Source: Panulirus ornatus (taxonomy: Eukaryota > Arthropoda > Malacostraca > Decapoda > Palinuridae). From it: a stretch of 64,000 bases of DNA. The stretch is from NCBI RefSeq assembly GCF_036320965.1, contig NC_092279.1, forward strand, positions 21,882,929 through 21,946,928, given 5' to 3'. This document shows positions 1 through 64,000 of the stretch, one piece after another (position 1 is the first letter of the stretch; every line of letters starts with the position of its first letter). Position numbers and translations under genes: made by a program. The notes beneath the pieces are model-generated. The model saw only the letters and a list, made by a program, of their open reading frames with translations. It ran no database searches and had not been told where the DNA came from.

Positions 1-1899
1 ACTGCATGTTGCCTTAGTAAATGCGAACTGCATACATGAATTTAAAAAGTGGTATTATAGTAGAGATGGTTCAACAGATGGGGTCCCACGAGTGTCAAAC
101 TCCCTCCCCGTGCAGATCAAGTGAGTAAAACACACACTTGGGAGTCGATATTGTGCCACTTAATTCCTACCAGGTGCTGTGTGTGTCTCTTTGTTCAAAA
201 AGTTCGTGTCTGTGGTTATCTTGTGTAATCATGTGGAATAATTTCTTCATTGTAATTTTGAGTTTATTGGTCGCCTTGTTTCCATAACCCGTATTTTTTA
301 CATCATAAGATCTCTGAGGGTCATCTCGAAGATGTATGACGGCAACAAGCATTTATATCATGTATAATCCAAGGCTTGGATTACTAATCATCTTCACAGC
401 TAAACAGTGTAGTATGCAAAAGCTTCCCCAGTACTGATCACCACCACCAACTCTGTTATCCACGCGTGGCCCAGTATTTGTTGTGCCTTTAAAACAGTTA
501 CCGAATAATTCATTTATGCGGATCGGTCTTGCTTTGTGATGTTTTCTGAATGAGAATAAGTCGTGATAAGAGAGTTAACACAGTCATGGAGTGGATGGTC
601 ACTAGACAGCCTTATCCACCACAGTCCCGTGTCCAAAGAGGCGCCAGAGAGCGCGCGTACTGATGGCGCCACTAACGTACTCCATGAGATACGTTCTCAG
701 CTAGTGTCGCTGTCGCACGGTGACTCCTACTTCCGTAATACTTGAGATTTTAGTTTTATTCGTTAGATGTGCAAGTTTTCCGTATGGAAATCACTGGAAC
801 GTCAAGTAGATATTCTAGTAAAGGCTCCACTTGCTGCTGGGAAGTGAGTTTTCATGGAGTGGGTATAAATGTAACTAATGAGAAATGTGTTTCATTGGGT
901 GCGTCAGCAGAGTGGACACTAAGCGCTTCTCCCACCGTACAAATCATGGGACGCGTGATATGAATTTCACGTGATATAGATCACTTAGAGACATGTTTCT
1001 GTTTTTAGCATACATTGTTATGAGTCATTTGACCCAAAAGCCTTTGGTTTGATATTGGATTACTTTAGGCTACTGTAAGTAGTATTTTTTTGGGTGGGTG
1101 GGGAGAGTGGGGTTGTGAAACAAACTTGCTGTTTTTAACACCTAAAATGATGTTTCAGTTTTTCTTCATGTCGTTATATGTTAGTTTTCATTTTTCTTCG
1201 TAATTGAGGTTAGATTAATGTGTTTACATTTTTTGTTTGTCTTTTCCCCACTACTATAGACAGAGTGCTTTAAAAAAAAAAAAAAAAAACGGGCTTGGGC
1301 TACAGATTATTATTGCAGAGTTTCTTCTGTCGGCATGTTAGTGAAGCACCTGACGTTGCCTCACAAGAATTGTTAATGTAACCATAATGAGGGCAGAAGC
1401 TGAAGGTACAGACAGGCGGGAAGACAAATAGGCCAGAGAGCGAACGGCTCAGTTTCACATTGGGCATTATGTTCAGTGCAGTTAGTTCTAGCGTAGTGAA
1501 TGTGACTAGGTATTTCTTTCTGGTGGCGTTACTATTCAGCAGTTGTGGAAGTGTTCGCATGTCAGAAAGCATTTGACACTAAAGCATGGGATATGATCTG
1601 GGGTGGCTCTAGCTTTGCATCCTTACTTGACTGAGGAGTGGAAAGCGGTGATTTATAAACTCCCAGGCTAACTTAAAGCCTTGACCCACTTGCTTTAAGC
1701 CGCAATGTTGGCTCACTTTCCCTCCTCTATAGGTATTGCTTTGGTTTTTGCTCCCGAGAGCTTGAATATGTTTGCAGATGATGCGAATATAACGAGGTAA
1801 GTGAAAAGGGAGGAGGATTGTATCGGTTTGCAAGGGGACTCGTGCAGACTAAAAAAAAAAGTAATGAGCATGGGACAAAGCAAAAGACGGCGTCTGTGA
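1..1899. other. Upstream intergenic DNA
   Basis: No protein gene recognised. A poly(A) run lies near 1272-1289 and an A-rich spot near 1851. Short open frames are not supported by composition or similarity. Confidence 0.4.
560..745. promoter_or_regulatory. CpG-bearing block, possible promoter or non-coding first exon
   Basis: About ten CpG dinucleotides fall within roughly 640-745 (for example gcgcgcgt, gatggcgcc, gtcgctgtcgcacgg), unusual against the AT-rich surroundings. It could be the upstream promoter/first exon of VKR, 8 kb away, or of a gene to the left. No TATA box or Inr was used; this is only a composition signal. Confidence 0.2.
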
Positions 1900-2465
1900 T
1901 TACTATCGAGCCGGAAATAAGCTTCAGGATTCTGTGTGTGAAAAGGTATTCGTCCGGAACATATCGCTAGGGTCCGATATTAGGAGAATAGTTAGGGAGA
2001 CAAGCTGCCTGCTGGCAAATATCAGAAAAGCTTTGAGTGTATGTTTAAGGAGATATATAGTGAGCTTTTCTTATCCGACATGCTAAAGTAAGAATATGCT
2101 TCTCATGTTTGGTCACCGCACCTAAAGAAGTACATAGAGCTTTTAGAGAACGTCCGAAGGAGGGTAACCAAGATGATACCAGAATTAAGAGAGCTCGGGT
2201 ACAGGGAAAAGCTAGAGACTTTTAATTTGTCCTCCGTGGAAGAGATTAGAATTAGGGGTAGCCTGATCCTAACCTTTTAAGTTGTGAACAAATCAACGAT
2301 ATGGACAGTGAACCATAGGAGCGACCATAGGAGAAAGCATGAAATGAAGTAAGAAACTTGAAAAGGATGTAAAGAAATATGTTTATCGTATAAGTGTGGT
2401 GGATGAATGGATAAGAATGATTGACGACATGGTTACTGCAGACAGCGTACACAAGTTTCAGAGGT
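1900..2465 (+). mobile_element. Decayed CR1-like LINE, reverse-transcriptase C-terminus
   Basis: Frames at about 2100-2260 read, with breaks, as SPHLKKYIELLENVRRRVTK and then MIPELRELGYREKLETFNL, the typical C-terminal end of CR1/L2-type reverse transcriptases. Stops and frameshifts throughout make it a dead fragment. Confidence 0.7.
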
Positions 2466-3854
2466 TATGACAAGTAAGAGAATTTTTATGAGTGTAAAAT
2501 TCGCCTCCCCGTACAGTACAGAGTTAATTACAAATTGATGATAATGACACAAACACGCACTTTTATATAATTATGTGTGTGTACTCCTCTTTATATTTAA
2601 TGACAATATTCTGCCTTGTTATAATCCAAACTGGCCCATTGTATGCGCCCTCCCCGGTTGGGCATGCGTCAGGCTGGATACTACTAACCACTTAAGGATG
2701 GTGAAAGACCCCACCTAAGCTAGTATGAGAATAAAGACGCATCCCAGAAGCTGGTAGTGTTAAATGCGTGCCCAGAATATTTTTATTGTGAGGACTCTTT
2801 CATACCTAATTCGCCCAAGTCTGGAATACTACTCATGTCGGTGGCTCATCCTCCGCCCCTCTTCAGCCTTCCCTTTCCGTACGCCGCGATGATGCCGCTC
2901 TGTCTCTGCTCTCTAGATATTATGTTTGCCACTGTCTTCCTGTCCCCTCCACCAGGGTTTGCACCCGTGGCACGAGTTTTGCCGCTGTTTCTTCACAATG
3001 TATGTATAGAGACCAGGCCACTCGAGGAGTGACTGCTATGATGCTTCCACCTTCCCTCGAACTGCTAAGTTGTGGAATTCTTATCCTTCTTCTGTCTTTA
3101 TCTCTTCATATAACCTTTCTTCCTTTTAGAGTCAGGTCTGCAAAATCTTGCCAAACCCTGATTAATTTCTGCTTGCATGTTCTTTTACTTTTTTCTTTCA
3201 CCCGAGATGGCCTTGATTGGGTCATGTTTTACCTGTGCCATTTCGTTCTTTGTATTAAAGTGTATTATAATGATTCTGGCAGACGTGGGGAAACCATGAT
3301 AAAATCAAGTGTACAGTGGTGGGAAGGTGGAGTTGTATTACCAGAACTGACCACTTCATCCTCCTCTTTGCCTCCGAACCTTCTCCATGGTCCGCTCACC
3401 AGACAGATGAATGAATTTTACACCCACTACCCTGATCCCCGCCTGCACCCTGTTTCTGGTTGAGTGGGCGGGAATGCGGCCAAGGAGATCTTCCTAGCCC
3501 ATCATATGCGCATTGATTTGTTTGTTGGGTATTGCGCTTTGTTTTGCCGTGAATTATGTTGTGACAACTGTATCTCACTGGATTAGGGTAGTCTATAACC
3601 AGTAGCTCCTGTTGTTGGTCGTTTAGCAGTGCTGAAATTTGAAATGAACATAATGATTAGGAATTCTGAACAAGATCAAAAGTGGGCAACCCGTGTAAAA
3701 TATATTTTACGAAGCATTGAGCATTCCTCTCTAAGCTCCGCCTCATGTACGATGATATTTAGTTTCTGTAAACCATTCTTTATTGGAGCAGTTTCTCATA
3801 TCACCGTATTGGTCAGAAGTTCCCGAGTGGTTTATACGGTAAGCATAAGAGCCC
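2466..3854. other. Intergenic DNA without recognised content
   Basis: Two open frames (2757-3032 and 3002-3463, + strand) overlap in a pyrimidine-rich, slightly GC-richer stretch but show no motif, domain or coding pattern I recognise. Confidence 0.3.
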
Positions 3855-5365
3855 TCATGACGCACAGTGATGAGGCTAATCCAAACTTTTCAAGAAACTG
3901 TCTCTCTTTACCCGCGCACCACAGTTGCACACGAGTGATACGACCCTTACACAACACATCCTGAAAGACTGCAACCAGCCACAAGCTGCCCTCTCGCACT
4001 ATTCTAAGTGGCATTAGATATCAGCAAAGCATTTGACACTTTCTCAGCGAATCCTGTCATGAAAGATACGTGACACCAGCCTCCACAAAAAGAAAAAGAT
4101 GTACAAAAGGTGATTAACCAGTTTTATAGCAGGGCGACAATGACCAGTTTTAAAGCAGGGCGACAAGCCAGTTTAAATCACAGAGGCTTCACCTCAAGAA
4201 CCCATGAAACTCTAAAAGTGGAGTTCCTCAAGGAGACTATCTTCTCCAAACTCCTTCTGTATCTTCCTACAAGGCCTTCCAACACCTTCCACAGTCCTTG
4301 CTAGGAAAGTTTTCTTAGATGCAGATGACTTCACAGTCTCATCACAACCCCTGACACTACTCAAGCACAACAGATATGCAACTTTACACCAGAAAGTTAA
4401 AACATTGGCTAACTTAAAACAATGTCTACAGCCTCACTAAAAGCCACAATCATCCTCTGAAATCCAAACTGGTACAAATCAATTTGCACCATCTGATAAT
4501 CCAGAATAGCCAACCTGTTTCCATTGAACACAATTCTCACATGACGTTTATTCCCCTACAAATTAATACAAAGGCCATAAACAAACTAAACGGATATGGA
4601 ATGCCTACCTTTATTCGTTCTGGACTAGGAAAAGAATACTTTAGCTTACCAAAGAAACAGTTCATGATCACCCTACACTATGCCTCACCTGCCTGGTCAT
4701 CCACCTTGCCAGAAGGCAAACATAGTAAAACTGGAAACCACCCAAATCAAGGTCCATAGTTAAATTTTTGGCTTTCCAGCAAACATAAACACAACACATG
4801 TACAGTGAAAGTAAGATTCTTCCACTATTATCTCACTTCAGTGTGCTTGGTACACAATAGCCCAAGGCCCCTCTAACCCATAGTGTACTACAATCAAACA
4901 CCAACCTCCAAATGGAAACAAAAACATTATCTCTGCTTGATTTACACTTCAGCTCTTTATACTAGCGACCTCCCCTCCTCCCTCACTTTCCAATAAACAT
5001 GATTAAAAAACACAAATATATTACACAAAATAATTGTTCGACAAGCACCATATGAAATAATGATTCGTCAAGTGCATTCCTGACCCAGCATTAAATTTAT
5101 CTTACCTAATGCACAAGAATTGGAAATTACTCTCCCTAGGCTTTTATGAGTGGTTTTTTTGTTCATCTGCATTCTGTACATGAATCATCTCCGCAAACAG
5201 ATGCAACATATCATAGGAACCGTCATGCTAAAGCTATGACTTTCATTTTGAAGACTTTAAACACTTATTCTTTAAGTGTTCTGTTATCACCTCCCCTGAA
5301 TCTGTGGTCTCACCTGTTGGATATGGCTAACTCCTTAAAAAGGGCTTCTAGTGGAGGAAAGTAAG
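3855..5365 (+). mobile_element. Decayed Jockey-like LINE, reverse-transcriptase region
   Basis: Reads with breaks as LDISKAFDT (about 4012-4040), then GRQASLNHRGFTSRTHETLK, LDADDFTVSSQ (the xADD catalytic motif, about 4317) and later TLCLTCLVIHLA. Multiple stops and frameshifts show an old inactive copy. Its 3' part matches 10395-11150. Confidence 0.75.
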
Positions 5366-6916
5366 TAGTATATGCATGAGCATGTATAAAACTCAGATTG
5401 CCCTCCCAGTCTAAATACACCAAAGAAGTTAGTAATATTCTCAAGTGCTTGTAGTTGGTTTGTTATTTCAGATGGCTTGGCTTTTTTAGTCGTTCTCTGC
5501 AGCCACAGTACTTGGTCGAACTGACTACTATCACAGAGCTTTATATATAACATAATAACTAATTGTTGTACATGGTAAAGAAATAAATCAGATGCAGGTG
5601 ATTAGATAGATGTAATCACTTATCTGCATTCATTGTTCCATTATGAAATTTAAAGTTGGTTTTGTAGTGGATTTTTCTTAAGTATGGAAGTACATAGGAA
5701 AGAAAATAAAAAGAGGGCATGCATTGTCATGCCGACATGACATGGGCTAAAGGATGCCCCCATCATGACTATCTGGCATGTAAGGTAAGATGGTGTACGT
5801 ATAAGAATGAAGGATGCAGGAAGGCTTAATTTGAACTCCTTGGGGTGTTTCTAAACCCAGCTTTTTCAGTTAAAAAAAAGCCATAGAAAGAGGGTAAGAC
5901 AATAGACAGAAGGGGATTCCACTATTTTCCTGTCATAGGAACGAAAGAGGTGTTATTATATTGACCTGTCCTTGTGTGGTTGACCTCCACATTGAAGGTA
6001 TGGGAAGCAGTACCTGTGGTTTCCAAGTAGAGGGGCTAAGACAAGCAGCTCAAGAGAGTAAGGTGGATGGAAAGAAATTGTTGAAGAGAAGTGGCAGCAG
6101 GAGAGTTGATAAGGCATAACGCCTTCTACTCTGCCTGAGTTTGAGGAGGAAGAACAATCACCCAACATGCAAGCAGTACTCCATATTAAGGGGATGAAAC
6201 CCCTATATATATATATATATATATATATATGGAATAGCTGCTTGCAAAAAATGTGACTGCTATGCAGGCAGCTTCCCCAGCTTTTGGGAAGCAGATTTTG
6301 TGATGTTTACCATGTTGAGTTTGCAGGATAAAGTGGAATAAATGGTTATGAAAGGTTAAATTTAGGTGTTTTGATATTGAATTTCAGAACAATTGATGTT
6401 AAAAAAAGATATTAGTGAGATGTTGCATTTTAGCACTGTTGAATTTAACCAGGTTACTGCTTCCCCATTCATTTCTGCTTGAGAAAAAAGGACAAGTAAT
6501 AAGAGTTTAGAAGAGAAGAGTGTGTTGAGTGCAATCATTGGGATTAAGACAAATGGGATTGGAGGTTGGAGAAAGTAGGTCGTATATGGATAGATGGAAA
6601 ACGTTAGGCAATAAGACAGAGTCCAAAGGGAACACCACTGTTGAATAGGGTAAGATGGAGATGTATTTGATTTATCAGTGACTACTTCAGTGGAATGATC
6701 AAGACTATGCATTCAAGAACAGAAAGTAGAAGAGCCAAAGGGAGAAGTTTCAGTAATCAAAAGTCTTGTGCCACACCCTTAATTATTTCATGTATTCCCC
6801 CATTCAACTATGAAATCCAAAGTTCAACTTGAAGTTTATAGGTGTTCTCATGATGATTCTGTTGTCCTCATGACTCCAAGTTGCAGAGTTTGGTGGTGCT
6901 TCACATTTTCATAGAT
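5366..6916. other. Intergenic DNA with (TA)n
   Basis: No gene found. A (TA)n microsatellite occupies about 6204-6230. The open frame on the - strand at 6362-6712 has no recognisable feature. Confidence 0.3.
6204..6230. repeat. (TA)n microsatellite
   Basis: About 13 uninterrupted TA units. Confidence 0.9.
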
Positions 6917-8240
6917 ATGGATTTGTATGTAGCATTTATGGATCTGGAGAAGGCATATGATAGAGTTGATAGAGATGCTCTGTGGAAGGTATTAAGAATA
7001 TATGGTGTGGGAGGCAAGTTGTTAGAAGCAGTGAAAAGTTTTTATCAAGGATGTAAGGCATGTGTACGTGTAGGAAGAGAGGAAAGTGATTGGTTCTCAG
7101 TGAATGTAGGTTTGCGGCAGGGGTGTGTGATGTCTCCATGGTTGTTTAATTTGTTTATGGATGGGGTTGTTAGGGAGGTGAATGCAAGAGTTTTGGAAAG
7201 AGGGGCAAGTATGAAGTCTGTTGGGGATGAGAGGGCTTGGGAAGTGAGTCAGTTGTTGTTCGCTGATGATACAGCGCTGGTGGCTGATTCATGTGAGAAA
7301 GTGCAGAAGCTGGTGACTGAGTTTGGTAAAGTGTGTGAAAGAAGAAAGTTAAGAGTAAATGTGAATAAGAGCAAGGTAATTAGGTACAGTAGGGTTGAGG
7401 GTCAAGTCAATTGGGAGGTAAGTTTGAATGGAGAAAAACTGGAGGAAGTAAAGTGTTTTAGATATCTGGGAGTGGATCTGGCAGCGGATGGAACCATGGA
7501 AGCGGAAGTGGATCATAGGGTGGGGGAGGGGGCGAAAATCCTGGGAGCCTTGAAAAATGTGTGGAAGTCGAGAACATTATCTCGGAAAGCAAAAATGGGT
7601 ATGTTTGAAGGAATAGTGGTTCCAACAATGTTGTATGGTTGCGAGGCGTGGGCTATGGATAGAGTTGTGCGCAGGAGGATGGATGTGCTGGAAATGAGAT
7701 GTTTGAGGACAATGTGTGGTGTGAGGTGGTTTGATCGAGTAAGTAACGTAAGGGTAAGAGAGATGTGTGGAAATAAAAAGTGTGGTTGAGAGAGCAGAAG
7801 AGGGTGTTTTGAAATGGTTTGGGCACATGGAGAGAATGAGTGAGGAAAGATTGACCAAGAGGATATATGTGTCGGAGGTGGAGGGAACGAGGAGAAGTGG
7901 GAGACCAAATTGGAGGTGGAAAGATGGAGTGAAAAAGATTTTGTGTGATCGGGGCCTGAACATGCAGGAGGGTGAAAGGAGGGCAAGGAATAGAGTGAAT
8001 TGGATCGATGTGGTATACCAGGGTTGACATGCTGTCAGTGGATTGAATCAGGGCATGTGAAGCGTCTGGGGTAAACCATGGAAAGCTGTGTAGGTATGTA
8101 TATTTGCGTGTGTGGACGTATGTATATACATGTGTATGGGGGTGGGTTGGGCCATTTCTTTCGTCTGTTTCCTTGCGCTACCTCGCAAACGCGGGAGACA
8201 GCGACAAAGCAAAAAAAAAAAAAATAAAAAATAAAAAAAA
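6917..8240 (+). mobile_element. LINE-A copy 1, 5'-truncated, retains RQG motif
   Basis: Starts abruptly at the [18 protein letters not shown] block of the reverse transcriptase. Frame 6917-7789 keeps GLRQGCVMSPW and FADD (7259-7270). A two-base deletion near 7780 shifts the frame; the rest ([10 protein letters not shown]... to VVYQG) runs on in the frame ending at 8027. A 3' UTR of about 200 bases with the hairpin module at 8143-8212 and an A-rich tail follow. It lies about 550 bases upstream of the VKR coding exon in the same direction. Compared with other copies it is among the best preserved. Confidence 0.93.
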
Positions 8241-8790
8241 CTCTGCTTTTATGATAAAACTCCTGTCTACTCCAGGTTTTTTCTGTGGTTTGGTTATTAT
8301 TGTTTGATGGCAGTTGTGTTTAACATGATTCAAAACGTTTGAGCAATTTTTATGAAGAGGAATACAGATGATAAACATTAGATGAATTTGGGTAATTTCA
8401 GTGAAATTATGCTGTATTATGATCCTTGTATGAGTTTCTTCAGAAGATGAAATTTGCACCTCCAGATATTGAAATTTGTTGAATTTTAGTTTGTCAATTC
8501 CAGCAAGCCCAAGAATTTACTTGGGCTTATGTTATGAGGTTGTCAGTAGTCTTGGGGTTAGGGGTATTTAAGTTATGGCACTACAAGGATGAGGAAGATT
8601 TAAGTCACTTGATATATGTCTTATTGTTGGAATACATACTTGTTATAACTGAAATTAGGTGTTTTGTGTTGGTCATTGTAATATGTTGAATAGGTGAAGA
8701 TGATATATAGTAGAAAGGATTGTATGTGAATAATCATATTTATTTAGCTTAGTGTGATATGATAAACAAATAACTGATTTTTGTTTTCAG
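8241..8790. other. DNA just upstream of VKR start exon
   Basis: AT-rich, no gene seen. It ends with the pyrimidine tract and AG of the acceptor at 8790, so it is probably the 3' part of an intron in the 5' UTR. Confidence 0.35.
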
Positions 8791-8817
8791 TGTAATGGCA
8801 CGGGCGGGCAGCTAGCC
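8791..8817 (+). other. 5' UTR part of VKR exon with 6-codon upstream ORF
   Basis: A good acceptor (ttttgttttcag) ends at 8790, so the coding start probably lies in the second transcribed exon and a non-coding first exon lies upstream. Between acceptor and start there is an ATG at 8795 that opens six codons and stops with TAG at 8813-8815, two bases before the main ATG at 8818. The main start has a fair Kozak context (agccATGg). Inferred: the tiny upstream ORF could lower translation or work by re-initiation. Confidence 0.5.
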
Positions 8818-9019
8818 ATGGCGGTGGCTACTGAGGCTTTGTCCCCCTTCCCACCCCAACCAACCCCACAGATTCCCTGCGCCGCCCCAACCCTCCGTTG
8901 GTATGCCGCCACCACTATTCGCCTGCTTGCGTGGGTTTCATTCCTCTTGGTATGGTTCTGCTGCCTACACCACGCAGAGGCACAGAAATGCATCAAGCTA
9001 GCAGAAAGCAATCTCCCTC
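8818..9019 (+). CDS. VKR: VKR coding exon 1: start and signal peptide
   Basis: Codes for residues 1-67 plus one base. A Pro-rich N-terminal stretch of about 32 residues precedes a hydrophobic core ([15 protein letters not shown]) and a likely signal-peptidase site after HHAEA. This is a long n-region for a signal peptide. The donor is ctc|gtgagt at 9020, phase 1. The reading frame stays open past the donor, so the exon end is chosen from the donor and from phase match with exon 2. Confidence 0.85.
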
Positions 9020-12000
9020 GTGAGTCACTCATGTCATATAGTCACTGCAAGGCCGTATATTTCTTTCTATTGCTCATCTTTGGAATTTTGTTCCCTCTCA
9101 TGTCTTTCTAACATTCAGAACCTTTGTCATTCTTAAAAAGCAAGTGTTTTCACTTCAAAACTGGTAGATTACCTTTCTCTTTCTTTTACTTTCATTTTTC
9201 ACTTGCTCCTTTTACATTTTTGTTTTTGAAAGGCCTGGCCAAGATAAGAAAATCTGTCTTGATAGGAGCCTTTGACCTTTTTATTCCCCCTTTTTGGCCT
9301 TTTATTGTATTTTTGTATCTTTTGCTCCATTTTTTTTTAGACCTTAAGTGAGAATGAGTTTTGCTTGTCTCTTCAGTGAATGATATCTGACAGTATTAAT
9401 ATTCTATGTATAAAGTATTTCAGGTATTTTTTATGGTGACTGGGTATTTTTACTTTCAAGCTAACCATTTTTAATATAGTTTTAGCCATTGTACAATACA
9501 GACAAGTGGAATTCTGATAAATATGTCTTCTTCACACAGGGGTTTAACACAGACTTGACTTTAATGTGAAAACTCCACAAACAGATTGTTAAGCTGACTA
9601 TTCAGTGATGGTGTACTAGAGCAGTAGTTTCCATTTTATTGGTCCTTAAGTTTTGTAAATCTTCATTTACTAAGAGAGTTTTATGTTTATCAATAGGTAG
9701 GGTTTTCATTGAAATATTACTTTATTTTATGAATTCTTTGTTAATCAAAGCAAACTGCCAAAATGTCTTTTTAAGAAGTTTTTTTCTTACAGTGCCTCCA
9801 CCAAAGTATGTGTATGACAAGTGGCAACAGCGTCAGCTAGCTCTCACATTGGATACCTCCCAGAGGCTCTCTCACCAGCTGGCCACTGCTGTTGTTAAGA
9901 TACTTTTTGAGGCTAGTGTCATAACTTTATTGTTCAAGTACATGTCCTGATTCTTTCTCCTAAAGCCTAGATTGTATCCTGTATGAGGAATACCCATGAA
10001 TAGGAATATACTGTGGATGTATTTGATGGTGTAGTAGTCTCTTTGGTGTTTTATGGATGCGAGGTGTGAGCCTTAGACAAAAATGTAAATAAGAGCGTAG
10101 GTGTTGGAAATTAAGTGTTTGAGGATTATATGTGGTGAGAGGAGAGTTCACCAAATAAGAAATGATAGGGATAAGAGAGAGGTGTGATAGTTGGAGAAGT
10201 ATGTATAAGGAAGGTCAAGAGGGTATGCTGAAATGGTTTGGACATTTTGGGAGGATTACTAAGTGGTTATACTTATAAGAAGTGGTTGGAACAGAGTAAT
10301 TAGGACACTAAGAAAGAGATGGAAGGTTGGAGTGAGGAATGATTTGATTATTTAGGGGCTAACAAATTATACGCATTTATAACACTTACCACTACAAATT
10401 TTGGACAAGAGAAAGAATCCCTAATCACCCTAAACTACCCTTCACTTAGCTGGTCATCCATCCTGTCAAAATCAAATAGAGCATAACTGCAAACCACTTA
10501 GAACACTCACCAGCTGCCTAGCCCCTACAAGGCAGCACCCACAGATTTTAACAGAGGCACAATGAAACAAATACTTCCAATACAATTTCAGTTCATTATG
10601 GGCAGAACTCAATTCGTTACAACAGTACTAAACCTTTCCCTCCCAAATCACTCCATCTCCAAACACCAGGCCCCAAGTAGAAATAGATGTCTCACCCCTG
10701 CATCATGCCTCTTCAACCAATACCTGATGGATCCCTCTCTTCCCCTGCAAAAAGACATTGATAAAATACACACAGAAATGATTCACTCAGCAGGTATTAA
10801 ACATCCACCTTTTCCTGCCTAGTATGGAAATTCACTCCACCAGATTTATACCAATGTGAAACCACACTTCCCAGGCATGTGTGATATACAATTTTTTGTA
10901 TGTGTTCTGGACACCACCAAACTCTCCAACATAGTGATACTGATTCAGCATATCACAAGACCCCTCATGTCCAAGATGAAAGTTCCATACTAAAGACACT
11001 GAACACTTACTCCTCAGTTGAACTGCACTCACCTCCTACAGACATACGCACAACATCCCCATACACCATGAAATGTGATCCCACCACATGGACATAGCTT
11101 GCTTTCTGTGCATTGCAGGAGTCCCATAAAAGGGGATTCTGGAGCAGGAAAGTAAGGAGTAATTAGATAGATATTAATAAATCCATGTAGAGTAGGAAAT
11201 TATTTTCGTGGTGCAAGTTACTATATATTTGTTCTCAGAATTTTTCTTGTTTTTGATGTTAAGGATGTGACCATAGTTTTGACATATGCAGTATGCCATT
11301 TTATTATTGCGAACAGTAGGGCATAAATGGCAGCTGATTTTTTATATTTTGATGTTATAAAAAAAAATTTCCACAGGAGGGCTTGGGCTACCAGAATGTA
11401 ACTATCAACCACTATGAGGAGGACGCCTTTAACTTAACTGAAGCACTGGAACGGCTTACTTCACCTAGCAGGTACACTGATGTACATGGGAAGAAAAGAT
11501 AACAGGAGACCTGATGGTCCATAACAAGGTTGTCTGTAAGATATCTAAATCTCATGGTAGAAACAATCTAGGAAAGCAGAAGGCTTTCCACCCACCCCAC
11601 CCACACCCCTGCCTCTCCCTCTAGCTCAGCTGTTGGAAGGAGAAAATAAAAAAGATATCAGAATTTATCAGGAAAAAATAAAAAAGATATTAATCAGAAT
11701 TTATCAGAATTCTCAGTATGTAGAGCAGTTTGGCTTAATTTGGATGTGAATTGACTGAGTTGATACAACTTTTGCTGTTATTGCAGTTTTGGGTTACATA
11801 TTCTAACATTCATATCTAGCCTGGATATTACTTGCAAGACAGACTGATTAAAAGTAAGGCAGAATAGTATAGATGTCATGATAATAATACTCTTATGGTG
11901 TTTGCAGTGATAATTTTGCTGAATCAGGAAAGGGCTTATGGCTATACATGATCTCAGTGCACTCTAGAATCTCCTGACAAAATATTGAGAAGATAGAGGT

Positions 12001-15000
12001 TTGAAATTTTGTAAGACTATTGTGAAAGCAGAGTTTGAATGAGTTGGCCAGAGGGAGTCTTTAGTGAAGGGTAATATGTCCATATCTTCATAAGGTGAAA
12101 GACAGGAGATATCAATTCCTTACAGGTAGGAAGGGGTACAACATATTTTGATTGTTTTAGAAATTGGTTAAATATAGTTTTAGAAATTTGTAAAATATAT
12201 GGCCCTGTAACTTAATTGCTGAGTTGAGTCAAAAGGTATGGTTTAATATTTTTAGATAAATGACACTGTGCAGACACATGACGGGTTTGCTTGTTCTAAG
12301 GAACTTGTGTTTTCCCACATGCCTGTATATGGGTCATCAGCAGTCAGTGTGTTAATTCTCTAACTTCTTTACAGAAATAATATGAGCTTTGGCACTTAAT
12401 GTATCAAATTTAACTCACTCGGCATATACAGTGTAAAAAGCCTTGTCTGTTCCCTGATGTATTTTCAGAGGCAATGTCACCTCCTTAGAAAGGAAAAATA
12501 CAGTGCCCAGAATACAAATTCCCAAAATGAAATTGTAGCCAGGAAGAGTAAAGAAAGAACAAACTTCCCCAGAGATAGCCAAACTACACTGAGGTGGGTT
12601 GCTGGTGCTTATGCAATCAGCAATCAGATGTATGATGATTTCACCCTGAGTGTCATATGCTTGTATCCACAATCAACCATAGCCTTGTATCACCTTTGTG
12701 AGTATATGAGAGGCAGACACAGTTTTTGTGGACACTGAAGATTACTCATGTAAGATTTTTTTCCCATATTGAACCTGTGTGGGCAAATTAGGTAGAAAGT
12801 GTTTCAAAAGACAGGCCCCGAGAATGCATTGCTGGATTTGTGGAAGTATTGCCTCTACAGCCCTTGCTGGGTTTGTGGTAATATGGCACCAGCAAGCCTT
12901 GGTGGGTTTGTGGAAGTATGGGGATCACTTCTCCTTTTGAATACATCAGAATAAGAATTAAAGCATTAGTAGAAGAAGCTTCCACCATTTTCCTTCATAT
13001 GCTGAGTTGGTTGAATTTGATAAAATAAGTGCCAGGGCTCATATTATTACTGTACAGAAGTTAGAGAATTAACACATTGTCTGCTGATAACCCATATACA
13101 GTGCAGAACACCTCTGTCGGTTGAGAGCAAGTACAGAGATTTCTTGGCAAATGCATGGATTATATTTCTGGAAGAAACCATTGTTGGCAAAACTGTGGTT
13201 GGTGATATATTATCACTATACAGTGGTACACCTCTGTCGGTTGAGATTAAGTACAGAGGTCTCTTGGCAAACACAGGGGTCATGTTTCTGGAAGAATCCA
13301 TTGGCAAAACTGTGGTTGGTGATATATGGCCTAGGCTTATGGAAATAGGGGTTAGGCAGGAGTGACCCATGAGAAGCATATCTTAATTCCTGTGATGAAC
13401 ATCTGACAATGAGAAATCAGTATGTTATACGACAAAGATATGTTTATTATATTGAAGTATAAAGAAATGATTCATAAACTGTACAGAAGAGTAATGGTAG
13501 ATATAATGCCGCATAGAATGATGGTAGTATACCACTCCTGATGCTCTACATATGGCCTCTTTACTCACACAAAGCTACCAACTGCTGTGCCACTCAAAAG
13601 GCTTGCCTCATTTTCCTTTAGGGTTCACACTGTTGACTCACTAACAGCAGAATGCCTCCCAACAGACACCTCACTTTCACCATTTGCAAGTTGGTCAAAT
13701 AAGTCCACTTTGTGCTCTAAAGGCATCACATTTCTTGCCTTCCTTGGGGTAGCACAGCTTACATCACAAGCTTTATACTTTGAGGCTATATCCAGTGGCA
13801 TAAAGCAACAAACATGTTTAAATTATCATAAGTTTCTTATGCATTAAGATCAGTTATGGAGTTCCTTAGCAACAGAACTGGTGACAATGCTTGAATGACA
13901 TTGTTATCTCACTCTTATGCATCACTGTATGAATCTTTATGCCGCCATTGTGCTCTATCTTGCCAATCTTGGCTAGAGGTAGCCTGCAGCCACCTAGATA
14001 CTGGGCAGAAGAAAATAGCTCAGATACTCCTGTTGTGTTGGTAAAAGATAATAGATTATCTTAATTATGTCATATATGATCTGTGGCTTTTAAAAGTCCT
14101 GGGTACAGTAAGTAGGAAAGTAGTGAGTCAGGAAACAGTTATTGGCAGCACAGACTTTTCCACATCCATTACCCATATTATTGCCACTAGGGTGGTCAGT
14201 AACCATCAAAATGCCGAATATGAAAATATGAAATAAGTAATCGAACATCATATGACATTGGCTGGCAGGGTCAGAACCCTAACTTATATTCATCTGGGAA
14301 GCTCACTACATATGTAAGAAAATTTTTACTATACAGTATTAATAGTTATATGTCACCTGTTTCAGAAAAAATATCTCTTTTGAATAGTAAGGCAAAAAAT
14401 TTATGTATTTTGATTCATTGATAATTGCTGCATAGGAACTACACTTACTATTAGCATAACTTAATGGTTTAAAATTTGACTATAATTTCAACCTTACTTT
14501 TTTACTTTTCTGAGTTGCATTTGATCTCATGCAAAGATTCTGCATATTCATTATAAGAGAGTATAGGCTGCAGGTAACTGAAAGCATAAATGCTTTAAGC
14601 AGTACCAGAGATTCAAAAAGTAGCATCATCTTGGATTATTGACTTTGATACTTGTAGATTATCCCACCTAATACCTTTTACTCAGAGCAGGTGAATAATT
14701 TTGAGTGGTAAGAAATAAGTATTCCTCTTGCTGAGCTTAAAACTTTTTTCGAATAATGGCAGGGATCCCATCATCATCCTTTTGTGGGAGCCATGTAATT
14801 TATTACTGTATAAAGTTACAAGAGAATATATGGTTTTAGAGTAACACAGAGAGACCTTTATGTATCTATAGTGAATCATTTTTCTAAGTCCTGTAGTTTT
14901 ATGTGCCATCATTCCATATGGATATGTTCTTGGGAAGTCAGGTGTATTTTATGTAGATTCTTCATAATAGGAATGAAGCTGTTTAGAAGTTGGATGTTAT

Positions 15001-18000
15001 TAATTTCCTTGCCTATACTTACTGACTAGACATGCATAAAGATATGTTGATAATGTGTATTTGCTTTTTATAATGGAAATATGCTGAGAAATATTCCCAT
15101 ATGTTTACTGGCAGAAAGGACAATGGGAGCCGCATTCCAACTGCTATGATCAACCTGGAGGTGTGGCTACCACCCACTTTTACTGAGGAGGATAGTACCA
15201 CCAAAAGTGATTGTGGATCACATGCCTCAGGCAGCAGGTGAGATGAATCACATTGTGAGCTAACCTACTGGATGAGAACAGAGATGAGAGGTAAGGAGAT
15301 GAATATGAGAACAATTAAGGAAAATGTTTTAGAATTTCAGGGAAAAAATATCTGAGATTGGTAAAGGTAGAGAGGAATGCCAGACAAATTTCACACAGTG
15401 CAGAAAGATATGCTCTGAACATTTTTTATGAATTTTAGGTTAGAATAGAAAAAAATTTCATTTCATGAAGTGATGAGAATTTTATTACAAAAAATGTAAA
15501 ATATTCAAAGAAACAGTTTTTTATGGAGGTCAAAATAAAAATTCTGTGATTCTTGGAGCAAGCAATACTTGGATTTTGAGTTTTTTACTTTGGAAACATG
15601 TTTTGACAGATTGAAGTCAGAATTTTTTTCAGCCTTGAAAGTGTTTTTTGTTTACCTGATTTAAGCTTACTTTTAATTTCATTTTTTCTAGTACAGCAAA
15701 GTATCCAAAATTTCTAAATCTTTGATAATCTCAATCTTAGAAGCTATTTAAAGGCTAAATTTCTTTGATTTTACTCTTAGTAATGGACACAAACTCATGG
15801 GCAAACATTTTATTTCAAGCGGGGCATAGTACTTTTTCTTCAGTTGGATTGTTGATATATGGAATGAATTACAAATGGGCGTAGTTGAAAGGAGCAACAT
15901 TGATACAGTTAAGAAAGGGCTAAACAGTTACTTCACTAAGTCCACGACTTTTTATTTGTATACAATTTTACAGGTATTTCTTGTGTTTGCTTTTCAGCTC
16001 TAGTCATACTGATCTATATGTTTCTGATCTTTCTTACCATCACAGACAGCCTCTTTAGGACCAGTTGGTATGTTGCTGTTTGCTTTCCTTTGTAACTGAA
16101 TTCTGCTCATCTGCATCTCCAGTTGGAACCGACAGAAATGTTAAAATACACATTGATCAGAACCAAGATGTATTCAGACCATTGCAGTACAGTATAGCAT
16201 TAAAAAACAATATGGATTATTCATTATTTTTAATATGGCGAGATTTTAACAGTAATTAAAGTAATTATAATACAGCTCTGCATACAGTAGAGTACACCCC
16301 TTGTATACCAAGTCACTCCATTTCACTGTGTCACATACATTCCTTTCACTCTCCTGCATGGTTAGGTTCTGAGCACTCAAAATGTTTACAACTCCATCCT
16401 TACATCTCCAATTTGGTCTCCCCTTCTCCATGTTCCCTCCTCTTCTTACACACATATCTTCTTTGTCAGTTTCTCGCACTTTCACTCCATGAAAATGTTA
16501 TTGTTTTTTGCTGTTTTTCTCTTTTATTAGTAATTGATCAGAAGATGAAGCTTCTGCTCTACCACTACACTTGATGTGTATAGACATCCTGGCATCGAGT
16601 AAAAGATGATTCTCTGCTGCCTAATGTGGCCTGTGGATTGGACTTATGAGTGAAATGTATATGTATACCAGGATCTCATGTATATTAGAAACATTTATTG
16701 CTCTGTAACATGCTCTGTGTACTCTCCTCAGGTTTGGCTGGTATGTGTCTAACAACAGCTACACCCAGACAGAAATCATAACAGACCACTGGCGTTCCTT
16801 CCAGCGTCAAGGGGTGACAAAGCTATTTGCACTAACACCAGAAGAGGATGCTGAACTGCGGCAGAAGTTCACCAGGACAAATGATGGGTAAGTTCATATT
16901 GAAGTTCTATCCTGTTGTAATTCAAACAGTTTTCCAGGTATTTTGTCACAGTATTATTTTTAGTAGCCCCTGGAGAATGCCATATGTCAAGTTTAGAACT
17001 TGCATAATCTCTGAATGTTGGGAACCATATGATAACTTACTTAATAGGTGCTGTTAGTCATCATATAAATTGAGTTGAGCTTATTTCAGTTCTCCATTAT
17101 TATGTTGACAGTTGAATGGGTGTTGAACATCACCTTGGTCATTGTAGGTGCTTTTTGCTGATATTACCTCTGTCTGGAAGCAATTCTGAATTGTTTGTAT
17201 GTAAATATATGTGAATTTGTTAGGGTATGTATGTATTTAAAAAAGGTTACCATACATTGTGATAAGTGTTATGAAGCTCACTCCCCCTGCTGTACTTCTG
17301 CCTCTTCCCAGTTCTTCCACCTTCCCTCCACCTCCTTCAGTGGATGGTCCACACATTTAATGCCATACCATAGCCACATATGTTAGATCATTTGTTTCAT
17401 ATTTAGTAAAAAGTGACATCATTGAATTTGCTAGTCCTCCACCTTCATTTCTTACATCTCTTCACCTCTGTTAAGCTATTTATTCATTAGATTTAGTGTT
17501 GTTAATGGCCTTGTGAAATATGTTAGCTCATTTGTTTGTATATTGATCTTTACTTTTACACATATTTCTCATACCTTAGGAAAGGAAACAAAATTTCATT
17601 TATTTTTGAAGATAATGACTGCAAAATTACAATTTTGCCATTGTTTAAGAGTTAATTAAGTAAACTGATTCAGTTGTAATTAAAGTGAAAAGTTAAGGGA
17701 TGAGACTCTACAAATTTTTTACTGTTTACTAAATGATGTCAGGTGTAAGGCTGCAAATTTTTCAGACTTTAGAATAAAGGTTATGAATGAGATGTAAGAA
17801 AAAGTCTGATAGGTCGTTTGTCATTGTAGCATTTGTTGTGTGGAATAAGGAAGGGGCTTACTTTTTAGTGTTATGAAATTTTTGGGTAGCAGTATTAGTA
17901 TTTATATATTGATTTATGGGGCTATGCCTATAATTCATAAGGGTGTTAGGAGGGAAGCATGGTTGACCACTATTCTCCCCTGGTCAGGACTTGTAAGTGT

Positions 18001-20435
18001 TCTGTTGTATTTTTCATTGTTCTTTACAGGTACTACTGTAATGCTGACTACTGCAATGAGGGCATCTACATTCCATTACACTGCAAGGGAGTAAACTATT
18101 GTGCTACACTTTTCGTCGGTGGCTTCAGTAAGTTTTGTCATTTTGTGTTCAACTGATTATTGTCAGTATAAATCTAACCATGAAGATAGGATGTTTGAGT
18201 ATATTTTTAAATGATATTAATGGTCCTGTTGCAGACACATATTCCAAGTTCTTGGTGGAGCAGGTGGTTAACCAGAAGTTGCTAGTTCGCATTGCCTGGA
18301 TAGGACCAAACCTCGACCCTCACTTCCTCTGCACCTTCAGGGGTTCTAAGCCCATGTTATTCTTTGACTGGTGGCCTAACTCACTCTCTAATTTAGATGA
18401 ATTTATGCCAGTCTCTTTCCCCTCATGCATAAGTTTCCATGGGAAGAACTCTTACTTATGTAATTATGAACTTCATACTCTGAAGAAGTTCATTTGGTCT
18501 GAACTGCTGGACTCTGCTAAAGTTGCAGTTGAGGTAATTGATACAATACCATGATTTTTTTTAGCCTTTCAAAAGAAATATTAAAGTATGCTATTACTGA
18601 TATATTCCTTTCATATATTTTGTAAGCTCATTTCAAGAACCAATTAAAGAATTGTATTGAATGAGAACAATATCATTTTAGGCAGTCAAACGGTTTTATC
18701 TACGGGAGGAAGATTACCAGGAGCTATTGGATCTGTACACAGAGCGCACCACTAGCTGCAGTGGCAACTCTTCCACTGCTCTTCAGCCAGCCAATCAGAT
18801 TATGGAGGAAGTGGCCTGTGAATGGCTGCAGCGTACATACAGTGATGGGACAGTCGTATGGAATGATTGGCTGCCACACAACTACTATGCCAAGACTGTC
18901 CTATGGATTGCAGGAATATTCCCAATGAGCAATGGAAGAAATATTGGTTTTTCCAGTGATACTTTAGTTTTTGGTATGTTATGTAATCATGAAAAGCTTT
19001 TACTTGTCTGCTTATTTTTCAAGTCATGGGAATGGAAATAGATAGGTAGAACATTTAGTTTATGGTTTTTATTTTCAATGAAATTTATTGTTTCATCACC
19101 AGTACTGTACAGCTATTAACAGTTGTTTATTCTTTCAGCTGCTCGATTGGCATATGATAATATTAACAAAAACAAAGATATCTTGCAAGATTTTGATATC
19201 CAGGTGATGAATCAGAATGGTGGGTGTAAGAGTGAGGATGTGCTAACTGCCTTTATGCATTATGTTCGAAAGGACTCCAACGACCCTACTAGTCTTGCAT
19301 TTGAACAGATGATAGGAGTTCTTGGTTAGTAATTAGTATATTTCTGTAATCTTTTATTTTTTCAGCTAATTAGCTGTACACCACTGTTACATGTTTAGAT
19401 TTAAAAAAAGTTGCATTTAAGCCTCAGCACAAGTAAAGTCATACACACATGAAAAACCAAACTAATGATTAAACATATTAATTGTTAGGGATACAACATA
19501 CAGAGGAATTTTTAAGTATCCATTATCCAGCTGGATAGCCATATAGTTGAAAATTTAATTCTTAAGTAACTGTCATGATAAAGAAGGAATTAAAAAAGGA
19601 AGAATAAAAGGCCATAACCCATCACATATATTATTAAAATTTCATTAGTGCTGAATCATTGAATTGTTTTAAACTAGAATTTTTCTCCTGTTGCTTAACT
19701 CTTATAGGCCAAGTGATACAATATTTTGCTCACTGTATGGACAGTGTGATTCCCACTCAGAATTGAAAGATATTTCTATAAAAGTAAAAAGCATGTAAAA
19801 GAAGTGCATTAACATACATAACTTATATGGCTGTGGTGTAATGCTAAAATTAATACATATCTATCTTGGATGATGCAGTTGTAGGATGGCAGAGAGAGTG
19901 GAGAATTATTCATGAGCAAATTCAGTAGTGACAGTAGTAATTGTGAAAGAAATACCTGTTAGTGTAAAGGATATGTACAAATGAGGGAGTGAGCATGAAT
20001 TTCATGGCTGTGATACACTACTACAGTTAACGCATATTTTACTCAACAGAGATAGTGGAGGTAGAGAGGTGGTGTGTTGGTTGAGAATAGGTACAACTTA
20101 GGTGAGCCTTTTGATGCAAATTTCGTAAATGACACATCACTATTTACAGTTTCTGTATACATCGATAAAATGATAGATATCATTGAGGGAATTAGCATCA
20201 TGAGGCACATCTCCAGCTGTACCTCTCCTCATTCACCATAACACCATTTTATATCCACTACCTCTACTGGGTAATTTATGTGATAACTTTAGCCCAATAT
20301 TGCACCCATATAGATTTTGCTTACTTTCTTGTTTTTATGTATCTTTACATTTACAGGTATTTCTTTCATAATTAGTGATGTCACATTAATTCTCCCCCAC
20401 TAATCCTCCACCATCCCACCCCTACATCATCCAGG

Positions 20436-20472
<37 letters not shown>

Positions 20473-23400
20473 CTTTGTCGCTGTCTCCCGCGTTTGCGAG
20501 GTAGCGCAAGGAAACAGACGGAAGAAATGCCCCCCCCCCCCCCATACACATGTACATACACACGTCCACACACGCAAATATACATACCTACACAGCTTTC
20601 CATGGTTTACTTCAGACGCTTCACATGCCTTGCTTCAATCCACTGACAGCACGTCAACCCCTGTATACCACATGACTCCAATTCACTCTATTTCTTGCCC
20701 TCCTTTCACCCTCCTGCATGTTCAGGCCCCGATCACACAAAATCTTTTTCACTCCATCTTTCCACCTCCAATTTGGTCTCCCTCTTCTCCTCGTTCCCTC
20801 CACCTCCGACACATATATCCTCTTGGTCAATCTCTCCTCACTCATTCTCTCCATGTGCCCAAACCATTTCAAAACACCCTCTTCTGCTCTCTCAACCACG
20901 CTCTTTTTATTTCCACACATCTCTCTTACCCTTACGTTACTTACTCGATCAAACCACCTCACACCACACATTGTCCTCAAACATCTCATTTCCAGCACAT
21001 CCATCCTCCTGCGCACATCTCTATCCATAGCCCACGCCTCGCAACCATACAACATTGTTGGAACCACTATTCCCTCAAACATACCCATTTTTGCTTTCCG
21101 AGATAGTGTTCTCGACTTCCACACATTTTTCAAGGCTCCCAAAATTTTCGCCCCCTCCCCCACCCTATGATCCACTTCCGCTTCCATGGTTCCATCCGCT
21201 GACAGATCCACTCCCAGATATCTAAAACACTTCACTTCCTCCAGTTTTTCTCCATTCAAACTCACCTCCCAATTGACTTGACCCTCACCCCTACTGTACC
21301 TAATAACCTTGCTCTTATTCACATTTACTCTCAACTTTCTTCTTCCACACACTTTACCAAACTCAGTCACCAGCTTCTGCAGGAATTATATACCCTAAAT
21401 GAAACGTTGTCACTGTTTATGGTTTCTGTAGGTGTTATCAGACTCCACCTCTGCTAGGTAACATCATGAGTGAAAAGTCTTCTTTGGTGAGGCTGTATCA
21501 CTGGGTGAAGTCTTGTTAAAGACCTTCTCACTCCAAAGGAGTCTACATTTCCATGTTAATGGAAGTAGCACAGCTTTGTATTGTCAGAGCCTTTGGAAAG
21601 GTCATGGGTAACACAAGGACTCTTCCATAAAGGAGAATAGGGGAGGGAGAGATCTGTGGGAGATGGGTATGTGCCAGGGAATCTATGTGTGAAAGGGATC
21701 TTAGGAACAAAGCTTCCAGTTTGACCACCATAAGGGTAGCAGTAGAGGATGGATGGGACCTTGGCAGTAGGGATCCTCAGTGATCAGTGATAATCTCACA
21801 GGTAAAGGAATTAGCAAAGAAGGGTCAAGTAGGGTAAGTTAGGGACAACTTAGGCAGTATGAGCAGCAGATTAGCACAGCTACAGTCAACTTTCCGGTAA
21901 CTTTTAGGACCAAGACTGATAAGGTCCAGTGTGGGGAGGGTCAGAATAACACGGTGAACCTAGAACAGATGGAGAACCTCTCTCTCCCACTGTTGCATGC
22001 ACAGACATTAACAGTGATAACAAACACGCATACCGGCGGTATGAAAAAGGCAAATCCAGTCCAGAAATCAACTCCAAGGAAAATAAGTTTGATATACACA
22101 AATGCCCAGAGCATCATTATGAAAATATAGTAAACGATGAAGAAGTTATAAGAGTAGGAGACTTAAACAGTCCAAACATAAACTAGAACACGTTAACAAG
22201 TGACTAAGAGGGAATGAATAAATGAATGAATGGATGAATAGAAGAGAAGGACTGATTTTCCAAAAGAAGAAAGCATGTAAGAAATTCAAATCATTGGGAA
22301 CTGATGAAAATCACCAGGAATTAGTCAAAATCCAGAGAGAACGTAAGGTCATAAGACAGAGTAAACACGAGGAAGAAAAAAGAATTTCCTTGAAAGTTCA
22401 GAATAATTCTAAGGAATTCCTCAAACATATAAGACAAAGGAAGACAGTAAAAGAAGGAATTGTACCATTTTGAAATGAACGTGACACACTAACTACTGAT
22501 GACAAGGAAATGGCTATCATACTAAATTATTTCTTTAACTCCATATTAACAATTGAAGAAACATCTCGAATACCGCATCCAGTAAAACTGTTTCAAGGAT
22601 CTGATGAAGGAGAGTTGAAGGTTAGAGAAATAGAGACCTCTGAAGAGTATACTTAGATACCTGGACCAATTAAATCCTAAGAAATCCAATGGCCCAGATA
22701 ACTTAGCTCCAAGATTTTTAAGTGGTCGGGAGACAGCTGATATACCCCATAACAAAAATATTTGACAAATCTCTCTCGGATGGTCAGGTGCCAACTGACT
22801 GGAAAGGAACAAGTGTTACTCCTGTATATAAAAAAGGAGAAAAATAATGTGCCTTGAACTATTGCCCAATTAGCCTAAAGTCAGTTTTAGGTAAAATGAT
22901 GGAAAAAATAATACCAAATAAAGCTGTCACATTTCTAGATCACAAAATTATATCAGACAACCAGCACAGTTTCTGCAATAGAAGATCCTGCCTAACAAAT
23001 TTGCTGGAATTTTTTAATGTTATCAGAATTGGAGCAAAAAAAAAAAAAGTACTGTCTGATATATTAGATTTCCAAAAGGCTTTCAATAAAGTACCTCACA
23101 AGAGACTTACATAAACTCAAAACACACAGAGTCAGTGAAGAAATCTGTTCATGGATCAAAGACTGGCTTTCCAGAAGAAAGCAGTGTGTAGTATGCTCTG
23201 AGAAAAATGCCAGAAATAAACTGTATAACGACAGCAGTAACAGGGACGCTAGAAGGCTAATTTGTAGCAGCAGGGAGTTGATGATTGCTTAAAAAATTGC
23301 TGAGTGGAGTTACATTTTATTGTCCTGTTAGACTCTTTGACACAATACTGAGAAAACATAAAGACACTGAAATAGCCTGACAAGTGCTATATAGATGCCC

Positions 23401-26400
23401 TCCCAACTGTTTCATAAATACCTCCAATCCAGACATACACCCACCAGAAACCACACTCCATAGACATACACATGGCCAGTTTCCTGAGCTCTTAGAGCCC
23501 CATTTAGATATATAGATCTTTTACACCAATTTTTCATGTGTCACTGGTCCTGCATGGTAATGATGTTTCATTATTTCCAAAATTTACAATGAAACATTTT
23601 AAAAGTGCTTTGTGTGTTCTTATCTGATATATCATATATGAAGTACATTACTAATATCCTGTCTTTATAATTCCTTTGAACTACCCATTATGTTGCCTTG
23701 AATTCTCAGGTATTGTTAAAGTGCCCTTATGAGTTCATCACTCATAAGCTCCTACATGTTATTTTTCTTTCTAGCAAATTACATATGCATTTTATAATAT
23801 TCTTTTTTTTACTCAATATATGCTGTTATTTCACAGACATTTAAGAGCATGTGATTACATCTTTTTTGTATGGATGGTTATTTATCCCAAAATTTTCATT
23901 CATCAACCATCCAAAGATTTTGCTTTCTTTAGTTAGAGCTACCATTGTACTTTTAGTCAAGGATGCATTTTTCTGGCCTCCACTTCTTAACTATGGAGTT
24001 TCTGATGTTTCTTCCTTAATTTCTTTTTATATGCTATCCTTCTGACAATCAATTTCTTCGCATTGATTTTCTCGTCCTATTGATTGTATGCATAATTTTG
24101 TCACCAAGAAAAGAAAGATGATTTTAAGGATGCCTTTGTCAAAGAATTGAGAGGTGATTGTATTTAATGCTGTGTCTTAAAGGTTTGGAAGGTGAAAATT
24201 ACATTTAGCTGTTTTTTTCAGGTCCAGCATGTTCTGACACAGTGGAGCCTCTTGCCGGTGTAGCAAAGACTTTCAATACAGTGGTGTTGTCATATAGTGC
24301 TGAGGGAGCCATCTTCAATGATCATGAAAAGTATCCTTACTTTTTCAGGACCATCCCAGAGAACAAGATGTATGGGTAAGTAGAATTTAAACTTAGTCAT
24401 GTTCTCAAATAATCTGCTGTGATATATTAGTACCAGTGAAAATGTATAGCACTGGCTTGAATAAGAAAAAATGAATTGTTTGATATCTTATCCATCAGAT
24501 TTGTTTACCTGGAATTGTTCAAGTTGTTTGAATGGAAGCAGGTGGCAACACTGACAGAGGATTGTAACAAATACAGTGAGTACCTGACATTACTTCACAA
24601 TATGCTTCCCAAGAATATGAGCCTAGAAAACCGCAAATTCCCGAAGACAATGGACAGGAACATGACAGATGTAAGTATTGTCATTAAGCTAGAGGCAGCC
24701 TTGCTCTTATTTGTGTTACATAGTTTATCTGAAGACATTATGGTAATCCAAGTAGCTTGAAGTATTTTTGCATATTCTGATTTAAAAAAATGTTTGTCAG
24801 AGAACTTTACAATGCAAATCAAACTAAGAAAGTTGTTTACTTTGTAATCTCATTGTCCTTTTTCCATCATAGGTATTAGTTTTAGGGACTGAACTGTAGA
24901 GATTGAATAATCCATGTTCCTGCATGATGTAGGTGAAGGCTGATATTGTTGGGATGGGAACCTCTTCCCTATAAGAAAACATTTAGAGCTAAAAGATTAA
25001 TATTTGTGCTTGGGCCCAACACACACCTGGATTATCAAAAGAGGAAATACGGAAATCAGAAAATGATATGAACTTATGTATGTTACTATGTAGAAGCTGA
25101 GAAAATGATGCATAATAGTTAAAATGAAAGGATGGTAGACTTTCCGTTCTGACAGGGATGTTACTTTGATAATGTCTATTTCAGTAACAAAGTAAATGTT
25201 TTCACATTTCATGCGTAATGTGTCTTGGTGAGTCAACATTGTATACCACATACAAATACCCTTTTAATCATGGCAATTTCTCCTGCAGCATCTGCTGAAG
25301 CTGAAGGCAAAGAACCTTAGGATCATCATTGGTGACTTTTATGCAAGTACAGCACGAGAGGTGTTGTGTGAGGCTTACCACCAGAACATGACAGCCAAAT
25401 ACAACTATGTATGGTTCTTGCCAAGATGGTTTGCCAACAACTGGTACAACATAGAATACTATGCTGAAAAAGACAAGAAAAAGATCCCCTGTAATACTTC
25501 CATGATGCTAGAGGTGGGTTCACTTTTGTGTGGATTTACTCTTAAGACAGTGGCACTTGAGGAAGTACAGAGTATGAGTAGGTTATGTTTTTCAGAGAAA
25601 GTAGCTTCTGAAAAAAGGATATTTTTAAAAAATTTTATTGTGTGCAACTTCTCTGCTTTGTAGTATGAAAGGATTAGTTTGTCTATAAAGGTTTTTATCT
25701 GGTATTTGAAATTAGCTGAACAGTCTGATTCTGTCTGATTCTCTGAAGAAATTTCTTAATGAATTTTAGTTGAAGAGTGGGTTGCCTAGAAGACTTGCAT
25801 GAAGTATTGGGTTTGCCTGATTCTGTTGGTCTTTTAGAATTGAGTAGGAATTTGTTCCTGTGCCATTTTGTTTGAAATTGTTGATGATGAAGATTTACTT
25901 AGATCTATATTTTGCACTTAGATTTAGATTAAGTGGTATGCTACTACTGTTTTTATGTTGCCCATTTCTTTTATATGAGTTTGCACTTTGGCTGCTGTAT
26001 CATTTAAGGTAGAGTTTGTATAGATTGACTACTGTATCCTGTAAGGTAGAGTTTGTATATGATTGAAACTATATTAGTTATTGCTTTGTGCATGTAAGTA
26101 AATCTTATGGTATCTTTTTAAGATAAAAGAAGTCTTATACATGAAATTTGAAATTGCATAATAGTAGATTTCATATAGAATTAGGGATTCTCCGTGATTT
26201 TTAGTTTTCAGACACCTTCATCATGGTGAACTCGATGAAGATTAGACCTGTCATATTTAACATTCCAGTGTCTGTAACCTCCCATTAATTGGCTCTGCTC
26301 TTGACCAGCCACAAGGCTTAGATGTTATGGTAGAGCTATAGATATTTGCGGTGGTGAGCTTTGGCCTTTTTATGCTAAGTTGTATAATATCTGCTCAAAT

Positions 26401-29400
26401 TTGCCCTGAAATATGACATCAAAAGAGGTGAGTGAGCAGTCGAAATGTAGGCGACTCTGAAAATACAGTTTATACGTGTTTTTACCTTTGTGTATTAATA
26501 TAATGTACAAATTTATGTTGTGTTTCAGTATAAACACACCAGCAAAGAAATATTCAAGCAGTTTGTCTTGGGTGCATATTAAAGTTTAGTGAAGAAACTT
26601 TGATTTTCAAAATGACAAGGTTTAGGAAAATTGCACATTTTAGAAAGAATTGTTTTGCCTAAATATTTTCCTCTTATGATTGAATGTACATTGGGCTGCA
26701 TAAGCTCAGGAGTTTCAGAAAAATTGCATCAGTGCTTTAGTTTTACTGTATCTGTAAAAGTAATCTTTTTGTCAAATCTCAAAATGCCTGCATGAAAGAC
26801 ATTTGTTTTAAAACTATTGATTGCATTTACCCTTTTGATGGTGTGGGCATCAGTTTCCATCCTATGTATCATTGTGCTGTTGGTATCAGTCTACACATAT
26901 AATTTGCCACTACAAGTTCACTGCACATTTTAAGCTCTGTTTGCTGGCCATAGGTGGCATCCCAAGTAAAGGATGAGTCATTGGAGTTGGCTAGAGGCCT
27001 CAGTAGCCCACGAGTGAACACAGTGGATGGTCACATGCCTGTTCTTAGGATTTACTGCCAACAGTGCCTACTACTACAACCCTACCATGCACATTATACT
27101 TATACCTGTGATTGACCAATGCAGCTGATAATTTGATATTGAAAAAAAAAATGCTTTGCTCGATTATAAGAAAAATGAAAGTTTGTGTTTTGCATACTTT
27201 ATCATGTTCTGTACTTGAAAAATATATAAATCTCTTTTTGATACTTAGATTATCTGGTTAATAGTGTGTTTCTCCTAAATTAGGAATGGTTAAGTCTTAT
27301 AAGAAAATTTTTTTTTTTTATATTTTTCTTCATAAGTAAGTAAAACAAGAATGATTTTAATGTGTTTAGCACATCTAGGGAAGGTCAGTAAAATCAGTTT
27401 ATCACCAAAAAAATGAAAGCAAATATCCAACTTGAATTTCATTTGATACAACTGACTTAAAGTTTCAGAAATTTAGCACAAAATGTACATATTTCACCAT
27501 TATGTTTTTCATTTTGCCTCACTAAAACATACAAACCTTTAAATTAAGTCTTTATAATGACCAGATCCTTAAGTTCAGATTATTGGTCATTGTGTGTGCA
27601 GCATCCACTCCAAACATGTGCTGAAGTTTTGTTTTAAGCGATAGATTTTTTCGAAGTTTTGTTTTATTATTTTTTTCTTTTATTAAAACTATTTATATTG
27701 CAGGCTGTGGATCGACACATGTCTTTAGGATATGCCTACTATGCTCCTGATGATGTTGTGTACCATGAGGGCAAGACTGTGAAACAGTGGAGAGATGAAT
27801 ATAATCAGAGGTGAGGTTTACTACCATTTGTAAGCAGTCAAAAAGTGTACAATGATATTGTCATTATGAAAGAAAATTAGTGATGTGATTGAGTTCTTAA
27901 GAACTGTGCTGATTATTTTCCACATTTCCATCAGAGATTGAACTGACAAGAATTTATGATTATCATTGTATAATGATACCCCTTCAGGTTGTTTGTAATA
28001 ATATGTATTGGCCTTGATTAAGCTTCAGGGGTCTGGAATTTATATTTACAGATCTGTGTCTTATTCATGAATTGATATTTACAAATATTCTTTTGTCCAT
28101 ACATTAAAAACATACTTGTACATGAATTGTAGCTTCGGGAGATGATTACAAGCATAATACTTTTTGTTTTCCTCGTGTTGAATATGTTCAGTAGAAGAAT
28201 ATAGTGCATCTTTTCTCCTATGACCATTGTGTGACTTACGACCAAATTTTCATTGTAAAAATGTATTGATGCAGAATGTAATACTGACTCAAGAAAATTT
28301 CCTTTTGTTATTATGTGGCAGAGAAGGCATATTGGTATATACTCCAGGAGCCCCAGGCCTGATTATTAGTCCTTGGTTTAGCCTTGCATCATGATTAAGA
28401 AAGAGACATTCTGTATCTGCAGAAAATCTATAATAGAGTTGACTGTGTAGTCTTGTGGAAGGTGATGCCAGTAAATAGGGTAAACAAAATGTTATTGCAG
28501 TGAAGAGATCATATTGGAAAATAAGACATATGTGCAAGTAGGAAGGGAGGAGGGTGAATGGTTCTTAGGGAAAGTAGGTCTGCATCATAGATGTGTGATA
28601 TTATTTAATTTGTTTTCATATGAAATAGAGAAAGGTAAATGCAGTTGTCTTAGAGTAAAAGGAAAGTTTATGAGCCTTGGGAAGTAAAAAAACTTGCTTT
28701 TTGCAAATGACAGTTTTCATGGCATACTCAAAACAGAAACACCAGAAGCTGGTGATGTTTTGGAGAGTGTGGAAAGGGGAAGGTGACAGGGAATTAGAAC
28801 AAAACTTAAATTAATGATGTGCAGTAAGAGGATGAGCTAGGATAGTTCAAGAGTAAGTCTAAATGGACAGGATCTGGGGAAAGTGGATTGCTTTAGCTAC
28901 CTGAAAATTGATGTAGCAGCTAATGGAAGCATAGGGGCTTAAGTGAGGTATAGAGTAGAAGGAGGCTAAGGTCCTGATGCATTTAGTAGTGTGTAGAAGG
29001 AGAGGTCATTGTTTGTTTGGCCAGAGATGGGTGTGTGTGAAGGTAGAGTAGTCCCAACATTGTTGTATGGGTATGCTTCAGGCTCTCACTGCAAAAGAAT
29101 GGAGGAGGGTGAACTTGTTGGAAATGAAACATTTAAGAATGATATGTGGTGTGAGGTTGATCATGCAAGAAATGACAGTGTAAGAGCATGATATAGTAGC
29201 AGCACATTATGATTGAGAGAGCTGAGTAGAATAGGTTGAAATGGTTCAGACATACTGAGAGATGAGTGAAGGAAAACTGACAAGGATAGTCTAACTACTT
29301 TACTTACAAGTAGTTACGATGAGATTTTATCAGAATAGTAGGGCTGTCACGCAGTACTAACTGCACTCCTTGTTTAATGAGTGATACTGGTCTTTTTTTT

Positions 29401-32400
29401 TTTTTCTGCCACTTGCATTGCATAATTGTCTTTTGTGGGTTCATCTGGGATTGATTTCAACCACATTTGAAGTTTTCTTTTAATTGTGTCTGTGGTTGCT
29501 CCAGCTATCTTTCTTATATCTCCAGGCAGAAAGGTAAACAGTTTAGAAATAAAAAGAATTAAGGCAAGCTGTAAACATTCTGAGAATCAGTAGACCACAA
29601 GTATAATGTCATCAGTTTACTTTCAATGTTTGTTAGAATAACCACATAACCAGTTGACAGGAAGTAAGGTTGCCGTCATATACAGATTGATCCATAAAGT
29701 TACTGTCTCACAGATTTATTAACTTTCTCCTCAAATCATGGAAATCAACTTAATCAGACACTGGGAAAATCATATTTATAGCTTTAGTCACTGTCCTTTA
29801 TAAGTAAACATTTCTGTGTTTACTTATTTCAGCTTGGAAAAAGAACCTGCAGAGTATGCTGGTTACACATATGATGCTGTCTGGACATATGCTTTTGCCC
29901 TGGATAAGTTGCTTAAGGAAGATCGTACTCATGTTGCTAACCTGCACAGCGATAGGACCATCAAGTAAGTTATATTTCTGTTTCATTCATGTTGATGGCA
30001 AACGTAGTTTTGTATACTGTTGATTTTATACAAATAGGCTCTTATCTGTTATAAAATGATGATTTATGGTGTATATATGGAGAAAAAGCTTTTATACAAG
30101 GAGTTTACTAATCTGTTCTGTGATTATTCGCATTTTAGATAAATCTGATGAAGTCTAGTATATCAGTGAATATACAGTTTAGAAATAGGAGTGGAAAATG
30201 GAGCCACGCAAGGATTTGTCTTCTGGGGCTAAAGGCTGGGGTGACTGTATGTGAGGTTATAACCAAAGTGAGAAGAAGGGAGAGATATGTGCTTGGTATT
30301 CCAGCTTGTTAATCAGCCTCCCATGCAGTAGTGTATCAAATGCTTTGTGGCTGTCAAGAAATAAATCTCTGGAGCCTTCCCTTTTGTCTAAAACAGAACT
30401 TGCTCACTTATAGAAATCTAAGTGGTTTGTTACACAGACCTTTTTCTAAAACTGTGTAACCTCACTCATTTTTTTTTCTTTTTGTAGAAAGTCATCCATT
30501 TGCTTGCTGATTATCTTTTCCAATGCCTGTACAGACCACACTCATCATGGAGGTTGGTATGGAGTTCAAGTAGATGCGTATGACATTTACCCTTTTCCAC
30601 TGTCTTGGCCCTTTGCCAGTGCTTTCACTGGATGCCTCCTCATTTATCAATATATGTTTGAGTATACTCAATTCCTGCCTCAGAAGTATCTTTTGTTATT
30701 AATAGGCTCCTGCAGCACTCAGGATACTGGGACCACAAGTCATACTTGAAGTGTTGTGATATTGTGTGTGTATGTTATGTACTGAAAGTGCAGGGCACTT
30801 GAATATCAAGGGCTCAGGGTATTCTTTGTGGTAGTTGCACCTTGGGCATGGGAGATGGGGGGGTCTTACGATACGGTGAATCATGTGTGATGATTGACAA
30901 CCAGATTGTAAGCAGGAGAGTGTGACATGAATTTGTCTGGGGAGTTTGATTTCTTATGGGATTATGTCTGGTGGGTTGTATGAGTATATATAGATGTATA
31001 TACTTATAGGCAGTGTATGTAAAGTTCTACAGTTTGGAATGATTTTTTAATTCCTTTCTTTGTGGGATTCCATGAACTTCTTTTCCCTGTTTCAGACGGT
31101 TTGTAGAACTCTTAGGAGAAACTAACTTCAGCGGTGTGTCAGGACACATCAACTTTCGGGATGGCCCCTCCCGAAAAACCACGATTAACATCATGCAGTT
31201 TATAGTTAGTGATGACCGGGAGAATGGAAGCCATAAATATGAAACTATTGGAACATTCACACCAACAAGCTCTGAAGGAGGCATGTAAGTTCAGAAATGT
31301 AATTTTTTTTTTTCTATCCTTTAGAGTGCCTTATACCTAAAATTTTGTTCTATAGGTTCTGTGGACCTTATATTTTATGTATAAAACTTGTTACATACCA
31401 GCTTAGAGAATCAGATTCTCAGGAAATACTTAGAAAAACATGTATTTGTATGTAGCATTTATGGAAGTGGAGAAGGCATATAGTAGGGTTGATAGAGATG
31501 CTTTGCGAAAGGTCTTAAGAGTATATGATGTGGGAGGCAAGTTGCTAGAAGCAGTGAGAAGTTTTTACCAATGATGTAAGGCATTTGTACGAGTAGGAAG
31601 AGAGGAGAGTGATTCATTCCCAGTGAAGGTCGGTCTGCATCAGGGGTGTGATGTCCCCATGATTGTTTGATTTATTTATGGATGGGGTGGTTAGGGAGGT
31701 AAATGGGAGAGTTTTGAAGAGAGGGACGAGTTTATAGTATGTTGGTGATGAGAGGGCTTGGGAAGTGAGTCAGTTGTTGTTTGCCAATGATACAGCTCTA
31801 GTGGCTGATTCAAGACCAAGGTTATTATTAGGTTCATTAGGGTTGAGGGACAAGTTGATTGGGATATAAGTCTGAATGGAGAAAAATTGGAGAAAGTGAA
31901 GTGTTTTAGATATCTGGGAGTGAGCTTAGCAGCGAATGGAACCATAGAAGCGGAAGTGAGTCACAGAGTGGGGGAGGGGGCGAAGGTTTTGGGACCAATG
32001 AAGAATGTGTGGAAGAAGAGAATGTATCTCGGAGAGCAAAAATGGGTATGTTTGAAGGAATAGTAGTTCCAACAGTGTTATATGGTTGTGAGGCATGGCT
32101 ATAGATAGAGTTGTATGGAGGAGGGTGGATTTGTTGGAATTTATATGTTTGAGGACAGTATATAGTTAGATCGAGTAAGTAGTGAAAGGGTAAGAGAGAT
32201 GTGTGGAAATAAAAAGAGTGTGGTTGAGAGAGCAGAAGAGGGTGTGTTGAATTGATTTAGACAGATGGAAGGAACAAGGAGAAGTAGGAGACCAAATTGG
32301 AGATGGAAGGATGGAATATAAAGAATTTTGAGCAATCAGGGCAAGAACTTATAGGAGGGTGAGAGGAGTGTAAGGAGTAGAGTGAATTGGAACGATGTGG

Positions 32401-35400
32401 TATACCGGGGTCGATGTGCTGTCCAGGGCATGTGAAACGTCTGGGGTAAACCATGGAAAGGTCTGTGGGGCCTGGATGTGGTTAGGGAACTGTGGTTTTG
32501 GTGCATTACACATGACAGCTGGAGACTGAGTGTGAACGAGTTGCCTTTTTTTCTGCTTTCCTGGCACTACCACACTGAAGCAGGGGGTAGCAATGCTGTT
32601 TCCTGTGGGCAGGGTGGCGCCAGGAATGGATAAAGGCAAGCAAGTATGAATATGTACATGTATGTGTTTATGTGTTTGCGTCTTTGTTTTGTATTGGCAC
32701 CTTTAAGTGTTTTTCATATATGCTTCTAAAACTTTTTTCTTTCATACTTGTCCACCTTTTTCCACATCTCATGAAGCCTTCATTTCATTTATGGATACTT
32801 CCTTGTCATTATTCCTTCTCCACTCTCTTTTACTTGAGTAGAAATTTAAGTTGCACTGTATCCTCTACTTTGACTTTCTTAGTCTTCCTCAGTTTCTAAT
32901 CTGTTATTTTTTGTCTTTTCTATGATGTAATGATCAGAGATGCCAGTTTTGCTAACATCACTGTATATAATGAGTGTAGTATCATTTGTAAAAAGTAGGT
33001 CCGTGTTACTGTTTTTTGTTTGTGTATGACATAGATTGAACATTTTACAGATATGAAGGAGGAGATAGAAGGATGATGTGAAGGAGGCATTGGAGTATCA
33101 GTCTAAATGTTCATGAGGGTGAGAAATATGCCTGGGATAGAATGAACTAAATCAATGTGGTAAAATGGGGGACAATGTTCGGTCAGTGGGTTAAACCATG
33201 GCATATGAAGCTGTAGAGATAAACCTAGAAGGAGTCTTTGGAAGCTGGCTGTAGTTTTGGTGTATTATACATGACATCTAGGGATTAGATGTCTTCAAAT
33301 GAGTCCATAATTTATCTTCTTCTGATTTTGCTACACTTGGGCAGGAGAAGCAGTTCTGTGCTAGAAAAAGTAGTAGTAGGATGATTTACATTTATGTTAT
33401 TTTATCCACAGGCTTCGTTTGGAAAAGAGGAATACAAGGTTTTTCCATGGGGTCCCAGGAGATGGCTCACTTCCTGACACCTGCTTATTTGATACGTTCA
33501 GCAAGCTCCTTGATGTTAGCTGTGATGTGGCCATAGTTATTGTGATGGTCCTTATTTTTGTTGTCTTTGCAATCATCTTGATTGCTCTCTTTATTGTGTA
33601 CAAAAAGAGGTAAGCTGTTGACATAAACATCAGAAATATTATATGATTGTTTGTAAATATGTGTATTTATACTGTAATATTTGCAACTCTTAATATCCTT
33701 TTGTTAAGTTTTTCATCAGTGATTATTATTGCAGATTTGAGAAAATGATTCCAAATCAGGCAGCATGGCCATTAGGAGAGCTAACATCCTTGGATGAATG
33801 GGAGTTACCAAGGGAAAAGGTTGTCATTAATCGTACTATTGGTGAAGGAGCTTTTGGTACAGTATTTGGTGGTGAGTGTCAGTTTGGAGAGAACACCCCA
33901 TGGTTAGCTGTGGCTGTAAAAACACTTAAGGTTGGCTCCACTGTTGAGGAAAAGCTCGACTTCTTGGGTGAGGCAGAAATGATGAAAAGATTCAATCACA
34001 AGAATATTGTCCAGCTGCTAGGTCTCTGTACTCATCAGGAACCTATATACATGATCATGGAGTTCATGTTATATGGTAAGTGAAATATGACGTTATAGAA
34101 ATTATTTATTTATTATACCTTGTCGCTGTCTCCTGCATTATAGAAATATATAATCAAACTGTTTACTTGAATAGTTCTGTAATGACCTTATTCTTGCTAA
34201 AGACCTTTATATAATGCACAATATACAGTCTGTATAAACATTTTGTTGTTGAATGTTCATTAGCCACAAACAAGCATCCCAGTAATTCATCAATGCTACA
34301 AGTATGGTAGTTTCTTTTTGTTTTTGTTATGTATTACTATCTGTTTCATAGAAGGGAGGTAGATCAGAAGCACAAAGTCTTCCACTTGCATTTAAAAAAT
34401 ATCTCATTGAAATGTACTAGGTTTTGTTGCTTCCAGCACATGTTAGGGTATGTTAAGTGACACTTTTACTGTGGAAAGGAGAAAAATGATACAGAAATTG
34501 AAAGAAAATGCCTTCATACTATCAGCAAAAGAAATCCTTTAGAGCCCAATGAATCATTACGAAGTACTTCTTAGAAATGGCAGTTCAGAAAGGTTGATAC
34601 TGAGTTTAAGAGTTGTTGGGTTGGACATTTTTCTTAGTATCAAACCATACATCTCACACGAGAAGGAGCCTCCATATTAGTAAGGTTGTGTATTTCACAC
34701 TTTTCTCCTAGTTATCCTTAAGAATGGCCAAAGTCAGACAATTTACTTTTTTATACATAGTCGCCATTACCTGTGCGTGATAGGTAGCATGAAGAACCTT
34801 AAAGGAAAAAATCCTCACAAGTTCCTTTTGCTGTTCCTTCTTTTCAAAAGTGATATAGGACAGGAGAATTTCTAAATCTCCTCTCACCTCTCTGAGTCAC
34901 CTTCTATGACATTCAGAGAATATGTGAATGGTATTCTTTCTCTCCTATCCCCATTTTACCATGTATTGCATAAATAATTCACTACATGATATTGAAAATT
35001 ACCAGTTCATACACCACCCTTTTTGAAAATGTAGATGAACATGGAATTACAGGTATTGCAGACTCAGTAACTCATTGAAAAAAAGCAGTTTTGCTCAGGA
35101 GCTTATTGCAAATGCATTATGGTAACAGCTAGTGATGTTGCATATTGTATTATGTACACAATTCCAATTTTTCACTATTCTTGTGCTTTTAGAGTTAGCA
35201 CCATAGACTCTCTAAGATTTTATGTTCCAAGTTTTTGAAGATTTATTTTAAACTAGTCATATTCATACTTTCATTAACTCTCACTGAGAGGGGAAATTAT
35301 TTGAAACGATTCTTCATTTTTCTGTTGTTTAGTAATAGTTCCACTTAACAGGTGACCTGAAGACATATCTGTTGGCACGTCGTCACCTTGTATCTGACCG

Positions 35401-37280
35401 GTCAATGCACACCGAGGAGGATGAGGTCAGCAGCAAGCGTCTCACTTCCATGGCAGTTGATGTCTGCCGTGCATTGGCCTATCTTACGGAGATGAGATAT
35501 GTCCACAGGTGAAAATTCACTCTAAAATAGTTAAAGGAAAACCTTTGCATGTGTCATTATGAATATCTTATGGTGGAAAGGTTGTATTTATTATTTCAGG
35601 TATTAGATTAAAAAAGTACTTTGATAAGGGTATTAACATTAGCTGTAGTATTACAGTATCTACATCGAAGTTACTTGCATAGAAATACAGTGTATACAAA
35701 TATGTTCATGCATAGATTTTTGTTTAATTATAGTTAGATGAGGATGATTTCTACAAAGGTGGAGTCTATATTATAAACATCTACAATGCACACTCTGAGG
35801 TTTTGGTAGGCACTTACTGTATCCCCTCAGCTCCAGTGACCTGAAGTAGTAATTTACCTTTCTATTACCATATCAACTCCTAGCTTTTCTGAGCAATAGT
35901 ATATGAAATGTAATGGACTGATACAGTCAGAATAACACAAAGTGCTGTGCTTAAAAAAAAAAAAATGCATGTAAAAGGTACAAAAAAGACAATTAAAAGT
36001 GTGTCAAGCCTGACATAGATTTTTGAGATGTGGATACATTTGTCCTTTAGCAAGGCTGGCAGTGGAATAGGCGTGAAATGGGTTGTTATTATCTTTTGGT
36101 ATGATTATGCAAAGCTTTGGGCTTTTGTCAGTTGCTATCTGCTGACATGTGGTTGTTAGATGTTATGAGCCAAGTACCTCATTATGTAGAGAATTTTTCA
36201 TTTCATGTTCATGTTGCACAAGGGCTAAAGATCTTATATTAATATGAACTCTTTTGTCAGGGTTTAGAAATAAATTTCTAGGAACTTTAAACTTATGTTT
36301 AGTATATACATTTTATGATTTGAGTTACTAACTCCTTGTAGATGGAAAGAATTAAGCTTTACTTTCAGTAGATGAATTGTAATTTAAGACTATGTCAATA
36401 ATAAGTTAATAGTTGATAAGGGTCATAATCTGTTAATGGAAGAAGGATTTTTATGGTGTAATTAGTTAGCCATGAAGTAATTACAGTTAACTTTCTCTAC
36501 AACAGGGATGTGGCATGCAGGAACTGTTTAGTTAGTGCTGAACGGGTTGTCAAGCTCTCAGACTTTGGCATGACTCGTCCTATGTATGAAAGTGATTATT
36601 ACCGCTTTAGCAGACGAGGTAAGGAAGTGGATAAAGTTCTGAGTTCATACACAGATCTGTAAAGAAATATATTCTAAAACTGCTTTTATTTTGCACATAT
36701 GTTTGTTTTTGAGTTAGTTCTTGTCAGTTTTGATATCAGTTATTTGTTATAAGGATGAAATGGGCAAGCTACTTCCTTGGTTATGAAGGTGCACTCCTCT
36801 TACCCAGGTAGCTGTCCTTTTTTTCTGCCTCACCCACATTTGGACTGTTGGCATGCTGTCTACAAACATACTATCTCTACTTTTCATACATATGATTTGA
36901 CAACACACAACTCATTCTTTGTAACTCTAGATTTTTCTGCGGTGAATATGCATTAGCCCTTCATTTTGACAAAATGGTAGGAGCAATAGATTGAAGTAGT
37001 CGGTTGGACATTAGACAGGAGCATTAGGTAGGAACATCTGGGAGTAGTAGTATGTAGGAACATTTGGAACATTAGGTAAAAGTTGTAGATTGGAGCATTA
37101 TGTGGACACATTAGGTAGAAGTTTGAAAGTTAGTTTGAAAGCATTGTGGTGGAGTTACCCCCTGCCAGTGGCCTGTTTAGGGTTAGGGACTAAATTCTAA
37201 GAAGCAGCACCAGAGTTCACCAGTTATGGAGACTTTCACCATGGCCATATCCTGAGGGAGTTCCTGGAGGGAACAAATGA

Positions 37281-37315
<35 letters not shown>

Positions 37316-38567
37316 TCGCTGTCTCCCGCGTTTGCGAGGTAGCGCAAGGAAACAGACGAAAGAAATGGCCCAACCCACCCCCATACACATGCCTTGATTC
37401 AATCCACTGACAGCACGTCAACCCCGGTATACCACATCGCTCCAATTCACTCTATTCTTTGCCCTCCTTTCACCCTCCTGCATGTTCAGGCCCCGATCAC
37501 ACAAAATCTTTTTCACTCCATCTTTCCACCTCCAATTTGGTCTCCCTCTTCTCCTCGTTCCCTCCACCTCCGACACATATATCCTCTTGGTCAATCTTTC
37601 CTCACTCATTCTCTCCATGTGACCAAACCATTTCAAAACACCCTCTTCTGCTCTCTCAACCACGCTCTTTTTATTTCCACAAATCTCTCTTACCCTTACG
37701 TTACTTACTCGATCAAACCACCTCACACCACACATTGTCCTCAAACATCTCATTTCCAGCACATCCATCCTCCTGCGCACAACTCTATCCATAGTCCACG
37801 CCTCGCAACCATACAACATTGTTGGAACCACTATTCCTTCAAACATACCCATTTTTGCTTTCCGAGATAATGTTCTCAACTTCCACACATTCTTCAAGGC
37901 TCCCAGAATTTTCGCCCCCTCCCCCACCCTATGATCCACTTCCGCTTCCATGGTTCCATCCGCTGCCAGATCCACTCCCAGATATCTAAAACACTTCACT
38001 TCCTCCAGTTTTTCTCCATTCAAACTCACCTCCCAATTGAATTGACCCTCAACCCTACTGTACCTAATAACCTTGCTCTTATTCACATTTACTCTTAACT
38101 TTCTTCTTTCACACACTTTACCAAACTCAGTCACCAGCAGTTTTAAACTCCATATGGGAAGAGAGTTTTACACATGTTGCCCCATCTTAACTTTGTATAC
38201 GTCTATCAGTGTTATTACTCTTATTTGTAAACACACACACACACACACATTCTAAACTAGGTACCCAAATATCAACCAGCCCTAAAGGGAGGATGAATAG
38301 CAAGATTGGATGTGGGCTGACTGCCAAGCCCAGGATTCAGACCCAAGCAGGCTGATTTGTGTGTTGTGTTTTAGGTGATAGTGTGATGGGTATTGTGTGT
38401 TTGGTTTAGGATGAGTTGACATTTAGAGTGGGAGAGTTATAGTGACTGGTATGGTGAAAGAAATAGAGGAGGTAGTGAAAGGGAATAAGATTAACTACAT
38501 ATATTGTAAAAGCTCCAAACAACATTTAAAATTCATCTATCCTTCTCATATTGTCAGAACTTCCCAG

Positions 38568-38609
<42 letters not shown>

Positions 38610-41600
38610 ACAGTGTTAAATGATAGTATCACAATATGTCATTTTCTTTGCTAGCTATGTTACCTGTGCGGTGGATGTCTCCAGAGTCTCTTGAAGATGG
38701 CCTTTTCACCAACATGAGTGACATGTGGTCATATGGTGTATTGTTGTATGAAATCATCACCTTTGGAAGCTTTCCATTTCAGGTAAGTTCGTTAGATACG
38801 ATAAACTGACTACTATATTACAAATAAAGTATTAAGGTTTTTAAGAAAGATGATGTTATTATTATTCTTGTTTCACGTATTATCTGTTTCAATCATTGGC
38901 AAGGTAGCACTAGGAACAAAGTAAAGGCCTCATTCATTCATACCGTTCATACCCATTAGGTGAAATACACCAGAACTGCAGCCCCTAATTCACAATGAGA
39001 CCCAACAGACCTTTCAGTGGTGTCTTATGGCTGCTTCATACACCTTGTTTCAGTCCATTGGTAGCATGTTTACCTCTGTAGAACACATGACTTCACTTGA
39101 TGCATGCATGCCTTTCACCATATGGCATGTTCAGGCTTTGAGCATTCAAACTTCATTCACTCCATCCTTCCATATCTGATTCGGTGTACCCATTCTCTTT
39201 GTCCCAACCTGTTCAGACACATGTATTCTCTTTGTCACCCGCTCCTTATTCATTCTTTATTTCTGGACATACACCTTTAGCTCTTTCAGCTATATTCATT
39301 TCTACACCTCTCTCTGACCTTATCATCACTTACTCAGTTAAACCCACATTCTTTAGTGCTCCCAGTTTCTTGGTACCCCTTCACCCAACCAGTGACTCAT
39401 TTCAGCTCCCATGTTTCCATTTGATGCCATTTCAAACTAAGATATCTGAAACACCGCTTCCTCCAAGTTTGTCTCAGTCATACTCTCACCCTAACTACCT
39501 TGTCCCTCTTTACTGCTAAACCTAATAGGGCTCTCATCAGTGCTAATAACCTCTTTTAGTTTTTTACTCTATCATATGCCTTCTCCAGGTCCATAAATAC
39601 TACATACAAATCCACTTGCTTTTCTAAGTATTTCTCACATACATTCTTCAAAGCAAACACCTGATCCACACATCCTCTACCACTTCTGAAACCACACTGC
39701 TCTTCCCCAATCTGATGCTCTGTACATGCCTTCACCCTCTCAATCAATACCTTCCCACATAATTTCCCAGGAATACTCAACAAACTTATACCTCTGTAAT
39801 TTGAGCACTCACTCTTATCCCTTTTGCCTTTGTACAATGGCACTATGCACGCATTCCACCAATCCTCAGGCACCTCACCATGAGTCATACATACATTAAA
39901 TAACCTTACCAACCAGTCAATAATACAGTCACCCCCTTTTTTAATAAATTCCACTGCAATACCATCCACACCTGCTGCCTAGCCGGCTTTCATCTTCCGC
40001 AAAGCTTTTACTACCTCTTCTCTGTTTACCAAATCATTTTCCCTAACCCTCTCACTTTGCACAACACCTCGACCAAAACACCCTATATCTGCCACTCTAT
40101 CATCAGACACATTCAACAAACCTTCAAAATACTCACTCCATCTCCTCACATCACCACTACTTGTTATCATCTCCCCATTTGCGCCCTTCACTGAAGTTCC
40201 CATTTGCTCCCTTGTCTTACGCACTTTTTTTACCTCCTTCCAGAACATCTTTTTATTCTCCCTAAAATTTAATGATACTCTCTCACCCCAACTCTCATTT
40301 GCCCTCTTTTTCACCTCTTACACCTTTCTCTTGACCTCCTGTCTCTTTCTTTTATATATCTCCCACTCAATTGCATTTTTTCCCTGCAAAAATCGTCCAA
40401 ATGCCTCTCTCTTCTCTTTCACTAATACTCTTACTTCTTCATCCCACCACTCACTACCCTTTCTAATCAACCCACCTCCCACTCTTCTCATGCCACAAGC
40501 ATCTTTTGCGCAATCCATCACTGATTCCCTAAATACATCCCGTTCCTCCCCTGTGGAAGGTATTAAGAATATATGGTGTGGGAGGCAAGTTGTTAGAAGC
40601 AGTGAAAAGTTTTTATCGAGGATGTAAGGCATGTGTACGTGTAGGAAGAGAGGAAAGTGATTGGTTCTCAGTGAATGTAGGTTTGCGGAAGGGGTGTGTG
40701 ATGTCTCCATGGTTGTTTAATTTGTTTATGGATGGGGTTGTTAGGGAGGTGAATGCAAGAGTTTTGGAAAGAGGGGCAAGTATGAAGTCTGTTGGGGATG
40801 AGAGAGCTTGGGAAGTGAGTCAGTTGTTGTTCGCTGATGATACAGCGCTGGTGGCTGATTCATGTGAGAAACTGCAGAAGCTGGTGACTGAGTTTGGTAA
40901 AGTGTGTGAAAGAAGAAAGTTAAGAGTAAATGTGAATAAGAGCAAGGTTATTAGGTCCAGTAGGGTTGAGGGTCAAGTCATTTGGGAGGTAAGTTTGAAT
41001 GGAGAAAAACTGGAGGAAGTAAAGTGTTTTAGATATCTGGGAGTGGATCTGGCAGCGGATGGAACCATGGAAGCGGAAGTGGATCATAGGGTGGGGGAGG
41101 GGGCAAAAATTCTGGGAGCCTTGAAGAATGTGTGGAAGTCGAGAACATCATCTTGGAAAGCAATAATGGGTATGTTTGAAGGAATAGTGGTTCCAACAAT
41201 GTTGTATGGTTGCGAGGCGTGGGCTATGGATAGAGTTGTGCGCAGGAGGATGGATGTGCTGGAAATGAGATGTTTGAGGACAATGTGTGGTGTGAGGTGT
41301 TTGATCGAGTAAGTAACGTAGGGGTAAGAGAGATGTGTGGAAATAAAAAGAGCGTGGTTGAGAGAGCAGAAGAGGGTGTTTTGAAATGGTTTGGGCACAT
41401 GGAGAGAATGAGTGAGGAAAGATTGACCAAGAGGATATATGTGTCGGAGGTGGAGGGAATGAGGAGAAGTGGGAGACCAAATTGGAGGTGGAAAGATGGA
41501 GTGAAAAAGATTTTGTGTGAACGGGGCCTGAACATGCAGGAGGGTGAAAGGAGGGCAAGGAATAGAGTGAATTGGATCGATGTGGTATACCGGGATTGAC

Positions 41601-44600
41601 GTGCTGTCAGTGGATTGAATCAGGGCATGTGAAGCGTCTGGGGTAAACCATGGAAAGCTGTGTAGGTATGTATATTTGCGTGTGTGGACGTATGTATATA
41701 CATGTGTATGGGGGTGGGTTGGGCCATTTCTTTCGTCTGTTTCCTTGCGCTACCTCGCAAACGCGGGAGACAGCGGCAAAAAAAAAATAAATTTTATATC
41801 AACTTTCAACTTTTTCCTTTCTCACACCCATACTGAGAATGCTCAGGCACCTGCTTCTGCAGTTTCTCACTTGAAACTGCCACAGTGTACTACCTGCTTC
41901 TCTCTCCAATACGCTTGCACTCACCTCTGTCTCTTCCCTGTCCACAACAAACTAAATGACCATGGTGATATAACATACCCAAGCTGTGACTCTCCTTCAC
42001 TTGGAATCACACACTTCCTTTTTTCATACTCTCATACATACCTTACTCTTTCAATAAAAACTCCTCAATTCTTATTGTAGCTTTCCTCATACTCAATATA
42101 TTTGCAACACCTTTCACAAAGCATCTCTATAATTCCAGTCAGATGCTTTAGCCAGATCCATAAACACCACATACAAGTCTGTCTGTTTCTGTACTTATTT
42201 CTTTCATAATTCTTCAAAGCAAACACGTGATCCACACATCCTTTATCACTTCTACAGCCACAGTGTTCCTCCCCAGTAGGAAGCTCTGTTCATGTCATTA
42301 CCTTCTCAATCACTTTCTCTCATACAGCTTAATAGGTATACCTGACAAACTTATTGATGCGTCTGTAATTTGAGTATTTACTTGTGACCCCCTTACCTTT
42401 ATACAATGGCACTATACAGGCATTCACCATTTCTACAAACCGTACATACACTGTAACCATCACTAACCACTCAACAACACAGTCAACCCCATTCTTTAGA
42501 AATTTAACTGCAATGCCTTCCACTCCACCCTCTTTGATGCACTTCATATTATACAGGACTGTTACAGTTTCTTCCCTTTACACTACACCACTCTCTTTTT
42601 GCATACTTCCACATCCAAAACATCCTACGTCTGCCACTCTTTTATTGTCAAACATTAAGTAATCTTTCAAAATATCTGGTTTCTGCTTTTTACCACTTCC
42701 CCATTTGTTCCTTTCACCAGTCTTCCCATTTGTTCTTTCTTTTTCCCATGCTGTTGACCTTCCAAAACATTTTCTTATCATTCCTGAATGTTTGCTTCCA
42801 AAATATTTCCTAATTGGAGTTTGCTGATATTCACCTACTCTCATTTGCCCTCCTTTTCATCCTGTACCTTCCTTGCAACCTGAGACACTTTCTCCTTTAC
42901 ACTTTCCAGTCACTTGCACTGCTTCTTTGCAAATAATACCCATAGATTTCTCCTTTCTCTATTTGAGACGTGATGTTTTTATAGCTACAATGGGAGATTG
43001 CTGGTGACATATATGGATAAGGGGTGGAATAAGAATGGAACCATTACATCGTCAGTTGACAGTATTAGTAGTGAATCTGTGCATTATCATTTGATGATTA
43101 TAGCAGTTAGAGAGCTGATTCAAAGATGGTACACAGATATAGCAGTAATATACTATAATCAATTCCAATCCAAAAAGGATCTCGGCATGAATAGATTTCA
43201 GGACACAGCTGCTGCTAGCTGTGTTGATAGTGTTTGAACAACATTTTCAACCCAGTCATCTCACACTGTTGGCAGTCAGTTAGTCCAACTTGTTCACATG
43301 ATTATACTGACTGTACAGATCTGTGGTGTACTCATTACCAGGGGGCTTCTTTAAAGATTCAGGTTGTGATCTAATCCACACGTGAAACTGTCACATTAAA
43401 CTCTTGTGTCACCAAGACAACAGCATTCTTCCCCGAGTGGTGAATAATATGCTTGCAATACTTTTAATAGCACTACAATTTAGATATTGTTTCTGTGTAA
43501 CATATTACTTACCAGAAATAATTGGAGTACAATGAAATAATTATTAGATACTGGTATTGTAAGCACCTCTTTATCATCCACCACTTCAGAGGAGGTTGAA
43601 CAGCTCATTTGAGGATGATCTTGCTGCCCTGTCCAGAACTTAAACACAGGCTGAAAATGTGCAATTTCATCTGGACAAGATGTTTTCAAGTTTGTGGGAG
43701 AGGATAACCTTTGCCACCCCCTTGAAGGAGTTCTCAAAAGGAATGCACATCAGAGATATAGAGAGATAGGATAACCTCTGTCATGGTCAGCACAACTGAA
43801 GGCTTCCCAGCTGACAAAGCAATACTGGTGTATCAAATCTGAGATTTTCATTTTCCATTTTATGGTGTGGAAAGATCAAGTTGTGATTTGTGCCAGCCCC
43901 ACTGATTCTAGGTGTGCTTAGTGATATGATGATACAGGAAATTTTTTACTGTGCAGGCTAAGATATTTTTGGTTTTGTGAAAGTCTAAAGTCTCCCTGTC
44001 ATTTTCTTTATAATTGAAATCCCACATTATTAGGACATGATCATGTATCAGGAGTGCATGTTTTATTGCTTCTTGCATCCCATGGACCTTTTTGAGATTA
44101 GGTGCATTGGAACCATTTTGTATGCAGCATCCCATGGACCTTTTTGAGATTAGGTGCATTGAAACCATTTTGTATACAGAGATAGTTTGACTAGAAACAC
44201 TGGTTTCACTTCAATTGACTCAGTTTAGTGTGCATTATCAAAAAGTAAAAAGCTTTTATGTAAGTGTAGAAGTTCATGTTTCTCTTTAACATACTGGGTT
44301 GAGAATGTGTACAGGTGGTTTTAGGGGTGATAAACTTACAGTGCTCTTTGATAACAGTTATTCATATATTTTTTTTTTTTTTTGTCACTGTCTCCCGCGT
44401 TTGCGAGGTAGCGCAAGGAAACAGACGAAAGAAATGGCCCAACCCACCCCCATACACATGTATATACATACGTCCACACATGCAAATATACATACCTACA
44501 CAGCTTTCCATGGTTTACCCCAGATTCTTCACATGCCCTGATTCAATCCACTGACAGCACGTCAACCCCGGTATACCACATCGATCTAATTCACTCTATT

Positions 44601-47600
44601 CCTTGCCCTCCTTTCACCCTCCTGCATGTTCAGGCCCCGATCACACAAAATCTTTTTCACTCCATCTTTCCACCTCCAATTTGGTCTCCCACTTCTCCTC
44701 ATTCCCTATACCTCCGACACATATATCCTCTTGGTCAATCTTTCCTCACTCATTCTCTCCATGTGCCCAAACCATTTCAAAACACCATCTTCTGCTCTCT
44801 CAACCACGCTCTTTTTATTTCCACACATCTCTCTTACCCTTACGTTACTTACTCGATCAAACCACCTCACACCACACATTGTCCTCAAACATCTCATATC
44901 CAGCACATCCATCCTCCTGCGCACAACTCTATCCATAGCCCACGCCTCGCAACCATACAACATTGTTGGAACCACTATTCCTTCAAACATACCCATTTTT
45001 GCTTTCCGAGATAATGTTCTCGACTTCCACACATTCTTCAAGGCTCCCAGGATTTTCGCCCCCTCCCCCACCCTATGATCCACTTCCGCTTCCATGGTTC
45101 CATCCGCTGCCAGATCCACTCCCAGATATCTAAAACACTTCACTTCCTCCAGTTTTTCTCCATTCAAACTTACCTCCCAATTGACTTGACCCTCAACCCT
45201 ACTGGACCTAATAACCTTGCTCTTATTCACATTTACTCTTAACTTTCTTCTTTCACACACTTTACCAAACTCAGTCACCAGCTTCTGCAGTTTCTCACAT
45301 GAATCAGCCACCAGCACTGTATCATCAGCGAACAACAACTGACTCACTTCCCAAGCTCTCTCATCCCCAACAGACTTCATACTTGCCCCTCTTTCCAAAA
45401 CTCTTGCATTCACCTCCCTAACAACCCCATCCATAAACAAATTAAACAACCATGGAGACATCACACACCCCTTCCGCAAACCTACATTCACTGAGAACCA
45501 ATCACTTTCCTCTCTTCCTACACGTACACATGCCTTACATCCTCGATAAAAACTTTTCACTGCTTCTAACAACTTGCCTCCCACACCATATATTCTTAAT
45601 ACCTTCCACAGAGCATCTCTATCAACTCTATCATATGCCTTCTCCAGATCCATAAATGCTACATACAAATCCATTTGCTTTTCTAAGTATTTCTCACATA
45701 CATTCTTCAAAGCAAACACCTGATCCACACATCCTCTACCACTTCTGAAACCACACTGCTCTTCCCCAGTCTGATGCTCTGTACATGCCTTCACCCTCTC
45801 AATTAATACCCTCCCATATAATTTACCAGGAATACTCAATAGACTTATACCTCTGTAATTTGAGCACTCACTCTTATCCCCTTTGCCTTTGTACTATGGC
45901 ACTATGCACGCATTCCGCCAATCCTCAGGCACCTCACCATGAGTCATACATACATTAAATAACCTTACCAACCAGTCAATAATACAGTCACCCCCTTTTT
46001 TAATAAATTCCACTGCGATACCATCCAAACCTGCTGCCTTGCCGGCTTTCATCTTCCGCAAAGCTTTTACTTCCTCTTCTCTGTTTACCAAATCATTTTC
46101 CCTAACCCTCTCACTTTGCACACCACCTCGACCAAAACACCCTATATCTGCCACTCTATCATCAAACACATTCAACAAACCTTCAAAATACTCACTCCAT
46201 CTCCTTCTCACATCACCACTACTTATATTCATATATAAGTTTTACATTCTCTCCATTGTAGTCTCAAGAGAAAAATAAATGCATATTTATGTATATTTAA
46301 TTTTTTGGTGTTTAACTGTAGTGACCAGTGAAATAACTATGTTTCACTAGCTTCCCAAAACACTGACATAAGTTTAAAATATGAAATTTTTCTATCTCTG
46401 CCAAAGCATGTTAATTTGTTTCAGCAAGTCAAATTCTATTGAATGTATTGCTGTCAGCTGTTCTCTGTTATCGAATATCATGAATGTTATTAAAAAAAGT
46501 TGCCACTCTTATGATAAATTGCAAAACTTATATTTAGTTGTATTAGAATATTTATGATTTAATTTTACATCCAAATGAGTCAGAAATCTGTAATGACTCT
46601 AAGATATGGTGCATTTTTACATACACCTTTTGTGTTGAGCTTTTCATCATATTTTAACAAGTTCATCATTCACCCCCATGAACTAATCTTGGCTACACAC
46701 TTGTATATACCTAACCCACCCCCACGGAATTAGAAATGGAATTAATGATATTTTGATATATCGATAAATAGACAGATCTTTAACTCCATTCTTAGTTAAA
46801 CATGGTGGATCTAGTGTATACAGTTTCCAACTTCTTCAGTGTACATCCAGTGTACCAAAGACTACAAAGGCTTCCAGAATGCTATAATCTTGTAAGTTTT
46901 CCACTTTGATATCAAGTAAGTTGATTCAACAGACCAGACTTACACCTTCAGTCTTCACCACAAAATACCTCTGTTGCATATATAGTAATTAATTTCCCCC
47001 CAAACTAAACACATGAATAATTGCAAATTTCAATTGCAGGGAATGTCCAACAACAAGGTGCTGGAACATGTAAGAGCAGGAAACACTATCTCCATTCCCA
47101 AAGGTGTAAAACCTCAACTGTAAGTGTTAAAATATTATGTTTTAGTCATATTCCTTTTGCACTTTGTATACAGACATACACCTATACTTTTTTAGATTGG
47201 CAGCAGGAGAATGTTATATGATGGTATAGAATTTTGATGGAATTCATGAGCATATAGGGTAAAAAAGGGCTTGACAAAGATTAGTGTTTCCTGTTTCCTG
47301 CACTTTGATTTTAAATGGTTTTCATAAGTACTAAAAACTTGTCTCAAGATGATGTAAACACTGAAAGAGTATGGCATAGGCACAAAGGGTATAGACTGAC
47401 AATTACATAAAATGTTTTATAGATGAAATCCCTTGAACTATTGTACAGTTAATAATTTAGATTGTTTGTTATGCTTATTGCTTAATTTGTAGGTTTTGCT
47501 TTTTACATGTGATTGTGCAGTTCATTGTTATTAACTGTATGCTGAAAACCATTAAATTTTTCAGTGAGCGTCTTCTGTTAAGTTGTTGGAGTAGAAATCC

Positions 47601-48111
47601 ACTCGATCGACCTACATTCAATGAAATGATGGAAACATTGATAGCATGGCCTCGCCTCATCACTCCATGCTTAGAGGTTCCATCGGCTGCAGTTCAGATG
47701 AATGATACAGACTCATTAGAGATTGTTTTGTCAACTGATCAGCAATGTCGCAGAAGTTCAGCACCTAATACTCGTTTCCCAGGTACTCGAGTACGCCAGC
47801 CATCGGGCAATGAAACTCTTTTGAATACCACCGCCTTTCAACTCAATAATTTCTCTCGCACTCCTAATACCAATATGTCATATCCCACAAACACCTCTAT
47901 ACTATCCACACCAACTTCTGTGATTCCTCCCTCCACATTTAATTCACCAAACTGGAACCGTGCCCCTCAAGAGAATGGAGGTGGACCCTCTGTTGAACCT
48001 TTGTTGCCTCGGAATGGTGATGCATATATGACACGCTATGTTTGTCTACAACGCACCAAATCTGGGGAGAATAGTGATTTAGATTCTCCTTCTAATATGA
48101 CAGCTGTGTGA
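8818..48111 (+). CDS. VKR: Venus kinase receptor (22-exon receptor tyrosine kinase gene)
   Basis: The span includes introns; exons are listed separately. Seen: 22 exons with splice sites keep one frame of 1370 codons plus stop. In order: signal peptide (hydrophobic about 34-52, ending HHAEAQ), OpuAC-like binding-protein module (about 57-430), GABA-B-like Venus flytrap (about 436-845), one TM helix (about 888-912, followed by YKKR), tyrosine kinase (about 946-1215: GEGAFG, VAVK with K978, HRD with D1083, DFG at 1101-1103, VRWMSPE) and a Ser/Thr/Asn-rich tail. Known: VKRs join a Venus flytrap to a tyrosine kinase in invertebrates; a mosquito VKR mediates ovary ecdysteroidogenic hormone (neuroparsin) signalling and a schistosome VKR responds to L-arginine. 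Inferred: a single-pass plasma-membrane receptor with reproductive or endocrine roles; the ligand is unknown here. The kinase has all catalytic residues and looks active. The start is the only in-frame Met before the signal peptide. Confidence 0.93.
9793..9911 (+). CDS. VKR: VKR coding exon 2: start of OpuAC-like module, GC donor
   Basis: Residues 68-107, after acceptor ttttttcttacag. The end of the exon forms a helix ([13 protein letters not shown]) that continues into [10 protein letters not shown] of exon 3, the usual helix-then-Leu-Gly-Tyr-strand start of glycine-betaine-type binding proteins. The donor that gives this join is GC (gag|gctagt at 9912). A GT donor at 9894 would also keep frame but would cut out six residues of the helix. 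Confidence 0.75.
9955..10375 (+). mobile_element. LINE-B fragment in VKR intron 2
   Basis: Degenerate relative of the LINE-A reverse-transcriptase C-terminus: [20 protein letters not shown] and similar blocks are still recognisable by comparison with 7620-7960. Many stops; no function. Confidence 0.7.
10395..11150 (+). mobile_element. Jockey-like LINE 3' fragment in VKR intron 2
   Basis: Shares blocks in the same order with 4640-5365 (for example 'ccctaaactacccttcacttagctggtcatcc' region against 4670-4700, and the 'aaagacactgaacacttactc' region at 10993 against 5250). Contains an open frame of 86 codons at 10562-10822 that is a remnant. Confidence 0.65.
11377..11471 (+). CDS. VKR: VKR coding exon 3: OpuAC-like module
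   Basis: Residues 108-139, acceptor tttccacag, donor agcag|gtacac, phase 2. It carries the EEGLGY-strand motif and a helix ([15 protein letters not shown]) as in periplasmic betaine-binding proteins. Confidence 0.88.
12828..12930. repeat. Three-unit tandem repeat, 35-base period
   Basis: The block ttgctgggtttgtggaagta recurs with variation at 12837, 12872 and 12907 anchor positions, spaced 35 bases apart. Confidence 0.75.
13091..13330. repeat. Two tandem units of 120 bases
   Basis: Both units run from an 'atacagtg..acacctctgtcgg' block (second half at 13111 and 13231) to 'aaaactgtggttggtgatat'. The 120-base period is a multiple of three, so overlapping open frames on both strands repeat a 40-residue block. 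No gene is inferred. Confidence 0.85.
15115..15237 (+). CDS. VKR: VKR coding exon 4: OpuAC-like module with LEVWLPP motif
   Basis: Residues 139-180, acceptor tttactggcag, donor agcag|gtgaga, phase 2. Contains [11 protein letters not shown] (W156), which matches the conserved 'evWlp' strand of OpuAC/ProX-type binding proteins, where the Trp usually helps line the ligand cage. A Ser/Thr/Asp-rich, presumably surface loop follows. Confidence 0.88.
15238..16731. other. VKR intron 4
   Basis: 1.5 kb, AT-rich. Contains the LINE-B fragment at 16280-16490; otherwise nothing recognised. Confidence 0.6.
16280..16490 (-). mobile_element. LINE-B 3' coding fragment in intron 4
   Basis: The - strand reads [15 protein letters not shown] ... 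[21 protein letters not shown], clearly the last 60 codons of the LINE-A/B reverse-transcriptase ORF, diverged. Confidence 0.8.
16732..16887 (+). CDS. VKR: VKR coding exon 5: OpuAC-like module with GWYV motif
   Basis: Residues 180-232, acceptor ctctcctcag, donor gatgg|gtaagt, phase 2. FGWYVSN (W183) and the later [12 protein letters not shown] match the 'gWyVp ... elFa.pe' order of glycine-betaine-binding proteins. Confidence 0.9.
18030..18127 (+). CDS. VKR: VKR coding exon 6: Cys-rich insert
   Basis: Residues 232-265, acceptor tgttctttacag, donor ttca|gtaagt, phase 1. Four cysteines occur within about 25 residues ([18 protein letters not shown]), fitting disulfide bonds in a secreted domain and not found in typical bacterial relatives. 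Confidence 0.9.
18235..18533 (+). CDS. VKR: VKR coding exon 7: second lobe of OpuAC-like module
   Basis: Residues 265-364, acceptor cctgttgcag, donor gttgag|gtaatt, phase 0. [11 protein letters not shown] (W310, W311) parallels the 'pvv.yyWtPhwl' signature of OpuAC-type proteins. Three further cysteines (297, SFPSC, YLCNYE) are present. Confidence 0.92.
18682..18973 (+). CDS. VKR: VKR coding exon 8: OpuAC-like C-terminus and first Venus flytrap strand
   Basis: Residues 365-462, acceptor tatcattttag, donor tttttg|gtatgt, phase 1. [25 protein letters not shown] resembles the last helix (A.~W...n...Wl) of betaine-binding proteins; [12 protein letters not shown] then opens the GABA-B-type Venus flytrap domain, so the domain border (about residue 430-436) is inside this exon. 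Confidence 0.92.
19139..19324 (+). CDS. VKR: VKR coding exon 9: Venus flytrap lobe 1
   Basis: Residues 462-524, acceptor tattctttcag, donor cttg|gttagt, phase 1. [12 protein letters not shown] and the later QMIGVLG strand match the first helix and third strand of class C GPCR/GABA-B extracellular domains. Confidence 0.93.
20440..21381 (-). mobile_element. LINE-A copy 2 (antisense in intron 9)
   Basis: On the - strand an intact 238-codon frame (20654-21370) covers the reverse-transcriptase C-terminal part from MTEFGKV to VVYRG, followed by the 3' UTR, hairpin module (about 20466-20530) and a 26-base poly(T) on the + strand. The 5' end is cut inside the codons after FADD. CAGGAATT lies on both sides (20432-20439 and 21380-21387), an apparent target-site duplication overlapping the element end by about three bases. 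Confidence 0.93.
22080..23345 (+). mobile_element. CR1-like LINE, degenerate
   Basis: From [10 protein letters not shown] (end of the endonuclease, about 22160) through a basic linker (22222-22473) to [37 protein letters not shown] and [15 protein letters not shown] of the reverse transcriptase (22854-23114). Internal stops and an A11 slip near 23037 show it is inactive. It points in the gene's direction. Confidence 0.85.
24222..24375 (+). CDS. VKR: VKR coding exon 10: Venus flytrap ligand-pocket segment
   Basis: Residues 524-575, acceptor gtttttttcag, donor tatgg|gtaagt, phase 2. [16 protein letters not shown] (C527-S528) aligns with the GPGCSSV segment of GABA-B receptors, where a Ser contacts the ligand amino-acid group. 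VVLSYSAEG and YPYFFRTIP also match that family. Confidence 0.95.
24499..24670 (+). CDS. VKR: VKR coding exon 11: Venus flytrap hinge and lobe 2
   Basis: Residues 575-632, acceptor ttatccatcag, donor acagat|gtaagt, phase 0. [16 protein letters not shown] is the 'FGWK.VA.L' helix-strand of the family. Confidence 0.94.
25289..25513 (+). CDS. VKR: VKR coding exon 12: Venus flytrap lobe 2
   Basis: Residues 633-707, acceptor ttctcctgcag, donor ctagag|gtgggt, phase 0. [18 protein letters not shown] is the 'lk....riii..~' strand; [15 protein letters not shown] is the 'yvW~l.~w....W' stretch of GABA-B-like domains. Confidence 0.94.
25514..27703. other. VKR intron 12
   Basis: 2.2 kb of AT-rich sequence. 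I recognise no mobile element or RNA gene. Confidence 0.5.
27704..27810 (+). CDS. VKR: VKR coding exon 13: Venus flytrap lobe 2
   Basis: Residues 708-743, acceptor ttatattgcag, donor cagag|gtgagg, phase 2. Short exon with [12 protein letters not shown], the helix before the YDAVW segment. Confidence 0.92.
28375..29310 (+). mobile_element. LINE-B copy in VKR intron 13
   Basis: Aligns by eye in order with LINE-A: 'tgtgtagtcttgtggaaggt' (LWKV block), 'gtgcaagtaggaagggagga' (VRVGREE), 'cttgctttttgcaaatgac' (LLFAND, catalytic DD lost) and 'gaatggaggagggtgaacttgttgg' (RRRVDLLE). Frames are broken throughout. Confidence 0.8.
29833..29964 (+). CDS. VKR: VKR coding exon 14: Venus flytrap YDAVW helix
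   Basis: Residues 743-787, acceptor ttacttatttcag, donor atcaa|gtaagt, phase 2. [20 protein letters not shown] is a hallmark of ANF-receptor/GABA-B-type ligand-binding domains. Confidence 0.95.
30290..30560 (-). mobile_element. CR1-like LINE fragment in VKR intron 14
   Basis: The - strand at about 30305-30362 reads [19 protein letters not shown], a typical reverse-transcriptase 'LDl.KAFDtv.H..Ll.KL' block, with the preceding part also recognisable. Confidence 0.7.
31096..31284 (+). CDS. VKR: VKR coding exon 15: end of Venus flytrap
   Basis: Residues 787-850, acceptor ccctgtttcag, donor ggcat|gtaagt, phase 2. [18 protein letters not shown] matches the 'F.GvsG.v.F...G.R' closing motif of the family. 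Confidence 0.95.
31435..32660 (+). mobile_element. LINE-B copy in intron 15
   Basis: Starts at the same [16 protein letters not shown] block where LINE-A copy 1 starts. The catalytic motif reads FAND instead of FADD; a deletion after ALVADS removes part of the next block, and frames are broken. Its 3' UTR differs from LINE-A: it carries 'ggcctggatgtggttagggaactgtggttttggtgcatta', marking a separate subfamily also seen (reverse) at 50700-50810. Confidence 0.85.
32690..33020 (-). mobile_element. LINE endonuclease fragment (CR1-like)
   Basis: The - strand at about 32920-33010 reads [20 protein letters not shown] then SDHYIIE, the 'lvfTn......gfSDH..i' motif of APE-type endonucleases in CR1-like LINEs. 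Confidence 0.65.
33050..33365 (+). mobile_element. LINE-B 3' end fragment
   Basis: Contains diverged 'gaatgaactaaatcaatgtggta', 'ggttaaaccatggcatatgaagc' and 'agttttggtgtattatacatgaca' blocks in LINE-B order. It ends about 47 bases before exon 16. Confidence 0.65.
33412..33609 (+). CDS. VKR: VKR coding exon 16: juxtamembrane and transmembrane helix
   Basis: Residues 850-916, acceptor ttatccacag, donor aagag|gtaagc, phase 2. After two cysteines (CLFD, SCDV) comes one long hydrophobic helix, about 888-912, followed by basic YKKR. This sets the extracellular part N-terminal and the kinase inside. Confidence 0.95.
33735..34075 (+). CDS. VKR: VKR coding exon 17: kinase N-lobe
   Basis: Residues 916-1030, acceptor attattgcag, donor tatg|gtaagt, phase 1. 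Glycine loop GEGAFGTV (952-959), VAVK lysine (K978), helix-C region FLGEAEMM (likely partner E995) and hinge IMEFMLYG are all intact. Confidence 0.96.
34076..35351. other. VKR intron 17
   Basis: 1.3 kb. Two short relics of the LINE/SINE 3' hairpin module are recognisable (about 34113-34135 and 34750-34795, - orientation); the rest is unassigned. Confidence 0.45.
35352..35508 (+). CDS. VKR: VKR coding exon 18: kinase helices D-E
   Basis: Residues 1030-1082, acceptor ccacttaacag, donor cacag|gtgaaa, phase 2. [10 protein letters not shown] follows the hinge, then an acidic insert (HTEEDEVSS), then the helix E that ends at Y-V-H of the catalytic loop. The HRD arginine codon is split by the intron. 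Confidence 0.95.
35509..36505. other. VKR intron 18
   Basis: 1.0 kb, AT-rich, with an A13 run near 35951. Nothing else recognised. Confidence 0.5.
36506..36618 (+). CDS. VKR: VKR coding exon 19: catalytic and activation loops
   Basis: Residues 1082-1120, acceptor tctacaacag, donor cgag|gtaagg, phase 1. [11 protein letters not shown] carries the catalytic Asp (D1083) and Asn (N1088). The usual second Ala of RTK HRDLAARN is Cys here. DFG is at 1101-1103 and MYESDYYR supplies three activation-loop tyrosines (1109, 1113, 1114) in the insulin-receptor-like Y...YY spacing. Confidence 0.96.
36775..37285. repeat. Unknown dispersed repeat (family C), copy 1
   Basis: Shares a long block with 58795-59045, including 'gtagctgtcctttttttctgcctcac' and the 'gcattagcccttc..ttttgacaaaat' region. 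Within it a 'ggagcattaggtaggaa'-like unit repeats irregularly (36985-37130). No coding capacity seen. Confidence 0.7.
37286..38137 (-). mobile_element. LINE-A copy 3 (antisense in intron 19)
   Basis: An intact 238-codon frame on the - strand (37418-38134), with the hairpin module at about 37314-37360 and poly(T) 37286-37313 on the + strand. Its 5' break is within a few bases of the break of copy 2, and the 3' UTR is shortened by a deletion between the 'catacacatg' and 'ccttgattcaatcc' blocks. No clear target-site duplication found. Confidence 0.92.
38228..38250. repeat. (CA)n microsatellite
   Basis: About ten CA units next to the 5' side of LINE-A copy 3. Confidence 0.8.
38270..38370 (-). 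repeat. Possible tRNA-derived SINE remnant
   Basis: On the - strand 'gggtctgaatcctgggctt' (38321-38345 region) is close to a Pol III box B (GGTTCGAATCC). I could not identify a secure box A, so this is only a hint. Confidence 0.25.
38571..38607. repeat. Poly(A) run of 37 bases
   Basis: Uninterrupted A tract 47 bases before VKR exon 20. It may be the tail of a + strand retro-insertion or a slipped A-run. Confidence 0.95.
38655..38782 (+). CDS. VKR: VKR coding exon 20: substrate-binding part of kinase
   Basis: Residues 1120-1162, acceptor ttctttgctag, donor tttcag|gtaagt, phase 0. [11 protein letters not shown] and [16 protein letters not shown] are the tyrosine-kinase subdomain VIII-IX signatures. 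A 37-base poly(A) run ends only 47 bases upstream of the exon. Confidence 0.96.
38860..39525 (-). mobile_element. LINE-B copy in intron 20
   Basis: The + strand shows 'caaggtagcactaggaacaaagtaaaggcctcattc', 'ccagaactgcagcccc', then diverged reverse complements of the coding 3' half up to the 'aaacctaatagg' block, matching LINE-B in - orientation. Confidence 0.8.
39556..41788 (+). mobile_element. LINE-A copy 4 with inverted 5' half
   Basis: The 3' part (40551-41788, +) begins at [13 protein letters not shown] and runs to the hairpin module and A tail; FADD is present, RQG is RKG, and a one-base deletion near 41298 breaks the frame. The 5' part (39556-40550) is in the opposite direction: its - strand codes for EERDVFRES..., the pre-RT linker, [28 protein letters not shown] and ends in LEKAYDRV. 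The two parts are neighbours in the element with only about 12-15 bases missing between them. This head-to-head arrangement is the known product of twin priming during retrotransposition. Confidence 0.93.
42080..42970 (-). mobile_element. LINE-B 5' coding fragment in intron 20
   Basis: The - strand still shows [32 protein letters not shown] and SKYSNYRRI of the reverse-transcriptase N-terminal part, plus linker blocks up to 42960, all diverged from copy 5 (45900-46225). Confidence 0.85.
44075..44178. repeat. Tandem duplication, 52-base period
   Basis: 'gcatcccatggacctttttg' starts at 44075 and again at 44127; the two 52-base units differ at only a few positions, so the duplication looks recent. 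Confidence 0.95.
44370..46225 (-). mobile_element. LINE-A copy 5, 1.86 kb with 11-base target-site duplication
   Basis: Longest uninterrupted copy. The - strand has reverse transcriptase from the linker ([11 protein letters not shown], 46200) through FADD to the GRPNWRW region and 3' UTR; hairpin module about 44384-44430 and poly(T) at 44370-44383. TATTCATATAT flanks both ends (44359-44369 and 46226-46236). Two nonsense changes are visible by comparison with sister copies: near 45891 (Leu to stop after VP) and near 44708 (Glu to stop after SEV). RQG is RKG. Confidence 0.95.
46237..47039. other. 3' part of VKR intron 20
   Basis: AT-rich, unassigned; ends with the acceptor of exon 21. Confidence 0.4.
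47040..47119 (+). CDS. VKR: VKR coding exon 21: kinase C-lobe
   Basis: Residues 1163-1189, acceptor tttcaattgcag, donor caact|gtaagt, phase 2. [14 protein letters not shown] fits the 'G.sNe.Vl..v..G' helix between subdomains IX and XI. It follows an 8.3 kb intron full of LINE copies. Confidence 0.92.
47565..48111 (+). CDS. VKR: VKR terminal coding exon 22: kinase end and C-terminal tail
   Basis: Residues 1189-1370 and TGA at 48109-48111, acceptor ttaaatttttcag. [19 protein letters not shown] is subdomain XI of tyrosine kinases. The roughly 155-residue tail is rich in Ser, Thr, Asn and Pro, has few Tyr (for example [10 protein letters not shown]) and shows no further domain. It may hold docking sites for adaptors, which is inference only. 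Confidence 0.94.
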
Positions 48112-50200
48112 AATAACATGTAAAGTGTGAATTTGTAAGAATTTTTTAAGTTCCCAGTGATATCCAGCCATCATAAGAAAATTATGCATACTTACCAATC
48201 TGAATAACCTAATACGTTTTGAAAAATTTATGAAAATGAGTGACAAAAGTGCTTTGTCATCAAACAAGAAGACATTCTCTTGTTATGAAGATTGCATAAT
48301 TAAGATGTAACTGGTTACGTATTCTGGTCTGGGAACTTATCTGAAAGGTGTTAGAGTGTCAGTCTTCATTATGAGTAAAAAGCCCTGCTGCTGACACCCT
48401 TCCACTTACAAAAGGATGCGGTGAGAGACTTATTTAAAAACTTTATCTGCAATTCTTTAAACAATATCCCTGTGCCAGATATATGGACCACTTCAGATAA
48501 TTTGGCATATCTGGATGGTTTTATACTGAGGAGTTATTTCTGGTCTAAACAGACCAAAGAGGGTGTTCATATGAAGCTGCATAAACTTTGAATGAGAATA
48601 TGATGCAGGAGATCTGAGGTTTCCACTTATAAGAAGTGATAAGGGTGCTACTTGTTGTTCAGCAGGTGACAACAAAACTCTAATGCTTTGCATGTTAGTT
48701 GTATTTTTTTAAGCCAAAATTATTTAAACAGGTATTTTATTATCATATGAAAGTGATGAATGTCACATGTAGAAAGTCTGACTGAATGTATTGAGAGGTG
48801 GTAGATACATTCTAATTTCATCATAGTCCCTGGTTCTGGTCATTTGTCCATGATGTGGATAATTTTACAGTCTGAAAATCCTCACCTCAGACTTGAATAC
48901 TATTACCAATGACTAACTAGCAAAATGTATAACCAAGATACTGCATTTAGCAGTTCTATTTTTACTATGAGGTGCCAAAAATGTACAAATCATCAATATA
49001 TTGTAGTTTTATTAGTAACAGTTATTTGATGCATCTTCGTTTTCATGTAAAATATAGTTCCTGAGAAACTGCCTCATGATGAAATACATAATCATTATAT
49101 GATTTAGATTTTATGCACATGACCTGTTACGTTGCTCAGACTTTTAATTAAATGCGGGGGAAATTGGTATAAAAATTCATATTTGTTTGTATATCATTTA
49201 AGATTCCACTTGGTTGTTTTCTGTTTTACAATGTTTATCTTCATTCATGAAATGGTTAGCCATACAAAGTTCTGTAGATGGACTACCTGTAAAGGTAAGT
49301 CTGAGTAATTCTGTAAGTAGATTTGGAATATTTCTTATTTTGATATTTCGACATGCATGGAAAGAACATGTTATGCTTCAGTTTTTCCAGAATGCTTCAT
49401 GTTTCAAGGTGAAACTGTTTATATCAGATTAGCTGTGTTTGAAGATTTAGTTATAATATGTCCTTAACATGATTAATGATATTAGAGCTCCCATGAAATC
49501 TGCTAGTGCATGCTACACCCAAATTTTTGGGTACTTTCATTTCTGTATTTAGATATTCTAAGCATATTAATCAAAGATCGTGAGAAAGGAAGAGAAAAAA
49601 ATTTATGTCTGTTTTCCAATGAAGTAACGAACTGCAAAACTAAACTCTGAATATTGTTATTACTCAGACTCTACCAGCTCTTTCATTTTTGACACTATTC
49701 ATTCTTTTCACTGCTTCTAATGTTAATAGCATAATCATTATTTGTAGGTATTGTACATAAATGCCAGAGAAATATATGAATTTATTTGCTCACAGGAATG
49801 GTTGTGATGGAATGAGAGGAAAGTGTGTTGTGTGATTATTTTTAAGAATAATTGTATGACAGCACATACACTTAATAAATCTTTTAAAAATTTGTAGTTT
49901 TTAATTAGTGGAGGAGGCATATAGTTGAAAACAGATTATAGCATATTGTGTAGTGAAAGGAAGGTTCAGAAAACAAATTGTTAATGACAACATACTCTGT
50001 AACTTAGGTGACATGCTTTCATATTCTCTGTCTAAAATATTTGCACAGTTCTGGATGGACTACCAATTACCATATATTCATTTGTCAGTTTATACTTATA
50101 ATGTTTTTCATTACGTGTTTGCCGTTTCATTTGTTACTAAAGTAATGTCAAGAGTAGATGTCTAAGTCTTAGAGGAAAAATTTTTAACTTGGCTCTCCTT
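48112..50200 (+). other. Presumed VKR 3' UTR and flank
   Basis: No gene is visible. The stretch is AT-rich, unique-looking DNA. Possible poly(A) signals are ATTAAA at 49147-49152 and AATAAA at 49874-49879; the real 3' end cannot be chosen from sequence alone. Confidence 0.35.
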
Positions 50201-50419
50201 AATGTTCCTTCATTTGGAAGTTAAAACAGGAGGGGGGGGTGGATTTCCAGCCCCCTGCTACAACCCCTTGTAGTCACCTTTTTCGACACACAAGGAGTAT
50301 GTGGCAGCGGAATGAATGAAGATGAACAGGTATGAATATGTAATTGAGTATATATGTATATGTTGATGTGTATAGCTCTATGTATGTATATGTACATGTA
50401 TGAGCATATTTTGTATTAT

Positions 50420-51182
50420 TATTTTGCTTTGTCGCTGTCTCCCGTGTTAGCGAGGTAGCGCAAGGAAACAGACGAACGAATGGCCCAACCCACCCACATA
50501 CACATGTATATACATACACATCCACACACGCAATTATACATACCTATACATCTCAACATATACATATATTACACAACAGACATATACATATATACACATG
50601 TACATAACTCATACTGTCTGCCATAAATCATTCCCATCGCCACCCTGCCACACATGAAATAACAACCCCCTCATCCCTCATGTGCGCAAGGTAGCACTAG
50701 GAAGACAACAAAGGCCCCATTCGTTCACACTCAGTCTCTAGCTGTCATATAATAATGCACCAAAACCAGAGCTCCCTTTCCACATCCAGGCCCCACAGAA
50801 CTTTCCATGGTTTACCCAAGACGCTTCACATGCCCTGGTTCAATCCAGTGACAGCACGTCAACCCTGGTATACCACATCATTCCAATTCACTCTGTTCCT
50901 TGCACGCCTTTCACCCTCCTGCATGTTCAGGCCCCTATCACTCAAATTCTTTTTCACTCCATCTTTCCACCTCCAATTAGGTCTCCCACTTCTCCTCGTT
51001 CCCTCCACCTCAGACACATATATCCTCTTGGTCAATCTTTCCTCACTCATTCTCTCCATGTGACCAAACCATTTCAAAACACCCTCTTTGCTCTCTCAAC
51101 CACACTCTTTTTATTACCACACATCTCTCTTACCCTATTATTACTTACTCGAGCAAACCACCTCACACCACAAACATCTCAT
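50420..51182 (-). mobile_element. LINE copy 6 with LINE-B type 3' UTR
   Basis: The - strand has the last about 110 codons of the ORF ([15 protein letters not shown] ... NDVVYQG, frame 50859-51077), then a longer 3' UTR with the 'gttttggtgcatta' and 'ggcctggatgtgg' blocks, and the hairpin module at 50425-50475. The 5' end is at the 'gagatgtttg' block. Confidence 0.88.
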
Positions 51183-51352
51183 GTATGAGCATGTATGTAT
51201 ATATTTGTGTATGAGTGGATGGGTCTTCATCTGTTTCCTGGCGCTGCCTCGCTAATACAGAGAACAAGTGTATGTATATATATATATACTGGAATGAATA
51301 AAGGCAGCAAGTATGAATTAAGTACATGTGTGTATATGTGTATATGTGTATA
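51183..51352 (+). repeat. SINE-like unit with hairpin-module relic
   Basis: Holds 'catctgtttcctggcgctgcctcgctaat' (51227-51256) and 'ggaatgaataaaggcagcaagtatgaa' (51291-51318), two blocks that also occur together at 59240-59820 and 32615-32660. It separates two inverted LINE fragments. Confidence 0.6.
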
Positions 51353-51888
51353 TGGATGTGCTGGAAATGAGATGTTTGAGGACAATGTGTGGTGTGAGGT
51401 GGTTTGATCGAGTAAGTAACGTAAGGGTAAGAGAGATGTGTGGAAATAAAAAGAGCGTGGTTGAGAGAGCAGAAGAGGGTGTTTTGAAATGGTTTGGGCA
51501 CATGGAGAGAATGAGTGAGGAAAGATTGACCAAGAGGATATATGTGTCGGAGGTGGAGGGAACGAGGAGAAGAGGGAGACCAAATTGGAGGTGGAAAGAT
51601 GGAGTGAAAAGGATTTTGTGTGATCGGGGCCTGAACATGCAGGAGGGTGAAAGGAGGGCAAGGAATAGAGTGAATTGGAGCGATGTGGTATACAGGGGTT
51701 GACGTGCTGTCAGTGGATTGAATCAAGGCATGTGAAGCGTCTGGGGTAAACCATGGAAAGCTGTGTAGGTATGTATATTTGCGTGTGTGGACGTATGTAT
51801 ATACATGTGTATGGGGGGGGGGCCATTTCTTTCGTCTGTTTCCTTGCGCTACCTCGCAAACGCGGGAGACAGCGACAAAGTATAATAA
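51353..51888 (+). mobile_element. LINE-A copy 7, short 3' fragment
   Basis: Starts at [14 protein letters not shown] and keeps an open frame to VVYRG (ends 51702), then 3' UTR and hairpin module (51835-51880). Copy 8 begins only about 25 bases after its A/T-rich tail. Confidence 0.92.
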
Positions 51889-51910
51889 ATATAAATAAAT
51901 AAATATATAT

Positions 51911-53130
51911 AAGAATATATGGTGTGCGAGGCAAGTTGTTAGAAGCAGTGAAAAGTCTTTATCGAGGATGTAAGGCATGTGTACGTGTAGGAAGAGAGGA
52001 AAGTGATTGGTTCTCAGTGAATGTAGGTTTGCGGAAGGGGTGTGTGATGTCTCCATGGTTGTTTAATTTGTTTATGGACGGGGTTGTTAGGGAGGTGAAT
52101 GCAAGAGTTTTGGAAAGAGGGGCAAGTATGAAGTCTGTTGGGGATGAGAGAGCTTAGGAAGTGAGTCAGTTGTTGTTCGCTGATGATACAGCGCTGGTGG
52201 CTAATTCATGTGAGAAACTGCAGAAGCTGGTGACTGAGTTTGGTAAGTGTGTGAAAGAAGAAAGTTAAGAGTAAATGTGAATAAGAGCAAGGTTATTAGG
52301 TACAGTAGGGTTGAGGGTCAAGTCAATTGGGAGGTAAGTTTGAATGGAGAAAAACTGGAGGAAGTAAAGTGTTTTAGATATCTGGGAGTGGATCTGGCAG
52401 TGGATGGAACCATGGAAGCGGAAGTGGATCATAGGGTGGGGGAGGGGGCGAAAATTCTGGGAGCCTTGAAGAATGTGTGGAAGTCAAGAACATTATCTCG
52501 GAAAGCAAAAATGGCTATGTTTGAAGGAATAGTGGTTCCAACAATGTTGTATGGTTGCGAGGCGTGGGCTATGGATAGAGTTGTGCGCAGGAGGATGGAT
52601 GTGCTGGAAATGAGATGTTTGAGGACAATGTGTGGTGTGAGGTGGTTTGATCGAGTAAGTAACGTAAGGGTAAGAGAGGTGTGTGGAAATAAAAAGAGCG
52701 TGGTTGAGAGAGCAGAAGAGGGTGTTTTGAAATGGTTTGGGCACATGGAGAGAATGAGTGAGGAAAGATTGACCAAGAGGATATATGTGTCGGAGGTGGA
52801 GGGAACGAGGAGAAGTGGGAGACCAAATTGGAGGTGGAAAGATGGAGTGAAAAAGATTTTGTGTGATCGGGGCCTGAACATGCAGGAGGGTGAAAGGAGG
52901 GCAAGGAATAGAGTGAATTGGATCGATGTGGTATACCGGGGATGACGTGCTGTCAGTGGATTGAATCAGGGCATGTGAAGCGTCTGGGGTAAACCATGGA
53001 AAGCTGTGTAGGTATGTATATTTGCGTGTGTGGACGTATGTATATACATGTGTATGGGGGTGGGTTGGGCCATTTCTTTCGGCTGTTTCCTTGCGCTACC
53101 TCGCAAATGCGGGAGACAGCGACAAAGCAA
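51911..53130 (+). mobile_element. LINE-A copy 8, 5'-truncated
   Basis: Starts at [15 protein letters not shown] Trp codon is a stop at 52156-52158, the second base of the FADD neighbourhood is intact, and a one-base deletion near 52246 shifts the frame. The second frame (52247-52945) is open to VVYRG, then 3' UTR and hairpin module (53082-53127). RQG is RKG. Confidence 0.93.
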
Positions 53131-53149
53131 ATATATATATATTATCCTC

Positions 53150-53278
53150 CCCTCTCTTTTTTTTTAAATTTTCCAAAAGAAGGAACAGAGGGGGCCAGGT
53201 GAGGATATTCCAAAAAAGGCCCAGTCCTCTGTTCCTAACGCTACCTTGCTAACGCGGGAAATGGCGAATAGTTTAAAA
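53150..53278 (+). mobile_element. Short SINE-like element with related 3' module
   Basis: About 130 bases: 'ttttccaaaagaaggaacag', 'ggccaggtgaggatattcc', 'aggcccagtcctctgttcc', then 'cgctaccttgctaacgcggg' and 'aaatggcgaatagttt', followed by an A-rich tail. The last part resembles the LINE-A hairpin module, the first part does not. No Pol III boxes were secure. Confidence 0.5.
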
Positions 53279-53289
53279 GAAAAGAAAAG

Positions 53290-53292
<3 letters not shown>

Positions 53293-53368
<76 letters not shown>
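53293..53368. repeat. (AT)n microsatellite, 76 bases
   Basis: Thirty-eight uninterrupted AT units after an AAAGA-rich lead-in. Confidence 0.95.
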
Positions 53369-53370
<2 letters not shown>

Positions 53371-53374
53371 CCTC

Positions 53375-55040
53375 CCCCACAGTATGGTAGCATCAGGAAT
53401 GAACAGACAACTACTTTATACGCACACATCCACTTTTTAGCTGTTATGTGTAATGTACTGAAACCAAAGCTTACCATTCATAGTAAAGTCACACACATTC
53501 TTCCATGATTTACCTTAACTGCATCATATGTTTTGGTTTAGCCCAGTCACGACACATTATCCCCAAATGTCACGTTGATCCAATTTTATTCCGTCCCTTT
53601 AATGCCTATCACCCTCCAGAATATTCAAACCCCAGTACCCAAAAAACCTTTCCATCATATCATCGCCATTCTTAGCCTCCTCTTCCACATTCTTTCTCCA
53701 CTTCTTAGGTCATCTTTTTGTACTTATCCTCTCCATGTGTAGGAATGGAACCAGTTCAGCTCACCATGGCTAACTCTCAAATCAGGTTGCACCTATGACT
53801 ACATCTCTCTTCCACTTGTCATTCCTTACATGATCGACCTTCCTCACACCACGTATCATCCTCAGCATTCTGTTTCAAACAAGTCCGCCCTTTTCTCTCC
53901 TTTGGTATTCATAGCTCAAGACTCCTTCCTGTATAATACTGTTGAGACTATTGTACTTCAAGCATACCCTTCGTTGCTCCTTTCATACATTCCTTAGTGC
54001 ACCGAAGATCTTGGCACCTCTCCCTCTTTATGACACTTCTCTCCACTTTGTTCCATCCACTACCATGTCCACTCGATACTTAGAGCACTCACTTCATATA
54101 GGTCCACCCCAATCCATCTCACACTCGAACCATCCTATTTCAGTCCCATATTGCACCTCATTACCTTACTTTTTTTCACAGTAACTCTCAACTTCATCTC
54201 ACATGCTTCCAAAGCCAGATGCCTGCTTCAGAAATTTCCCTTTCAAGTCTGCCTAAAGAGTTGCAGGCCATGATTTGTTTCTCAGGCCATCCACCTCCAC
54301 CCACATAATTTACCTCCATCTCCATGAACAAATTAAACAATCTGACATTATATGCCTTTCATACAGAGCCATCTTCACTTGCAACTTACTCATTTTTCTC
54401 TCTTCCTGCTTCCACAATGCCATGAATCTCCTGGTAGAAATTCTTCATTGCTTGCATATCTATCATGTGCTTTTCCCAGATCTCTAAATGCCAATTACAG
54501 ATCCATCTCTTTCCCCATTTATATCTCACACACATCCTCCACCACTCTTGAAGCCACATTGCTCCTCCCCATTCAAATGCTTTCTACATGTCACCATCCT
54601 TTTGGTTATGGTTCTTTGATACATCTTACCTTGGACTTTTTCCTCAAGAAATTTGAGCATTTACTTTCGGCTCCCTTGCTTCTATATAAGAGCACAATAT
54701 ATGTGTATGCTAGCAGTCCCCAGGTGCTTATCCTTGTACCATACAAATGTTGAAAAGCCTGATTAACCAGTTGGTAAACTCAGTTTCCTGAGAAACAACT
54801 GCAATGCCATCAGCTGCTGCCTTGCCACAATTCAACATATACAATGCTTTCAATCTTTGTTCGCCAATCACAGCATATCCACCTACCTACACCTAATGCT
54901 TTTAACAGACCATCAGAATACCCCATCTCTGCTTTCACTTCTTTGCCTGTCACAACTTCCCCATCTGCTCCATTTTATTCTGCTCACACTCGGCACCCTT
55001 TACAGCATTTTTTCATTCCTCGTTAAACTTCCTTGACAAT
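53375..55040 (-). mobile_element. Long, very decayed LINE-B copy
   Basis: The + strand shows, in LINE-B antisense order, 'ctgaaaccaaagc', 'cagtcacgacacat', 'caccctccagaatattcaaaccccagta', 'ctctccatgtg', 'aagccacattgctcctccccattcaaatgc' and 'aactgcaatgccatcagctgctgccttgcc'. Frames are destroyed; the element spans nearly the whole reverse transcriptase and 3' UTR. Confidence 0.8.
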
Positions 55041-55589
55041 ATATCTTGTATGCAAGTTAAATGATCCAAGAAGTAAAGGAGTTGTATATACTGTGTATCA
55101 TATTTTCCCATTGCATTTAGAAAAATTGTGAAGGATACGCAATCCTATATTTTTAAAAGAAGTTTAAGAATGTCTTTTCTTGTGCTTAGAGGAACAAAAG
55201 TGGAGCAGTCATAGAGAAATCCTGATAATGAGACAGATAAGTACAAAATTTTTTATGTAATGCAATGGATTTGCATTTAACCATTAAGATGTTGAACAAG
55301 AGTTGCTTCACAGAGAAGATTAAGAATCTTCTGTCTTTCTGGAAATATATTCCAGCAATTGAAGTGTTTGAGTTACTGTCATTGTTTTAGGTAAATGTGT
55401 ACCATAAGGTGTTAAAGTTTTTCTTATTTTGTATTGGTAGTCCATTCAAAATTAACATTTACCATTTTCAGCTATTGTAATTCACTCAGAGATATACTTC
55501 CTAGCATCCTTTCTTTTTACTAGATGAACTGAATTTTTAGAGTAAATGTCATGTGATCCAAAACAAACTTACTCTAAAGATTGTTTTAG

Positions 55590-55624
<35 letters not shown>

Positions 55625-58600
55625 AAATCTGATATTTCCAGGTACCAGCATATATATTTAAAAGTGTTCAGATAAATCAGTAAATGTTTAATGTTTTTGA
55701 CACATGTATTGTTGAGTCAAAATGTCAGTTATTGTTTAACGGCATCCAAGCTAGAACTTGTTAATGTTATATTAGTCATGTATGATTTGAATGTCCCCAA
55801 ATGTGAATGTTTTACAAGAATAATGCTGTTTTTGTTTTATTTATATTGACTTTTCATATGAATATTGAATTAAGACAAATTTTAGGCCCAGGTGAAAGTA
55901 AAAACCTCTGATATTCAAATTATACTGAATGCTGTGATTAGTAAATCCATTGATATTCAAAATTTCATGTTTAAAATATGACCTACAATAGCAGGCTCAA
56001 GAATTAAGTTCCATCATTGTAAAATTGACCATCCTTCTCTGAAGGATGCCACCCCACTTAGTGGGATATTTCATAAAAGGTATAGATATAATAGTAACTA
56101 TTTAGGAATAGATCAAGTAGATCATAGTTAAGTGAAAGTTACTTTTTCTTTTTGTGATAGCTTAACCCAGTGCAAAACTTTTGAAAAGTGTTTGAGCAAT
56201 GCTGTAGGATTTCTGACCCAAGAGTGTGTACTGGAGATGTGCAGTTATTTTATGATGAAGAGTTGCATGTACCATTCTACTTTTAAGAAAAATGGACGTA
56301 TAATATAGAGGTCTAGGGGTTAAAGAATGTAACTTGCCAGAAGATAAATTCTGAATTTCAAAACTGTCCAGATAAGTAATACTCCAACATTACTAAATGG
56401 AATCACATCCTAGCAAATTTGATTGTAAACAGTGTCCTATGTCAGTGTATAAAACTTTGGTGTGTACCAGTATTACATGTCAGGTTTAAAGAAAGTAATT
56501 TGCTTTCTTTAAAGATAATAGTGATGGTAAACAATCTTATAGAAAAGTGGTTTACTTTCTTTAAAGATGACACTAATGGTAAATAATCACAGAAATATTT
56601 TTTTTTATTACAAATGCTCGTCTTACTTTTAGAGTAATGTATGAATCAGGATTTTTGCTGCCTTGAAAATTTAATTTTTTGAGCCCAGATGTATTGTCAG
56701 TTTTTGGACTGTGCTTCTGTTGCAAGTCTAAACTATTTTTGCAAAAATTAGACATGTAACTTGAATTCCTTGCTAGTGATCTATCAGTCATGTTGATAGT
56801 AAACTGTATTTACTTTTTTGTTTTAATACCATGATAAGTTTAAGAAAGACCTGAAGTGTTCTCAGCCTCATGCTCCACATGATGCCATGGTCTTTCCTCT
56901 TGTATTCAACCACGTCTTCAGGCTGTACAGGTAGTGTTATTGATTAAGTACAAATGTCAAACAAGCCATGTGTGTTGAGTACAAAACTAAGAATTGGTCA
57001 GTCCTTGTTATCCAATTTGAATCAACTTTGCAAGTTGTTGGGAAGCCAGCATGAGTACAGTTAGAAATTGAAACAATATATTTTTATCTAAATCAACATT
57101 CAAATGAGGCTTCTAATAGGTAAGGAAATTTTCTCCTGCTTTTTCAGATGCTTTTGAAGATAGGACTGTAGCTAACAGTTAATTCCATATGGATAAAGAA
57201 ATCACTCAAAAGGCTATAGATTATCATAAAGAAAATTACAGATGTCATAAATTTTTTATCAAATTCATGTTCAGAGATAGCCTTGTTTGTCATAGATTAT
57301 TTAAGTCAAAGTTTGGATGTACTTAACTTTTTCTGCTCTGGGCAGGACATCCTCTGCAGTCTCTACATAATCAAAGCAGCTGGAACCAGACATGCAAAGC
57401 CCAACTATCCCATCAGAATATCAGTACTCCCAGTGACCATTCTCTATGGACCAATCAATCAAGACCTTTAACTCTTTAACAAACAAGGTCCTGATTTTTC
57501 ACTAAAGGTTTTAAAATGAACTTAACGCTGGTCATCTCATATGACTGGAGGTCAGCTGATGGTTTGTATACCTGCCAGTCATTTGCAGTGTTATGTCCAC
57601 ATTGGAAGCCTGTTCACTTGTTATTGACTTGGACATATAAAAATTTAGCATCTACCCCATGAAGCCAAACATCCCTCCCCTTTTCCAGCCTGTGGGGACC
57701 AAATTAGGGATTTTATTCAAACAGTTATTCATATGTCTATATATCTGATGCCCATACCCTTTGGGAACTCCCTTAAAGGAAGTGGGATTGGAAAGAGTCT
57801 CCGTAACTGATGAACTTCAATGCAGCTTAGTCTGTAGTACCTCACCCTTAACAGGCCACTTTAGTGCATGTTTGCAGAGGATTTTACCTAATGATCCAAT
57901 CTACAATATTAATTTCCAAAAAAGGTGCTTGCTTGTGTATTCAAGCTTTACTTCGTGTAAATGGGAATTGCAGCGGGAGGAAATAGAAAATAATCAGTTT
58001 TGTAACAATAAGACTCATTGTGGCTGTTTGTTGTATTTCCATTGTATGAAAACCTAAGTTGAAATCTGTTTGCGTTCACTGGTTAAGTATGGTGGCTCAC
58101 GTAAGCTTCCAAAACACTTCCAGTTTCTACCATCCAGGGCTTATGACTAGCTTGTCAAGTAGCAATTGTGATATTTGAACTTAAGAATCATTTCATCCTT
58201 TTTCTTTAGTTTGAGATGTATCAAACTGAACTGACAGTGGGTCAGAGATTTGTTACAAAATATTAGGCTTAACACAACTGTTTCAGGCACCATTGTTGGA
58301 AGATGTAGTTTTCACTGGGAATTGTTTGTTTTAAGGAGCAGATAATACTTTTTTTCTTTGCTTTATGGTAACATCTTATTTTCATAAAACTGGTTTATTT
58401 CCTAAAGATGGTATTCAGACAAATAAAGTATGCCTTGCCTCTTTGAATTCAGAAGTGTTCAGTTCCACATGAGGTTATGTTTCAAGTTTGAAGTGGTTAG
58501 TTAGGAGCCAGTCCTTTTGAGGATTTGTTCTCCTTCACGTCACCTATGTTAAGAATGTTCTAGTTTTGGAAATTGTGAATTACTACCAATAAATTTGCAA

Positions 58601-58794
58601 TAATGTAGAATTGCCCTAATGGAAATTAACAAAATATTTTTATGACTGATGGTAGATTTGAATTTGAAATAGCACATCAGTTATAGTCTGTCTCAGCATT
58701 TAGCAACTGTATATTAAATACACTACTCTCTCGGGTATCAGAAGGGTTAGTGATAGCTGACTAGTGATCCAGCACTTCAGTGTTTGTCAAGTTG
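55041..58794. other. AT-rich DNA without recognised genes
   Basis: Contains a T29 run (55592-55620) and a short imperfect direct repeat near 56495-56585 ('ctttctttaaagat' twice, about 50 bases apart). Open frames at 57283-57471 and 57761-58057 lack recognisable motifs. Confidence 0.35.
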
Positions 58795-59045
58795 TACTTT
58801 TGACCCATGTAGCTGTCCTTTTTTTCTGCCTCACCTACATGTAGACTACTGGCATTCTGTCCAGAAACATCATTTCTTGTCTCGCATAACACTCAACTCT
58901 CATAGCATAGTTTATTCTTCATAACTAGATTTTCTTACAAGAGAGCACTATGCACTAGCCCTGCCTTTTGGCAAAATTACCATTTGCAGTTGTTAGGAAC
59001 AGTTAGGCTGAACATTAGGTAGTAGGTGATTGGAAGTCTGATTTG
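58795..59045. repeat. Unknown dispersed repeat (family C), copy 2
   Basis: Matches 36805-37030 over most of its length in the same orientation, with moderate divergence. Confidence 0.7.
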
Positions 59046-59216
59046 GGTGAGAAACTGCAGAAGTTGGTGACTGAGTTTGGTAAAGTGTGTGAGAGAAGAA
59101 GGATGAGAGTAAATTTGAGTAAGAGCAAGGTTATTAGGTTCATTAGGGTTGAGGGACAAGTCAATTGGGAGGTAAGTTTAAATGGAGGAAGTGAAGTGTT
59201 TTATGTATTTGGGATT
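59046..59216 (+). mobile_element. LINE-A/B internal fragment
   Basis: Codes for [23 protein letters not shown]...NWEVSLNG with an internal deletion, then breaks off into the SINE-like unit that starts near 59221. Confidence 0.85.
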
Positions 59217-59220
59217 GAGG

Positions 59221-59835
59221 GTTGCTATTTCCATGTGTGGCGGGATGATGACGGGAATGGATGAAGGCAACAAGTATGAATATGTACATGTATCTTTTGT
59301 CTGTGTATATATATGCATGTATACATTGAAACGTTGGAAAGGATCACAATTTTGCATGTGGTCAAGTATATTCCTATGAGTCCAAGGGAAAATGAGACAT
59401 GACAAGTTCCCAAGTGCACTAATGTGTAATAATCACATCATCAGGGGAGATACAAGAAAGAAAATAAGTCAGTTGATATACAATGAAGAGACATAACTAG
59501 GATGACATTTGATAAACAAGTAATTTTCCAAAACAATTTATAGTCTAGGAAAATCACTTGTTTACCAAATGGCATCCTAGCTATGTCTCTTCGTTGTATA
59601 TCAACTGACTTATATTTCTTTCTTGTATCTCCCCTGATGTGATTATTACACGAAAGTGTACTTGGGAACTTATCGTGTCTCATTTTCCCCTTGGACTCAT
59701 AGGAATACATTGAAATGTGTAGGTGCATGTGTGGGCATTTATGTATATACATGTGTGTGTGGGTGGCCATTCTTTCGTCTGTTTCCTTGTGCTACCTCGC
59801 TGACGTGGGAGACAGCAACTAAGTATAATAGATAG
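59221..59835 (+). mobile_element. SINE-like unit interrupted by a foldback element
   Basis: Left part 59240-59331 ('gacgggaatggatgaaggca', 'acaagtatgaatatgtacatg') and right part 59705-59835 ('tgaaatgtgtaggtgcatgtg', 'catgtgtgtgtgggtgg', 'tcgtctgtttccttgtgcta') form one repeat ending with the hairpin module and 'taagtataata'. The middle is an inserted 373-base foldback. Confidence 0.75.
59332..59704. mobile_element. Palindromic foldback (MITE-like) insertion
   Basis: Two arms of about 160 bases (59369-59529 and 59548-59707) are near-perfect reverse complements around a loop of about 18 bases. An extra 37 bases (cgttggaaaggatcacaatt...) stand before the left arm only. ATACATTGAAA occurs directly at both sides (59321-59331 and 59705-59715), fitting an 11-base target duplication. 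No protein is encoded. Confidence 0.88.
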
Positions 59836-62800
59836 ACGAGGATTTAATCTAGGTGTGACTTCGTTTTACATACACTATTCACAAACAAGGGCAGCAGAAC
59901 TGTTTGATCATTTAGGCAGCAGTGACTCAATAATGACATGGACACACCTGGTGTTGAAAAGAGAAAAAGGCAGGCAACACTGCTAATACTGGATAGCTTT
60001 TTCAAAAAGCCAAGGTTAGCTCCTCTTCCCTTTCTACTTGAAATAGTTGCTGAATTGATAATTAAAGGGCAACATAGAAAAGTATAGTACCTTAAACTTT
60101 TTCCCAGTAACCTTCAACCCATTAAATTTCATCTTATGTCATGAATGTGGTATGTAACATATTTTCTTTTTTCTTTTGAAGTTAGGCAGGTATTTTGTGA
60201 GCATAGTCCACAAAAGTTCTATGAAATAGTTTTCAGTGGTTTGTATAACATTCTGCAAAATGGACAGATAGCAGACCATGTCATTATTGTGAGGGCCTTG
60301 GATTGCATACAAAGTTCTGTACATGAGTTTTTAAGGTTGGAGGTAAATATTCAGTTGCAAGGCCTTGTGTACCAAACTTCCCATCAATGAATTTGTTCAC
60401 AGTACCTGAAGACCAGGTTAATGGATTTTAACTAAAACCACAGATACTACAGAGATAGGTGTATAGTTAATTGCATTTTCATGATTAGGGATCAAAAGGG
60501 TCTTGCTTACTAAAATGCTACCATGGTTACATTTTTGGAATACAAAATATTATGAAGACAAGTGTTTTATAATTTTTATTGATAAAAGTTTAATGTCTTA
60601 TTTCCCTTACACTAAAGTTAGACCTATTCTCTATTTCTTGTAAAAACTTTTGAAATTCGGTTTTCATTAGCAACTGTTTTCTCATAAATAATGTGGGTAT
60701 ATTCTGAAGCAAAGTGAACAGTGTATGTACCTTATTTATATAGTAATTTATTGTAAGAATTGAACCAACTTCTGATCATTAATTAGCTGGTCATGCTAGC
60801 AAACCAGGTTAGCTAAATCGGCTAAAAAAATTTTAATAGTTACGCAGACAAGAGTAATTCATCTCTGGTGGTGGGATGGATGGTCTCTGGCAACAGGGCA
60901 AGTAGTATTTATTGGCCTTTGCATGTATGCAACTATATTCCAATGTGAATGTCTCAAGCTCTCCTGAACACTGGAAACCAGTTTTTAGCTGATAAATTGT
61001 TATTGAGCTCTGACAGGGATAGCTGGTCAGAAACATTTAGTATACACACAACCTGATGAAAGATATTGATGCTTTAGCAAACACTTCATTGTGTTTAGAA
61101 TGGAAAATAACTGATCAAGGATTGATTTCTCATGTGTTTGCCTCTGAAGATGATTATCAGGTCCATAGAGACTTTTTAGGGAGTGTTGATGTCCTGTTGG
61201 GACTGGTTTGGCTTCCAGTTTTAGGCTCCATCTACTTAGGTATAGCAGATCATGGTTTTTTTTTTTTAAGCTTCCTCTGTCAACAATGCAGATATCAGTC
61301 TGATCAAAAGTTGATTTTCTGCTTGGTATGCAGATTTTAAATAAATTTCTTGCTATGAAGCCAAATACTTTAATCTGCAGTGGTTTAACAATAAGTATGG
61401 TGCTAATATATTTTCTGCCCCAAGCAAATGTTAATTTCGCTCAGCTTAATGTTATTTTATTTTAACCCTTTCTTAGGAAGGAAAATACAGTAATGTTTAT
61501 GAATACCTTAAGTCTTGAATAGTACCATTTTTTTTTAATAGCTAATCAAAATATACTTCAGTTCTAGAATGTCGTGATTTTAGCTACATTGAATCCACTT
61601 GAAGTGAAAAGCAAGAAAGTATGTAATTTATTCTTCGTTAGTGGGATAAGAAAACAGTTGAGAGAAGACACTTTATTCCAGATTTTGGGTTTTCCAAATA
61701 GAAATTATTTTTGAATTTTTGTGTCCAGGAAGATAACATGGATAACACTGCAATCCTTTAACAACTCTCCTTGAGATTAGAATGGAAAGCAGAACCCCAT
61801 GTTAATTATCAGGTCCATAGAGTCATCCTGTAGGGAGTGTTGATGCCCTGTTGGGATTTTTTTTTTCAGAAATACAAGAATAGTTCTTAAATAATCATTA
61901 ACGTACTTTCTTTTATACTGACTTTTTTTAAGTCTTTAGGTGAAGTCTAATGAGTTAATTATGATTGCTCAAGTGTGCATAGAAGCAATGTGGATAGGTA
62001 CAGTCAAAGTAAGGATGGTCAACATAGTTGAGAGAACAAGTGAAATATGCTCATTATATTGCTTTTCATAAGTCAGGATTAAATGTGTGTATGTAATCTG
62101 TAGGGAACAGTTGGCTCCATTACTGTACTGACTAACCTGCTTTGATTGTTTAGCACATATTTGCATATGGGGTGAGAGATTTGATGTCTATTTTAAACCA
62201 GAATTTTATTGAAATATATACTGTTCCATTCCTGTTCTTATTTTTTTATGTTCATAAACCTTTTGACACAAGTATTTGGTTACTGATAAAATGCTTACTT
62301 TTCTGGTTTCTTAACCTGAAGTTACACATAAGGTGTTTATTTAATGCATTATAATTCTTCAGTATAGAGAATGAAAATGCTAAGGTAACTTTTTTCCACT
62401 CAGAAAAGGAAAGGAAAGTTCAAAGGTTAACCACATCACTGAGAGCATCAAACCAATTTTCCCCAAGACTGATCAACAGTCAGGATCTGTAACAAACAGA
62501 GCCATTTACTAAAGCTTCTCAAGACCATAGACATATATGAAAAAAAATTTATTCACCTCAAAGAGAATTTCTTTCCAAAAGATTTCTTTTATTCTACTTT
62601 CAGTACCTTACACCATAAACTAATATCACAATTATAAAGGAGGGTAACTGAAGTCATAAAGAAACAGACATGGAATGAGAATTACAGGATAACTTTTTCA
62701 TGGACATAAAGGAAAGCCGAAATCCAGGTAAGTTTGATTACCTACCATGATTCACCGAGTTCAAAGATGGGAAGATAAGCTGATGAAAGATAGGAAAGTT

Positions 62801-63375
62801 CACCCATGATGCTGAGGAGGAGTAAAGACGAGGAATGAGATGAAAATTTTAAGACGAATACATTGCGAAATGTTGTGAAGGGGTAAAAAAAGAAATAAAG
62901 ATGGAAGAGAACAGTAAACCAAATGATATCAGGAATATCAAGTCTGAGGAGGAGGGGTAAGATGTGTGATAAACATAGAGGGAAGGTAGCATTCCTGTTA
63001 TGAAGATTGAGGAATATAGTCCCATTATGGAGATTGAAGAATATAGTACGGGGTGTTGACTATCAGGACAATGGATACAAAAACCTAACATTCCAATGAG
63101 ATATGACTCTTCTGGTTTAATGTTTGCATGCAGTTGCAGGGAGGTTTGTATTCAAACAAATAATTACATTTAATGAACATGCTAAATGCATATGCAAACA
63201 TTGTTTACCATGTATACCCCTGCAGTAAACATTAGCTGCTAAGAGTTTCAAAGGAAATATAATTTTTTAATGACAACCTTAGAGATTTTAGACAGGAAAA
63301 TTCGTCATAACAGCATTTGCAATCAAGATCCTATATCTCCAGTTACATAAACAACTTTTGTTATCGAGTTTTGAC
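59836..63375. other. AT-rich DNA without recognised genes
   Basis: One stretch on the - strand (about 60400-60560) could be a very decayed LINE ('ccctaatcatgaaaatgcaattaactatacacctatctc'), low confidence. A 'tatcaggtccatagag...gggagtgttgatg.cctgttggga' block is present twice (61157-61203 and 61808-61858). 62740-63080 is purine-rich with a 26-base near-duplication near 63000-63045. Confidence 0.35.
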
Positions 63376-63770
63376 TGAACATGCAGTATAACAATCCTGA
63401 GTAAAGTACCATACAACAGCATCATCATATTACTCTGTTGTATACTGGAATTTTGCTTTCTAACCTTCACCACCAACACATGTAATGTATGCAAGGAAAC
63501 AGAAAAGCAACATACAGTTATTGAATATGTAGTATAAAAGACCCGAGAAAAGTACCATGCAACAAGATCAGCAATATCATATTACTCTTGTATACTTGTA
63601 TAATTTTCCAACAGAAAAGCTAAATATTGTTTAACTGAATATGCAGTAAGAAAGCCCTGAATAAAGTACCTTACATCAGCATCATTATCATTCTACTCTA
63701 TCTTATACTGAATTTTATTTTCTGTTCACCCAACACATGTAACATATGGATGGAAAAGGAAAAGCCTACG
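63376..63770. repeat. Three-unit irregular tandem array
   Basis: 'tgaatatgcagtataa..ccctgaataaagtacc' begins at 63376, 63522 and 63636. Units continue with 'catcatattactct', 'tatactg', and units 1 and 3 share an 'acacatgtaa' ending. Unit lengths are about 146, 114 and 135, so the middle one has lost an internal part. Confidence 0.8.
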
Positions 63771-63914
63771 CACTGGCTACGTAATGTTTTTCTGTTAAGA
63801 CATTTGGCGAGGTTTCCGCAGATTCTGCCAAAATCTGATGTTTCAACCACTTTCAGTTCATTATTCCAATGTTTAACATAATATTCATAACCCTCCTGTC
63901 AATATGTATTTTTT

Positions 63915-64000
63915 CCATACTTGATCGCTGTTTCCTGCATTAGCGAGGTGGCACCTGGAACAGATGAAACCACAACTCTCTGTCCATAACCAGACCCCAG
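63915..64000 (-). mobile_element. LINE-B 3' end, cut by window edge
   Basis: 'acttgatcgctgtttcctgc' and 'attagcgaggtggcacctgg' is a diverged reverse complement of the hairpin module, followed by 'ctctctgtccataaccagacccc', reminiscent of LINE-B 3' UTR. Confidence 0.55.

What the first reader, a model, noticed from the sequence alone, without database searches (positions are those of the whole stretch)
9793..18960. Bacterial betaine-binding-protein-like module at the front of a Venus kinase receptor
Residues about 57-430 (exons 2-8) carry, in the correct order, several signatures of the OpuAC/ProX glycine-betaine substrate-binding family: helix KILFE then [13 protein letters not shown] (W156), GWYV (W183), [17 protein letters not shown] (W310/W311) and a final ACEWLQ...VWNDWLP. 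A separate complete GABA-B-like Venus flytrap follows. The receptor would then have two periplasmic-binding-protein folds in series, possibly sensing a betaine or quaternary-amine osmolyte plus a second ligand. Glycine betaine is a main osmolyte of marine crustaceans, so the idea is attractive. I do not know whether this fusion is already described.
Basis: partly seen in the sequence, partly recalled or inferred. Interest (0 to 1): 0.9.

Follow-up and report, generated by a model that had tools for sequence, protein, structure and literature searches.

The report
Hidden second flytrap in lobster receptor
A spiny-lobster receptor of the Venus kinase family carries, in front of its known ligand trap, a second domain related to bacterial osmolyte-binding proteins; the same domain is in insect, arachnid, millipede, crustacean and snail relatives, I found no published description of it in an open-access library, and what it binds is unknown.

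Summary
A 22-exon Venus kinase receptor gene (8818-48111, +) encodes 1370 aa; a contig from elsewhere, evidently spliced, encodes the same protein except 2 residues. Residues ~57-436 (exons 2-8) precede a complete GABA-B-like flytrap. The window sequence alone shows no OpuAC hit even at E 10, but the family does: seven relatives pass Pfam's OpuAC cut-off; a profile of 11 modules finds TmoX (4xz6) at 1.5e-9 and DmpX (7yle) at 1.9e-5; comparison with five bacterial binding proteins gives 99.3%, E 9e-21, 283 columns. The reversed profile finds none at E<0.001. It is no decapod novelty: 119 of the 120 listed receptors found with the flytrap as query have it, wholly or partly, and so does a gastropod. 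The founding insect paper reports no third domain. Betaine sensing is not established: TmoX Trp102 and Trp222 are kept (106 and 89 of 110), Trp55 and Glu131 are not. Best reading: an ancient tandem-flytrap receptor kinase whose outer trap has an unknown, probably re-specified ligand.

The parts
8818..9019 (+). exon 1: start Met, hydrophobic signal-like segment (about residues 35-50), first residues of the module (C58)
   Evidence: matches P0001 except L8S and F42Y
9793..9911 (+). exon 2 (aa 68-107), GC donor; first strand and helix of the OpuAC/TmoX-like module, R92 and H95
11377..11471 (+). exon 3 (aa 108-139): EGLGY...
15115..15237 (+). exon 4 (aa 139-180): NLEVW, W156 = TmoX W102
16732..16887 (+). 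exon 5 (aa 180-232): R180, W183, W200 and start of the Cys-rich insertion
18030..18127 (+). exon 6 (aa 232-265): insertion cysteines C235, C240, C250 and C256
18235..18533 (+). exon 7 (aa 265-364): FFDWWPN (W310 = TmoX W222, F308 = TmoX F220), C329/C340 and W352 with counterparts in TmoX
18682..18973 (+). exon 8 (aa 365-462): C-terminal helices of the module (ACEWLQ...VWNDWLP) and first strand of the following flytrap
19139..31284 (+). exons 9-15: GABA-B-like Venus flytrap (ANF_receptor, aa 462-822), Ser528 equivalent to the arginine-site Ser505 of Anopheles VKR
33412..33609 (+). exon 16: single transmembrane helix (about aa 888-912)
   Evidence: read from sequence
33735..48111 (+). exons 17-22: insulin-receptor-like tyrosine kinase (aa 946-1214) and tail, stop at 48111

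Best explanation
The gene is a Venus kinase receptor (VKR1) of a spiny lobster, almost surely Panulirus ornatus. Its first ~380 extracellular residues are a divergent substrate-binding-protein domain of the OpuAC/ProX/TmoX kind, with a ~45-residue cysteine-rich insertion, joined directly to the known arginine-type flytrap, one membrane helix and an insulin-receptor-like kinase. Shown: homology of the module to those bacterial proteins, and its presence in nearly all arthropod VKRs found and in a gastropod, in step with the rest of the receptor. Inferred: it folds as a two-lobed trap, and works as a membrane-distal second sensor that, on closing around its ligand, biases the flytrap dimer below it and so the kinase (co-sensor or allosteric gate). 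The ligand is unknown; part of the aromatic cage is kept but the polar partner is changed and a conserved arginine aligns with TmoX Trp55, so the specificity has probably been rebuilt. I put the identity of the module at about 0.95 and the co-sensor role at about 0.45; the figure below is for the two together, loosely.
For: Pfam OpuAC above cut-off 21.2 in P0097 25.1, P0100 28.6, P0102 25.6, P0110 34.3, P0119 27.2 bits, P0121 24.8, P0038 23.5, each time just before the flytrap. Module profile to PDB: 4xz6 1.5e-9, 7yle 1.9e-5. hhalign 99.3%, 9e-21, 283 columns; 110 modules vs 79 TmoX 97.3%, 1.7e-11, 156 columns, local. At E<0.001 the reversed profile hit 0 of 1050 bacterial ORFs (9 at E<=10, best 0.53), the forward one 104. 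Chelicerate, hexapod and decapod-VKR2 modules each find the bacterial proteins on their own (104, 92, 67 hits). Module and remainder distances correlate, r 0.77, 0 of 999 permutations as high. Conserved pocket-equivalent and neighbouring aromatics: W156 106, W183 109, W310 89 of 110. The paralogue VKR2 in the same genome also has it.
Against: No predicted or solved structure (not accepted). Window sequence alone has no OpuAC hit; decapod VKR1 profiles stay above E 0.001. The strong part of the match is the second half: the first half scores only 5.0 and 9.1 bits, the local match covers module residues 197-373, the matches positions 223-373; the first half rests and the global alignment. Module evolves faster than the rest (mean distance 0.66 vs 0.45). 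TmoX W55, E131 and F106 are not kept, W177 is mostly Phe. Nothing here tests ligand binding or coupling to the kinase; arginine activation needs the flytrap serine.
Confidence: 0.55

Rival explanations
1. The module is a binding-protein fold that no longer binds a small molecule and instead docks a peptide hormone (neuroparsin/OEH in insects), with the flytrap below reading arginine.
For: [quoted passage not shown] a second extracellular domain gives another site. Pocket changes fit loss of the old ligand.
Against: Chelicerates and a gastropod have the module, while neuroparsins are described as known only in arthropods and were not found in Limulus, Strigamia, Stegodyphus or molluscs (PMC4888303). 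Pocket Trp stay conserved in most of the 110 modules.
Confidence: 0.22
2. The module is a ligand-dead structural spacer or dimer-forming domain.
For: Fast divergence; cage residue replaced by Arg/Lys/His in some spiders, a cockroach and termites; five cysteines conserved in 107-110 and two in 95-100 of 110 point to a rigid fold.
Against: W156, W183 and R92 stay conserved in 106, 109 and 99 of 110, and W156 and W183 rank 7th and 4th of 390 columns.
Confidence: 0.2
3. One reading: the module is a betaine or quaternary-amine sensor, here reporting osmolytes.
For: Homology to TMAO- and DMSP-binding proteins; two cage Trp and aromatics at F308 and F270 in the window protein; an Arg near the pocket could hold a betaine carboxylate (inference).
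Against: Glu131 position Glu in 0 of 110, Trp55 position Trp in 0 of 110; same module in terrestrial arthropods; W310 replaced by a basic residue in 14 of 110.
Confidence: 0.12
4. Artefact: exons 2-8 belong to another transcript, or the resemblance to OpuAC is chance.
For: Weak single-sequence signal.
Against: Same architecture in a spliced contig from elsewhere and in 119 of 120 listed VKRs; reversed-profile control empty at E<0.001.
Confidence: 0.02

Closest known systems
Venus kinase receptors (VKR; Ahier 2009, Vanderstraete 2013)
   Same: Flytrap (ANF_receptor), single transmembrane helix and insulin-receptor-like kinase; this gene is one of them
   Different: [quoted passage not shown] this work adds the N-terminal OpuAC/TmoX-like module
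TmoX (4xz6) and DmpX (7yle), OpuAC/ProX-type substrate-binding proteins of marine bacteria
   Same: Collinear homology over ~280 columns; LEVW, R..W, FNWTPN/FFDWWPN, the C329/C340 pair, W352 and the C-terminal AxxWL...W.W (TmoX)
   Different: Covalently part of a receptor kinase; ~45-residue Cys-rich insertion; Glu131 and Trp55 lost; no transporter partner in the same polypeptide
Putative fungal glutamate-type GPCRs with OpuAC domains (PMC3251606, passages)
   Same: Eukaryotic receptors reported to use an OpuAC-type domain in their N-terminus
   Different: Seven-helix receptors, not kinases; no homology to VKR tested
BvgS-type sensor kinases (PMC4352136, listing and start of abstract only)
   Same: Two flytraps in tandem in front of a kinase: works-like comparison only
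   Different: Bacterial histidine kinases; no homology tested

Membership tests
OpuAC / PF04069 substrate-binding domain | Window protein reaches Pfam's gathering score (21.2 bits) | tested here: not met
   No PF04069 match up to E 10
OpuAC / PF04069 substrate-binding domain | Orthologous module in relatives reaches the gathering score | tested here: met
   Seven proteins at 23.5-34.3 bits. By number: OpuAC in 10 of 36 VKRs at E<=1 (a set I chose, with five already flagged ones in it) and in 3 of 37 others at E<=0.01
OpuAC / PF04069 substrate-binding domain | Full-length profile homology to characterised binding proteins | tested here: met
   strong in the second half, first half mainly by profile-profile alignment
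OpuAC / PF04069 substrate-binding domain | Two-lobed class II binding-protein fold | not testable with these tools
   Structure prediction not accepted
OpuAC / PF04069 substrate-binding domain | Aromatic cage with polar partner (TmoX W55, W102, W177, W222, E131) | tested here: inconclusive
   W102 and W222 kept (106 and 89 of 110), W177 mostly Phe (85), W55 and E131 not kept; no structure to place the side chains
ABC-transporter substrate-binding protein | Separate protein working with a membrane permease and ATPase | tested here: not met
   Module is fused in frame to flytrap and kinase in one spliced contig
Venus kinase receptor | ANF-type flytrap, one transmembrane helix, kinase with [27 protein letters not shown] | tested here: met
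   Pfam; motifs read in the translation
Venus kinase receptor | Flytrap serine for amino-acid binding | tested here: met
   PACS, Ser528, matched by eye with Ser505 of Anopheles VKR through the mutagenesis primer quoted in PMC6401105

The most novel reading that the evidence does not exclude
Venus kinase receptors are, as a family since before arthropods and molluscs parted, receptor tyrosine kinases with two flytraps in series: an outer, bacterial-osmolyte-binder-derived trap with a rebuilt (probably zwitterion-binding) pocket that gates an inner arginine-sensing GABA-B-like trap, so that the kinase reads two metabolites, or a metabolite plus a neurohormone.
Probability: 0.35. Interest if true: 0.82.

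Novelty: new variant of a known kind. Interest (0 to 1): 0.66.

Why it matters
VKRs are implicated in egg formation of Aedes mosquitoes and in reproduction of schistosomes, and how a flytrap receptor takes the neurohormone OEH is an open question in the field. A second, unrecognised ligand-trap-like domain in the insect VKRs found here gives a concrete alternative site, a deletion construct and a list of residues to test, and it means that ligand work that considers the flytrap alone looks at half of the extracellular part. It is also an animal case of a bacterial-osmolyte-binder-type domain built into a receptor kinase.

Tried and rejected
Searches with the window module alone against Pfam, PDB and NCBIfam gave nothing useful. 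A weak antitoxin TacA1 hit (E 0.017) lies in the C-terminal helices only, below its cut-off, and was set aside. Profiles of decapod or malacostracan VKR1 modules alone do not reach bacteria at E<0.001, so the claim rests on the family. I considered a decapod-specific fusion and dropped it. Which bacterial branch is nearest I cannot say (20.7-52 bits across TmoX, DmpX-like and others); no tree with bacteria was attempted. The first extraction of bacterial ORFs from L097-L102 picked wrong frames for L097-L099, and its low scores are void; redone. VKRs of cnidarians, echinoderms, annelids and flatworms did not turn up in the listed hits; 30 of 150 hits are not listed by the tool. Twelve partial modules of 122 were dropped before the residue counts, the one of Batillaria among them. 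Presence of the module in P0121-P0123 and in the 13 hits is by construction, as the module was the query; the less biased count is 119 of 120 from the flytrap query, of which P0105 and P0014 match only 62 and 77 profile positions and the miss P0111 is an 889-aa record. The pairing W55-R92 comes from profile-profile alignments only and is provisional.

Papers: named sections or passages were seen of PMC2680970 (section 17, passages), PMC3703292 (sections 5 part 1 and 8, passages), PMC4522560 (section 5, passages); passages only of PMC4026697, PMC4888303, PMC5601475, PMC6401105, PMC8918994, PMC10030565, PMC10087775, PMC3251606, PMC10445921. PMC4352136 only in a listing with the start of its abstract. 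Vogel 2015 (PMC4413300) is not held; its result is taken from the 2015 review. Novelty searches: OpuAC + tyrosine kinase + arthropod, 0 papers; OpuAC + receptor tyrosine kinase, 1, a plant-compound review by its title; venus kinase receptor + glycine betaine, 0; PF04069, kinase, Venus, any two, where the ten listed of 5,316 hold no PF04069; glycine betaine, venus flytrap, animal, receptor, OpuAC, any four, gave the fungal GPCR paper. All this is one open-access library. Automatic PF04069 tags already stand on six of these VKRs in the protein database.
Full report
What is in the window. The DNA is from a 2.65-Gb decapod genome; the window is contig C56:21882929-21946928, and C56 is 35,263,926 bases long, the same length as the longest contig listed for the Panulirus ornatus protein P0065, whose last exon matches this genome at 100%. 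On the + strand lies a complete Venus kinase receptor gene of 22 coding exons, 8818-48111, 1370 aa, all introns GT-AG except intron 2, which is GC-AG. P0001, from contigs of up to 6669 nt, is identical at 1368 of 1370 residues; since the gene spans 39 kb, I take those contigs as spliced, which confirms the exon joins, the GC donor included. Pfam finds the flytrap (ANF_receptor, 462-822, E 1.5e-48) and the tyrosine kinase (946 onward, E 1.6e-71) and nothing above a cut-off in residues 57-436.

The module. The module spans about residues 57-436, exons 2-8 plus the end of exon 1. Searching with it as query returned P0001 and twelve others at 44-75% identity; those that carry a name are malacostracan crustaceans. 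Searching with the flytrap instead returned 150 VKRs, 120 listed, among them insects, springtails, chelicerates, a millipede, a barnacle, an ostracod, a brine shrimp and malacostracans (groups assigned by me from the names). A module profile then hit 119 of these 120 at E<=1; with the three extra proteins, 122 of 123. Among them is a gastropod, Batillaria attramentaria (P0123, partial module, OpuAC 17.9 bits, below the cut-off of 21.2). So the module belongs to the VKR family at large and, unless gained twice, predates the split of arthropods and molluscs. Distances in the module and in the rest of the receptor go together across 110 proteins (Mantel r 0.77, 0 of 999 permutations as high), though the module diverges faster, 0.66 against 0.45. 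The second VKR gene of the same genome (C56:8195901-8378194, minus) has it too: matches to P0065 cover its residues 1-354 and 383-524 piece by piece.

Its kinship. In single chelicerate and myriapod VKRs Pfam's OpuAC model passes its cut-off: five, two more (one of them, P0038, without a source name), 23.5-34.3 bits against 21.2, each time over roughly the second half of the model and just before the flytrap. A profile of 11 modules searched against all PDB sequences gave 4xz6 first (E 1.5e-9), then 7yle (1.9e-5); then came, not significant, OpuAC of Lactococcus (3l6g 0.099, 7ahc 0.12) and a chance homeobox chain (0.16). 4XZ6 is TmoX, the TMAO-binding protein of Ruegeria pomeroyi (PMC8918994 and PMC10087775 passages); 7YLE is RnDmpX with DMSP (PMC10030565 passages). 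In those alignments the second half carries the score (33.4 and 15.5 bits), the first half little (5.0 and 9.1). I fetched the best 80 of 336 TmoX-like loci, of which 79 gave an ORF. Profile-profile comparison of 110 VKR modules with these 79 gave locally 97.3%, E 1.7e-11, over 156 columns of the second half, and globally 98.5%, E 1.7e-14, over 276 columns; the tool's own comparison of 11 modules with 5 bacterial proteins gave 99.3%, E 9e-21, over 283 columns from the first strand to the last helix. Controls: among 1050 ORFs from 106 bacterial loci the module profile hit 104 ORFs in 103 loci at E<0.001, the reversed profile none (nine at E<=10, best 0.53); the module profile does not recognise the VKR flytrap itself (-2.8 bits). 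The loci were chosen as binding-protein loci, so the control lies in the other ORFs and in the reversal. The kinship is found independently with chelicerate (104), hexapod (92) and decapod VKR2 (67 hits) profiles, but not with decapod VKR1 (0 at E<0.001, best 0.0036) or malacostracan VKR1 (best 0.0076) alone. The window's own lineage is thus a derived member, tied to the rest by a leave-one-out hit of 8.5e-97. In 200 genomes of the phylum of Ruegeria, 17 had a match to the module profile at E<=0.001, over its second half.

Anatomy. Against TmoX, the VKR module has an extra ~45 residues between the DHW helix and the CATLF strand, holding C235, C240 and C250, with C256 at its end; C250, C256 and C410 are invariant in 110 modules. 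The C329/C340 pair and W352 have counterparts in TmoX. TmoX binds TMAO with W55, W102, W177 and W222 as an aromatic box, E131 as hydrogen-bond partner, and F106 and F220 (the table seen prints E122). Equivalents by alignment: W102 is W156 (Trp in 106 of 110); W222 is W310 (89); F220 is F308 (Phe or Tyr 49, Leu 56); W177 is F270 (Phe 85, Trp 0); E131 is F181 (Phe 75, Glu 0); F106 is T160 (not conserved); W55 falls on R92 (Arg 99, Trp 0). R92, W156 and W310 occur together in 77 of 110. W310 is Arg, Lys or His in 14 of 110, among them spiders (P0048, P0052, P0056, P0066, P0095), a cockroach and termites (P0027, P0045, P0062), a planthopper (P0043) and a plant bug (P0118), and Tyr in 7. So the cleft seems to be a working but rebuilt site in most lineages, with different chemistry in some. 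This argues against one shared betaine-like ligand; it does not exclude a zwitterion, whose carboxylate an arginine could hold. That last step is inference, and so is the placing of these side chains in a cleft.

How it may work. From the papers: VKRs signal as dimers; L-arginine activates bee, Anopheles and schistosome VKR1 receptors, and with Ser505 of the Anopheles flytrap changed to Ala L-amino acids no longer did so (PMC5601475 and PMC6401105 passages; window Ser528); mosquito VKR binds and is activated by OEH, from which the review infers that a flytrap must be able to take large ligands (PMC4522560 section 5). The numbering and size of those constructs (Ser505 in Anopheles, DFG at 1031 in bee, 1277 aa in locust) leave room for the module, and the 1277-aa VKR of another Schistocerca has a 395-aa module (P0035), so the cloned receptors very likely contained it (inference). 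I propose that it is an outer sensor that gates the flytrap dimer, with a peptide-docking role as main rival. Shown: homology, distribution, conservation pattern. Inferred: fold, ligand binding, coupling.

Novelty. Ahier et al. [quoted passage not shown] Searches of the open-access library for OpuAC or PF04069 with tyrosine kinase or VKR terms found nothing relevant. Automatic PF04069 tags exist on six of these proteins in the sequence database used here, so the signal is visible to anyone who looks; the interpretation seems not to be in print in what I could search. OpuAC domains in receptors are reported for putative fungal glutamate-type GPCRs (PMC3251606 passages).

Limits. No structure could be predicted. 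Deeper animal lineages did not turn up in the listed hits. The search of the window's genome for further OpuAC genes did not complete (last tried).

Noticed in passing
window:9912-11376: Intron 2 has a GC-AG border (GAG|GCTAGT ... CACAG), confirmed by the protein P0001 from spliced contigs.
   Followed up: yes
G000:C56:8195901-8378194 (-): Second VKR gene of the same genome (VKR2, as P0065 of Panulirus ornatus), about 13.5 Mb away on the same contig, also with the N-terminal module.
   Followed up: partly
window:6857-8027, 20529-21385, 31777-32104, 37293-38167, 39556-41599, 44358-45893, 50734-52945: Several copies, on both strands and 67-99% alike over 300 bases or more, of a LINE-like element with reverse-transcriptase frames (RVT_1 in the two frames tested; repeats), lying in introns of and around the gene.
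   Followed up: partly
window:8795-8815: An upstream frame of six codons and a stop (ATG...TAG) ends two bases before the ATG of the receptor (read).
   Followed up: no
P0048, P0052, P0056, P0066, P0095, P0027, P0045, P0062, P0043, P0118 (module column of W310): The cage-equivalent Trp is Arg, Lys or His in several spiders, a cockroach, termites, a planthopper and a plant bug, a hint at ligand change or loss in these lineages.
   Followed up: partly
P0122, P0123: Gastropod-type VKRs with what looks like a shorter cysteine insertion in the module (P0122 has no source name but reads close to Batillaria P0123).
   Followed up: partly
window:53293-53368: Perfect AT dinucleotide repeat, 38 copies.
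   Followed up: no
window:44075-44179: Tandem pair of a 52-base unit, 96% matches.
   Followed up: no
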